Assembly: GCA_019454045.1 (NCBI GenBank)
Contig: SKCR01037648.1
Span: forward strand, 25,340 to 89,339
Length of the DNA: 64,000 nt
From: Zanthoxylum bungeanum
Taxonomy: Eukaryota; Streptophyta; Magnoliopsida; Sapindales; Rutaceae
Direction: 5' to 3'
A model generated the notes under the pieces. That model was not told the DNA's origin and searched no databases. It was given only the letters and a program-made list of their open reading frames with translations. Each line of letters starts with the position of its first letter. Within the stretch, counting starts at the first letter, position 1. Positions 1-64,000 of this stretch are shown piece after piece. The translations under genes were made by a program, and so were the position numbers.

Positions 1-267
1 CCTTTTTAGTCAAAATAAAAAACACAAGAAAAAAAAAAAAAAACAAAAAACAAAATATTTTTGTAATTTTTGAAAATTTTTCAATTTTGTTTTTGTATTT
101 TTCGAAAAATTTTGGAGTAAAAATAAAAACAACACACAAACTAAAAACGAGGTACTGATCAACTAATTCCCTCCCCCAAACTTAAATTAGACATTGTCCC
201 CAATGTCTTAAACAATAGAAGAAGTGTTTAGAATATAATACATGGCTAGCTGAAATTCTATAAGAAA
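1..267 (-). other. Noncoding tail of G1 downstream of the LOG-like gene
   Basis: A/T-rich DNA with a long A run near 30-45 on the plus strand. It matches the stretch after the LOG-like gene in G2 (about 31133-31400), including the motif around 'cattggggacaat'. No ORF or structured element seen. Confidence 0.6.
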
Positions 268-922
268 TTAAAGGTTAAGGTCCAGATTAATCCTACGCCT
301 CTTACCACGATCGTCCTCGGACCAATTATCTTTGAAAGGATAGGGTCAACTCGTGGTTCATAGGCTATGAGTTGGTCTATTAGATCCGGAGCAGTTCTGG
401 CAGTAAAGAGGAGTTCTTTCAAAGGTTTCGACACGAACCCATTTCTCCGAGCATCATCAAGAAACACACAAGAAAATCATAAAATCCATCAATGTTGAGC
501 AGTCCAAGCGGTTTCTGGTCTATGTTCAGGTTCGCCCAAGATAGCACAATAAAAATTTCCTCCAATGTACCCAAGCCACCTGGCAAAGCGATAAAAGTAT
601 CAGCACGATTAATCATTTCTACCAGTCGTTCAGACATACCTGGCACGATCAGTTCCTCTCCGTTTGATGATCCAATAAGATTTGCCTCTGCCAAGGGTTT
701 TGGGATGATTCCCAAAACATGACTGCTTTCTTCCTGTACAGCCTTTGAAACGATCCCCATAAGTCAGAGATTGCCTCCGCCATATATTAAGTGCATATTC
801 CTTGCAGCTAAGACTCGACCCAATTCATGTGCTGCTGCTTCTACGTATTGTGGTTTAGTACCAACACTACTACTGCAAAACACACAGATGTTTTCAACTC
901 GTCTTCTTGAAGTGGCTTCCAT
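268..922 (-). pseudogene. LOG-like: Captured LOG-type cytokinin riboside 5'-monophosphate phosphoribohydrolase, broken copy in G1
   Basis: LOG enzymes release active cytokinin free base from cytokinin riboside 5'-monophosphate, in the cytosol and nucleus in plants. Start is the ATG at 922 and the expected stop is TAA at 270-268, giving about 218 codons, a normal plant LOG length. An N-terminal Rossmann-type strand (NICVF) leads to the nucleotide-binding glycine motif (GGGNL), then IIPKPL, and the hallmark PGGLGTLEE is intact. The C-terminal part continues in another frame through FLDDARRNGF. Lesions: a TGA right after GGGNL, a frameshift near codon 155-160 and a one-base loss near the end. 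It has no introns, whereas plant LOG genes normally have several, so it looks like a captured mRNA. It lies downstream of ORF2 at the same place as the copy in G2. It is not functional as written. Confidence 0.85.
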
Positions 923-973
923 GTTTTACTCTGGATGTCTTCAAAGTGCAATGATGAGTTGAATTTATAATAC

Positions 974-1544
974 CTGAAAAGGGTGAGTAAAATAATAGCA
1001 CTAGTACCTGCCAAATGACAATTATTAGTTAAACAAATCGTGATAGTCAAAAAGTTCTGGATCTTGTCAGAGAAAATATAACAAAACAAATTACAATTAT
1101 TAGGAAAAGATAAAGAGATATAATATTTACAAGAAAAGTAGCGGCTTGATTGACGTCTATGCGTCAGGGACAAGCTTCCCATCCAATTTTCTTATAAATT
1201 GGCAACAGGGTCTTTTTGAGTCAGATTCCCAAGACTTAACAGTTGTCTTTCTTTTTGAAATTGTGTATGTAATTTGCGAAGGCTATGTGAACATATCCAC
1301 TAGGATGCGTCTCAAGAGTTGAAGATATATCATCTAAAGACTCCTTACTCAAGCCATCCCTAATGAATTTAATTTTGTCTTCGCGATTATCGACACCATT
1401 CCTAAAGAACGACAACGAGTATTGCAATTCCATCGTGCACATTTGTAACAAACACCCATTTGTTTTAGCTCTACTGTTTCTTTGCAGGGTGTTTCTTTTC
1501 TTCCAAAACCAGGCAGATGTGAATAAAAGAGTCAGAAGACTCAC
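974..1544 (-). other. Possible retained intron between ORF2 and the LOG-like gene (G1)
   Basis: On the minus strand a strong plant donor, CAG followed by GTGAGT, begins at 1544, and a pyrimidine-rich acceptor ending TTTTCAG lies at 974. This 571-nt interval corresponds to 29836-30410 in G2, where donor and acceptor are also present. Splicing would bring the LOG start codon close to the upstream exon. No transcript evidence is available here. Confidence 0.35.
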
Positions 1545-1705
1545 CTGCCAATCAGACCCGTGCTTCAATTACCCAACGAATGTCATTAGGAACACCTGGA
1601 ATTTTTAGTAGTCTCATCTGTTCCAAGCGAACTTTGTAAACTTTCATCAAGATTTTTTAGGGAGAGAAGGAAATTACTTGTGAAGATTTACGAGAGCTTC
1701 TTCCT
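1236..1705 (-). pseudogene. ORF2 of G1 (Cys/Arg-rich protein), interrupted by element A
   Basis: Its start codon is at 11733-11731 on the far side of element A, so only seven bases of the ORF lie there; the rest runs from 1705 to about 1236. It aligns with ORF2 of G2 (29673-30137) and with a fragment in G3. The best-conserved part is near the C-terminus: FIRDGLSKESLDDI, then LETHPSG. The middle Cys-rich segment is out of frame here. Like G2 it has a TGA immediately before the GTGAGT donor-like site. Function unknown; see the G2 entry. Confidence 0.6.
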
Positions 1706-1820
1706 TGTTGGATAATATGACCCATAGCGTCACTATTTGTACAGATCACGTGTTGTTGTACAAATTAACTATGTGACAAGGAAATTGCACTCTCATCATT
1801 TGTGATTAGATCACCATAGA

Positions 1821-1828
1821 TATATAAA
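1821..1828 (+). promoter_or_regulatory. TATA-box candidate in the copia A 5' LTR
   Basis: TATATAAA, in a block (about 1800-1850) conserved in the LTRs at 9560, 16777, 18878, 26997 and 58081. It is the likeliest LTR promoter core. The alternative is the TATATATAAG stretch near 2006-2016. Confidence 0.45.
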
Positions 1829-2759
1829 TGAAGAGAGGTCCATATGATTAGTTCCTGGATTGAGATGATATGAGACAGTATCAATCCCCGAAGGATTAAT
1901 CATTAAATATCCCTAGCCGAAGTATTATCGAGACTGGACATCGATAATGCGGAATAGGCTAGTATTGCACTTGTGCGTGTTGTGAGGGCACAACGGCATA
2001 GTTCTCATATATATAAGTATTGGATACTTATGCAAGTGCGATAGGAGGTCGTGTTTCACCGATGGTACGGGAAACAGCTTCGCTCTGGATAGACCCCTCG
2101 GAATCCCATTGGTATTATGACTATGTGTCTATGGGAGGCCGAATCGAGGTAGGTGTGTATAGTCTTAACCTGAGACTTGCATCGCTAATACTTGCGATAA
2201 TCGGTAAACTCTGGTCTTGGTGGTACAGGGCTTTAACCGGTTCTGGGTACACCGCTTCTGGGTTTATCAGGGAGTCGTAGTGTATTGGGTGTGATGTCGA
2301 GACGGAAGTGTCACTTCAGTCATATTGGAGTAGATGTCACGCAGGATATGGTACTAGTGCTCTTGAGTGTTGCGCAACCAATCGGGATATTGTGACCAGG
2401 TCATGTATATCCGATTATAGAGACTATGTTACCAGACATCCGACATGTGTTTCGGACGGGGCAGACACTTATCCAGCCCCAGCCCTAGCACGTGATTATC
2501 CGATACTGGGCCGATATACACAATACTACGGTATTCTACGCTTGATACAGATCTATATATTCCTGTAAGAATATTTCTGGAGAATTGGGTAGGCATGGCG
2601 CTTTGCTAGAAGCCAACCTTGTCTTGTAAATCGATATAAACGTAGTACGAGGTACTTACGTGTTCGGACAGTCCGACGATCGTATTTACTGCCAACATAT
2701 CCGGAGATCTCATGGGTCGGTTCCCGAAGATTCACCGATGACGTATTACTCGCACTTTG

Positions 2760-3008
2760 ATTAATCTGGGATTAATTAGAAGAGAGAGATAGAATTAATC
2801 TGGGATTAATTCGATGAGAGAGAAAATTAATCTGGGATTAATTGCGGAGATATTTTATCTCGGATAAAATATCGTTAAAGAGAGAGAACGATTAATTTGG
2901 AATTAATCGATAAATTAATATATTTGATATTAATCGAAATTGGATTTCGACGCGGAATTAAAATTAGATTTTAATTCGGGCGAACGAATTAATTTAGAAT
3001 TAATTCGT
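2760..3008 (+). repeat. Array of nine short hairpins with T-N-G triloops in the copia LTR
   Basis: Nine inverted repeats in 249 bp. Perfect ones with 3-nt loops: 2760-2776 (stem 7, TGG), 2792-2812 (9, TGG), 2825-2843 (8, TGG), 2849-2873 (11, TCG), 2889-2909 (9, TGG), 2935-2949 (6, TGG), 2955-2977 (10, TAG), 2984-3008 (11, TAG). The one at 2914-2934 has a 5-nt loop here but is a perfect TTG triloop with a 10-bp stem in the second LTR. The same array is present in every copia LTR of the window. Confidence 0.9.
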
Positions 3009-3868
3009 TAGCGACGTGAATAGTGAATTCGCTAGGCGTAATCACTTAATTACGACGCGACGGAAAATTCGTTAATTTGGAATTAGCGAACCCGAGCCCG
3101 AGAGTGATTGCGAGCGCATTCGCATTTCGAATTCGAGCGCGGCACGCGAGTCACATCAAGCGTCAAATCGCTAGTCGCGTCAATCGTCAAATCAATTGTC
3201 ACTTTGAGTGATATGACTTGACAATATGTCACTTTATTAAAGTGAATAGATGTGATGTGACTTAAAGTAAAAGTAGAAATGATGGGTAATAATTTGATTG
3301 AAAGCTTTTGCTTTAATTTTAAATAGAAAAAGTAAATGGTTTATTATATATATATAATTTTGGAAATTAAATATAAACCTTTTTACATTTTTTATTTCTA
3401 AATTATCCCTCTCTCTCACATGCAAGACAGAATACGTTTTTCTCTCTTTTCCCTCTTTTCCCTCTTCTTCTTCTCTTCTCTTCTCACGGCATTGTGCCGA
3501 TTTCTTTTCTTTAAATTTTTTGGTTTCACGAAAATTGAGAAGCAAGATGAAGATGATTAGTGCTAGCACACTCTAGGAGTGATACAAAGGTGATAGGGAA
3601 GTGAATTTGTGAGCATGGAAGCTTGAAGCTTGGAGCTTCAATGGAGTCTTGCATGGCCGAAAATGGTGAAGATCTACACGCCCAAAACCGAGCAGTCCAC
3701 TGACTTTGGAAGCCATTGCCGAGCATGTTGAGGAGCAAAAACGCACCTTGTTCTTCATTTCATCAAAACCGAAATTCAAAGTGAGTATATTCCGCACCTC
3801 CTTTGATGTGTTCATATGTGGTTTTTATGCATGTTTTGTGATCCTTGGACTTGATTGAACTCCAACAA

Positions 3869-3882
3869 TGGTATCTAGAGTC
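3869..3882 (+). other. Primer binding site of copia A (tRNA-Met-like)
   Basis: TGGTATCTAGAGTC one base after the 5' LTR. The first seven bases match the usual initiator-Met primer site; an extra base sits before GAG. Confidence 0.7.
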
Positions 3883-5877
3883 ATTGATGCATGAAATCCG
3901 AAATTAGGGTTCTTGAGTGATTTGGGGCTTTTTGATTTTGGCTTGATTCTGACAAATTGATTGTGTTAGAATGCTTATATATGATCTAATTTGAGATATA
4001 TGTAATCAATTTGACAAAAAAATCATTGGATTGATTTTCCCCAATTTGCAAATTTTTGGTCAAAACTTTAATTTGGGTAAACTCGATTTAGGCATGATTT
4101 GGTTGAATTGTTTGATGCATTATGCTTGAATGAGGTTGAATTGAAGTTGTGCATGATCAATTTCAAGAAAATTGGATTAGATCAATTTTCCCCAATTCTT
4201 AGGTTGGATATGAAACTTTAATTGGGTAAAATGTGTTTAAAGCATGTTTTAATTGAATTGGATGTTTAAGTATGCTTAGAACATGTTTAATTGAGATTGT
4301 GTGTGGTCAATTTCATGAAATTGGATTGGATTCAATTTTCCCCAAATTGGAGGCTTGGCCGAAAATGGAATAACCTAATGTCTTGGTAATTTTGTTTTGT
4401 TTGATCATTGGATGACTTAAAACAATTGGTTAATGTTGTTTTGAAGTTCAATTGGATTGAATTTTGATTTGGAACATTTTTCCCTTTTAAAGTGGCTTGG
4501 CCGATTTTAAAGGACATGAAATTCATTGTAATTTTGTTGTTTGATTCATTGGATGAATTGAATTGATTTGGGAAATTATGATTGTGGACTCAATTGGATT
4601 GAAACCGAATCGAATTGAAAAACCCCTAATTGCCGAGACTTGATAGCATGTTAATTGGGTTTGATTTTAATTGAATTGTGTTGGACACTATTTGGTTGTT
4701 AAAGTGCATGATTAATTAGGCTAATTGATATTTTAGAAATGTTAATTGGGTAATTGATTGTGTATTACACTTAGGTTAATTAATTGTGAAATTTGGAATT
4801 TTATAAGTTAATTAATTTGGGCTTATTTTGGAAATTGGGCTTGTTAGGTTGTAATTGGGCTTTTGGGCTTTGTTGTAACAAAGTTGGGTTTAGGCAAAAT
4901 TGGTTGGATCCAATTAGGCCCAAAACCGAATCCAAAAGGTCCAATTATGACTTAATGGACCTTAATTATTTAATTGGGCCTAATGGGCCAAAATTAATTT
5001 AAAGGCTTATGGGGTAACTCCCGGATTGGATTTTGGTTGTTCGGTTTGACCCGAGTTGACCAAAAGTCCACGCCTATAGAAATTAATTAAAAGCCCATTG
5101 GACTTTAATTAAATAAAACATTAGATGTTAATCGGGCTTTGAGACCCGTTGCGATTAAATTTGGAATTTAAGTCGTAAAGGTTCGTTATAAAAAGTGTAA
5201 TATTTAATTTAGAATTAAATAATGAATTAGAATTAAATACGTATTAAATTGGATTTAATTATGTAATTTAATTTAATTCGTAGAAATTGTACTTTGAGTA
5301 CGTGTTCGCAAAACGAGTTTGACTCGAACAAAAATCAAATCTTTGTTTGAACATTGGATGATCACTAATATTCAAGATTAATTAATTTGATTGATTGATT
5401 GATAACATGCTTGTATGAATACATGGTTGTGATGTTTGAATAATGTATATCGGATGGATATTAGTCGGGTTGGGCGATTTTGGAAATTGTAATAAATTTG
5501 ATTTATTAAATTGGACCTGCGTGTCCAGCCTTATCTCCTATTTTTCTTTGTATTCTCTTCTCACCTATTCCCCTCCATGTAAAAGAGGTTTCTTTAGAAG
5601 TGTAGTGTAACGGGTAGAAGTAATACAAGTGCTAGCGGGAGAGAGAAAGTGAGAGATTTGATCTAGGATCAATGTAAAATATCCATCCGCATATCATTAT
5701 TATTTTATTTCATACTCGCTTTATTATGTGTTTAGAATGCATGCTTAAGGGTGTATGATGATGAGACCTTAACAAAGATAATTAAATTGGTAGCCAATTT
5801 GCACGCGAAAAACCCTCGTTAAATATCATGCGTTTTTCCTTCCATTGAGTGATTCTTACTCAAGATCCGAGATTGGC

Positions 5878-6261
5878 AGGGGTTTTGGCCAAAGTCAAGC
5901 CCTTGTCCATCAAAGATGTGTTTTAATCACGAGGCTTTGTTCCATATCGGTGTCGTGTCCAAGTTGTGGTTTGTTGGCCAAAGTCAAGACCACTTCTTGT
6001 CCATTGACATTGATTACGAAGCTTCCATGTCAATGGGTCCGCGCTTGACTGGAATCATTAGGTTTGTTGTGCCAAAGCCAAGGCCTAGTTGATTCAGAGG
6101 AAATAGGTTAGGGTATACATTCGATGTATAGGCATATATAAGATATATGTTTGGGACTTGGATGTCCACCTACTGGATCTAGGAGTTGGATGAGATCCAA
6201 TTGATCTTCGAGATCTACCTAGTTAATTATCATACAATTTGTTGGCCAAAGTCAAGATTGT
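5878..6261 (+). promoter_or_regulatory. Four hairpins with a constant loop (GGCCAAAGTCAAG) in the copia A leader
   Basis: Loop cores at 5887-5899, 5976-5988, 6071-6083 (degenerate, GCCAAAGCCAAGG) and 6244-6256. Each is bracketed by its own complementary arms: AGGG/CCCT, GTGGT/ACCAC, an AGG/CCT-based stem extended by AATCA/TGATT, and ACAAT/ATTGT extended by TATCA/TGATA. Units 1, 2 and 4 carry a self-complementary TTGGCCAA at the loop. The array lies between the 5' LTR and the gag position, where retroelement packaging and dimerisation signals usually lie. That role is my inference. Confidence 0.75.
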
Positions 6262-6431
6262 GTGATATTTAACGGGATCCTAGCCCACTAGGAAACACGG
6301 TTTCCCGAGTACTCGACAGAGGGTTAGAGGCTCGACGAAAAATAGTGGGAGGCAAGTATTGAATTTGCAACATTCGTTCGAATACTCGCTAAACACGCTC
6401 ATTTTATTTTATTTCGTCATTAGATTAAATG

Positions 6432-6689
6432 TTAGTTGGACTAATATTTAAATTGTTGTTTTAATAAACAGTTGGACTGTATTATACTTGATTATATATA
6501 ATTGGATTATATTAATCAATATATTTGAATTAATTAATTTCAGTTTACAGTTGATTTTATAATTGGATTATAGTAATCAATGTAATTGAGGTTAATTAAT
6601 TTGGATTATATTTGATTATATAGTTGGACTATTATAATCATTATAATATATAAAGTACCACTAATCGTTGATTAAATAGTTGGACTATT
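6432..6689 (+). repeat. Six TGG-loop mini-hairpins upstream of the gag position, copia A
   Basis: Perfect stems with loop TGG and differing arms: 6432-6444 (TTAGT), 6468-6480 (ACAGT), 6496-6512 (ATATAAT), 6558-6572 (TATAAT), 6620-6632 (ATAGT), 6675-6689 (AATAGT). B and C carry the same series, and AU has three just upstream of its gag start. Confidence 0.8.
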
Positions 6690-7289
6690 GTAATCAAGAT
6701 AAAATTGAAAAGTTGGATATTTAAAATATAATCTAGGATTAAAATATTTTAAATGATTTAATTTTCAAATTGGGAATATAATAGGTTACTTTATTTGATA
6801 AAATAACTTATTATACCTTAGCCCAAAATTAAGCAAGATAAGTAGAGCATAAAATCTTTGGAAGATTTTTGTTATGATGACTTTAATGCTTAATTTAATA
6901 TACTTGTCATAAATCTAATTTTGGATTTAAGAAGTATTAAAATTGCAATTTATAATTCTTGGAGAATTAATTGACTATTCATGTAAAGTCAAAGTTTGCA
7001 ATTGGGCATGTAGCACGAGGTGCACATTCCTTTCAATATTCTAAAAACCAAGGCTTGGCCTAAGTTTCCTAAAATATTGAAAAGGATAATTGACATATCC
7101 CAAAGTGACTACCATTTGGATATGGAAGACACGAAGGAATTAAAGAAAGGGCGAGGCTCTAACTTTAAAAATGTTTGTCTTAGTTATGTTCACAGCTAGT
7201 ATTGAAATTAGATTTTAAATACTTAGTGTGGTACATAAAATATATGTATTGATATTCAGAATCTGCTTTGAGCAGGATACTGACTTCAA

Positions 7290-9545
7290 GCTGAGATTCC
7301 TCTGCGAATCGGAAACGGGACGAAAGTCGCTGTTTCGACCGTAGATACCTAAGTTTAGGAACTACCCTTAGGGTATATGCTTGAATTAGGAACTGTTATA
7401 ATGTAACTAGTTTGACTAGAGACATTATCTCTTTATCAGTGTTTAATCCGTTGCGGATAAAACCTTTATATTATAGAACACTGAGTGTTTTATTATATAA
7501 AGATGATACTGAGATAAACACATTAGATGTGAATAACAGAATTTATATTTTGAATATAAATAAAATCTCAAACATATAAATTGACAAATAAATAGCTCAA
7601 ATTGATTTGATCAATAGAGACTTATTCGTGGCATTGTTGTCTAGGACACAATTTAACGAGACTCGTATATCCACACTTTTGAAGAGTGGATACTAGGACT
7701 GATTTGACTATTCAAATAAGGTCTGCGAATCTAGTTTATAGGTAAAGTACCTAAAATACTATTTACTTGGTAATAGTGTAAGTGCCACCGATCTGTTAGC
7801 CCTATTCATGGTGAAGTTAGTGGGCCCATATCTAGCTAGGCTAGATGTGAACATGAATATTTCGTGACCTTAACGGATGTGGCATCACGTTATGGTTATG
7901 TGTTTCTTTTGAAGAACACAAATCAGAAACTTTAAAGTTTCGACACGAAATACACAAACAGATCGGCTATAGCATTATTCCGCCACGGTAAGACCGTAAT
8001 GGAAAATACTTTAGCAGTAAGTTTCTCGTATACTTGAAAGAGTATAGTATTCTTTCAATGAGGACTCCTCTTGGAACACGTCATTTTGACGGTGTGTCCG
8101 AACAGGATTAACCGAATTTTGTTAGACATAATAAGGTTAATCACGAGTCGCTTAAGCTACCATTTCCTTCAATAGGATATGTACTAACAGTGCAAAACTT
8201 ATTTAGAATAAGGTTCCATATAAATCTGTTTGACAGATATCGTATAGGATATGAACAGGAAAGAAACGAGGTTTCTCATTCCTGACAATTTGGGTATGCT
8301 AGGCATAACGTTTGGATGATACCAAACTAAGGACCCAAATTGGATAAGTGCCAATATAGGTTATCCTATGGAAACCATAAGTATAGTACTTATACATCTC
8401 ACTAGAGAACAATTAGATTGTTGCTCTCCATGCGGTTTTCCTAAGAGGAATACCGATATGCAGTGGCAAGTGGGAGGATAGTATAACTCGATGAAAATCG
8501 GAGTAATACTATTCTAGGCACTGAATCTTAATGGAACATATATAGTTCATCAAGGATGAAACTATACCATTAATCTTCGAATACACAAGAACAAAGGAAG
8601 TGATACGAGGTATCGACTCCCTATTATGACAAAGTGTCATGAGTCCGAAATGGATCCATGTATATCAATATGTTTGGATTGAAGCAAGCATAGGGTTCTT
8701 GGAACTGACGTTTTGAAATAATCAAAATAGTTTATGATTTGACTCAAAACGAAATAATTCTTGTGTATATAAGGAGGTTAGTGGGAGAGGGCACTGACAA
8801 TGAAATTCCCATAAAACACTCGGTGAAAGCTTGGCTTTCATAAGAAATTCTCCGTAGAATTCTGGGAGTAACAACCTTTATTCAAGGAATAAAGATCTAC
8901 TGGGCTAGATTTGGAGTTGGTAACACTCTCTGAGAAATTCTACATTTAAAATGTACTTGTATTGGTGTCTCATACGCTTTGAGCATATGGAGTCACAATC
9001 GGGTCAATCCAAGTGATAGTCATTGGATTGAAGATTAAGAACATCAGTTAGTATCTGAGAGAACTAAAGATGTTGTCTTAAATTATGGAGATGGAGAACT
9101 TGAAGTGACTGGGATCACTGTGCAAGTTTCCAAACCGGTAAATACTACTGCGGTACTATAAAGTTTGAACACTGGGACAGTGAGCTGGAAATCTTCCGAG
9201 CAAGATAACTGTTGCCGAATTAACAACAAATACGGATTATTGCTGCAGCTAAGGCAGCAATAGAAGCCATTTGGATCGATAATAAATCTAATTAGATTAG
9301 ATATAGTTCTGTTAGCAGCTGAGCTAGGCGTCAGCACAGGCTAAAGAATTAAAGGTCTCATCGACGATCCAGATATATACTTCTATATCATCTGATTCGT
9401 TCGGATCATACATCGTGGCGATGTGATGATCGTGTAAATCGCGTCAGACGATAATTAAGCAAATCCGCTGACGAAAACCTTTCCTCAGCAATTTGAGCGA
9501 ATTGTACATAGTTCGGGTGTTAGACACTCGAGTGACTGGCTATGT
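7290..9545 (+). pseudogene. Fossil copia pol (protease-integrase-RT-RNase H remnant) of A
   Basis: Nucleotide-level and collinear with pol of AU. About 7290-7600 matches the protease-distal part, 7620-7740 the integrase zinc-finger region, 7790-7960 the integrase core start (HTDVCGP equivalent), 8100-8480 the integrase tail, 8750-9000 RT remnants, and 9060-9540 RNase H (DADPLTK-type end). It has many stops and small deletions, and no ORF longer than about 85 codons. B and C share the same changes, so the decay is older than their insertions. Confidence 0.85.
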
Positions 9546-9548
9546 GCC

Positions 9549-9559
9549 AAGTGGGAGAT
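9549..9559 (+). other. Polypurine tract of copia A
   Basis: AAGTGGGAGAT directly abuts the 3' LTR. The same tract occurs in B (26986-26996) and, reversed, in AU (40963-40973). Confidence 0.85.
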
Positions 9560-11726
9560 TGTTGGATAATATGACCCATAGCGTCACTATTTGTACAGAT
9601 CACGGTGTTGTTGTACAAATTAACTATGTGACAAGGAAATTGCACTCTCATCATTTGTGATTAGATCACCATAGATATATAAATGAAGAGAGGTCCATAT
9701 GATTAGTTCCTGGATTGAGATGATATGAGACAGTATCAATCCCCGAAGGATTAATCATTAAATATCCCTAGCCGAAGTATTATCGAGACTGGACATCGAT
9801 AATGCGGAATAGGCTAGTATTGCACTTGTGCGTGTTGTGAGGGCACAACGGCATAGTTCTCATATATATAAGTATTGGATACTTATGCAAGTGCGATAGG
9901 AGGTCGTGTTTCACCGATGGTACGGGAAACAGCTTCGCTCTGGATAGACCCCTCGGAATCCCATTGGTATTATGACTATGTGTCTATGGGAGGCCGAATC
10001 GAGGTAGGTGTGTATAGTCTTAACCTGAGACTTGCATCGCTAATACTTGCGATAATCGGTAACTCTGGTCTTGGTGGTACAGGGCTTTAACCGGTTCTGG
10101 GTACACCGCTTCTGGGTTTATCAGGGAGTCGTAGTGTATTGGGTGTGATGTCGAGACGGAAGTGTCACTTCAGTCATATTGGAGTAGATGTCACGCAGGA
10201 TATGGTACTAGTGCTCTTGAGTGTTGCGCAACCAATCGGGATATTGTGACCAGGTCATGTATATCCGATTATAGAGACTATGTTACCAGACATCCGACAT
10301 GTGTTTCGGACGGGGCAGACACTTATCCAGCCCCAGCCCTAGCACGTGATTATCCGATACTGGGCCGATATACACAATACTACGGTATTCTACTACGCTT
10401 GATACAGATCTATATATTCCTGTAAGAATATTTCTGGAGAATTGGGTAGGCATGGCGCTTTGCTAGAAGCCAACCTTGTCTTGTAAATCGATATAAACGT
10501 AGTACGAGGTACTTACGTGTTCGGACAGTCCGACGATCGTATTTACTGCCAACATATCCGAGATCTCATGGGTCGGTTCCCGAAGATTCACCGATGACGT
10601 ATTACTCGCACTTTGATTAATCTGGGATTAATTAGAAGAGAGAGATAGAATTAATCTGGGATTAATTCGATGAGAGAGAAAATTAATCTGGGATTAATTG
10701 CGGAGATTTTTATCTCGGATAAAATATCGTTAAAGAGAGAGAACGATTAATTTGGAATTAATCGATAAAATTAATATATTTGATATATTAATCGAAATTG
10801 GATTTCGACGCGGAATTAAAATTAGATTTTATTCGGGCGAACGAATTAATTTAGAATTAATTCGTTAGCGACGTGAATAGTGAATTCGCTAGGCGTAATC
10901 ACTTAATTACGACGCGACGGAAAATTCGTTAATTTGGAATTAGCGAACCCGAGCCCGAGAGTGATTGCGAGCGCATTCGCGCATTTCGAATTCGAGCGCG
11001 GCACGCGAGTCACATCAAGCGTCAAATCGCTAGTCGCGTCAATCGTCAAATCAATTGTCACTTTGAGTGATATGACTTGACAATATGTCACTTTATTAAA
11101 GTGAATAGATGTGATGTGACTTAAAGTAAAAGTAGAAATGATGGGAATAAGTTGATTGAAAGCTTTTGCTTTAATTTTAAATAGAAAAAGTAAATGGTTT
11201 ATTATATATATATAATTTTGGAAATTATATAAACCTTTTTACATTTTTATTTCTAACTTAACTCTCTCTCTCACATGCAAAAAGACAGAATACGTTTTTC
11301 TCTCTTTTCCCTCTCTTTTCCCTCTTCTTCTTCTCTTCTCTTCTTCACGGCATGTGCCGATTTCTTCTTAAAATTTTTTTGGTTTCACCACGAAAATCTG
11401 AGAAGCAAGATGAAGATGATTAGTGCTAGCACACTCTAGGAGTGATACAAGGTGATAGGGAAGTGAATTTGTGAGCATGGAAGCTTGAAGCTTGGAGCTT
11501 CAATGGAGTCTTGCATGGCCGAAAATGGTGAAGATCAACACGCCAAAACCGAGCAGTCCACTGACTTTGGAAGCCATTGCCGAGCATGTTGAGGAGCAAA
11601 AACGCACCTTGTTCTTCATTTCATCAAAACCGAAATTCAAAGTGAGTATATTCCGCACCTCCTTGATGTGTTCATATGGTTTTTTATGAATGTTTTGTGA
11701 TCCTTGGACTTGATTGAACTCCAACA
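9560..11726 (+). repeat. 3' LTR of copia A
   Basis: 2167 bp, near-identical to 1706-3867. Visible differences are mostly 1-4 bp indels, for example around 9610, 10062, 10390 and 11240-11285. The triloop hairpin array lies at about 10617-10870. Confidence 0.92.
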
Positions 11727-11871
11727 CTTCCATCTTGAAATGACTTAATCTGCAAAAACTAAACACAGAAAATTAAATCACACAAAATCACAATATATAC
11801 ACAAATTGCATGGGTTGCCTCCCTGCGAGCGCTAAGTTTAGAGTGGTCAGCTAGACTTGACTTCTCGAACG

Positions 11872-12230
11872 TTAGGCTAGATCTGAAAGTGTGACACTTT
11901 CTTTTTGTCGCTCAAATGATTCTCCCCAATAGTGCTTAACACGCTTGTTTTTAACCTTGAAATTTTTGTTGGAGTCAGGATCATGTATCTCAACGGCTCG
12001 TCTTGGTAAAACCTTGGTGATCACAAATGGACCTGACCACGTGATTTTGCTTCCATGGGAAGAATTTCCCCTTGATTTGTTTAACAGTACCTTCTGCCCT
12101 GGTTCTAGTTGTATACGCACTATCTTCATCATGTCTTTTCCTTGTACAATTTGGCATCCTCAAAAGCTTGTAGTGAAATTCCTCCAATTCGTTGAGCTGG
12201 TGGAACTTTTTCTCTTCTGTTGCTTGTAGT
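11872..12230 (-). pseudogene. Integrase C-terminal region of G1
   Basis: Minus-strand frames give LELEEF-like, then KVLLNKSRG, SGPFVITKVLP, FKVKNKRVKHYWGESFE and KESVTLS. This is the chromatin- or DNA-binding tail of plant Athila-type integrases, parallel to 29170-29525 in G2. A frameshift separates 12187-11990 from 12132-11872. The catalytic core is missing upstream, where sequence joins the protease-distal region at about 12225-12240. Confidence 0.8.
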
Positions 12231-12239
12231 GCAAGAATG

Positions 12240-13140
12240 CTTCTTCAGTACGCAGTGCGCTTTATCTTCAGGCTCCATAGGTAATTGACATGCTTTAAGT
12301 TTGTCAGTAGAACTTTTTCTTTCATCAGAGTTCTGAACGGTACTATGTATCACATCAAGTCTGAAACATTCCTCCTTCTTTTCATCATCTGGAAAATTCA
12401 TGGCTTTGAAAACATTGAATGTTACTTCTTGGTCTTGTACCCTCATGGTTAGTTCTCTTTTTTGTACATCAATAATGGTTCGACCTGTAGCCAAGAATGG
12501 TCTCCCAAGGTGATTGGCACGTCTGCGTCTTCCTCCATATCAAGGACAATAAAATCTGCTGGGAAAATGAATTTGTCAACCTTGACCAGCACATCCTCAA
12601 CTACGCCTCTTGGAAATATGAGCGTTCTATCAGCAAGTTGTAGTGAGACTGAAGTGGGCATTGTTTCTCCAATCTGCAGTTTCCTAAAAATAGAAAAATG
12701 CATCAAGTTAACACTAGCACCTAAATCACACAGAGCCTTACAGAAGTCATGTTCTCCTATGGTGCAAGGAACAGTGAAACTGCCAGGATCTTTCAACTTT
12801 AGAGGAAGTTTTCTCTGAATGATGGCGCTGCATTCTTCTGATAATGCTACTGTCATAATCTCCCAATCTCCACTTTCGTGAAAGAATGTCTTTCATGAAT
12901 TTGGCATAGCTGGGCATTTGTTCCACGCGCTTCTGCAAATGGAATGTTGATATGCAGCTTTTTGAACACCTCCAAGAATCGAGCAAACTGCTTGTCCAAT
13001 TTATTCTTCTGAAACGTGAGGAGGAAAAGGTGGAGGTGGAGTGGTGATCTGTTCTTTCCTTTGCTTCTTTTTCCTCCATCTGTTGCTTTGTTTCTTTTGT
13101 AAAATTTCAATTGGTGTTGCCTTGATTCCAACATCTTTGT
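12240..13140 (-). pseudogene. Aspartic protease region of G1 gypsy pol
   Basis: Minus-strand frames: NKLDKQFARFLEVFKKLHINIPF (13134-12853), then MPSYAKFMKDILSRKWRLGDY, then 12856-12449 with the catalytic motif ALCDLGASVNLM and the flap-like VEDVLVKVDKFIFPADF, then 12494 onward with TGRTIIDV and FNVFKAMNFP. This matches the plant Athila retropepsin, which cuts the gag-pol polyprotein. At least three frameshifts split it. The frame runs into the large deletion at about 12225-12240 that removes RT, RNase H and the integrase core. Confidence 0.85.
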
Positions 13141-13858
13141 TGATTTCAGTACCGCTTTTTAACATGATGGCATGACATTGCTCCTTCCCAATGTTCCTTG
13201 TATTTGGCTCTGTGTTGCTAGGAATGGTACATGGCGGTATGTAACTCTGAGCATTGGCCAGTTGTCCAATTTGATTCTCCAGTGCTTTAATAGAAGCTGA
13301 TTGACTTGATTATTAATGCTGCTTGGGATTGAACATAGCATCATATCTTGCTGCTTGAGATTGAAACATAGCATCATATCTTGCTGCTTGAGTGTCGTGT
13401 TTTGCTTCTATCTTTTTCAAGTGGGTCAACACTTCTGTTATTCCTGGTTCATTTGCATGTTCCTGGATTTGTTTTTTGTTGTTGGAATCCGGGTGGTGGA
13501 TTGTTCATCTGCCCTGAATTGTTTCTCCATGCGAAATTGGGATGATTCCTCCACCTTGGGTTGTGTTGTAGGTGTTGGAATATGGATTGTTCCCCTGTCT
13601 GTTGAAATTATTGACATAATTCACCGTTTCTTTATGTTGGTTGAAAGATTCTGACTCAGGTGCTCCTCCAAAGGTGAACTTGTGGATCCACCATTAACTT
13701 TTATGTTAAGAGTTTCCAGATTTTTCAAATCACATCGAGTTTGGAATTCAGTGATGTGTTGGCTCCAACTTCATAAATTCCTGCTTCTTTGGATCATGCT
13801 CCTTTCTGTTGGCCATAAAGAATTGTTGTTGGCCATTTCTTCGATTAGGTCCCAGGCT
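13141..13858 (-). pseudogene. Gag C-terminal and gag-protease linker of G1, decayed
   Basis: Continuous with gag at the DNA level but out of frame after 13859. Gln/Asn-rich low-complexity coding is visible on the minus strand (repeated 'QAARYDAM'-like units near 13330-13390, duplicated once). It corresponds to 57060-57400 in G3. Confidence 0.6.
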
Positions 13859-14470
13859 TCATCTTCTCCTTTTGCCATTAAAGCCTCCTCCAGCAGCAGC
13901 ATCGATTGTGGTTCTCATTATTCCAGAAAGTCCATTATAGAATGTTTGGACTTGAAGCCATTTTGGAATCTCATGGTTAGGACATTTCCGGATCAAATCT
14001 TTGTACCTTTCCCAAGATTCGCAGAGGGATTCTGAATCTTGTTGTACAAAGGATGTGATGTCATTCCTCAGCTTTCCGGTTCTGGCTGGTGGAAAGTACT
14101 TTGCAAGAAATTTGGTGGCTAAAGTGTTCCAAGTTGTGGTAGAACCTGCTGGTAGTGAATGTAGCCAAGCTTTAGCTCTATCCTTCAAGGAGTATGGGAA
14201 AACATGCAGACTCATTACTTCTTCTGATGCTCTGTTGTAGTTGAAAGTGCCACAAACTTCCAGGAAGTTACTGATGTGGGCATTAGGATCTTCAGTTGCA
14301 TTCCCCCCGAACTTACCTGACTGCTGAATCATCTGAATGCATGTTTTGATGTCAAACGCATTTGCTGGTAAGGGAGGAAGTACAATACAGGAAATGAGTG
14401 TGTCAACTACCGGAATGGTTCTGGCTCGAATGGGAATTGGTGGTGCAACCTCCAACGCTTCAGGTTCCAT
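13859..14470 (-). CDS. gag: Gag of G1 (Athila-like Ty3/gypsy), 203 codons, C-terminally truncated
   Basis: Structural capsid protein of the element. Start ATG at 14470. It contains NATEDPNAHISNFLEVC, KAWLHSLPAGS, TTWNTLATKFLAKYFP, SFVQQDSESLCESWERYKDL, LQVQTFYNGLS and TTIDAAAGG, the conserved retrotransposon-gag block of plant Athila elements. After AAAGG the frame is lost by a small indel and ends in GKRRR, so the C-terminal half is separated. An upstream in-frame 31-codon ORF (14579-14483) ends in TAA just before this ATG. The equivalent in G3 starts at 56430. Confidence 0.85.
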   Translation of the reverse strand: MEPEALEVAPPIPIRARTIPVVDTLISCIVLPPLPANAFDIKTCIQMIQQSGKFGGNATEDPNAHISNFLEVCGTFNYNRASEEVMSLHVFPYSLKDRAKAWLHSLPAGSTTTWNTLATKFLAKYFPPARTGKLRNDITSFVQQDSESLCESWERYKDLIRKCPNHEIPKWLQVQTFYNGLSGIMRTTIDAAAGGGFNGKRRR

Positions 14471-14482
14471 GTTGACTAAAGC

Positions 14483-14579
14483 TTATTGGCCTTCTCGCTT
14501 TTCCCTTCTCAACTGTCTGATGGTTCTTTCAATTTCTGGGTCAAGCGATCGGAGTTCAAAGCTTCTGTTTCGTCTCATG
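14483..14579 (-). CDS. Short ORF upstream of and in frame with gag, ending in a shared TAA
   Basis: 31 codons starting MRRNRSFELR, rich in Arg and Glu, resembling the usual N-terminus of Athila gag. An in-frame TAA (14485-14483) cuts it off; the next ATG (14470) opens the main gag frame. G3 has the same TAA at 56415-56417, so the stop was present in a common ancestor. It could be an inherited defect, or a translation-control or readthrough point. Confidence 0.55.
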
Positions 14580-14685
14580 TAGTTTCTGAGAACCTGAAAC
14601 ACAAGAAAACAAAAGCAATAAGTAAAAAGAAATTAGATACAAGTAACGTATCTAACCCCAAAATTAATAGTGAAAGATAAATAAT

Positions 14686-14703
14686 TCCCCGGCAACGGTG
14701 CCA
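14686..14703 (-). other. Primer binding site of G1, tRNA-Asp type
   Basis: On the minus strand TGGCACCGTTGCCGGGGA, one mismatch from the Athila-type site complementary to tRNA-Asp. The intact form is in G3 (56197-56214). It sits six bases after the LTR end. Confidence 0.85.
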
Positions 14704-15447
14704 AAAACTTGACCGGCGTAAACACACACGTCTAACGCAAGCGCACATATCGTTCAAGTAGTATAAAAAGTATCGATCCCATGAGGACTTAATACCTAAG
14801 CTATTAATTTTATGAGGTCAAATGATTACTAGTATCTAACAGGTTGTTTGATAGATTTGAAAAGGTTACTATTCTAAATTTAAAAATAAGTAAATAAAAT
14901 TGTTCGAAAGTAGGTTTAAGAAAGTTCACTATTAAAAACTATCTAGGGTTGTGATTTCTTCCCATATCATTTTAAAGATGAAGTGGTTATCTTAAAGTTG
15001 GGTAATATATTGATTATTAACCTGGAACACTAAATTATGTGTAAGCCTCTGTCGATGGTCAGACACAAATACCCAGTATAACCTAATGGAACCATATGTC
15101 TATGTCAACCAAATTACCTGGATTCATTAAGATTAAGTTCCAATTATGGCTACCCCCGCCCGACAGGTATATTCCTATCCTGTAAGGACATCTATTAAAG
15201 GGTTCTTTATCCTCAAGGAAGATCATGGGCTATTGAGTCTAAGGTCTTAAACTTAAAATCCTTATGTCTAGTTCATTTTAAGTTTACCAGTTCAATTTTA
15301 TTAATAGCCAGTTAATAAAAAGTATTAAGATTAAGACTCAATAAATAAACCATTATATTACCCAAACTATAATTTAACCCCTTATAAACCGGTGATATTG
15401 GATTTCATCACAACCCCAGATAACTGGCTTAGTTACGACACAAATAT

Positions 15448-15640
15448 TTACTGGTAGTAAAAATTTAAATAAAATAAAAGACATAAAGTAAATTCTGAAA
15501 TTAAATACTGAAAGTAAATTGCTGAAAAGTAAAAAAAGTAAAAAGTAAAAGTAAAAAGTAAAAAGTAAAAAAAATAAAAGTAAATTACTGAAAGTAAATT
15601 GCTGAAAAGTAAATTACTGAAATTAAAAAAGTAAAAGTAC
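15448..15640 (-). repeat. Degenerate short tandem repeat in the gypsy LTR
   Basis: On the minus strand, repeated T(4-5)ACTTTTCAGCAAT-like units: pyrimidine tracts each followed by CAG, resembling a row of 3' splice acceptors. It also occurs at 57830-58030 in the G4 LTR. Confidence 0.6.
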
Positions 15641-15724
15641 AATAAAAGAAAATGATGGGGGTTAGAGGATCAACTTTTATTACTACTATTTTAGATATCT
15701 CCCTTAATATAATATATTAACTTT

Positions 15725-15900
15725 GCGTGATAATTACCAACCAGCCATATAGGCGGTATCCTGATTAAGTCAAATTAATAATTAATTACCAACCGACCAA
15801 CAGGCGGGTATCCATACTTAGTCAGGTTAAAACCAATTTATAATTAATTCCAACCGGCCAATATAGCGGTATCCTCATTAAGTCAGATTTTAAATAGTTT
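15725..15900 (-). repeat. Three-unit repeat of about 60 bp in the gypsy LTR
   Basis: Three diverged units, each with an ACTTAATnAGGATACCGC-like part followed by GGTTGGTAATTA. Counterparts at about 33280-33450 (G2) and 55135-55300 (G3) hold the same three units in the same order. Confidence 0.65.
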
Positions 15901-16325
15901 TATATTTATATTTAAGGGAGATTAATCTAGATAGCAATAATAAAAGCTTTACCTTTACCCCAGCAAAGGGGAGTTACCTCCTCATTGCTTGAAAATAAAA
16001 ACAGCAAAAGAAAGTAAAGAAAGAAAAGGTTTGTGCGTAAAAGTAAATTGCGAAAAGTAAAAACTGAAAAGTAAAGAAAGAAAGTGCGAAAGTGGAAATT
16101 CATTACTGGAAGCTGTAAATAAACAACAAGATACAATCTTCTTATTTATTCATTAGGAATTTCAAAGAAGAAAGTATGAATTTTACAAATGAAATGGCTT
16201 GGTATTTATAGGCAAAATCTTGCCTATATCAAATCATCCATCAAATTCTCCACCAAATCCATTATTAATTTCTCTACTAATTACTCCACCAAATCCATAA
16301 TTGCTCCACTAATTTCTGGCCCATT

Positions 16326-16776
16326 CTTTTTAAAGATGCCTACTTGTTTTCTCTTCAATGTGAAAGGTGCCAGAGAACGAGAAATATTTCAAGGAGAAAT
16401 GAATGACCTCTGTAAAACATTCTGGAAGTGGAGATATTTGATGTATGGGGATTGATTTTATGGGACCTTTTTTTTCCATCAATTGGAAACCTGTACATAC
16501 TGGTTGTTGTAGACTACGTCTCCAAATGGGTTGAAGCAATTGCACTACCATCAAACAATTCAAAAGTGGTGATTAAATTCCTTAAAATAATAATTTCACT
16601 CGCTTCGGAACACCTTAGGCTATTATTAGTGATGGTGGCACACATTTCTGCAACAAATATTTCGATGCACTCCTATCCAAATATGGAGTTACTTATAAAG
16701 TTGCCACTGCTTACCACCCACAGTCAAACGGACAGGTTGAAGTTTCAAACAGGGAGATTAAAAGAATCTTGGAGAG
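16326..16776 (+). pseudogene. Integrase of G2: end of the zinc finger and the catalytic core (first part)
   Basis: Frames show FKDAYLF, CERCQRT (CC half of the HHCC finger), [10 protein letters not shown] (first catalytic Asp), [28 protein letters not shown] in another frame (second Asp), [17 protein letters not shown] (catalytic Glu). These are the DD35E residues of a Ty3/gypsy integrase. At least two frameshifts. The frame resumes at 18807-18877 (tryptophan-rich STKNDWS...LDDALWAY block) and then at 29036. Confidence 0.85.
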
Positions 16777-18806
16777 TGTTGGATAATATGACCCATAGCG
16801 TCACTATTTGCACAGATCATTGTGTTGTTGTAGCAAATTAACTATGTAATAAGGAAAATTGCCACTCTCATCATTTGTGATTAGATCACCATAGATATAT
16901 AAATGAAGAGAGGTCCCTATGATTAGTTCCTGGATTGAGATGATATGAGACAGTATCAGTCCACGAAGGATTAATCATTAAATATCCCTAGCCGTAGTAT
17001 TATCGAGACTGGACATCGATAATGCGGAATAGGCTAGTATTGCACTTGTGCGCGTTGTGAAGGCACAACGGCATAGTTCTCATATATATAAGTATTGGAT
17101 ACTTGTGCAAGTGCGATAGGAGGTCGTGTTTCACCGATGGTACGGGAAACAGCTTCGCTCTGGATAGACCCTCGGAATCCCATTGGTATTATGACTAGTG
17201 TCTATGGGAGGCCGAAATCAAGGTAGTGTGTATAGTCTTAACCTGAGACTTACATCGCTAATACTTACGACGTATTAATGTATTAGACTTACATTGGTAA
17301 ACTTTGGTTTTGGTGGTGGGGGATCTTAACTGGTTTTGTGTTCACCTCTTCTGGGTTTATCATGAATCGTAGTGTATTGGATGTGATGTCAAGACGGAAG
17401 TGTCACTCCAGTCATAATGGAGATGATGTCACGCAGGATACGGTATTAGTGCTCTTAAGTGATGCGCATCCAATCGTGATATTATGACCAGGTCATGAAT
17501 ATCCGATTATAGAGACTAGTTACCAGACATCCGATATGTGTTTCGGACGGGGCAGACACTTATCCAGCCCCAGCCCTAGCACGTGATTATCCGATACTGG
17601 GCCGATATGCACAATACAATCTATACTACGCTTGATACAGATCTAGATATTCTTTGATGAATATGTCCGGAGACTTGGGAAGACTTGGTGCTTTGCTAGG
17701 AGTCGACCTTGTCTCGTAAATCGGTTAGAACGTAGTACTTGGTACGTACGTGATTCGGATACTCCGACGACCGCATTTACTGCCAATATATCCGAGATCT
17801 CATGGGTCGCTTCCCGATAATCCACCGATGACGCACAACTCGCACTCTTGAATAATCTGGGATTATAATAGAAGGAGAGAAAAGTAATCTAGGATTAATT
17901 ACGGAGATATTTTATCTAGGATAAAATATCGTCTAGAGAGAGAAACGATTAATTGGGAATTAATCGGTAAATTAATATATTCGATATATTATACGAAATT
18001 AGATTTCGACGCGGAATTAAAATAGGATTTTAATTCGGGCAAACGAGTTAATTTAGAATTAATTCATTAGCGACGTAAATAATAATTTCGCTAGGCGCAA
18101 TTATTTATTTAAAATCGATTTAATTAACGTAGCGACGTAAGCTCGGTATTTCGGAAAATCGAACCCGAACGCGTGAGTGCACGTGGGCCCACTTTCATTT
18201 GAAACGTGTGGGGCGCACATGACACATGTCATTCTAATGCATTGCATGTAGATAGTGTACAATGCACTCAATGTTATTGCATGGAAATTGAGTGTTTGAC
18301 ACTCTAAGCCATTGCATGTTTTGTGTCATAATTTTATTATTAATTTAATAAATTATGGCATAAAATAAATTGATTTTTGGTAAATCATTTTAAAACTTAA
18401 CAAATTTCATCTCTCTCAAATTCTCCTCCTCTCCTCACGCCAAAAGCTTGAATTGTTCACTGGTTTGGAACCAGAAATGGCGTGAACAAAGGGAAGCCAA
18501 GAGTGGTTTTTTCATGGTGAGAAATCAAGTGCTAGCACACTTACAAGTCTTGCGAAGGTGGTAGGGAGGTTCGACCATGAGGCGGGACTCATCCGATGGA
18601 TTTGGAGCTTCGTTTTGAGACCCGAATTTCTGTTTTGCAGGGCAGTGGACTGCCAGCAGTTTGGCGTGAAGGGCAGTACGTTTTTTGGGCCTTGATTCGT
18701 CTTCAAATCGACATAACCGATCAATGTAGTATTCCGCTACCTCCGTTGATGTATTACGCATTATTTCATGTCTTGATTTATCTTGGGACCTTAGAATAAA
18801 CCAACA
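16777..18806 (+). repeat. Solo LTR of the copia family inside G2 integrase
   Basis: 2030 bp, starts TGTTGG and ends CCAACA. It has no interior and no second LTR, so it is a product of LTR-LTR recombination. Flanks GAGAG and GAGGA are similar but not an exact TSD. Integrase coding resumes at 18807. The sequence belongs with the B-type LTRs. Hairpin array at about 17858-18070. Confidence 0.85.
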
Positions 18807-18877
18807 GAGGAGAACTGTTGGATCAACAAAGAATGACTGGTCTACAAACTGGATGACGCACTATGGGCCTACCAGAC
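18807..18877 (+). pseudogene. Integrase fragment of G2 between two copia insertions
   Basis: Encodes RTVGSTKNDWST then, after a one-base loss, LDDALWAYQT. It joins 16776 on one side and 29036 on the other. CAGAC at 18873-18877 is repeated at 29036-29040. Confidence 0.8.
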
Positions 18878-20914
18878 TGTTGGATAATATGACCCATAGC
18901 GTCACTATTTGCACAGATCATTGTGTTGTTGTAGCAAATTAACTATGTAATAAGGAAATTGCACTCTCATCGTTTGTGATTAGATCACCATAGATATATA
19001 AATGAAGAGAGGTCCCTATGATTAGTTCCTGGACTGAGAATGATATGAGACAGTATCAGTCCCCAAAGGTTTAATCATTAAATATCCCTAGTCGTAGTAT
19101 TATCGAGACTGGACATCGATAATGCGGAATAGACTAGTATTGCACTTGTGCGCGTTGTGAGGGCACAACGGCATAGTTCTCATATATATAAGTATTGGAT
19201 ACTTGTGCAAGTGCGATAGGAGGTCGTGTTTCAACGATGGTACGGGAAACAGCTTCGCTCTGGATAGACCCTTCGGAATCCCATTGGTATTATGACTAGG
19301 TGTCTATGGGAGGCCGAAATCAAGGTAGGTGTGTATAGTCTTAACCTGAGACTTGTATCGCTAATACTTACGACAATCGGTAAACTTTGGTTTTTGTGGT
19401 TGGGGATCTTAACTGGTTCTGTGTTCACCTCTTCTGGGTTTATCAGAGAATCGTAGTGTATTGGATGTGATGTCAAGACGGAAGTGTCACTCCAGTCGTA
19501 ATGGAGATGATGTCACGCAGGATACGGTATTAGTGCTCTTAAAGTGATGCGCATCCAATCGTGATATTATGACCAGGTCATGAATATCCGATTATAGAGA
19601 CTAGTTACCAGACATCCGATATGTGTTTCGGACGGGGCAGACACTTATCCAGCCCCAGCCCTAGCACGTGATTATCCGATACTGGGCCGATATACACAAT
19701 ACAATTGTATACTACGCTTGATACAGATCTAGATATTCTTTGATGAATATGTCCGGAGAACTTGGGAAGACTTGGTGCTTTGCTAGGAGTCGACCTTGTC
19801 TCGTAAATCGGTAGAACGTAGTACTTGGTACGTACGTGATTCGGATACTCCGACGACCGTATTTACTGCCAACTTATCCGGGGATCTAATGGGTCGCTTC
19901 CCGATAATCCACCGATGACGCACAACTTGCACTCTTGAATAATCTGGGATTATATAGAAGAGAGAGAAAATTAATCTAGGATTAATAACGGAGATGTTTT
20001 ATCCGGGATAAAATATCGTCTAGAGAGAGAGAGCGATTAATTCGGAATTAATCGATGTATTAGACGAAATTTGATTTCGACGCGGAATTAAAATTAGATT
20101 TTAATTCGGGCAAACGAGTTAATTAAGAATTAATTCGTTAGCGACGTAAATAATAATTTCGCCGGGGGCGATTATTTATTTTAATTCGATTGAATTAACG
20201 TCGCGACGTAAGCTCGGTATTTCGGAAATATCGAACCCGAACGCGTGAGTGCACGTGGGCCCACTTTCATTTGGAACATGTGGGGCCCACATGACACATG
20301 TCATTCTAATGCTTTGCATGTAGATTGTGTACATTGTACTCAATGTCATTGCATGTAGATTGTGTACAATGCACTCAATGTTATTGCATGGAAATTGAGT
20401 GTTTTATACTCTAAGCCATTGCATGTTATGTGTCATAATTTTATTATTAATTTAATAAATTATGGAATAAATATAAATTGATTTTTGGTAAATAATTTTA
20501 ATTAACATAACACAACTTCTTCTCTCTCAAATTCTCTCATCTCTCTCACGCCCAAGTGTGGCTTTTCTTCACTGGTTTTGAACCAGTTTGGGCGTGAGCT
20601 AAAGGGAAGCAAGAGTGGTTTCTCATGGTGAGAAATCAAGTGCTAGCACACTTACAAGTCTTGCGAAGGTGGTAGGGAGGTTCGACCATGAGACGGGATC
20701 CATCCGACGAAGCTAGGAGCTCCGTTTCTTCACTAAATTTTCTGTTTTTGTAGGCAGTGGACTGCATGCAGTAAGCTTACATGGCAGTGCGTTTTTGGTT
20801 CATTGTCTTCAAATCGACTCTACCGATCAATGTGAGTATTCCGCTACCTCCGTTGATGTGTTCACACATAATTTCATGTCTTGTTTGATCTTGGGACCTT
20901 AGAATAAACTAACA
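18878..20914 (+). repeat. 5' LTR of copia B
   Basis: TG...CA, 2037 bp. Hairpin array about 19945-20150. A 35-bp tandem duplication lies at 20314-20383. Confidence 0.92.
20314..20383 (+). repeat. 35-bp tandem duplication in the B-type LTR
   Basis: Two units beginning TTGCATGTAGATTGTGTACA at 20314 and 20349, then a partial third unit at 20384. The solo LTR has a single unit (about 18241-18275), so the duplication is specific to B. The 3' LTR (about 28437-28506) has it too. Confidence 0.8.
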
Positions 20915-20915
20915 A

Positions 20916-20928
20916 TGGCATCATGAGC
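20916..20928 (+). other. Primer binding site of copia B
   Basis: TGGCATCATGAGC one base after the LTR; differs from the usual Met site by a T-to-C change and an extra T. Confidence 0.65.
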
Positions 20929-23900
20929 TAATGTTGCAAGCATGAATTTGTAGGGCTTAAAATTTGGGTAAATGTTTGTTGAGCATGATTTGAATAAATT
21001 GTTTGTTGTTTGAGTATGCTTATAACATGTTTAATTCATTTTGGTTGGACTAATTTGATGAAAAATGATTTGGAATTATTTTCCCCAAACTTATTGCCTT
21101 GGCCGAATGTGTAATGGATTTTGAATCCTTGGAATTTTTTGATTTTGATTCATTGGATGAGTTAAAATCATGTAGGATGATGTTAATTTGAATCGAATTG
21201 GATTAGATTTTGAATTGAACATAAACCCTAAATCTAGATGTTGGCCGAATGGTGTGATGAAATTGATTGAAGCATGTTCTTGTGAAATTTGATGAATAAG
21301 AATGCTTACATGTATATAGAATGATGTTACATGGAATCAATTTATGAAAAATGCATTGGATGATTTTTCCCCAAAAATTCCACCTTGGCCGAATGAGTAA
21401 TGCCCTTTAATGTCTTGGTAATTTGATTTTGTGACATTGGATGTGTATAAAATCAAATCGGAGGTGATTTGATGTCGATTGTAGGTTCGATTGGATCGAA
21501 ACCAAATCGGACACAAAATCCCTCCTTGGCCGAGAGCATGAAAGCATGTAAATGGGTTTGATTTTTCATTATGTGTGTTTGACATGTGATAATGAATTGA
21601 ATATGATTAATAAGACTAATTTGGTGTTTTAAAAATGTTGATTTAGTTGATTAATCATATAATGCACTTTAGGTAATTAAATTGCGTAATTGGATTAGTG
21701 TAATTTAATTATTTAGGCTTAATTGGATTTGGGCTTGAATTGTTGTATTTGGGGCTATTGGGCTTGATTTATCAAGTTTGGTTTAGGCCAAGTGGATTGG
21801 ATCCAATTGGGCCCAAAACCTTAACCATAAAGCCCAATTGCGACTAATGAACCTTTAATGTTCAATTGGGCCTAATGGGCCAAGATTGATTTATGGGCTT
21901 ATGGGGTAAATCCCGGATTGGACTTTGGTTATCGGTTTGACCCGAGTTGACCAAAAGTCCACGCCTTAAGAAATCAATCAAAAGCCCATTGGACTTTAAT
22001 TGAATTGACGTTGGACGTTAATCGGTCTTTGAGACGCGTTACGATTAGATTTGGAATTTAAATCGTAAAAGGTTTATTAAATAAAAGTGTAATATTTAAT
22101 TTTGAATTGAATAGTGAATTAGTATTAAATACATGTTAAATTAGATTTAATAATGTAGTTTAATTTAATTCATGAATTCGTACTTTAGTACTTATTCGCA
22201 AAAACGAGTTTGACTCGAACAAAATCAAATCGTTGTTTGAACATTGGATGATCACTTAATTATCAGATTAATTAATTTGATTAGATTGATTGATAGCATG
22301 CTTATGTGTGTGAATACATGGTTGTGTTGAATGAATAATGTATATCGGATGGATATTAGTCGGGTGGGCAATTTTAGAAATTGTTGTAATAAATTCGATT
22401 TATTAAATTGGACCTGCGTGTCCAGCCTTATCACCTTCTTTCTCTTTGTATTCTCTTCTCACCTATTCCCCTCTATGTATATGAGGTTTCTTTAGAAGTG
22501 TAGTGTAACGGGTAGAATTGTACTAGTGCTAGCTTGAGTGAGAAAGGGAGAGATTTGATCTAGGATCAATGTGTTAAGTATCCATCCGCATATCATTATT
22601 ATTTTATTTCATACTCGCTTTATTATGTATTTAGAATGCATGTTTAAGGGTGTATGATGATGAGACCTTTATAAAGATAATTAAATTGGTAGCCAATTTG
22701 CACGCGAAAAACCCTCATTAAATATCATGCGTTTTTCCTTCCATTGAGTGATTCTTACTCAAGATCCGAGATTGGCAGGGGTTGTTGGCCAAAGTCAAGC
22801 CCTTGTCCATCAAAGATGTGTTTTAATCACGAGGCTTTGTTCTATATCGGTGTCGTGTCCAAGTTGTGGTTTGTTGGCCAAAGTCAAGACCACTTCTTGT
22901 CCATTGACATTGATTACGAATCCTCCATGGTCATGGGTCCGCCTTGACTGGGATCATCAGGTTTGTTGTGCCAAAGCCAAGGCCTAGTTGATTCAGAAAA
23001 AAGGTTAGGGTATATATATTGGATATATAGGCATATATGAGATATATGTTAGGACTTGGATGTCCACCTAACCGGATCTAGGAATTGGATGAGATCCAAT
23101 TGATCTTAGAGATCTACCTAGTTAATTATCATACAATTTGTTGGCCAAAGTCAAGATTGTGTGATATTTAACGGGATCCTAGCCCACTAGGAAACACGGT
23201 TTCCCGAGTACTCGACAGAGGGTTAGAGGCTCGACGAAAAATAGTGGGAGGCAAGTATTGAATTTGCAACATTCGTTCGAATACTCGCTAAACACGCTCA
23301 TTTATATTTTACTCGTCATATTAACAAAAGTATTAGTCGGACTAATATTTTATGTTGTTTTAATAAATATTATAGTTGGACTATATACAAACTCATTCAA
23401 TATATAGTTGATTTTGTAATTGGATTATAGTAATCAATATAATTGAATTAAATGATAGTTGATTTTATAATGGGATTATAGTAATCAATATTAAAATTGT
23501 AGTTGATTAAATAATTGGATTATTGTAATCATTATAATAAATAGTACCTTAATAATTTGATTAAATAGTTGGACTATTAAATCAAGTAAAAATTGAAAGG
23601 TTGAATATTTAATATATAATCATTGGATTAAATGTTTTAAATGATTTAATTTTCAATTGGGAATTTATAATAGGTTAATTTATTTGATAAAATAACTTAT
23701 TATTACTAAGCCCATATAATTAGCAAATAGTAGAGCATAAAGTCTTTGGAAGATTTATGTGATGATGACTTTAGTGCTTAATTGATATACTTATAATAAA
23801 TCTATCTTTAGATTTAAAAGTATTAAAATTGCAATTAATAATTCTAGGAGATTAATTGACTATTCTAGTGGAGAAAAGTCAAAATTTGCAATTGGGCATG

Positions 23901-24159
23901 TAGCACAAGGTGCACATCATTTCGATATTCTAAACCCAAGGCTTGCCCAAAGGTTTGTGAAATATTGAAAAGGTAATTGACATATCCCAAAGTGACTACC
24001 ATTTGGATATGGAAGACACGAAGGAATTAAAGAAAGGGCGAGGCTCTAACTTCAAAATATTTGTCAAAGTTATGTTCACTAGTAGTATTAAAATTGGATT
24101 TTAAATACTTAGTGTGGTACATAAAATATATGTATTAACGTTCAGAATCCGCTGTGAGC
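20929..24159 (+). other. Leader and gag-position region of copia B
   Basis: Same plan as A: AT-rich leader, loop-hairpin array (22779-23160), TGG hairpins (about 23330-23600), then about 550 bp before the decayed protease. No intact coding frame. Confidence 0.7.
22779..23160 (+). promoter_or_regulatory. Four constant-loop hairpins in the copia B leader
   Basis: Loop cores at 22787-22799, 22876-22888, 22970-22982 (degenerate) and 23143-23155. Arms as in A: AGGGG/CCCTT, GTGGT/ACCAC, then a partly decayed third unit, then ACAAT/ATTGT. Confidence 0.75.
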
Positions 24160-26985
24160 TGGATACTGGCTTCAGCCGAGATTTCTCTGCGAATTGGAAA
24201 CGGGACGAAATCGCTGTTTCGACCGCAGATACCTAAGTTTAGGAACTACCCTTTGGGTATGTACTTAAATTAGGAAATGTTATAATGTAACTAGTTTAAC
24301 TCTAGAGACATTATCTCTATATCAGTGTTTAATCCATTGCGGATAAAACCTTTATATTCTAGAACACTAAAGTGTTTCAATATATAAAGATGATACTGAG
24401 ATAAATACATTGGATGTAAATAACAGAATTTATATTTTGAATATAAATAAAATCTCAAACATATAAAATGATAAATAAATAGCTCAAATTGATTTGATCA
24501 ATGGAGACTTATTTGTGGCATTGTTGTCTGGGACACAATTAAACAAGACTCGTATATCCACACTGTTGAAGAGTGGGTACTAGGACTGATTTGACTATTC
24601 AAATAAGGTCTACGAATCTAGTTTATTAAACAAGACTCGTATATCCACACTTTTGTAGAGTGGGTACTAGGACTGATTTGACTATTCAAATAAGGTCTGC
24701 GAATCTAGTTTATTAGGTAAAATACCTAAAATGCTATTTACTTGGTAATAGTAAAAGGGCCACCGATCTGTTAGCCCTATTCATGGTGAAGTAAGTGGGC
24801 CCATATCTAGCTGGGCTAGATGTGAACATGAATATTTCGTGACCTTAACAGATGTGACATCACGTTGTGGTTATGTGTTTCTTTTGAAGAACACAGATCG
24901 GAAACTTTAGAGTTTCGACACGAAGTAGACAAACAGATCGGCTATAGTATTATTCCGCCACGGTGAAACCGTAATGGAAAATACTTAAGCAGTAAGTTTC
25001 ATACATAAATGAAAGAGTACGGTATTCTTTCGTATGAGGACTCCTCCCGAGACACGTTAGTTAAACGGTGTGTCCGAACCAAAAACCGAATTTTGTTGGA
25101 CATAATAAGGTTTATCACGAGTCGCTCTGAGCTACTATTTCCTTCAACAGGATATGTATTAACAGTGCAAAACTTATTTAGAATAAGGTTCCATATAAAT
25201 CTGTTTGACAGATATCATATAGGATATGAACAGGGAAGAAACGAGGTTTGTCATTCCTGATAATTTGGGTATGCGAGGCATAGCGTTTGGATGATACCAA
25301 ACTAAGGACCCAAATTGGATAAGTGCCAATATAAGTTATCCTAAGGGAAACCTTAAATATAGTACTTGTAAATCCCACATGAGAACAATATAATTGTTGC
25401 TCACCATGCGGTTTTCCTGAGAGGAATACCGATATGCAGTGGTCAGTGGGAGGATAGTGATACTCGATGAAAATCGGGGTAATACTGATCAAGGCACGAA
25501 GTCCTTAATGGAACACAAACAGTTCATCTATGATGAATCTATACCATTAATCTTCAAATACACAAGAAACTAGTAGATCGGATAGAGTCAGAAAACAACC
25601 TAGGGTATGGGTTTTTGATCTCACCCCATAAAGATGTCAATCTTATGGTGGTGTACCATCTGACTACGTTTAGAGGAAGTGATACGAGGTATCGACTCCA
25701 TGTTATGGCAAAGTGCCATGAGTCCGAAATGGATTCCATGTATAACAACTATGTTTGGATACTAGTTGTTGTACCACAAGGCGTTGTGCCTATGATACAT
25801 TAAAGGTCTTCAAGGAAGACATACATGGAAGGCAACATACCAACGTACAAAGCAGGGCTTTTGACGGAAAGGTAGCGTTATCAACATTATGTTAATAACG
25901 GTTCAACCTTTTTACCTGTTGCCATGATAAATCCATTTTGAAGATGCTTGTTGATAACTGTATATTTCATTGATGAAATATGTCAGTTACAAATCAAAAT
26001 CGCTTTCCTGAAAAGGAAACCTTTTGGAGGATGCTTACAACATCCTGACGATTTTGTATAACCGACAAACCAGGTTTGCGGGTTATTCGATCCATGTTTG
26101 GATTGATGCAAGCATAAGGTTCTTGGAACTGTTGTTTTGAAATAATCATAATGGTTTATGATTTGACTCAAAACGAAATAATTCTTGTGTATATAAGGAG
26201 GTTAGTGGGAGAGCGCACTGACAGTGAAATTCCCATAAAACAATTGGTGAAAGCTTGGTTTTCATAAATATTCTTTCATAGAAATTCTCTGTAGAATTCT
26301 GGGGAGTAACAACCTTTATTCAAGGAATAAAGATCTACTGGGATAGATTTGGAGTTGTTAACACTCTCTGGGAAATTGTACATTTAAAATGTACTTGTAT
26401 TGGTGTCTCATACGCTTCGAGCATATGGAGTCACAATCGGGTCAATCCAAGTGACAGTCACTGGATTGAAGATTAAAGAACATCTGTTAGTATCTGAGAG
26501 AACTAAAGATGTTGTCTTAAACTATGGAGATGGAGAACTTGAAGTGACTGGGATCACTGCTGCAAGTTTCCAAACCGGTAAATACTACTGCGGTACTATA
26601 AAGTTTGAACACCGGGACAGTGAGCTGGAAATCTTCCTAGCAAGATAACTGTAGCCGAATAAACAACAAATGCGGATCATTGCTGCAGCTGCAGCAATAG
26701 AAGACCATCTGGGTCGAAAATAAATCTGATAAGATTAGATAAAGTTCTGTTAGCAGCTGAGCTAGGCGTCAGCATAGGCTAAGGAATTAAAGGTCTCATC
26801 GACGATCCAGATATATACTTCTGTATCATCTGATTCGTTCGGATCATACATCGTGGCGATGTGATGATCGTGTAAATCGCGTCAGACGATATTAAGCAAA
26901 TCCGCTGACGAAAACCTTTCCTCAGCAATTTGAGCGAATTGTACATAGTTCGAGTGTAGGACACTTGAGTGACTCGCTACGTGCC
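24160..26985 (+). pseudogene. Fossil copia pol of B
   Basis: Collinear with A and with AU pol. Recognisable: integrase start near 24775-24860 (GPISSWARCEHEYF-like against GPMSSQARGG in AU), integrase tail 25080-25480, RT remnants 25700-26340, and an RNase H start in an 82-codon ORF at 26400-26648 (GDGELEVTGITAASFQT). It shares with A the substitutions and indels that separate both from AU. Confidence 0.85.
24541..24714 (+). repeat. 87-bp tandem duplication within the fossil pol of B
   Basis: Units 24541-24627 and 24628-24714 differ at only a few positions. A and C have one unit (A about 7652-7737). It lies in the former integrase zinc-finger region. Confidence 0.85.
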
Positions 26986-26996
26986 AAGTGGGAGAT

Positions 26997-29035
26997 TGTT
27001 GGATAATATGACCCATAGCGTCACTATTGCACAGATCATTGTGTTGTTGTAGCAAATTAACTATGTAATAAGGAAATTGCACTCTCATCGTTTGTGATTA
27101 GATCACCATAGATATATAAATGAAGAGAGGTCCCTATGATTAGTTCCTGGACTGAGAATGATATGAGACAGTATCAGTCCCCAAAGGTTTAATCATTAAA
27201 TATCCCTAGTCGTAGTATTATCGAGACTGGACATCGATAATGCGGAATAGACTAGTATTGCACTTGTGCGCGTTGTGAGGGCACAACGGCATAGTTCTCA
27301 TATATATAAGTATTGGATACTTGTGCAAGTGCGATAGGAGGTCGTGTTTCAACGATGGTACGGGAAACAGCTTCGCTCTGGATAGACCCTTCGGAATCCC
27401 ATTGGTATTATGACTAGGTGTCTATGGGAGGCCGAAATCAAGGTAGGTGTGTATAGTCTTAACCTGAGACTTGCATCGCTAATACTTACGACAATCGGTA
27501 AACTTTGGTTTTGGTGGTTGGGGATCTTAACTGGTTCTGTGTTCACCTCTTCTGGGTTTATCAGAGAATCGTAGTGTATTGGATGTGATGTCAAGACGGA
27601 AGTGTCACTCCAGTCGTAATGGAGATGATGTCACGCAGGATACGGTATTAGTGCTCTTAAAGTGATGCGCATCCAATCGTGATATTATGACCAGGTCATG
27701 AATATCCGATTATAGAGACTATTACCAGACATCCGATATGTGTTTCGGACGGGGCAGACACTTATCCAGCCCCAGCCCTAGCACGTGATTATCCGATACT
27801 GGGCCGATATACACAATACAATTGTATACTACGCTTGATACAGATCTAGATATTCTTTGATGAATATGTCCGGAGAACTTGGGAAGACTTGGTGCTTTGC
27901 TAGGAGTCGACCTTGTCTCGTAAATCGGTAGAACGTAGTACTTGGTACGTACGTGATTCGGATACTCCGACGACCGTATTTACTGCCAACTTATCCGGGG
28001 ATCTCATGGGTCGCTTCCCGATAATCCACCGATGACGCACAACTTGCACTCTTGAATAATCTGGGATTATAATAGAAGAGAGAGAAAATTAATCTAGGAT
28101 TAATAACGGAGATGTTTTATCCGGGATAAAATATCGTCTAGAGAGAGAGAGTGATTAATTCGGAATTAATCGATGTATTAGACGAAATTAGATTTCGACG
28201 CGGAATTAAAATTAGATTTTAATTCGGGCAAACGAGTTAATTAAGAATTAATTCGTTAGCGACGTAAATAATAATTTCGCCGGGGGCGATTATTTATTTA
28301 AATTCGATTGAATTAACGTCGCGACGTAAGCTCGGTATTTCGGAAATATCGAACGAACCCGAACGCGTGAGTGCACGTGGGCCCACTTTCATTTGGGAAC
28401 ATGTGGGGCCCACATGACACATGTCATTCTAATGCTTTGCATGTAGATTGTGTACATTGTACTCAATGTCATTGCATGTAGATTGTGTACAATGCACTCA
28501 ATGTTATTGCATGGAAATTGAGTGTTTTATACTCTAAGCCATTGCATGTTATGTGTCATAATTTTATTATTAATTTAATAAATTATGGCATAAATATAAA
28601 TTGATTTTTGGTAATAATTTTAATTAACATAACACAACTTCTTCTCTCTCAAATTCTCTCATCTCTCTCACGCCCAAGTGTGGCTTTTCTTCACTGGTTT
28701 TGAACCAGTTTGGCGTGAGCTAAAGGGAAGCAAGAGTGTTTCTCATGGTGAGAAATCAAGTGCTAGCACACTTACAAGTCTTGCGAAGGTGGTAGGGAGG
28801 TTCGACCATGAGACGGGATCCATCCGACGAAGCTAGGAGCTCCGTTTTTCACTAAATTTTCTGTTTTTGTAGGCAGTGGACTGCATGCAGTAAGCTTACA
28901 TGGCAGTGCGTTTTTGGGTTCATTTGTCTTCAAATCGACTCTACCGATCAATGTGAGTATTCCGCTACCTCCGTTGATGTGTTCACACATAATTTCATGT
29001 CTTGTTTGATCTTGGGACCTTAGAATAAACTAACA
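26997..29035 (+). repeat. 3' LTR of copia B
   Basis: 2039 bp, about 99% like 18878-20914 by eye. It carries a 4-bp duplication (GAAC near 28350) and several one-base length differences in homopolymers. Confidence 0.92.
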
Positions 29036-29535
29036 CAGACAACTTATAAAACACCCATTGGTATGTCCCCATATAGAATGGTTTTTGGGAAAGTGTTCCA
29101 TCTGCCGGTTGAGCTTGAACACAAGGCGTATTGGGCACTGAAGAAGTTGAATCTTGATCCACAAGTTGCAGGAGAGAAACGACTTCACCAACTCAACGAA
29201 TTGGAGGAATTTCGCCTACAGGCTTATGAGAATGCAAGATTATACAAAGAAAAGACCAATAAATGGCATGATAAAAAAAATAGTATGTAGACAACTTGAA
29301 CCAAGGTAGCAGGTGTTGTTATACAATTCAAGGTTAAAACTATTCCCTGGAAAGTTGAAATCAAGGTGGTCAGGTCCATTTGTGATCACTCAAGTTTTAC
29401 CATATGGAGTTGTTGAGTTACTTGATCCCAACACCAACGAAACATTCAAAGTTAATAGCCAGCGTGTCAAGCACTACTAGGGAGAATCATTTGAGCGACA
29501 AAAAGAAAGTGTCACACTTTCAGGTCCAGCCTAAC
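29036..29535 (+). pseudogene. Integrase C-terminal part of G2
   Basis: Continues from 18877 after copia [31 protein letters not shown] (29040-29150), then [22 protein letters not shown], then, after a frameshift and stop near 29280-29290, KSRWSGPFVIT, FKVNSQRVKHY and KESVTLSG (to about 29525). It is the DNA-binding tail of a plant Athila-type integrase, parallel to 12230-11872 in G1. TAG replaces the usual Trp codon in the HYWGE motif. Confidence 0.85.
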
Positions 29536-29672
29536 GTTCAGGCAGTCATGTCTAGCTGACGACTTTAAACTTAGCGCTAGCAGGGAGGCAACCCATGCAA
29601 TTTGTGTATTTATCGTGATCTGATGTGTTTTATTTTTGTGTGTTTAATTTTTGCATGTAAAGTTATTTCACG
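29536..29672 (+). other. Spacer between integrase and ORF2 in G2
   Basis: 137 bp with no ORF. It includes 'gcgctagcagggaggcaaccc', conserved in G1 at about 11812-11840. Confidence 0.5.
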
Positions 29673-30137
29673 ATGGAAGATGTTCTCGTAAATCTTCACA
29701 AGCAATTTCCTTCTCTCCCTCAAAATTCTCTGATGAAAGTCTACAAAGCTAGCTTGGAACGAATGAGACTACTGATGATAAAAGGTATTCCTACTGACAT
29801 TCATTGGATTATTGAAGCACGGGTCTGATTGGCAGGTGAGTCTTCTGACTCTTTTATTTCACATTTATTTGGTTTAGGAAGAAGCACATATGCTAAAAAT
29901 AGAAGAGCTAAAAGAATGGGTGTATGCTATAAATGTGCTCGTGTGTTTTGTAATACTCGTTGTCATTCTTTAGGAATGGTATCTAATAACTATGAAGATA
30001 AGATAAATTTCATTAGGGATGGCTTCAGTAAGAAGTCTTTGGATGACATATCTAAGACTCTTGAGACGCATCCCAGTGGAAACGTGTATCACGAAATTCT
30101 CTTGTTATATACACAATTCCGAAAAGAAAGACAATAG
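29673..30137 (+). pseudogene. ORF2: Cys/Arg-rich protein of G2, one internal TGA
   Basis: ATG 29673. 51 codons (MEDVLVNLHKQF...IIEARV), an in-frame TGA (29826-29828), then 102 more codons in the same frame to 30137. The second part has GRSTYAKNRRAKRMG, a basic stretch, then CX2CX4CX3C, then FIRDG, SLDDI and LETHPSG. It does not look like env, gag or pol. The plan of a basic arm, a zinc-finger-like Cys group and a following FI-x-x-G resembles the small Cys-rich nucleic-acid-binding proteins of plant flexuous RNA viruses (carlavirus type). That is a motif-level impression, not an established match. The TGA is shared with G1. Position: between integrase and the LOG-like gene. Function unproven. 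Confidence 0.5.
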
Positions 30138-30410
30138 TTAAGTCTCAGGAATCTGACTCTAAAAGACCATATTTGCCAATTTATAAGAAAATTGGATGGG
30201 AAGCTTGTCCCTGACGCATAGACGTTAATCAAGCATTTACTTTATTGTAAATATTATTTGTATTTATCTAATAATTGTGATTTTTGTTGTTGTTTTCTTT
30301 TATTTTCTCTCAAAGGATCCAGATCTTTTTGACCTTTCATCGATTTACTGTTTTACTACTAATCGTTCTTTGGAAGATACTAGTGCTATTATTACTCACC
30401 CCTTTTTCAG
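29836..30410 (+). other. Possible intron between ORF2 and the LOG-like gene (G2)
   Basis: Donor CAG/GTGAGT at 29835-29841 and acceptor CCTTTTTCAG ending at 30410. Both recur at matching places in G1 (571 nt there, 575 nt here). Splicing would remove most of ORF2 and deliver the LOG ATG (30480) near the 5' end of the next exon. Sequence inference only. Confidence 0.35.
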
Positions 30411-30479
30411 TTGTTATAAATTCAACTCATCATTGCACTTTTGAAGGCATCCAGATTTGAGAAAAGAAACATACATAAA
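30138..30479 (+). other. Spacer between ORF2 and the LOG-like gene
   Basis: AT-rich, with no ORF of note. It holds the acceptor-like CCTTTTTCAG at 30401-30410. Equivalent to 923-1235 in G1. Confidence 0.5.
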
Positions 30480-31132
30480 ATGGAAGCCACTTCAAGAAGA
30501 CGAGTTGTAAATATCTGTGTCTTTTATGGTACTAGTGTTGGTACTAAGCCACAATACGTAGCGGCAGCACATGAATTGGGTCGAGTCATAGCTGAAAAGA
30601 ATATGCACCTAGTATATGGCGGTGGAAATCTTGGACTAAGGGGGATCGTTTCAAAGGTCGTACAAGAAGGAGGTAGTCAAGTCTTGGGAATCATCCCAAA
30701 ACCCTTGGTGGAGGCGAATCTGATAGGATCATCAAACAGAGAGGAACAAATTGTGTCAGGTATGTCTGAACGACTGGTAGAAATGATTAACCGTGCTGAT
30801 GCTTTTATTGCTTTGCCAAGTGGCTTGGGTACAATGGAGGAAATTTTTACAGTACTATCTTGGGAAAACTTGAACATACACCAGAAACCAATTGGACTGT
30901 TTAACGCTGATGGATTCTATGATTTTCTTTGTGTATTTCTTGATGATGCCCGAAGAAATGGGTTCGAGTCAAACCTTTAAAAGAACTCATCTTCACTGCC
31001 AGAACTGCCCATGATTTAATTGACCAAATCTTAGCCTTTGAACCACAAATTGACCCTATCCTTTCCAAGATAAACTGGTCCGATAATGATCGTGGTAAAA
31101 AGCGTCAGATGAATCTGGTTGTTAACGTATAA
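30480..31132 (+). pseudogene. LOG-like: Captured LOG-type cytokinin riboside 5'-monophosphate phosphoribohydrolase in G2
   Basis: ATG 30480 chosen because it matches the start in G1; an in-frame ATG at 30441 would add 13 residues. The main frame is open for 166 codons to 30977: VNICVFYG, YGGGNLGLRG (nucleotide binding), VLGIIPKPL, ADAFIALPSGLGTMEE, KPIGLFNADGFYDF. The hallmark PGGxGTxxE motif reads PSG here, replacing a Gly that is normally invariant at the active site. A one-base loss after GFES shifts the frame; the remaining about 50 codons, to TAA at 31130-31132, are readable in another frame. It has no introns. Full-length LOGs are about 210-240 residues. Reaction in the family: cytokinin nucleotide to free base plus ribose 5-phosphate. 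This copy is unlikely to be active. Confidence 0.88.
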
Positions 31133-32461
31133 TTTTAATATAGAATTTCTACTAACCAGGTACTATCTTATAAACTCATCTTCTACCTTTTAAGACATTG
31201 GGGACAATATCTCATTTAGGTTTGGGGCTGGGGAATAGTTTTGGTATTTGTTTTTTATGTTGTTTTTATTTTTAGTAAAAAATAGTTGTAGTATTTTGTT
31301 TTGTTTTTATTTTTAGTCAAAAATTTTCGAAAAATAAAAAAAAAATTGAAAAATTTAACAAAAAATCAAAAAAAATTATTTTGTGTTTTTAATTTGATTA
31401 ATCTGATTAATCAGGTGAAATTGGTATGAGATTGTTGTGTAAGGAATTTCCACTCCTGAGACATATCTCAACCTATTTCGGAACAAGTTAATTTTTGTTT
31501 ATTTCATTTTGAATTATTTAATTTGTGAATTCTCCATAATACTAATTAAAATGAATCTTCATATGCTCAGTTGACAGATATTATCAACATACATGGTAAC
31601 ATACGGACATGAGTTGTAATTGACAAGTTTTTAATATTCAAAGCTCTAGTCTAATTGGAGGAATCATCTAAAAAATGATGGGATAAAAAAAAAACATCTG
31701 AGATCCGAGTTATTAAGTCCGTATGGGTGTTTTTAACACCTAATGCCCTAAAACCAACTGGTTTGGGAGCCACTGGCCCAAAGCTCGCTACATAGATCAA
31801 GGAATATATATATATATCTGAAGTCTAAGTAATCAAGTCCGTAGGGGTGTCTTAACACCTAGTGCCCTAAAGCAAACTGGTTTGGGAGTCACTGGCCTAA
31901 AGCTCGCTACATGGATGGAAGATATTGTATATATAAAAAAAATCAGAAAAATATTCAATTGTTTAAAAAAGATGTGAATTCTGATATAACTTTAAGACTC
32001 AAATATTACCTTCTTTTCAACTACATTTGTGACTATTGTAGGCAAAAATGAGTTGATTAATATTTTGTTCGCTGTGTGTATGGAGAATGGTAAACATAAT
32101 CGGAGAATTTACTTATTCAGTAATTTAGAAAGAAAGAAAACAACTTTAAACTTGGATAAGAAGTTTCATCTGATTAGTCACTAACTTCTTTATTCTCTTT
32201 TCTCTTGTCTTTTTGTTTTTATGTACATCAGTTTTACTATCTTTTTACTTTTGTAAAACATTTGTGGGTATCGTTGCTGTAAGCCCTCACGAGACTACAA
32301 CTTGTCGACTAGGGACAGCTAGGGGTTTAAAGACTTGTTGCATATGCTAAATGCAACTGTGATCCCTACGAAAGTGGCTTAGTTAAATTTTATTTTAAAG
32401 ATGTTTATGTTATTTTATGTTGTTTTGCTCGAGGACTAACAAAATGTTAGGTTTGAGGGTG
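31133..32461 (+). other. Noncoding stretch between the LOG-like gene and the 3' LTR of G2
   Basis: T-rich then A-rich DNA (31250-31390), a 120-bp-period duplication (31696-31922), and a purine-rich GGTTTGAGGGTG (32450-32461) that is the likely polypurine tract. No ORF of note. Confidence 0.6.
31696..31922 (+). repeat. Two diverged 105-bp repeats, period 120 bp, upstream of the G2 3' LTR
   Basis: Units begin ATCTGA at 31696 and 31816. Each has an internal GGTGT...ACACC hairpin, then CTGGTTTGGGAG, then AAAGCTCGCTACAT. Units differ at roughly one base in eight. They are separated by a TA run. Confidence 0.8.
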
Positions 32462-32689
32462 TGATAAGTGGTAAATGTATCATTATTTCCCACTCATTTG
32501 ACCTAATATTTTGTATAGTTTCTTATGTTTTGTGAATATTTTGATGTGTTTTGTGTTTCTTTGTAGATAAATAAAGTTTCAGGACTCTCTGGAGGTGATT
32601 TCTTGGTCAAAACAATGAAAAACGGACAAAAGGGCAAAATCATCTTTTGGCGCGTCGCGACCGTTAACGTTTTCCGGACCTCTGCTAAT

Positions 32690-32960
32690 ATACGCCGGGA
32701 CACGTGTACCAATCAGAGGGATTCTGCTAAAATGTGCTGGCTTACTAACATGCACCGAATCTGCTAACGTGCGCATGCCATGTGTCAACATCATAGCAAA
32801 TCATGCTAACGTACACCGGACACGTGTCACCATCACACGGTGCCGACAATCAACATCGCCACATCATCGTCACATCAGAATAATCATTGAGTTGCCGACG
32901 CCGTCTGCCATGTGTCATCTTATTGCAAATTTGTCTGCCACATGGCATCGCCTCTGTATG
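32690..32960 (+). promoter_or_regulatory. ACGT/G-box-rich repeats in the U3 part of the G2 LTR
   Basis: GACACGTGT at 32700-32708 and again near 32819-32827, within repeated GCTAACGTRC-like and CTGCCATGTGTCA-like units. CACGTG is a G-box and ACACGTGTC is an ABRE-type core in plants. They lie 180-310 bp upstream of TATAAAT. In G3 the surviving copy has CACATG instead. Confidence 0.5.
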
Positions 32961-33279
32961 CCACGCCGTAAATCACGGTGCGTCGCGACGCGTGAACCCA
33001 TCGACGCCTATAAATTCAGCTCGAAATTTCAGTTTCAGATGTACCTTCCTCTCTGTAATTCCTTGAGAATTCTAAGGAGTTTGTATATAGTTTGTTTAAT
33101 TTCAGTTTTATAATTAATTTTATTTACTTTTTATAATAGTAATTTACTTTCTTTACTTTTTCAGTTTTTACTATTCAGCAATGAAGAGGTAACTTCCCCT
33201 TGCTAAGGCGAAAGGTAAAGCTTTTATTATTGTTATTTTGATTAATCTCCCTTAATTATAATGTAATAACTATTTAAAA

Positions 33280-33450
33280 CTTGACTTAATGAGGATATCG
33301 CTATATTAGCCGGTTGGTAATTATATTAAATTGGTTTTAACCTAACTAAGCAAGGATACCGCCTAGTTGGTCGGTCGGTAATTAATTATTAATGTGACTT
33401 AATCAGGTTACCGTCCTAATGGCTGGTTGGTAATATCACACAAGTTATTA
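33280..33450 (+). repeat. Three-unit repeat of about 55 bp downstream of the TATA box in the G2 LTR
   Basis: Units carry GACTTAATnAGG, then a TACCGCC-like part, then GGTYGGTAAT. Same as 15725-15900 (G1, reversed) and 55135-55300 (G3). Confidence 0.7.
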
Positions 33451-34312
33451 TATTATATTAAGGGAGATATCTAAAATAGTAGTAACAAAAGTGGATCTTT
33501 TAACCCTAACATTTTCTTTTATTATACTTTTTCCTTTTTAATTTCTAGCATTTACTTTTCATCATCTTACTTTATGTCTTTTATTTTTAAGTTCTTACTA
33601 GTTGTAAATATGTGTCGTAGCTAAGCCCATTATCTGGGGTTGTGATGAATTCCAATATCACCGGTTTATAAGGGGTTATTTTATAATTGGGGTAATATAA
33701 AGGTTTACTTATTAAGTCTTAAGCTAATGTGTCTTGTTAACTGGCCACTAATAAGATTGATCGGGTAAACTTAAAATAAACTTGACGAAGGAATTTTAGG
33801 TTTAAAACCCTAGACTTAATAGCCCACGATCTTCATTGAGGATAGATAACCCTTTAATAGATTTTCTTACAAGATAGACATATAGATGTCAGGCGGGTGT
33901 AACCACAATTGGAACTTAGTCTTAATGAATTCAGGTAACTTGGTTGACATAGACATATGATTAATTGGGTTACACTAGGTATTTGCATCCGACTATCAAC
34001 AGAGGCTTTTGCAGAATTTTGTGTTCCCGGTTAGTAAACCAATATATTATACAAACATAAAATAATCACTTCATCTTTAAAAGATATTGGAAGAAATCAC
34101 AACCCTTGATAGTTTAATAAATTTGTATTTTCCTCAACCAACTTTTGCGCCATTTTATTTACTTGTTTTAAATTTAAGTCACCATTACAATCAACAATCA
34201 TCCATTAGATACTAGTAATCATTTGAGTTCATAAAACTAATAACTTAGGTATTAAGTCCTCGTGGGATCGATACTTCTTATACTACTTGAATGATACATG
34301 CGCTTGCGTTAA

Positions 34313-35030
34313 AGTATAAGTACTATACTTTGGTATCCCTAGGATAACCAACAATTGGCACTTATCCTATTTGGGTTTTAGTTTGGTATCATCCAAACAT
34401 ATGCATGGCATTCCCAAATTTTCAGGAATGTGAAACCCGGTTTCTTTCCCGTTCATATCTAATATGAAATCCGTCAAACAGATTTTATGGAACCTTATTC
34501 AAAATAAGTTCTTGCATTGTTTATACGTATTCGTTTAAGGATCTAATCCTTAGTTCTGATTCAGAAATTAATGAGTCTAATGCGACAAACTTAATGGATT
34601 AAACACTAAAGTTATCATCACATACATCTTCCAAAGATTATGCTCTACTATTTGCTTAACTCCGGGATTAGGCATAATATGTTATTTTATCAAATAAAGT
34701 AACTTATTATTTTCCAGGACCATCCAGAAATTTATTCCCAATTTGAAAATTAAACCATTTAAATGCATTTTCCCTAGGATTATGTTTTAAATGTCAATCT
34801 TTCAATTACATCTTGATTATAATAGTCCAACTATTTAATCAACGATTTAGGTACTATTTATTATAATGATTACAATAGTCCAACTATTTAATCAACTATA
34901 ATTTAATAGATTAAAATCAATTATATTGATTACTATAATCCAATTATAAAATCAACTATAAATGAATAGTTTGAATATAGTCCAACTATTTATTAAAACA
35001 ACGATTTAAATATTAGTCCAACTGATATTT
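34313..35030 (-). pseudogene. Fossil copia pol fragment of D
   Basis: Minus-strand DNA matches the integrase-tail region of A (about 8190-8400) near 34320-34530. It then jumps to sequence equivalent to about 6640-6900 of A, so an internal deletion removed the protease and integrase core. No usable frame. Confidence 0.7.
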
Positions 35031-35202
35031 AATTTATTTGACGAAATGATATTTGTTTGAGCGCGTATGGTAAGTAATTAAACGAATATTGCAAATTCAA
35101 TTCTTGCCTCCCACTATTTTTCGGCGAGCCTCTAACCCTCTGTCGAGTACTCGGGAAACCATGTTTCCCAGTGGGCTAGGATCCCGTTAAATATCACACA
35201 AT

Positions 35203-35575
35203 CTTGACTTTGGACAACAAATTGTATGATAATTAACTAGGTAGATCTTTAAGATCGATTGGATCCAATCCAATTCCTAGATCCGGTAGGGGGACATCCA
35301 AGTCCGAAACATATATCTTATATATGCCAATACATCCAATGTATTACCTAACATTTTTCCTTTGAATCAACTAAGCCTTGGCTTTGGCACAACAAAATTA
35401 GTGATCCAAGTTAAGAACGACCCATTGACCATGGAAAGCTTCATAATCAATGTCGATGGACAAGAAGTGGTCTTGACTTTGGCCAACAAACCACAACTTG
35501 GACAAGACACCGATATGGAACAAAGCCTTCACGATTCAAACACATCCTCGACGGACAAAGGCCTTGACTTTGGCC
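35203..35575 (-). promoter_or_regulatory. Four constant-loop hairpins in the copia D leader
   Basis: Loop cores, reading CTTGACTTTGGCC on the plus strand, at 35563-35575, 35472-35484, 35376-35388 (degenerate) and 35203-35215 (GGAC variant). The unit at 35472 keeps the arms GTGGT and ACCAC; the unit at 35563 has GGC/GCC. Confidence 0.7.
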
Positions 35576-37110
35576 AACAAGCCAATGCCAGTCTCGGATC
35601 TTGAGTGAGAATCACTCAATGGAAGGAAAGACGTTTAATATTGTTTGAGGGTTTTTCACGTGCAAATTGGCAACCAATTTATTATCTGTTAAGGTCTCAT
35701 CATCATACACCCTTAAACATGCATTCTAAACACATAATAAAGCGCGTATAAATAAAATAATAATGATATGCGGATAGATACTTTACACATTGATCCTAGA
35801 TCAAATCTTTCCCTTTCTCTCTCCCGCTAGCACAAGTATTACTTCTACCCGTTACACTACACTTCTAAAGAAACCTCATTTACATTGAGGGGAATATGTG
35901 AGAAGAGAATACAAAGAATATGGAGGTGATAAGGCTGGACACGCAGGTCCAATTAATAAATTCCAAATTTATTACAACAATTTCTAAAATTGCCCCACCC
36001 ATCTAATATCCATCTGATATACATTATTCATGCATCGCAACCATGTATTCACACAAGTATGTTATCAATCAATCTAATCAAATTAGTTAATCTGATAATT
36101 AGTGACCATCCAATGTTCAAACAACGATTTGATTTTGCTCGAGTCAAAATCGTTTTGCGAATAAGTACTCAAAGTACTAATTCTCGAATTAAATTAAACT
36201 ACATAATTAAATCCAATTCAATTTGTATTTAATACTAATTTGTTATTTAATTCCAAATTAAATATTACACTTTATTAATAAACCTTTTACGATTTAAATT
36301 CCAAATTTAATCGTTACGGGTCTCAAAGCCCGATTAACGTCCAACGTCAATTCAATTAAAGTCCAATGGGCTTTTAATTAATTTCTTAAGGCGTGCACTT
36401 TTGGTCAACTCGGGTCAAACCGAATAACCAAAATCCAATCCGGGAGTTACCCATAAGCCCAGAAATCAATTTTGGCCCATTAGGCCCAATTAAACTTTAA
36501 AGGTCCATTAGTCGCATTTGGGCTTTATGGATGCGGTTTTGGGCCCAATTGGATCCAATCCATCTGGCCTAAACCTAACTTGGTACAACCAAGCCCAATT
36601 AGCCCAATAACAACATAACAAGCCCAATTCAATTTAAGGCCCAAATAATTAAATTCCAAAAATCCAATTTATTAATTTAATTACACTAAAGTGTATAACA
36701 CAATTAATCACCCAAATTAACATTTCTAAAACATTAATTTACACAATCAATCATGCTCAATTACAACAAAATATGTCCAACACATTTCATCAAAAATCAA
36801 ACCCAATTTTATGCCCAAATCAAATTCAATCCAATTAAATTCAATTCAACATTAAATCAATATCCCCAAATGATTTCCAACACATCCAATGATCAAAATC
36901 AAAAAATCCAAGACAATTTAGGGCATGCTCATTTTCGGCCAAGCCATAAAATTTGGGGAAATTTTTTCCAAACAAAATTTCATCAAATTTATCCAATCAA
37001 TCATCAATTAAAACACATTTAAGTGTACTAATTCATCCAATTTCATTATACATGCTCAAAATCAATTTTACCCAAATTTTAAGCCCTAAATCAATTTCAT
37101 GCTCAACCTT
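35576..37110 (-). other. Leader of copia D
   Basis: AT-rich noncoding DNA equivalent to 3883-5870 of A on the opposite strand. No ORF of note; many short palindromes. Confidence 0.65.
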
Positions 37111-37123
37111 GCTCAAGATACCA
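37111..37123 (-). other. Primer binding site of copia D
   Basis: Minus strand TGGTATCTTGAGC, one base after the LTR. Identical to the site of C. Confidence 0.7.
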
Positions 37124-37124
37124 T

Positions 37125-39048
37125 TGTTGGTATTTGCTAAGGTCCCAAGATCATAAACAAGCATGAAACAAGTGCAAATACAAATCAACGAAGTTGCGGA
37201 ATACTCACATCGATCGGTTGAGCGACGCGGCAATGAACAAAACTCGAAATTCTGCCACATGAAGTCACGGTAGTGAGCTGCATCCAGTCCACTATTTTCG
37301 GTCATGTGTCTTCAATTTTTGAGCTCCAAGCTTCGTCAAACGATTCCCGGCTCATGGGTGGACTTCCCTATCACCTTCGCATGTCTCTCGGAGTGCTAGC
37401 TCTTGTGATTTTTGCCACAAAATCACCACATTTGCTTCCCATTTCCTCTTGGTTCTCGGCAGTTCACTACAAAAACAGAGGAAAAATTTGCCTACCATGG
37501 CGTGTGAGAGAGGAGAGAAAAGAGAGAAGAGAGAGATGTAAAATGTGTAATTGTTGTTTGGTAAATGAATTTCTAAAATCATATACCCACTTTGCTTTCC
37601 AAAAGTCAAAGTAATTAAACAACAACATATTCCACTCAAGCTTTCAAAAAGCTTTTCAAAAACTCCCATCAAGTCACATCTTTCAATCAAGTTGTCAAGT
37701 CACATCACTGAAAGTGGCAAGTGATTTGACGCTTGATGCGACTAGTAATTTGACGCTTGATTTGACTTGCGTGCCTCACTCGAATTCGAAATGCGAATGC
37801 GCTCGTAAATAATCCCGGGCTCGGGTTCGCTAATTTCAAATTAACGAATTTTCTGTTGCGACACAATTAAATGATTATGCCTAGCAATTTACTATTCACG
37901 TCGCTAACGAATTAATTCTAAATTAATTCATTCGCCCGAATTAAAATCTAATTTTAATTCAGCGTCGAAATCCAATTTCGTTTAATATATCGAATATATT
38001 AATTAATCGATTAATTCCAAATTAATCGTTATCTCTCTTTAAATCATATTTTATCCTAGATAAAATATCTCTGTAATTAATCCCATATTAATTTACTCTC
38101 TCATCTAATTAAACCCATATTAATTAAAAGTGCGAGTCATACGTCATCGGTGAATCTTCGGGAAGCGACTCATGAGATCCCCGGATATGTTGGTAGTAAA
38201 TTCAGTCGTCGGACTATCCGAACACGTAAGTACCTCGTACTACGTTTATACCGATTTACAAGACAAGGTTGGCTTCTAGCAAAGCGCCATGCCTACCCAA
38301 TTCTCCATAAATATCCTTACAGGAATAAAAGATCTATATCAGGCGTAGTATACGTAGTATTGCGTATTTCGATCCAGTATCGGATGATCACGTGCTAGGC
38401 CTGGGGCTGCAATTGTGTCTGCCCCATACTAAGCACATATCGGATGTCTGGTAACTAGTCTCTATAATCGGATATACATGACCTTGTCATAATATCCCGA
38501 TAGCTGCAGTATTTAAGAGAACCAGTCCCGTATCCTACGTGACCATCATCTCCATATGACTGGAGTGACACTTCCATCTTGACATCACACCCAATACACT
38601 ACGATTCTCAATATACCCCGCATAGGCGTACACAGAACCTGTCAAAGCCCTGGACGACCGCAACCAAAGTATATTGATTGTCGCAAGTATTAGCGATGCA
38701 AGTCTCAGGTTAAGACCAAATACACCTACCCTTATTTCGGACTTCTATAGACACATAGTCATACTACCAATGGAATTCCGATGGGGTCTATCCAGAGCGA
38801 AGCTGTTTCCCGTACCATCGGTAAAACACAACCTCCTATTACACTTGCATGATTATCCTATACCCAAATATATGAGAACTATGCCGTTGTGCCCTCACAA
38901 TGCGCACAAGTGTAATACTAGTCTTTTACGTATTTATCGATGTCCAATCTAGACAATGCTCTGACTAGGGATATTTAATGATTAATCCTTCGAGGACTGA
39001 TACTGTCTCATATCATTCTCAATCCAGGAACTAATCATAGGGACCTCC
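37125..39048 (-). repeat. 5' LTR of copia D (main part; continues 49054-49183)
   Basis: Inner end at 37125; outer end CCAACA at 49178-49183. Interrupted at 39048 by AU with target CCTCC. It belongs with the A/C LTR subtype (for example the GACGCTTGAT...GACTTGCG block near 37727-37775). Hairpin array on this strand about 37895-38130. Confidence 0.85.
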
Positions 39049-40962
39049 TGTTGGTTTCTTTTATATGTCCCAAGGAAAGATTAAGCATATAAAATACAAC
39101 AATGAATATATATTAAAAGATGAAGTATGGCGGAATCATACTTACAAAGCTTTTGTGATGAGAAGTGATGAAGAAAATCTTTGAATCTCCAAGCTTCAAG
39201 TTTCGGCCAAGGGAGGAAGAAGAGTTGAAGCTCCAAGCTTTGTGTATTCCAAGCTCTTTGATGGTTTCCCTATCACCTCCTTTGATCCTTCAATGTGCTA
39301 GCAAATGGAGAAAAGAAAATCAAATCTTCTTTGCCCTAATGGAAGTCACGGCATTGTGAGAGAGAGAGGAGAGTTGTATTAATCTTTGTTACAAAAATCA
39401 ATTTATATTTATGCCATAATATTTATTAAATTAATAATAAACTTATGACACAAATCATGCAATGGCTTAGAGTGTCAAACACTCAAACTCCATGCAAAAC
39501 CATTGAGTGTATTGTACACTATCACCATGCAATGTATTAACAATTAAATAATGCATATAATGACATGTGTCATGTGGGCCCCACACGTTTCCAAATGAAA
39601 GTGGGCCCACGTGCACTCACGCGTTCGGGTTCGATATTTCCGAAATACCGAACTTACGTCGCGACGTTAATTAAATCGAATTTAAATAAATAATTGCGCC
39701 TAGCGAAATTATTATTTACGTCGCTAACGAATTAATTCTAAATTAACTCGTTTGCCCGAATTAAAATCTAATTTTAATTTCGCGTCGAAATCGAATTTCG
39801 ATTATTATATCGAATATAATAATTTTATCGATTAATTCTAAATTAATCGTTCTCTCTCTAAATAAGGCACTTTATCCAAGATAAAGTTTCTCCGCAATTA
39901 ATCCAAGATTAATTAAGTCCGAATCAAATATCATAGGTGAATCTTCAGGAAGCGACCCAAGAGATCTCCGGATATGTTGGCAGTAAATACGGTCGTCGGA
40001 TAATCCGAACACGTACGTACCTCGTACTACGTTCTTACCGATTCATAAGACAAGGTTGGCTTCTAGCAAAGCGCCATGCCTACCCAATTCTCCAGAATAT
40101 TCTTACTGGAATATTAGATCTATATCAAGCGTAGTATACCGTAGTATTGCGTACATCGATCCAGTATTGGACGATCACATGTTAGGCCTGGGGCTGGAAA
40201 TGTGTCTGCCCCGTACAAAACATATATCGGACATCAAGCAACTAGTCTCTTTAAATCGGACAATCCTGACCTGGTCATATTGTCCCGACGGTTGCAACCT
40301 TTTATAGAGTACTAGTTTTGTGTCCTGCGTGATCATCACCTCCATATGTCTGAAGTGATACTCCCATCTCGACATCACATCCAGTACACTACGATTCTCG
40401 ATAAACCCAGAAGAGGTGTACATAGAACCGGTTAAGGTCCCCAACCACCAAAACCAAAGTTTACCGATTGTCGCAAGTACTAGCGATGTAAGTCTCAGGT
40501 TAAGACCATATACACCTACCCTGATGCGGCCTCCCATAGACACGCAGACATACTACCAATGGGATTCCGCGAGGTCTATCCAGAGCGAAGCTGTTTTCCG
40601 TACCATCGGTAAAACACAACCTCCTATCGCACTTGCATAAGTATCCAATACTTAAATATATGAGAACTATGCCGTTGTGCCCTCTCAACGTGCACAAGCG
40701 CAATACTAGTCTATTCCGCATTATCGATGTCCGATCTCGATAATACTCCGACTAGGGATATTTAATGATTAAACCTTTATGGATTGACAATGTCTCATAT
40801 CATCTCAATCCGGTATTAATCATATGGACTTTCGCCATTTATATATCAAAGTAAATAATATTACAAAACGGCAAAAGGCAATTTCATTATCACATAGTTA
40901 ATTTTGTACAATAATACAATATCATTTACAAACAGTGACGCTATGGGACATAATGTCTAACA
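39049..40962 (-). repeat. 3' LTR of AU
   Basis: TG...CA ends; 1914 bp. Hairpin array about 39718-39920 with plus-strand loops CTA, CGA and CAA (TAG, TCG and TTG on the element strand). Confidence 0.93.
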
Positions 40963-40973
40963 ATCTCCCACTT
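40963..40973 (-). other. Polypurine tract of AU
   Basis: AAGTGGGAGAT on the minus strand, directly before the 3' LTR, identical to A and B. Confidence 0.85.
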
Positions 40974-40990
40974 GGCCTATAGCCAGTCAC

Positions 40991-41670
40991 TCAAGCATCT
41001 AATATACCCGAACTATGTATGTGTCGTTCAAAAACTTGCTGAAGAACAGCCTTCGTCAGCGGATCTGCAATGTTTTCATCTGATGTGACCTTCTCGACCT
41101 TTACATCGCCACGATGTATAATCTCCCGAATCAGATGGTAACGTCGAAGAACATGCTTGGACCGTTGATGAGACCTTGGTTCCTTAGCCTGTGCTATAGC
41201 CCCGTTATTGTCACAATACAATGGAACGGGCTCAGCTGCTAACGGAACTACTCCTAATCCGATTAGGAACTTTCGGATCCAAACTGCCTCTTTTGCTGCT
41301 TCAGATGCAGCGATGTACTCCGCTTTTGTTGTTGAATCGGCAACAGTATCTTGCTTGGAAGATTCCAGCTCACTGCTCCGTTATTCAAAAAAAAAATGTA
41401 CCCGGATTGTGACTTGTAGTCATCCTTGTCGGTTTGGAAACTTGCATCGGTATACCCAGATACCGCAAGTTCTCCACCTCCATATATTAAGAAAGCATCC
41501 TTAGTTCGTTTAAGATACTTAAGGATATTCTTAACTGCTATCCAGTGACCTTCACCTGGATCGGCCTGATAGCGACTGCACATGCTCAAAGCATATGAGA
41601 CATCAGGTCGTGTACATATCATGGCATACATGATCGATCCGACTGCCGAGGCGAACGGTATCCGACTCAT
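40991..41670 (-). pseudogene. pol: RNase H domain of AU pol
   Basis: MSRIPFASAVGSIMYAM, TRPDVSYAL, then GELAVSGYTDASFQTD (catalytic Asp), SGYIFFLNNGAVSW. A one-base loss near 41357 shifts the frame through the TTKAEY-type Glu motif and IAASEAAKEA. The domain ends MYCDNNGAIAQAKEP, RSKHV, VTSDENIADPLTKAV (41221-40991). It normally degrades the RNA strand during reverse transcription. The copia-family residues are present at DNA level; only the frame is broken. Confidence 0.9.
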
Positions 41671-41682
41671 GTTGTCTCTCTC

Positions 41683-42420
41683 TGCCTAAGTCTTAGGACA
41701 CATGTCCTTAGACAGAGAGGTACCACGTACCATTAGAACCAATCCCCTCTTGGATTGTTCCATGTTGAATCGCTTCAACACTTTATCAATGTATGTACTC
41801 CGGGAGAGTCCAAGCAGCTTTCTAGATCTATCCCGGTAGATCTTTATTCCAAGAATAAAGGCTGCTTCTCCCAGATCTTTCATGGAGAATTTTAATGAAA
41901 GCCAAGCTTTCACCGACGTTAGCATGGGAATGTCATTGCCTATAAGAAATACGTCGTCGACATAAAGGACAATAAAAGTAAGTGCTCTCCCACTAACCTT
42001 CTTGTATACACAAGGGTCATCTGCGTTTTGCACGAAATCATATTCTTTTATGATCTCATCAAAACGCTGATTCCATGACCGTGATGCTTGCTTCAATCCA
42101 TAAATGGATCGATTTAACTTACAAACCTTGTTTGCAAGTCTTGGTACGATAAAACCGTTAGGCTGTTGCATATAAACATCCTCCAAAAGGTTTCCGTTAA
42201 GGAAAGCGGTTTTAACGTCCATCTGCCATATCTCGTAATCGAAATATACAGCTATTGCAAGCATTATCCGAATGGATTTAATCATGGCAACGGGTGAGAA
42301 GGTTTCGTCATAATCAATACCCATTGTTGACGATACCCCTTCGCTACAAGCCTAGCTTTGTACGTTTGTACGTTGCCATCCATGTCGGTCTTCTTCTTGA
42401 AGATCCATCTGCATCCAATA
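41683..42420 (-). pseudogene. pol: Reverse transcriptase domain of AU pol
   Basis: The N-terminal part lies in the integrase frame (WQEAMKSEMDSMYANQVWTLV, CRWIFKKKTDMDG, ARLVAKGYRQQ). After a one-base loss near 42315 it continues GIDYDETFSPVAMIKSIR, QMDVKTAFLNGNL, SIYGLKQASRSWN, the active site YVDDVFLIGN, and MKDLGEAAFILGIKI to 41686. TAG at 41685-41683 replaces a probable CAG codon, and the same frame continues beyond. It copies element RNA into cDNA. All RT core blocks are visible. Confidence 0.92.
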
Positions 42421-43640
42421 GGCTTTACGCCTTCTGGTGCATCAACCAGTGTCCAAACTTGGTTGGCGTACATGGAATCCATCTCGGACTTCATGGCTTC
42501 TTGCCATAAAGCGGAATCGATATTTTGTATCGCTTCCTCATACGTAGCCGTCTCATTATCCTCAATAAGATTAATATCTACATGAGGTGAGATCAGGAAC
42601 CCATACCTCTCAGGTACTGTTCTGACTCTCTCCGACCTACGCGGTCCTTGTGTATGTGAAGTTTGTGGTACAGACTCATCCCGGACGGTCTGTTCATATT
42701 CCGTCGTTGATTCATTGCCAGGAACAGTATCACTACGATCTTCATCGAGTTCTACTTTCCTCCCACTTACCACTGCATTTATAAAATCCTTCTCAAGAAA
42801 AAATGTTTGTAGAGCAACAAATACTTTGTCCTCTTGTGGGTGATAGAAGTAATATCCTTTGGTTTCCCTAGGATATCCTACGAAAAGGCATTTATCAGAT
42901 TTGGGTTCAAGTTTGGTACCTTCCAAACGTTTAACATATGCCCAACATCCCCAAATCTTCAGGAAAGAGAAACCTGGTTTCCTTCCTGTCCATATTTCAT
43001 ATGGAGTCTGTTCAACAGACTTCGACGGTACCTTATTCAAAATAAGTATAGCACTGTTTAATGCGTATCCCCAGAAGGATATTGGTAGCTCAGTGCGACT
43101 CATCATTGACCTTACCATGTCTAACAAGGTGCGGTTTCTCCGTTCGGACACACCGTTTAATTGCGGTGTTCCAGGAGGAGTCCACTGTGAAAGAATACCA
43201 TATTCTTTCAAGTAATCTTGAAACTCATAACTTAAGTATTCGCCACCACGGTCTGACCGTAATGTCTATAATACTCTTCCCTGTTTGTTTCTCCACTTCG
43301 TGTCGAAAACTTTGAATTTCTCAAAAGTTTCCGACTTGTGTCTCATAAGATACACATAACCGTAACGAGATGCATCATCTGTGAAGGTTACGAAGTAGTG
43401 AAATCCACCTCTAGCCTGGCTAGACATGGGCCCGCATACGTCAGTATGAACGAGAGCCAACAGTTCTGTGGCACGTTCACCTTACCGCTAAAAGGTGATT
43501 TAGTGCATTTTGCCTAAAAGACAAGATTCGCAGACGTCATATGAATTGGGATCAAATTCGTCCAAGTACCCACTCTTCGAATGTGGAGTATGGATATGCG
43601 AGTCTTGTGTGATGTGTCCTAGACGACATTGCCACATATA
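42421..43640 (-). pseudogene. pol: Integrase of AU pol
   Basis: Zinc-finger remnant (CRLGHI, later CESCLLGK) at about 43640-43500; core ALVHTDVCGPM (first Asp) and FTDDASRYGYVYLM at 43460-43340; in-frame TAG at 43265-43263; then RSDRGGEYL (second Asp) and NGVSERRNRTLLDMVRSMM (Glu); then the copia tail FWGYAL, TPYEIWTGRKP, WGCWAYVK, FVGYPRETKGYYFYHP. It inserts element cDNA. Apart from the one stop the frame appears open from about 43460 to 42282. Confidence 0.9.
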
Positions 43641-44040
43641 AGCTTCATCTTTTAGATTACTTCTTTTGAGCCTTTTGTTGTCATTTTAGGAGATTCATTT
43701 ATATTCAAAATATAAAGACCGTTATTTGCAACAGCTGTGCAAATTTCTGCATCATTTTTATATAAATAACACCCAGTGTTTCTAAATACAAAAGTGTAAC
43801 CCTGCTGGGTTAACAAGGATACAGATATAATATTCCTAGTTAAACTAGGTACAAAATAACAGTTCAAAAGTTTAAGTACATGCCCTGAGGGCAGTCTAAA
43901 ACAAGAGTCCCTACGGCCAAAACAGCAACATTGTTCCGTTCCGACCGACCGTAGATCCATCTCCCCTGACGCCAACACCCTGCATCCCCACAACAGTACA
44001 AATATGAGCACCACAACCAGAATCAAAAATCAAATTTTTA
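43641..44040 (-). pseudogene. pol: Protease and GAG-pre-integrase region of AU pol
   Basis: Active-site DSGCGAHIC is encoded around 44024-43998 in one frame. The next part, LPSGHVLKLLNCYFVPSLTRNIISVS and GYTFVF to NNGLYILN (43652-43890), is in another, so at least one frameshift lies between. It is the retropepsin that processes the polyprotein. Confidence 0.85.
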
Positions 44041-44062
44041 AATAAAAGTAGAAGTATTTATT

Positions 44063-44923
44063 TTATCTAATAAACATACCAGAGGCGATAGCCTTGCCAG
44101 CCTTGATATCCTCCCTCTGCCCTTTGCCCATTCGGCAGTCACGTTTCCAGTGACCCCTCTTGCCGCAGTTGAGGCAGATGTCGTGAGATTTGTCCTTTGG
44201 CTTCCTAGAAGCCACTGTCAACTTGCCTTTGCCCTTGTTCTTGAACTTCTTCTTCCTCGCACCTCCAATTGCCTTGGGCCCAGCCCTTGGCGCATGAGAG
44301 GTCGATGCATAATGCGCCTCGCGCTTGCTCCCCTTTAGGAGTTCCTTTTCGGACTCCTTCAGCACGGACAACAACTCTCCAAGAGTGTCGTCAGTGTCCA
44401 TCAACTTATAGTTGATGATGATTTGTTTCCAAGTATCGGGTAGCGATTGTAATAGCATATCAATCGTCAGCTCTGCCTCCAAGACAATGCCCATCTTGGC
44501 TAACTCATCTATGTCAGCGATCATTTGAGTCCCGTGGGCCTCAACTGATGCGCCGTCTGTCATCCGGGAGCGGAAGAGTTTCCTTACTAGCTCGTACCTC
44601 TCCATCCGCTTGTTGGTGCGGTGGAGATCACGCAATCTTGCCATCATGTTATAGGGATCCAAGTCCATGTTCTGGCGTCTGAAATGCTGGGTCATTGCAG
44701 CTAGCATAACTGACTGAGCTTGGTCACAATCGTCACTATGAGTCTTCCATAACTCTAGCTCCAGTGGCTCAGTGGGTTTAGGCGGGAGAGGTCTCTGAAT
44801 AGTATACAGTACCCTCTCAGCCCCAAGCACTATCTTGAGGTTCATTTCCCAGTCGGCAAAGTTTGTCCCTTTGAAGACATTATCGCCCATGATTATGTCG
44901 CGGACATTACCCTTGCCAGTCAT
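44063..44923 (-). CDS. gag: Gag of AU (Ty1/copia), 286 codons, open
   Basis: Forms the virus-like particle and binds element RNA. Start ATG 44923 (MTGKGNVRDIIMG), with no better upstream ATG in frame. Central UBN2-type copia gag: FADWEMNLKIVL, LWKTHSDDCDQAQSVMLAAM, RLRDLHRTNKRMERYELVRKL, LLQSLPDTWKQIIINYKLMD, LLSVLKESEKELL. Then a basic linker and a CCHC knuckle CLNCGKRGHWKRDC (CX2CX4HX4C). The stop at about 44060 separates it from protease. It is the only full-length retrotransposon structural ORF in the window. The gag-less elements A-D have nothing like it at this position. Confidence 0.93.
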   Translation of the reverse strand: MTGKGNVRDIIMGDNVFKGTNFADWEMNLKIVLGAERVLYTIQRPLPPKPTEPLELELWKTHSDDCDQAQSVMLAAMTQHFRRQNMDLDPYNMMARLRDLHRTNKRMERYELVRKLFRSRMTDGASVEAHGTQMIADIDELAKMGIVLEAELTIDMLLQSLPDTWKQIIINYKLMDTDDTLGELLSVLKESEKELLKGSKREAHYASTSHAPRAGPKAIGGARKKKFKNKGKGKLTVASRKPKDKSHDICLNCGKRGHWKRDCRMGKGQREDIKAGKAIASGMFIR

Positions 44924-47119
44924 CTTGACAACTATAGTCCAACTATAAAGTCAACGATGTTATGGGTACAGTCAAACTGTTACAAGCAAAATAACAATAT
45001 TAGTCCAACTAATTATTAAAATATTGACGAAATAATTTTGAAAGACGCGTAAGGCTAAGTATCTGAACGAAATAGCAAATTCAATAATAGCCTCCCACTA
45101 TTTTCTTCAAGTCTCTAACCCTCTGTAGAGAACTCGGGAAATCGAATTTCCTAGTGGGCTAGGATCCCGTTAAATAACACACAACCTTGACTTTGGCCAA
45201 TAAAAGCTGTATGCTATTTAACTTAGGTAGATCTCTATGATCAATTGGATCTCATCCAATTCCTAGATCCGGTTAGGTGGACATCCAAGTCCGAAACATA
45301 TGTATAATGTCAATGTATCCATTACATTTTCCTAACCCTATCCTCCGAATCATCTAGGCCTTGGCTTTGGCCAAAAACAAACCTAATGATTCCAGTTAAG
45401 CGGGACCCATTGACGAGGAAAGTTTCGTAATCAATGTCATTGGACAAAAAGTGATCTTGACTTTGGCCAATAAAAATCACGATTTGGACAAGACACCGAT
45501 ATGCAACAAAACTCTCATGATTCAAGTACATCCTTGATTGACAAAGGTCTTGACTTTGGTCAAAAACAAACCAATGCCAACTTCGGATCTTGAACAAGAA
45601 TCATTCAATGGAAGGATATTTGCTTAATATAAATTGAGGGATTTTTCGCGTAATTGGCAACCAATTTATTTATCTTTGTTAGGTCTCATCATCATACACC
45701 CTTAAGCATGCTTCTAAAACATCATAAAGCGCGTAAAGTAAATTATAGTGATATGCGGATGGATATATAAACAACTTGTTCCTAGAACAAATCACTCCCT
45801 TTCCTCTCCCCGCTAGCACTATTCTACTCTTACCCAATTACATAATACAATAAGAGAAACCTCATTTACATTGAGGGGAATTAGGTGAGAAGAGAATACA
45901 AAGAGATAAAGAGATAAGGCTGGACACGCAGGTCCAATTTATTAATTCCAAATTTACAATAATTTCTAAAATTACCATTTCCCTTCATATCCATCCGATA
46001 TACACTATTCATTCATCACATACATATATTTTCAAACAAGACATGCTTTTTACAACCAATCTAATCCAATTAATTAGTCTATGTTTAAGTGATCATCCAA
46101 TGTTCAAACAACGGTTTGATTTTGCGCGAGTCCAACTCGATTGAGAATAAGTACATAAGGTACGAATTCGCGAATTATATCGAACTACTTATTAAATCTA
46201 ATTTAATTCGTATTCAATACTAATTCAATTATTTAATTCCAAATTAAATGTTTACACTTTTAATGTGCTTTAAAGACTTAGATTCTAAATCTAATCCTAT
46301 TGGGTCTCAAAGCCCAACTAACATCCAATGTTAAATTTAATTCAAGTCAAATGGGCTTTCAATTGATTTATTAAGGCTTGGGCTTTGGTCAATGTGGGTC
46401 AAACCCAATTACCAAGCCCAAATAAGGAATCACCCTTAAATGCCATAAAACCAATTTTAAGCCCATAAGGCCCAATTAAATTTTTAAAGCCCATTATATT
46501 ATATTTGGACTTAATGGAGTGATTTAGGCCCAAATTGGATCCAATCCTTTTGGCCCAAATCTACTTGGTCCACCCAAGCCCATTATGCCCAAATACAATA
46601 TTAAAAGCCCAATTCACCAATTAAGCCCATTAATTAAATTTTAATATTCCAAACATTAAAGTCCAATTAATTAAAGTGTAAAACCAAGATTAATATATTA
46701 AACCAAATATTTCAAAAATACCCATTTAATTTATTAATCATCTATTGTTCAAAACATATGTCCAACATTAATTTGAACAAAAATCAAGTCCATTTTCATG
46801 TCCATTATCATTCGGCCAAGTGAGAATTTTTGTGTCGATTTGTTTTTCAATCCGATTGAATTACTATCTACGTCCCGTATACGTTTTAAGTCATCCAATG
46901 ATCTTGTACACAAAAAATTCCAATACATCCAATGTTCATACCCATTCGGCCAAGGTTACATTTTTGGGGAAAAATCATCCAATGCATTTTTCTCAAAATT
47001 GATTCCATATAACATCATTCTATATACATGTAAGCATACTCATTAATCAAATTTCACAAGAACATGCTTCAATCAATTTTACCCAAATTTTAACCTAAAG
47101 TATTTCATGCTTAACCATG
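44924..47119 (-). promoter_or_regulatory. Leader of AU with hairpins
   Basis: TGG/TTG-loop mini-hairpins just upstream of gag (ATAGT/ACTAT at about 44932-44946; ACAGT/ACTGT at about 44969-44982; ATTAGT/ACTAAT at about 45001-45015, plus strand). The constant-loop array has cores at 45186-45198, 45359-45372, 45456-45468 and 45549-45561. The rest is AT-rich and noncoding. Confidence 0.7.
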
Positions 47120-47133
47120 GCTCCATGATACCA
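47120..47133 (-). other. Primer binding site of AU
   Basis: Minus strand TGGTATCATGGAGC one base after the 5' LTR; the Met-type site with two extra bases. Confidence 0.65.
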
Positions 47134-47134
47134 T

Positions 47135-49048
47135 TGTTGGTTTCTTTTATATGTCCCAAGGAAAGATTAAGCATATGAAATACAACAATGAATATATATT
47201 AAAAGATGAAGTATGGCGGAATCATACTTACAAAGCTTTTGTGATGAGAAGTGATGAAGAAAATCTTTGAATCTCCAAGCTTCAAGTTTCGGCCAAGGGA
47301 GGAAGAAGAGTTGAAGCTCCAAGCTTTGTGTATTCCAAGCTCTTTGATGGTTTCCCTATCACCTCCTTTGATCCTTCAATGTGCTAGCAAATGGAGAAAA
47401 GAAAATCAAATCTTCTTTGCCCTAATGGAAGTCACGGCATTGTGAGAGAGAAAGGAGAGTTGTATTAATCTTTGTTACAAAAATCAATTTATATTTATGC
47501 CATAATATTTATTAAATTAATAATAAACTTATGACACAAATCATGCAATGGCTTAGAGTGTCAAACACTCAAACTCCATGCAAAACCATTGAGTGTATTG
47601 TACACTATCACCATGCAATGTATAACAATTAAATAATGCATATAATGACATGTGTCATGTGGGCCCCACACGTTTCCAAATGAAAGTGGGCCCACGTGCA
47701 CTCACGCGTTCGGGTTCGATATTTCCGAAATACCGAACTTACGTCGCGACGTTAATTAAATCGAATTTAAATAAATAATTGCGCCTAGCGAAATTATTAT
47801 TTACGTCGCTAACGAATTAATTCTAAATTAACTCGTTTGCCCGAATTAAAATCTAATTTTAATTTCGCGTCGAAATCGAATTTCGATTATTATATCGAAT
47901 ATAATAATTTTATCGATTAATTCTAAATTAATCGTTCTCTCTCTAAATAAGGCACTTTATCCAAGATAAAGTTTCTCCGCAATTAATCCAAGATTAATTA
48001 AGTCCGAATCAAATATCATAGGTGAATCTTCAGGAAGCGACCCAAGAGATCTCCGGATATGTTGGCAGTAAATACGGTCGTCGGATAATCCGAACACGTA
48101 CGTACCTCGTACTACGTTCTTACCGATTCACAAGACAAGGTTGGCTTCTAGCAAAGCGCCATGCCTACCCAATTCTCCAGAAATATTCTTACTGGAATAT
48201 TAGATCTATATCAAGCGTAGTATACCGTAGTATTGCGTACATCGATCCAGTATCGGACGATCACATGTTAGGCCTGGGGCTGGAAATGTGTCTGCCCCGT
48301 ACGAAACATATATCGGACATCAAGCAACTAGTCTCTTTAAATCGGACAATCCTGACCTGGTCATATTGTCCCGACGGTTGCAACCTTTTATAGAGTACTA
48401 GTTATGCGTATTGCGTGATCATCACCTCCATATGTCTGAAGTGATACTCCCATCTCGACATCACATCCAGTACACTACGATTCTCGATAAACCCAGAAGA
48501 GGTGTACACAGAACCGGTTAAGGTCCCCAACCACCAAAACCAAAGTTTACCGATTGTCGCAAGTACTAGCGATGTAAGTCTCAGGTTAAGACCATATACA
48601 CCTACCCTGGTGCGGCCTCCCATAGACACGCAGACATACTACCAATGGGATTCCGCGGGGTCTATCCAGAGCGAAGCTGTTTTCCGTACCATCGGTAAAA
48701 CACAACCTCCTATCGCACTTGCATAAGTATCCAATACTTAAATATATGAGAACTATGCCGTTGTGCCCTCTCAACGTGCACAAGCGCAATACTAGTCTAT
48801 TCCGCATTATCGATGTCTGATCTCGATAATACTCCGACTAGGGATATTTAATGATTAAACCTTTATGGATTGATACTGTCTCATATCATCTCAATCCGGT
48901 ATTAATCATATGGACTTTCGCCATTTATATATCAAAGTAAATAATATTACAAAACGGCAAAAGGCAATTTCATTATCACATAGTTAATTTTGTACAATAA
49001 TACAATATCATTTACAAACAGTGACGCTATGGGACATAATGTCTAACA
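47135..49048 (-). repeat. 5' LTR of AU
   Basis: 1914 bp, about 99% like 39049-40962; most differences are C/T or A/G substitutions plus a few one-base indels. Hairpin array about 47805-48005. Confidence 0.93.
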
Positions 49049-49199
49049 CCTCCTATCATTTATATATCTTGGTGATCTAATCACAAATGATAAGAGAGCA
49101 ATCTGCTTTGTCACATGGTTAATTTGTACAACAACACCATGATCTGTACAAATAGTGACGCTGTGGGTCATAATTGTCCAACAGTGACAACACCGGTCA

Positions 49200-50130
49200 G
49201 CCACCAAATATTACAAAGTGAGTTTTGAGAGAAAAAGTTTGGAGATAAAAAGAAAAACTTGAAAAACTTGGATTTTTGTAATTTTTTCTTAAACCTTTTC
49301 AATTAGAAAATTATTTCTATGATACTAGGCTTTAACATGTGTTGCTTAGTTTCTTCTATACTCTTAAGTTTGTAATTAGATGGTTGATAACTTGTTTGAA
49401 AGATTCTTGCATGTTTGTTTAACAAAGTGAGCTTGAAATGGTTTCATAAGCTCTCTTTTGATTATTTGATAATCAAGTTGCCATTCTAGAGTTGCTAAGC
49501 CACTCATTGATGACCTATAATTGTTCTTGATTTGTTTCATGATGGTAAGACTTGTTTGGTGTGGTAAAGTTTGAATTAAAGTGTTGGATTTAATTGATTT
49601 GGTAAAATTTATCAATTTGAAGAAATTTTAAAATTAGGGTTCTTAACCATTTCCAAATTTAGGACTTTTCATATATGTGATGTATTATGGTGTGTATATG
49701 ATGCATATTAATTTTTGAGTTGATTGGATTTGATCTTGAAATGTTTTGAACAAAAATGGACCAAATTGTAAAAATTGAAAAATTGTGGAGTGTTCGGCAA
49801 TTTCAAAATAAATTGGGGATTTTGTAGCAATTTGCTTTTGATGTATTGGACATGATGGAAATCATTTTAGAATTTATTTAGAATCATCCAAAATTGTTTT
49901 TGACAATTTAAGGACTAAAATGATCAATTTGCAAAGTATTGGGCTAATTCGGTAATTACCAAGAAATTTGGCTTATTGTGTAAAATTTCAGTTTTTAAGT
50001 ATTGGGTAATTAAATAAATAAATTTATTTAATTAATCCAAGAAAAATTATTGAAATCGGAAAATTTTGATTTTTCGCATTTTCGCTGCGTTACGAATTTT
50101 CGCCATAAAAACCCTACAATAACGCCCCCC
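49200..50130. other. Unclassified AT-rich DNA
   Basis: 931 bp right after the G2 LTR end. No long ORF, no LTR ends and no match to other parts of the window. It ends where the recognisable LTR of the next element begins, so part may be a diverged 5' end of that LTR. Confidence 0.4.
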
Positions 50131-51091
50131 CAGATCCTAGTTCAGAACTAGGGATGACAGATGTCAGTAGATCCTAGATTCAGAGCTTGGACGGTAGCAT
50201 AGATTCACACCTCCAGTTATAGTTCAGTGGCTTGGGGGACAGCGATACGTAACGCCCTAAGACCACTATTTTCAGGGACAGGTAGTGGCATGCTTCGGGG
50301 GATGGCGATACATAACGCCCCAATATCATGGTTTTGCAATCCTGGCTCTAGTTAGGCATATTAGGGGAAGGCGATACGTAACGCCCCCATACATCTGGTT
50401 TTTCAGAGATAGATATCAGGTTTTTAGAAAATAATTTTCAGAGATCAGTTTGTAGATAAAGATTTCAGAAACAGTTTTCAGAGAAACATTTTATAGAAAA
50501 GAAAGTTTTCAGAGGCAACAGCTTTATAAGAGACTTTCAGAAAAGATTTTCACAAAGGTTTTTAGAAAGAGAATTTCTTTCAGGAAAGAAAAGTTTTCAG
50601 AAAAGACTCGATTTCATTTCTAAGATATTGGTTTTCTTGAAGAATTTCAGTTTCATTTTAAAATCATCAACTTACTTAGATCGTTCAAACGATCTAACCC
50701 CCTTGCCAGTGTTTTGTTTTGCAGGTTCATGGAGGAGGAGCTCGGGAGGATGGATACTGATGGAAGTCACTAGAGTACGGAGTCCACCAGTTCAAGTGAG
50801 AGAGAGAGAGCTCAGTTAGAGTCAGAGAGAAAATGTCTTGTATCATATAGTTTGTTAGTAAAGAATACACATGTAAAGACTTATAAGTGTTCATTACTAA
50901 AATTGAGATGTGTAGTGAATTCGAGTATTTAGTTTGAAAAGCATTATGCATTCATGATATTGAGTTGGGCATCGGTCCCGTGCATGAGTTTATACATGAG
51001 AGGAGTTTAATATTATTAGAAAGTCAGAGGCTGAGAGGGATAGTATGGCCTATTCCCTGCCGGTAGCATCTCCTGGATTGTGGATGTTACA
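50131..51091 (+). repeat. 5' LTR (recognisable part) of the short-interior element
   Basis: Matches 52670-53632. It contains three GATACGTAACG-loop hairpins at about 50225-50265, 50295-50325 and 50360-50395, then AGTTTTCAGA-rich DNA, and ends ATGTTACA. Confidence 0.75.
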
Positions 51092-51695
51092 AAGATGGTA
51101 TCAGAGCATGGTCTAGGGAGTCAGTGACTGCAGTGGGCATAGGTGGTAATAACCTAGAAAGAGAAATAAGAGATGAAAATAAGCAATTCCTGTAGAACAG
51201 CCGTGGATAGACCCATATTAGCATAAATGCAACAAGATCATTTGGGATTCTACAAGTTGAATATACTTTCGTGAAGACAAATCTAGAATGAATAGTTATC
51301 CAAGACGTCTTAGAGAAGTACTAAGCCTTAAAGAAAAGAAAGAAATAAGTAAAAGACTATCATTTAGTGTCAGATAGAAAGAATTAATCCCTAATACCGG
51401 TTCAAGAAAAACAAGAGTTCAGATCTTAAAGAATGAAGTCATATTTTGCTAAGGCGTCATCAAGGGGAAGTATAAGAGACAAATAATTTATAGATCTTTG
51501 AATAGATATCATATAAATTATATGAACTACGTTTGTATATGAGAATGTAAGGTTTTAAAGAGAACTTCAAAGAATTAATCTTTTAGCTGTGTAACCAAAT
51601 AAGACATAGCAAGACAAGAAATTTCCAGAAGTTGTAATACCAAGTTCAGCATTAGAAAGGAATCGAGGACCAATCCTCTTTAAGGGGGGAAAATT
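51092..51695 (+). other. Interior of the short-interior element: primer site, noncoding spacer, polypurine tract
   Basis: TGGTATCAGAGC at 51096-51107 is the canonical initiator-Met primer site. AAGGGGGGAAAA at 51682-51693 is the polypurine tract. No ORF of note between. Confidence 0.8.
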
Positions 51696-53632
51696 TATAA
51701 CAACCAGGAATCTCAACTACTGTTACATTATGAGACGAGTATCACATAATATAAATTATATTTGGACACGTATACCCTTATGAAATGACTTTGGCAACAA
51801 TCGGAAAATTCTTCAAGATCCAGATACTAGATGGTATGATATTCCACTCCGAACAACCCATTGTATTTGGGCCATAACGTTCTCATACGAACTTCGATTT
51901 TTATTGACTTTATATGGTCAGAAATCTGGGATCGAGACCTACAACTTCTATGTTAAACCTTTTTCCAAAATCAAACCAGAAATAGGTTGGCAATGCAGAT
52001 GAAAATTTTGGATTAATAGTGATTCTTGGACTTATCTAAATAGCTTTCAAAATATCTCAAAAATTCTAATGTTTCTCATTTTAGAAAGTTTATAAATTAG
52101 TCAAATAGCCCCACTATAAATAAGGGATACTATTTATTAATCCTTAATTTTGAAAAGAAAAAAAAAAGGCATTAGGAGAAGAAGGGAATGACAATAAGAA
52201 GAAGAATGAAGAGGGAAAGAAAATGGAGACCAACTCAAGATCTTTCCACAACAATTTAAGTTTGGGGATAACAACTTACTAAGCTTGGAAGTTGAAGAAG
52301 AATCAAGTAAGATAAAGGTTATCGCAGGAACCACAAATTCTTTCGGCGTAATGAAGTTATGCCCGTGAAATTCCAAATCTGTGAGTAGACACACTTTTTC
52401 TTAAGTAGATTTTACATTATGATTATTTTAAATATCATACTTATATTTTCTGTATTTAGGGCATTAGCCAAGTTTGTTTTGCCTTATATTATAATTAAGC
52501 ATGTTTCGAGAAATGATTTAGAAAGAGATATTTTCAAAAGCATGGTTTTATGTTTTCGAGGCATTGGGGGAGACCCACCTCAGTATGTAACTTGATTCAG
52601 AAATGGAATTGACGGAAAGCACATGCACACATGTTGAGGACTGTGGAGACAGTGATACGTAACGCCCTCAGATCCTAGTTCAGGACTAGGGATGACAGAT
52701 GCCCCTATATTCTAGATTCAGAGCTTGGAGGGTAGCATAGATTCGCACCCCCAATTCTAGTTCAGTGGTTTTGGGGATGGCGATACGTAACGCCCCAAAA
52801 CCACTAGTTTCAGGGATAAGTGGTGGCATACTTTGGGGAACGGTAATATGTAACGCATCTATGTCATGATTCTGCACTCATGGCTCTAGTTAGGCGTATG
52901 GGGGGACGGCGATACGCAACACCCCCATACGTCAGGTTTTTTAGAGACAGATATTAGGTTTTTAGAAAAAAAAGCTTTCAGAGATCAGTTTGCCGATACA
53001 AATTTCAAAAACAGTTTTCAGACAAAATTTTTCTAGAAAGGAAAGTTTTCAAAAATAATAGCTTTATAAGAGACTTTCAGAAAATATTTTCACAAAGTTT
53101 TCTTGAAAGAGAATTACTTTCAGGAAAGAAGAATTTTCAGAAAAGACTCGATTTGATTTCTAAGATATGAGTTTTCTTGAAGAATTTCAGTTTCATTTTA
53201 AAACCATCCACTCACTTAGATCGTTCAAATGATCTAAACCCTCCTCCCAGTCCTGTGTTTGGCAGGTTCATGGAAGACGGGATCGGGAGGATGGATATTG
53301 ATGGAAGTCATTAGAGTATTGAGTCCATCAGGTCAAATCAGATAGAGAGAGCTCAGTTAGAGTCAGATAGAAAATGTCATGTATTATATAATTTGTTGGT
53401 AAAGAATACACATGTAAAGACTTATAAGTGTTCATTACTAAAGTTGAGATGTGTAGTGAATTCGAGTATTTAGTTTGAAAAGGATTATGCAATCTTGATG
53501 TTGAGTTGGGCATCAGTCCCGTGCATGAGTTTATACATGAGATGAGTTTAATATTGCTAGAAAGTCAGAGGTTCATTGGGATAATACGGCCTATTCCCTG
53601 CCGGTAGCATCTCCTGGATTGGGGATGTTACA
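51696..53632 (+). repeat. 3' LTR of the short-interior element
   Basis: About 1.94 kb from TATAACAACC (the usual TG start appears mutated to TA) to ATGTTACA. Carries the hairpin array 52640-52935. Confidence 0.7.
52640..52935 (+). promoter_or_regulatory. Hairpin array with constant loop GGCGATACGTAACG
   Basis: Best unit: perfect 13-bp arms at 52764-52776 (AGTGGTTTTGGGG) and 52793-52805 around a 16-nt loop. Another: 10-bp arms at 52895-52904 (CGTATGGGGG) and 52922-52931. Two weaker units lie near 52625-52670 and 52833-52862. The 5' LTR has three counterparts. Arms differ between units; the loop is kept. Confidence 0.75.
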
Positions 53633-54330
53633 GTCTCTCAATGGATCAACTCTATAACTCTGAAGAGCGAAACTCTGACAGCCAATCTTCCTACTTGAGA
53701 ACTCTAAAGGTTTAGGAAATTGCATTTTGATTTGTTGATGTTTAGCAAAGATCAATCTCACCACAAACAAAAAGGACGAGAAAAGAAAATAAGTCTTCAA
53801 GATGAGAACAAGAAGGTTAAAAAATAATAATGTGTTTAGGCTCAAGATAATGTGTTTTCAACACTGGTGAAGTTGGCTCAATGATTGTTTATATAGGTAG
53901 GGTAAAAGAAAGGGTTTCCTAATGTTATTTTGGCTTTAAAACATGTCCAAAATATCCTACTTATGTACGGGCATTCGAACACACTTCAAACGCAACTCAA
54001 ATGCAAAGTTTCTGCCTCCAGACGTTCGAACGTAACTCGAATGCAGGTCGCAGACTAATTTTCAGTTGCAACTTATAATGCTTGTATCGTTCTCGTCCCT
54101 TGGCCAAATCATACATGCTTTAAATGTAAGCGATCGTCTTTGAGTCTAATTTTCAATACAACTGACCTCTTGTCAATTGGAGCTCTAAATCTTCTGGAAT
54201 ATTCAAAAGTGCGAACATCATTCTGATATCTTCATATGATGTTGTCCAAATACTTGTCCAATTGCTCTGAGATCTTCAAGACTCATTACAACTCAAGTGA
54301 ACATGTTTTGTTACGGATATTGCCAATAAA
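53633..54330. other. Unclassified, possibly an LTR fragment
   Basis: No ORF of note and no counterpart elsewhere in the window. On the minus strand CCTATATAAACA near 53895-53885 looks like an LTR promoter. No ends could be fixed. Confidence 0.3.
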
Positions 54331-54622
54331 AATATAACTAACACTAAGAAAAGAAGAGCTAAATAATTAGGTGTTTGTTATAAATGTCGACGCTGGACAT
54401 TCAACACTCATTTTCGTTCTTTTGGAATGGTGTCTGACAATCACGAAGATGAAATTCAATTCAATAGAGATGGCTTGAGTAATGAGTCTTTAGATGATAT
54501 ATCATTGACTCTTGAGACACATCCTAGTGGACATGTTCATTGAGTAATTCGCAATTTGCATACACAATTTCAAAAATAAAGACAACAATACAGTCTTGGA
54601 AATTTGACTTTAAGATACCATA
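54331..54622 (+). pseudogene. ORF2 fragment of G3
   Basis: Frames show KKRRAK, a stop, LGVCYKCRRW, then RDGLSNESLDDISLTLETHPSGHVH and a stop. Third copy of the Cys/Arg-rich ORF in the window. The junction with LTR sequence is near 54622. Confidence 0.7.
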
Positions 54623-56190
54623 TGCGCCTACCATGTGTCAATAGCACAACAAATCATGCTAACGTGCACCGGACACATGTCACCATCACACAGTGCCGAA
54701 AATCAACATCGCCACGTCATCGCCATGTCAGCAAAATCATTGAGTTGCTGATGTCGTCTGCCATGTGTCACCTTATCGCAAATCCGTCTGCCATGTATCA
54801 TCGCCTCTGCATGCCACGCCGCAAATCACGGTGGGATGCGACGCGTGAAGTCCATAGACGCCTATAAATTCAGCTCGAAATTTCAGTTTCAGATGTACCT
54901 TCCTCTCTGTAATTCCTTGAGAATTCTAAGGAGTTTGTATCTAGTTTGTTTAATTTCAGTTTTGTAATTAATTTTATTTACTTTTTGTAATAGTAATTTA
55001 TTTTCTTTACTTTTTCAGTTTTTACTATTCATGAATGATGGGGTAACTTCCCCCTGCTAGGGTGAAAGGTAAAGCTTTTATTATTACTATTTAGATTAAT
55101 CTCCTTTAATTATAATATAATAACTATTTAAAACTTGACTTAATGATGATATCGCTATATTGGCCAGTTGGTAATTGATATTAAATTGGTTTTAACCTGA
55201 CTAAGCAAGGATACCGCCTGGTTGGTCAGTTGGTAATTAATTATTAATGTGACATAATCAGGTTATCGCCTATATGGATGGTTGGTAATATCACACAAGT
55301 TATTATATTATATTAAGGGAGATATCTAAAATAGTAGTAATAAAAGTGGATCTTTTGACCCTAGCATTTTCTTTTATTGTACTTTTTCCTTTTTAATTTC
55401 TAGCATTTACTTTATGTCTTTTATTTATGTCTTTTATTTTTAAGTTTTTACTAGTTGTAAATATGTGTCGTAGCTAAGCCTGTTATCTGGGGTTGTGATG
55501 AATTCCAATATCACCGGTTTATAAGGGGTTATTTTATAGTTTGGGTAATATAAAGGTTTACTTATTAAGTCGTAAGCTTAATGGGTCTTGTTAACTGGCC
55601 ACTAATAAAATTGATCGGGTCAACTTAAAATAAACTTGACTAAGGAATTTTAGGTTTAAGACCCTAGACTTAATAGCCCACGATCTTCCTTGAGGATAGA
55701 TAACCATTTAATAGATTTACTTACAGGATAGACATATACATGTCGGGCGGGGGTAACCACAATTGGAACTTAGTCTTAATGAATTCATGTAACTTGGTTG
55801 ACATAGACATATGATTAATTGGGTTACACTGGGTATTTGCATCCGACCATCGACAGAGGCTTTTGCAGAATTTCGTGTCCGAGGTTAGTAAACCAATATA
55901 TTATACAAACATCAAATAACCACTTCATCTATAAAATATATTGGAAGAAATCACAACCCTGGATAGTTTAATAAATTTGTATTTTCCTCAACCAACTTTC
56001 GCGCCATTTTATTTATTTGTTTTAAATTTAAGTCACCATTCCAATCAAACAATCAATCAATTAGATACTAGTAATCATTTGACCTCATAAAACTAATAAC
56101 TTAGGTATTAAGTCCTCGTGGAATCGATACTTTTTATACTTCTTCAACGATATGTGTGCTTGCGTTATACGCGTGTGACAACACCGGTCA
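54623..56190 (+). repeat. LTR of G3, start missing
   Basis: Matches G2 LTR from about 32770 onward. TATAAAT at 54863-54869, three-unit repeat about 55135-55300, end CCGGTCA at 56184-56190. Confidence 0.85.
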
Positions 56191-56196
56191 AGTTTT

Positions 56197-56214
56197 TGGC
56201 GCCGTTGCCGGGGA
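56197..56214 (+). other. Primer binding site of G3, tRNA-Asp
   Basis: TGGCGCCGTTGCCGGGGA, the standard Athila-type site, six bases after the LTR. Confidence 0.9.
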
Positions 56215-56321
56215 CATAGTTATCTTTCACTATTAGATTTGGGGTTAGATACGTTACTTGTGTCTAATTTCTTTTTACTTATTGTTTTTGTTTTCGTGTG
56301 TTTCAGGTTCTCAGATACTAC

Positions 56322-57403
56322 ATGAGACGAACCAGAAGCTTTGAACTCCGACCGCTTGACCCAGAAATTGAAAGAACCATCAGATAAGTGATAAGAGAAA
56401 GGAGAGAAGGCCAATAAGCTTTAGTCAACATGGAACCTGAACCTTTAGAAGTTGCACCACCAATTCCTATTCGAGACAGAACCATTCCAGTGGTTGATGG
56501 CTTCATTTCATGTATTGTACTTCCTCCTTTACCAGTAAATGTGCGTGACATCAAAACATGCATTCAGATGATTCAGCAGTCAGTTTAGTTTGGGGGAATG
56601 CAACTGAGGATCCTAATGCCCACATCAGCAACTTCCTGGAAGTTTACGGCACTTTCAATTACAACCAAGCAGCTGAAAAAGCAATGAGACTACGGGTTTT
56701 TCCATATTCCTTGAAAGATAAAGCTAAAGCTTGGCTACATTCACTACCAGCAGGTTCCATCACAACGTGGAACACTTTAGCCACCAAATTCCTTGCAGAG
56801 TATTTTCCACTAGCCATAACAGCAAAACTGAGGAATAACATCGCATCATTTGTTCAATATGACTCGGAAACTCTCTACGAAGCTTGGGAAAGGTACAAGG
56901 ATTTGCTCCGGAAATGTCCTCACCATGAGATTCAAAATTGGCTTCAAGTCCAAACTTTCTATAATGGACTTTTTGGACTGATGAGAACCACATTTGATGC
57001 TGCTACTGGATGAGCACTAATGGTAAAATGATAAGATCAAACCTGGGACCTAATTGAAGAAATGACCAACAACAATTCCTTGTGGCCAACAGAAAGGAGA
57101 ATGTCCAAAGAATTGCTGGAATTTATGAAGTTGGAGCCAATCCAGCCCTCAACGCCAAGCTCGATCAGATATGCAAATTCATGGAGACTCTCAGCACGCA
57201 AAGCAATATTGGATCCACAAGTTCACCATATGGAGGAGCACCAGAGCCAAATCAACAAGAAGAGACGATGAATTATGTCAACAATTTCAACAGAAAGGGG
57301 AACAATTCATATTCCAACACGTACAACCCAGGGTAGAGGAATCATCCCATTTTTTCATGGAGCAACAATTCAGGACAGAAGAACAATCCACCACCTGGAT
57401 TCC
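56322..57403 (+). pseudogene. gag: Gag of G3
   Basis: The upstream short ORF begins MRRTRSFELRPLDPEIER at 56322 but has a stop (TAA near 56386) besides the shared TAA at 56415-56417. Main gag starts at ATG 56430 (MEPEPLEVAPPIP). After a TAG near 56586 the frame 56558-57013 gives NATEDPNAHISNFLEVYG, KAWLHSLPAGS, FVQYDSETLYEAWERYKDLLRK and FYNGLFGLMRTT, ending at TGA where Gly is expected. The C-terminal part at 57062-57336 has NVQRIAGIYEVGANPALNAK and QQEETMNYVNNF in another frame. Non-functional. Confidence 0.85.
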
Positions 57404-58080
57404 TGATGAGCGGAAAATATATCAATATTTACCGCCCCTTTTACTTAATATTTTGTTAGTTTCTCGGGTTTGATGAACTTTTTGATGTGTTTTAGTTTAT
57501 TTTACAGATAAAATAATATCGGGTCTCAATGAAATCATTTAGGATGAAATATGGGTCAAATAAGGGCAATTATTGGACTTGATATTTTAATTTTGGAGAT
57601 TGGAAATTTGAAAGGGCGTTTTGACGAAGTGCAGTTTTGGAAATTCCAGTTTTGCGCATCTGTCGTATTTTGATTTGGTGGATGATTTGATGGAGGCAAA
57701 ATTTTGCCTATAAATACCAAGCCATTTCATTTGTAAAATTCATACTTTCTTCTACGGAATTCCTTAAGAATACTAAGAAGATTGTATCTTGTTTGTTTAT
57801 TTACAGCTTTCAGTAATTAATTTTTTTTTTTCGCACTTTCTTTTCTTTACTTTTCAGTTTTTATTTTCCCCAATTTACTTTTCCGTACAATACTTTTCTT
57901 TCTTTAATTTTCAGCAATTTACTTTCAGCAATTTACTTTCAGCATTTACTTTCAGCAATTACTTTTCAGCTTTTACTTTGTGTCTTTACTTTTCAGCATT
58001 TTTATTTTATGTCTTTTATTTTTAAGTTTTTACTAGCCCTAGTTTTGTGTTAGTTATCTGGGGTTGTGATGAATTCTAAT
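57404..58080 (+). repeat. Start of a gypsy LTR (G4), interrupted by copia C
   Basis: Begins TGATGAGCGG immediately after G3 gag sequence. TATAAAT at 57709-57715, preceded directly by the perfect palindrome GGCAAAATTTTGCC (57695-57708). CTTTTCAGCA-type repeats at 57830-58030. It matches the G1 LTR subtype. The rest should lie beyond copia C, outside the window. Confidence 0.75.
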
Positions 58081-60219
58081 TGTTGGATAAAATGACCCAT
58101 AGCGTCACTATTTGCACAGATCATTGTGTTGTTGTAGCAAATTAACTATGTAATAAGGAAATTGCACTCTCATCATTTGTGATTAGATCACCATAGATAT
58201 ATAAATGAAGAGAGGTCCCTATGATTAGTTCCTGGATTGAGATGATATGAGACAGTATCAGTCCACAAAGGATTAATCATTAAATATCCCTAGCCGTAGT
58301 ATTATCGAGACTGGACATCGATAATGCGGAATAGGGTAGTATTGCACTTGTGTGCGTTGTGAGGGCACAACGACATAGTTCTCATATATATAAGTATTGG
58401 ATACTTATGCAAGTGCGATAGGAGGTCGTGTTTCACCGATGGTACGGGAAACAGCTTCGCTCTGGATAGACCCCTCGGAATCCCATTGGTATTATGACTA
58501 TGTGTCTATGGGAGGCCGAAATCAAGGTAGGTGTGTATGGTCTTACCTGAGACTTACATCGCTAATACTTACGATAATCGATAGACTTTGGTCTTGGTGG
58601 TAGGGGACTTTAAACGGGTTATGTGTACACCACTTCTGGGTTTATCAGAGAGTCATAGTGTATTGGGTGTGATGTCAAGACGGAAGTGTCACTTCAGTCA
58701 TATTGGATTTGATGTCACGCAGGATACGGTACTAGTGCTCTTGAGTGTTTCGCAACCAATCGGGATATTGTGACCAGGTCATGTATATCCGATTATAGAG
58801 ACTATGTTACCAGACATCCGACATGTGCTTCGGACGGGGCAGACACTTATCCAGCCCCAGCCCTAGCACGTGACTATCCGATACTGGGGCAATATACACA
58901 ATACTACGGTATACAACGTTTGATACAGATCTATATATTCCTGTAAGAATATTTCTGGAGAGTTGGGTAGGCATGGCGCTTTGCTAGAAGCCAACCTTGT
59001 CTTGTAAATCGATATAAAACGTAGTACGAGGTACTTACGTGTGTTCGGACAGTCCGACGATCGTATTTACTACCAACATATCCGGAGATCTCATGGGTCG
59101 GTTCCTGAAGATTCACCGATGACGTATGACTCGCACTTTGATTAATCTGGGATTAATTAGTAGAGAGAGATAGAATTAATCTGGGATTATTCGATGAGAG
59201 AGAAAATTAATCTGGGTTTAATTACGGAGATATTTTATCTCGGATAAAATATCGTTAAAGAGAGAGAACGATTAATTTGGAATTAATCGGTAAAATTAAT
59301 ATATTCGATATATTAATCGAAATTGATTGATTTTGACGCGGAATTAAAATTAAATTTTAATTCGGGCGAACGAATTAATTTAGAATAATTCGTTAGCGAC
59401 GTGAATAGTGAATTCGCTAGGCGTAATCACTTAATTACGACGCGACGGAAAATCGTTAATTTGGAATTAGCGAACCCGAGCCCGAGAGTGATGCGAGCGC
59501 ATTCGCATTTCGAATTCGAGCGCGGCACGCGAGTCACATCAAGCGTCAAATCGCTGGTCGCGTCAATCGTCAAATCAATTGTCACTTGAGTGATGTGACT
59601 TGACAATATGTCACTTTATTAAAGTGAATAGATATGATGTGAAAAGTGATGTGATATGACTTAAAGAATAAAGTAATTGTGATGGAATATGAAATGGTTT
59701 GGAATATATATATGTTTTATTTATTTTGGGAAAATAAATGAATAATATATATTACTTTTTCTTTCCCTTTACTATTTATTCGGTCCTCTCTCTCTTACAT
59801 GCAAAGTACGGTTTCTCTTTTCCCTCTCTTCTTCACGGCATCACTGCCGATTCTTCTTCATTTTTTCTCTGGTTTTCACCGAAAATTTGAGAAGCAAAAT
59901 GGAAGATGAACTAGTGCTAGCACACCTGAGTGATACATAGGTGATAGGGAAGTGATTCTTGAGCATGGAAGCTTGAAGCTTGGAGCTTCAATGGAGTTCA
60001 TGCATGGCCGATTCTTGGAGGTTCAAAGAGGACTGAAATCGCACAGCCCACTGCAAGGAGGAGCTACTGCCGAGCTCAATGGAGGACGAAAATGGCTTGT
60101 CTTCTTCATTTCATCAAAACCGAAATTCAATGTGAGTATATTCCGCACCTCCTTTGATGTGTTCATATGCGGTTTTTGTGCATGATTTGTTGATCTTGGG
60201 ACTTGATTTAACTCCAACA
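58081..60219 (+). repeat. 5' LTR of copia C
   Basis: 2139 bp, TGTTGG...CCAACA, A subtype in its 3' half. TATATAAA about 58198-58205. Hairpin array about 59140-59400. Confidence 0.9.
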
Positions 60220-60220
60220 A

Positions 60221-60233
60221 TGGTATCTTGAGC
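60221..60233 (+). other. Primer binding site of copia C
   Basis: TGGTATCTTGAGC one base after the LTR. Confidence 0.7.
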
Positions 60234-63200
60234 TTTTGATGCATGAAAACCGAATTAGGGTTCTTGAGCAAATTTGGGGCTTTTTGATTTTAGCTTGATT
60301 CTGACAAATTGATTGTTTAAGAATGCTTATATATGATCTAATTTGAGTTATATGTAATCAATTTGATAAAAAATTGATTGGATTGATTTTCCCCAATTTG
60401 CTTATTTTTGGTCAAAACTTTAATTGGGTAAAATGTGTTTGAGCATGTTTTAATTGAATTGGATGTTTAAGTATGCTAAGAACATGTTAATTGAGATTGT
60501 GTGTGATCAATTTCATGAAATTGGATTGGATTCAATTTTCCCCAAATGGAGGCTTGGCCGAAAATTGCATAACCCTAATGTCTTGGTAATTTGTTTTGTT
60601 TGATCATTGGATGACTTAAAACAATTGGTTAATGTTGTTTTGAAGTTCAATTGGATTGAATTTTGATTGGAACATTTTTCCCTTTTAAAGTGGCTTGGCC
60701 GAATCTTTATGGACATGAAATTCATTGTGATTTTGTTGTTTGATTCATTGGATGAATTGAATTGATTTGGGAAATTAAGATTGTGGACTCAATTGGATTG
60801 AAACCGAATCGAATTAAAAAACCCTAATTGCCGAGACTTGAAAGCATGTTATTGGGTTTGATTTTGATTGAATTGTGTTGGACACTATTTGGTTGTTAAA
60901 GTGCATGATTAATTAGGCTAATTGATATTTTAGAAATGTTAATTGGGTAATTGATTGTGTATTACACTTAGGTTAATTAATTGTGAAATTTGGAATTTTA
61001 TAAGTTAATTAATTTGGGCTTGATTTGGAAATTGGGCTTGTTAGGTTGTAATTGGGCTTTTGGGCTTTGTTGTAACAAAGTTGGGTTTAGGCAAAATTGG
61101 TTGGATCCAATTAGGCCCAAAACCGAATCCAAAAGGTCCAATTATGACTTAATGGACCTTAATTATTTAATTGGGCCTAATGGGCCAAAATTAATTTAAA
61201 GGCTTATGGGGTAACTCCCGGATTGGATTTTGGTTGTTCGGTTGACCCGAGTTGACCAAAAGTCCACGCCTATAGAATTAATTAAAAGACCCATTGGACT
61301 TTAATTAAATAAAACATTAGATGTTTATCGGGCTTTGAGACCCGTTGCGATTAAATTGGAATTTAAGTCGTAAAGGTTCGTTAATAAAAGTGTAATATTT
61401 AATTTAGAATTAAATAATGAATTAGAATTAAATACGTATTAAATTGGATTTAATTATGTAATTTAATTTAATTCGTAGAAATCGTACTTTGAGTACGTGT
61501 TCGCAATAACGAGTTTGACTCGAACAAAAATCAAATCTTTGTTTGAACATTGGATGATCACTAATAATCAAGATTAATTAATTTGATTGATTGATTGATA
61601 ACATGCTTGTATGAATACATGGTTGTGATGTTTGAATAATGTATATCGGATGGATATTAGTCGGGTTGGGCGATTTGGAAATTGTAATAAATTTGATTTA
61701 TTAAATTGGACCTGCTGCGTGTCCAGCCTTATCTCCTATTTCTTTGTATTCTCTTCTCACCTATTCCCCTCCATGTAAAGAGGTTTCTTTAGAAGTGTAG
61801 TGTAACGGGTAGAAGTAATACAAGTGCTAGCGGGAGAGAGAAAGTGAGAGATTTGATCTAGGATCAAGTAAAGTATCCATCCGCATATCATTATTATTTA
61901 TTTTCATATACGCTTTATTATGTATTTAGAATGCATGTTTAAGGGTGTATGATGATGAGACCTTAAGAAAGATAATTAAATTGGTAGCCAATTTGCACGC
62001 GAAAAACCCTCGTTAAATATCAAGCATCATTTCCTTCCATTGAGTGATTCTTGCTCAAGATCGGAGATTGTCAGGGGTTGTTTTTGACCAAAGTCAAGCC
62101 CTTGTCAGTCAAAGATGTGCTTTAATCACGAGGCTTTGTTATATATCGGTGTCGTGTCCAAGTTGTGGTTTGTTTTTGACCAAAGTCAAGACCACTTCTT
62201 GTCCATAGACATTTGATTACGAAGCTTCCTGTCAATGGGTCCACGCTTGACTGGGATCACTAGGTTTGTTTTTGGCCAAAGCCAAGGCCTAGTTGATTCA
62301 GAGGAAAACGGGTAGGGTATATATTCGATATATAAGCATATATTAGACATATGTTTCGGACTTGGATGTCCACCTAACCGGATCTAGGAATTGGATGAGA
62401 TCCAATTGATCATAGAGATCTACCTAAGTTAAATAGCATACAATTTTATTGGCCAAAGTCAAGGTTGTGTGTTATTTAACGGGATCCTAGCCCACTAGGA
62501 AACGCGGTTTCCCGAGTACTCCACAGAGGGTTAGAGGCTCGACGAAAAATAGTGGGAGGCAAGTATTGAATTTGCAACATTCGTTCGAATACTCGCTAAA
62601 CACGCTCATTTTATTTTATTCGTCATATATCAAAAGTATTAGTTGGACTAATATTTTATGTTGTTTTAATAAACAGTTGGACTGTATTATAGTTGATTAT
62701 ATATAATTGGATTATATTAATCAATATATTTGAATTAATTAATTTCAGTTTACAGTTGATTTATAATTGGATTATAGTAATCAATGTAATTGAGGTTAAT
62801 TAATTTGGATTATATTTGATTATATAGTTGGACTATTATAATCATTATAATAAATAGTACCACTAATCGTTGATTAAATAGTTGGACTATTGTAATCAAG
62901 ATAAAATTGAAAAGAAGGATATTTAAATATAATCTGGGATTAAAATATTTTAAATGATTTAATTTTCAAATTGGGAATACATAATAGGTTACTTTATTTG
63001 ATAAAATAACTTATTATACCTTACGCCCAAAATTAAGCAAAATAAGTAGAGCATAAAATCTTTGGAAGATTTATGTGATGATGACTTTAATGCTTAATTT
63101 AATATACTTGTCATAAATCTAATTTTAGATTTAAGAAGTATTAAAATTGCAATTAATAATTCGTTGAGAATTGATTTGACCATTCTATTGAAGAAAAGTC

Positions 63201-63470
63201 AAAGTTTGCAATTGGGCATGTAGCACAAGGTGCACATCGTTTCAATATTCCAAAACCCAAGGCTTGGCCAAAGGTTTGTGAAATATCGAAAATGATAATT
63301 GACATATCCCGAAGTGACTACCATTTGGATATGGAAGACACGAAGGAATTAAAGAAAAGGCGAGGCTCTAACTTTAAAAATATTTGTCAAAGTTATGTTC
63401 ACTATAGTATTGAAATTAGATTTTAAATACTTAGTGTGGTACATGAAATATATGTATTGATGTTCAAAAT
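60234..63470 (+). other. Leader and gag-position region of copia C
   Basis: Closely follows A 3883-7280. AT-rich, no intact coding frame, palindromes throughout. Confidence 0.7.
62075..62470 (+). promoter_or_regulatory. Four constant-loop hairpins in the copia C leader
   Basis: Loop cores at 62086-62098 and 62178-62190 (GACC variant), 62274-62286 (GGCCAAAGCCAAG, arms CTAGG/CCTAG) and 62451-62463. The third unit, decayed in A and B, is intact here. Confidence 0.75.
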
Positions 63471-64000
63471 CTGCTTGAGCAGGATACTGTCTTCAAGCTG
63501 AGATTGCTCTGCGAATCGGAAACGGGACGAAGTCGCTGTTTCGACCGTAGATACCTAAGTTTAGGAACTACCTTCGGGTATGTACTTAAATTGGAACTGT
63601 TATGATGTAACTAGTTGACTAGAAACATTATCTCTATATCAGTGTTTAATCCGTTACGGATAAAAACCTTTATATTATAGAACACTAAGTGTTTTATTAT
63701 ATAAAGATGATACTGAGATAATACATTAAATATAAATAACAGAATTTATATTTTGAAATAAATAAAATATCAAGCATATAAAATGACAAATAAATAGCTC
63801 AAATTGATTTGATCAATAGAGACTTATCTGTGGCATTGTTGTCTAGGACACAATTTAACGAGACTCGTATATCCACACAATTTAGGACTGATTTGACTAT
63901 TCAAATAAGGTCTACGAATCTAGTTTACTAGGTAAAGTACCTAAAATACTATTTACTAGGTAATAGTGTAAAGGCCACCGATCTGTAAACCCTATTCATG
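63471..64000 (+). pseudogene. Fossil copia pol of C, start only
   Basis: Matches A 7265-7810 nearly base for base: protease-distal part, integrase zinc-finger region, up to the start of the integrase core at the window edge. Same decay as in A and B. Confidence 0.8.

Follow-up and report, generated by a model that had tools for sequence, protein, structure and literature searches.

A LOG-like gene as selected cargo of an abundant family of Athila-like gypsy retrotransposons

A gene resembling the plant cytokinin-activating enzyme LOG, found inside an LTR retrotransposon, raises the question of whether the element carries it by accident or keeps it as a working part. The case arises in a stretch of 64,000 nucleotides (the window) at C34051:25340-89339 of G000, a large plant genome whose 51,709 contigs total 3.96 Gb. 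The window is made up of nested LTR retrotransposons and contains 2 such genes on opposite strands. A sequence-only reading of the window had proposed that a gypsy family acquired the gene before the 2 copies separated, and had left open whether the product once let the element affect its host tissue or was a chance transduction later lost.

The plus-strand gene (30480-31132) is intronless, and its first frame piece matches the Pfam domain Lysine_decarbox (PF03641, E 3.2e-28). Compared with the open copy L024, to which it is 88.1% identical, it carries a single 1-base deletion causing a frameshift and zero stops; the second Gly of its PGGxGTxEE motif is changed to Ser, and its tail has decayed with loss of the LxLxL motif. 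The minus-strand gene (268-922; 93.6% identical to L024) has two 1-base deletions, a 3-base insertion, and one stop, and its tail is intact. Both window copies are broken, each by its own lesions, as the sequence-only reading had described, and in both the gene occupies the same place, with an integrase part and an intergenic stretch upstream and the 3′ noncoding region and LTR downstream; including flanks, the 2 copies align at 80% across ~1.7 kb. A chance open reading frame (ORF) at 30480-31132 was ruled out by the Pfam match together with the genome-wide abundance of the LOG start (see below).

The plus copy can be followed on the plus strand from an integrase part (16314-16776), separated by nested insertions from the integrase end (29038-29531; 90% identity to L024), with a further integrase piece of 68 bases at 18810-18877. 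A noncoding stretch (29532-30455; 83%) then leads to LOG, which is followed by the 3′ noncoding region (31141-32460; 82%) and the 3′ LTR (32462-34311). The minus copy reads on the minus strand from its 5′ LTR (14704-16313, the outer end being presumed to lie where the plus copy resumes, at 16314) through the primer-binding site, gag, and a protease part (12325-14703) to a C-terminal integrase remnant (11875-12296; 73-76% to L024). The noncoding stretch preceding its LOG (923-1704, remainder at 11727-11874) is split by a nested insertion (1705-11726), and its 3′ noncoding region begins at 40-267 and runs on left of the window, where the rest of that region and the 3′ LTR lie in locus L106. The 2 LTRs of this copy differ by a K2P distance of 0.037 (58 of 1,595 sites). 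The minus copy is of a form deleted for reverse transcriptase (RT) and integrase. It sits within pol of the plus copy, and the protease-RT part of the plus copy resumes to its left, also in L106. A third family copy (54707-57403, plus strand) comprises an LTR, a primer-binding site at 56197, and gag, and LOG is absent from it within the window. Two young insertions are also visible: inside the plus copy, direct repeats of 2 kb, 98.9% identical (18874-20914 and 26993-29035), make up an LTR pair, and 1.9-kb repeats, 99% identical (39049-40962 and 47135-49048), surround a copia-type element whose gag/pol ORFs occupy 40991-44950 of the minus strand.

The gene extends far beyond this locus. A 24-mer from the LOG start (≤2 mismatches) matched the 3.96-Gb genome 29,204 times, and the primer-binding site TGGCGCCGTTGCCGGGGA had 20,029 exact matches; the reversed patterns matched 0 times each. 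These numbers exclude a LOG confined to this locus, and the genome-wide copies likewise rule out local duplication alone as its source. The complete layout was pieced together from fetched loci. L024 contains a gag ORF (PF03732), a pol ORF encoding RT, RNase H, and integrase zinc finger and core domains with no chromodomain, and a 217-aa LOG ORF 0.9 kb 3′ of pol; in the fetched loci, ~1.3 kb of noncoding sequence separates LOG from the 3′ LTR. In contig C21229, a 5′ LTR of ~2.17 kb (L015:8801 to L016:966) is followed by TGGCGCCGTTGCCGGGGA. The family has gag, the order RT - RNase H - integrase, LTRs, and a primer-binding site, as Ty3-gypsy elements do. The hallmarks of Athila are this primer-binding site, which we take to be complementary to tRNA-Asp, the lack of a chromodomain, one RNase H, and a long region between pol and the 3′ LTR; all are present here, and we refer to the family as Athila-like gypsy, a label based on primer-binding site and layout.

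The family occurs in 3 layouts. When the first 100 primer-binding sites listed were compared with 84 listed exact LOG starts on the same contigs, 40 had a same-strand LOG start 0.2-6.4 kb downstream, at distances of 1.84-1.96 kb (15 pairs), 3.26-3.75 kb (15), 5.7-6.35 kb (9), and 0.24 kb (1), and 5 further pairs were 11-19 kb apart. From the fetched loci, the 3 main classes correspond to a short form, a form deleted for RT and most of integrase that retains a diverged integrase remnant (L010, L012, L017, L018, L027, L028, and the window minus copy), and a form with full pol (L016, L022, L024, and L026). In the one short form inspected (L019), the 1,929-base interior has no ORF >126 aa and no stretch resembling L024 gag, RT, or integrase, and 3 of its small ORFs had zero Pfam matches above cut-off. 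LOG is common to all 3 layouts, among pairs that were themselves selected by its presence. In the deleted form, the C-terminal integrase remnant is 72-77% identical to L024 (same loci; 11875-12296 in the window) and whole LOGs are ~94-96% identical, a difference that suggests recombination or selection.

The distribution of variants among copies bears on whether LOG is kept or merely carried. Variants were scored against L024 and binned by the number of carrier copies, and the ratio of nonsynonymous to synonymous changes (N/S) was scaled by a neutral expectation of 2.95, derived by base context from changes that are at low frequency in the 3′ noncoding sequence. Since copies picked by hidden Markov model (HMM) are biased towards good proteins, dN/dS was not based on them alone, and 2 other sets were used instead: 38 layout-picked copies (14 of 15 short, 15 of 15 middle, and 9 of 9 long; the omitted short copy lies at a contig end) and 40 DNA-picked copies (39 fetched by DNA likeness plus the window plus copy). 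In the layout-picked set, the scaled ratio fell from 0.84 for variants in 1 copy to 0.44 (2-3 copies), 0.19 (4-8), and 0.13 (9-35; P 8e-7, Fisher test of singles versus the top class). The DNA-picked set gave 1.61, 0.84, 0.43, and 0.18 in bins of rising frequency (P 1.8e-9), and the pooled sets 1.11, 0.84, 0.38, and 0.19 (P 4e-11). No fall was seen in the control reading frames +1 and +2, the ratio even rising in frame +2 of the 38 copies, and stops numbered 8 among single-copy variants and 0 among variants in 9-34 copies. With 3 other open references from the set of 40, the contrast was weaker than with L024 (top bin 0.34, 0.38, and 0.59; P 0.004, 0.010, and 0.12). For the short, middle, and long layouts, pairwise dN/dS came to 0.20, 0.23, and 0.25, respectively, and a group of 24 copies, HMM-picked or from the window, also gave 0.25. 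In 4 pol-bearing elements it was 0.125 for LOG, 0.111 for RT-RNaseH, and 0.191 for integrase, although these LOGs were HMM-picked and may look too good.

Single-copy variants are therefore near neutral (0.84-1.61) and widely shared ones strongly constrained (0.13-0.19), which is the pattern of a gene needed during replication. Since the gradient is lacking in the wrong frames, we conclude that selection acts on LOG during element replication and that the gene decays once it has been inserted. That LOG is selected cargo of the gypsy family is, in our judgement, nearly certain: it is an accessory gene of an extremely abundant element, not a relic. Open LOGs made up 6 of 41 DNA-picked and 12 of 38 layout-picked copies, and lesions affected the other 35 and 26; some single-base indels, especially in copies with many, may have arisen in the assembly. 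The 3′ noncoding flank has a K of 0.09 as against 0.198 at LOG synonymous sites (HMM-picked copies), so that the flank must be constrained, homogenised, or less mutable; on the 0.09 yardstick, dN in the same copies (0.050) is lower by no more than a factor of about two. Shared LOG variants private to the short layout comprise 0 synonymous and 2 nonsynonymous changes, too few to serve as proof of selection in that layout by itself, for which they were tried and failed. The upstream interior of the short layout is a different sequence common to its copies, and the paucity of private LOG variants beside an interior of its own implies that LOG has been exchanged among layouts, probably by recombination.

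The origin of the gene was examined in a tree of 57 proteins (2 bacterial, 13 canonical plant, 35 element-type, and 7 from G000). Element-type LOGs fall on one side of a branch supported at 98/96, the 13 canonical plant LOGs form a separate branch (99/93), and the element-type proteins lie outside the clade of LOG1/3 and LOG8, the canonical set consisting of LOG1/3-type proteins and a single LOG8. P0033, P0041, and P0080 branch early within the element clade. LOG was read inside elements in this genome, and other plants are represented by proteins, those named coming from Xanthoceras, Populus, Reevesia, Diplodiscus, and Paulownia. The Reevesia proteins are spread over many chromosomes, as mobile copies would be, the element setting itself having been read in G000 only, and Populus proteins annotated as LOGL10 belong to the element-type clade. 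When 150 of 38,301 candidates for a canonical C-terminal LOG peptide in G000 were scored, at least 27 host matches had 62-90% identity, followed by a gap to 39-45% among the other matches listed; most cover residues 3-57 only, as an exon would. The LOG exons of this genome are thus a group separate from the element LOGs. Two pattern searches of viral contigs for element LOGs of other plants gave 12 and 7 matches, with zero confirmed. In Xanthoceras sorbifolium, 4 proteins (P0010, P0019, P0032, and P0241; 290-381 aa) contain 2 successive LOG-like stretches, 3 judged by sequence and the fourth by length and name; a possible trace of a neighbouring gypsy protease in these doubled LOGs amounted to just 15 residues (E 0.043) and was not used. 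The 29,204 starts, the single clade, and the constraint on widely shared variants are in line with what the sequence-only reading had anticipated, namely many element copies in one clade with dN/dS below 1 on internal branches and a capture before the 2 window copies separated, which here took place long before.

The protein has a LOG fold according to the AlphaFold model (mean pLDDT 87.0), for which the best PDB match by Foldseek is AtLOG3 (2a33; E 1.1e-22, target TM 0.95), with fold-alignment identities of ~50% to AtLOG3 and ~44% to AtLOG8 (1ydh). An exact PGGxGTxEE motif is present in 101 of 120 element-type as against 109 of 120 LOG1/3-type proteins. In CgLOG, the catalytic residues are Arg99 and Glu122, the presumed prenyl site comprises Met96, His97, Lys100, Glu125, and Trp129, and the His, Lys, and Glu are assigned to the adenine/prenyl pocket (PMC4979012). 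We counted the corresponding residues in 117 element-type proteins (3 doubled Xanthoceras proteins omitted), 64 G000 copies, and 120 canonical proteins. The catalytic Arg is kept in 105/117 element-type proteins and 55/64 G000 copies (6 other G000 codons being stops), and the catalytic Glu in 113/117 and 63/64; at the prenyl site, Trp is present in 115/117 and Met in 96/117. The pocket is altered. His is found in 24/117 element-type proteins, and Lys and Glu in 5/117 each; all three are found in 0/64 G000 copies and 120/120 canonical proteins. At these positions G000 copies have Ser (58/64), Leu (62/64), and Thr or Ile (62/64), so that the element-type proteins as a group depart from the His-Lys-Glu pocket of AtLOG3, OsLOG, CpLOG, and CgLOG. 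Among the 5 proteins with Lys are the early-branching P0033, P0041, and P0080, and the pocket change therefore came after the split from canonical LOG. By its residues the element protein is probably still an enzyme. The hormone-activating function of the earlier description stays putative: the catalytic pair is largely retained, but the residues replaced in the pocket as defined for CgLOG (PMC4979012) speak against the simplest reading of that kind.

Complete element-type proteins differ from canonical ones also at their C-terminus, which ends in a basic cluster followed by alternating hydrophobic residues (e.g., KKRKLNLTLSL). Requiring a basic cluster in the last 22 residues and [LIV]x[LIV]x[LIV] in the last 9, we found both in 126 of 146 complete element-type tails, and a strict LxLxL in 123 of the 146; in 120 LOG1/3-type proteins the hydrophobic motif occurs 0 times and the basic cluster once. 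LxLxL is present in 68 of 72 readable G000 tails, and the early-branching P0033 and P0080 end in a basic cluster without LxLxL. Nuclear signals usually take the form of a basic cluster, and LxLxL is the form of the EAR motif, which binds TOPLESS corepressors; both kinds of short motif are frequent in plant proteins. In the predicted model the tail is disordered, as a docking motif would be. Going by the motifs, the element LOG would rather likely be nuclear; its binding of a corepressor is a finely balanced matter on which we lean slightly to the doubtful side.

Upstream of the gene, 18 of 24 copies have a strict pyrimidine-CAG stretch 51-72 nt ahead of the LOG ATG, and in 17 no other ATG intervenes; in the window plus copy this putative 3′ splice site is at 30390-30410 (plus strand), 69 nt before the ATG. 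Such a stretch would fit a spliced LOG mRNA. Pyrimidine-CAG|GT stretches also occur just before the gag ATG (L015/L016, L019, L024, and others).

Based on these observations, we propose that this high-copy Athila-like gypsy family carries LOG as an accessory (3′ additional) gene under selection, the intronless coding sequence of which would have been captured long ago, once or very few times, and kept while elements replicate. The product would be a LOG-fold nucleotide phosphoribohydrolase with a retained catalytic pair and presumed enzyme activity; its base-binding pocket having changed, cytokinin ribotide is probably no longer the substrate, or not the only one. The C-terminal basic cluster and LxLxL, which appear to have been gained, may serve nuclear import and docking to TOPLESS-type corepressors, and the most likely benefit would be an altered state of the host nucleus, through hormone or nucleotide signalling or through silencing, that favours copying. 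Position in the element, copy number, purifying selection, residues, tail, and fold prediction are observed; for the whole combination of a selected 3′ accessory gene, an altered pocket, and a nuclear or corepressor-directed tail, we incline to acceptance by a modest degree. In a bolder version, an ancient retrotransposon lineage would have turned a hormone-activating enzyme into its own nuclear effector. Translated from a spliced mRNA, the protein would be a catalytically competent phosphoribohydrolase of LOG fold that acts on a new nucleotide and bears a nuclear signal and an LxLxL tail for docking to TOPLESS. It would be under selection in eudicot genomes, be needed by full-length and deleted forms alike, and make the nucleus or the cell state of the host permissive for transposition; taken as a whole, this is speculative and rather unlikely.

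Rival accounts differ from our proposal in either the origin or the function of the gene. Chance transduction of a host gene, passively carried and decaying neutrally, would explain the lesions in both window copies and in most of the DNA-picked and layout-picked ones, but it predicts no fall of N/S from neutrality to 0.13-0.19 with rising allele frequency that vanishes in the wrong frames, no conservation of tail and catalytic motifs in proteins of several plant families, and no constraint on LOG resembling that on RT in the same copies. We give it almost no credence; a neutral passenger is ruled out for the family by the frequency gradient and is retained for single old insertions, so that the loss envisaged by the sequence-only reading describes the fate of each window copy and not that of the family. 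Repeated recent captures of host LOG genes in place of one are conceivable inasmuch as the canonical LOGs in the tree, one LOG8 and otherwise LOG1/3-type, could miss a close host paralogue; yet the element LOGs share one side of the 98/96 branch and a common tail, and the host exons stand apart across the identity gap, which leaves this account very improbable.

Of the functional rivals, classical cytokinin activation, by which cells expressing the element would stay dividing or meristematic and insertions would reach the germ line, draws on the LOG fold and catalytic pair, on a plant-like sequence (206 bits to AtLOG3), and on the canonical MHERK pocket residues of the basal proteins P0033, P0036, P0037, P0041, and P0080. 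Set against it is the replacement of the pocket His, Lys, and Glu, invariant in canonical LOGs, in most element-type proteins and in all 64 G000 copies; Leu, Ile, or Met at the Lys position may or may not permit activity. We regard this account as unlikely, though not negligible. A scaffold or sensor of the SLOG type, binding nucleotides without catalysis in particle assembly, packaging, or silencing evasion, would suit the rewired base pocket, the added tail, and the 10 of 117 element-type proteins with Gln for the catalytic Arg. It has no need of both catalytic residues, however, and the Glu and Arg are kept at the high frequencies given above, so that this option seems less likely still. 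Our preferred reading remains a selected accessory gene encoding a modified LOG-fold enzyme.

The presence of a LOG domain in gypsy elements is already in print, and the kind is therefore known. Screening 121 angiosperm genomes, Alvarado-Marchena et al. (2022; PMC9289625) found a YgdH/LOG domain in gypsy consensus sequences of Citrus sinensis and C. clementina and, with a filter off, in Populus trichocarpa, and cite an earlier report (Steinbauerova et al., 2011). The cargo that the sequence-only reading called unusual is thus rare, although not new, going by the sections of PMC9289625 on these elements. As here, the domain is an extra one in a gypsy element; those sections give its detection alone, and our analysis adds another host, ~29,000 copies, 3 layouts, selection tests, catalytic and pocket residues, and the basic and LxLxL tail. 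Our literature search on LOG in LTR retrotransposons returned nothing on selection, architectures, pocket, or tail, with PMC9289625 alone naming LOG/YgdH, and a search combining the EAR motif with transposable elements gave nothing on element-encoded proteins among the titles listed. A gypsy lineage of Phalaenopsis has likewise fixed an accessory ORF resembling a host enzyme, an AlkB-type RNA demethylase; that enzyme is a different one, and its activity was demonstrated in vitro (PMC9289625). The 3′ additional or env-like ORFs of Athila also lie between pol and the 3′ LTR on the sense strand (PMC7264820, PMC11728184), and the one in sunflower has a predicted nuclear localisation signal as well (PMC11728184), but in the descriptions consulted these ORFs are env-like or of unknown domain (PMC7264820, PMC11728184), and the element LOG is a LOG-fold protein. 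With the plant cytokinin riboside 5′-monophosphate phosphoribohydrolases AtLOG3 and AtLOG8, the element LOG shares fold, PGGxGTxEE, and catalytic Arg and Glu; it differs in being intronless, in its pocket residues, in its basic and LxLxL tail, and in forming a separate clade.

For most additional ORFs of plant LTR retrotransposons no function is known. In this family a recognisable enzyme fold, present in tens of thousands of copies, is kept by selection of roughly the strength seen on RT, and it has specific pocket and tail changes that can be tested. The element LOG offers a direct route to asking whether plant retrotransposons manipulate host hormone or nucleotide signalling or corepressor chromatin, and annotations that name such proteins LOGL10, as in Populus, may count transposon genes as cytokinin genes. 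One further arrangement of the gene was seen in L013 (C45283:55154-65153), where LOG - 3′ noncoding - LTR units are repeated in tandem at a spacing of ~3.49 kb, with 2 whole LOGs and a partial third that are 97-99% alike.
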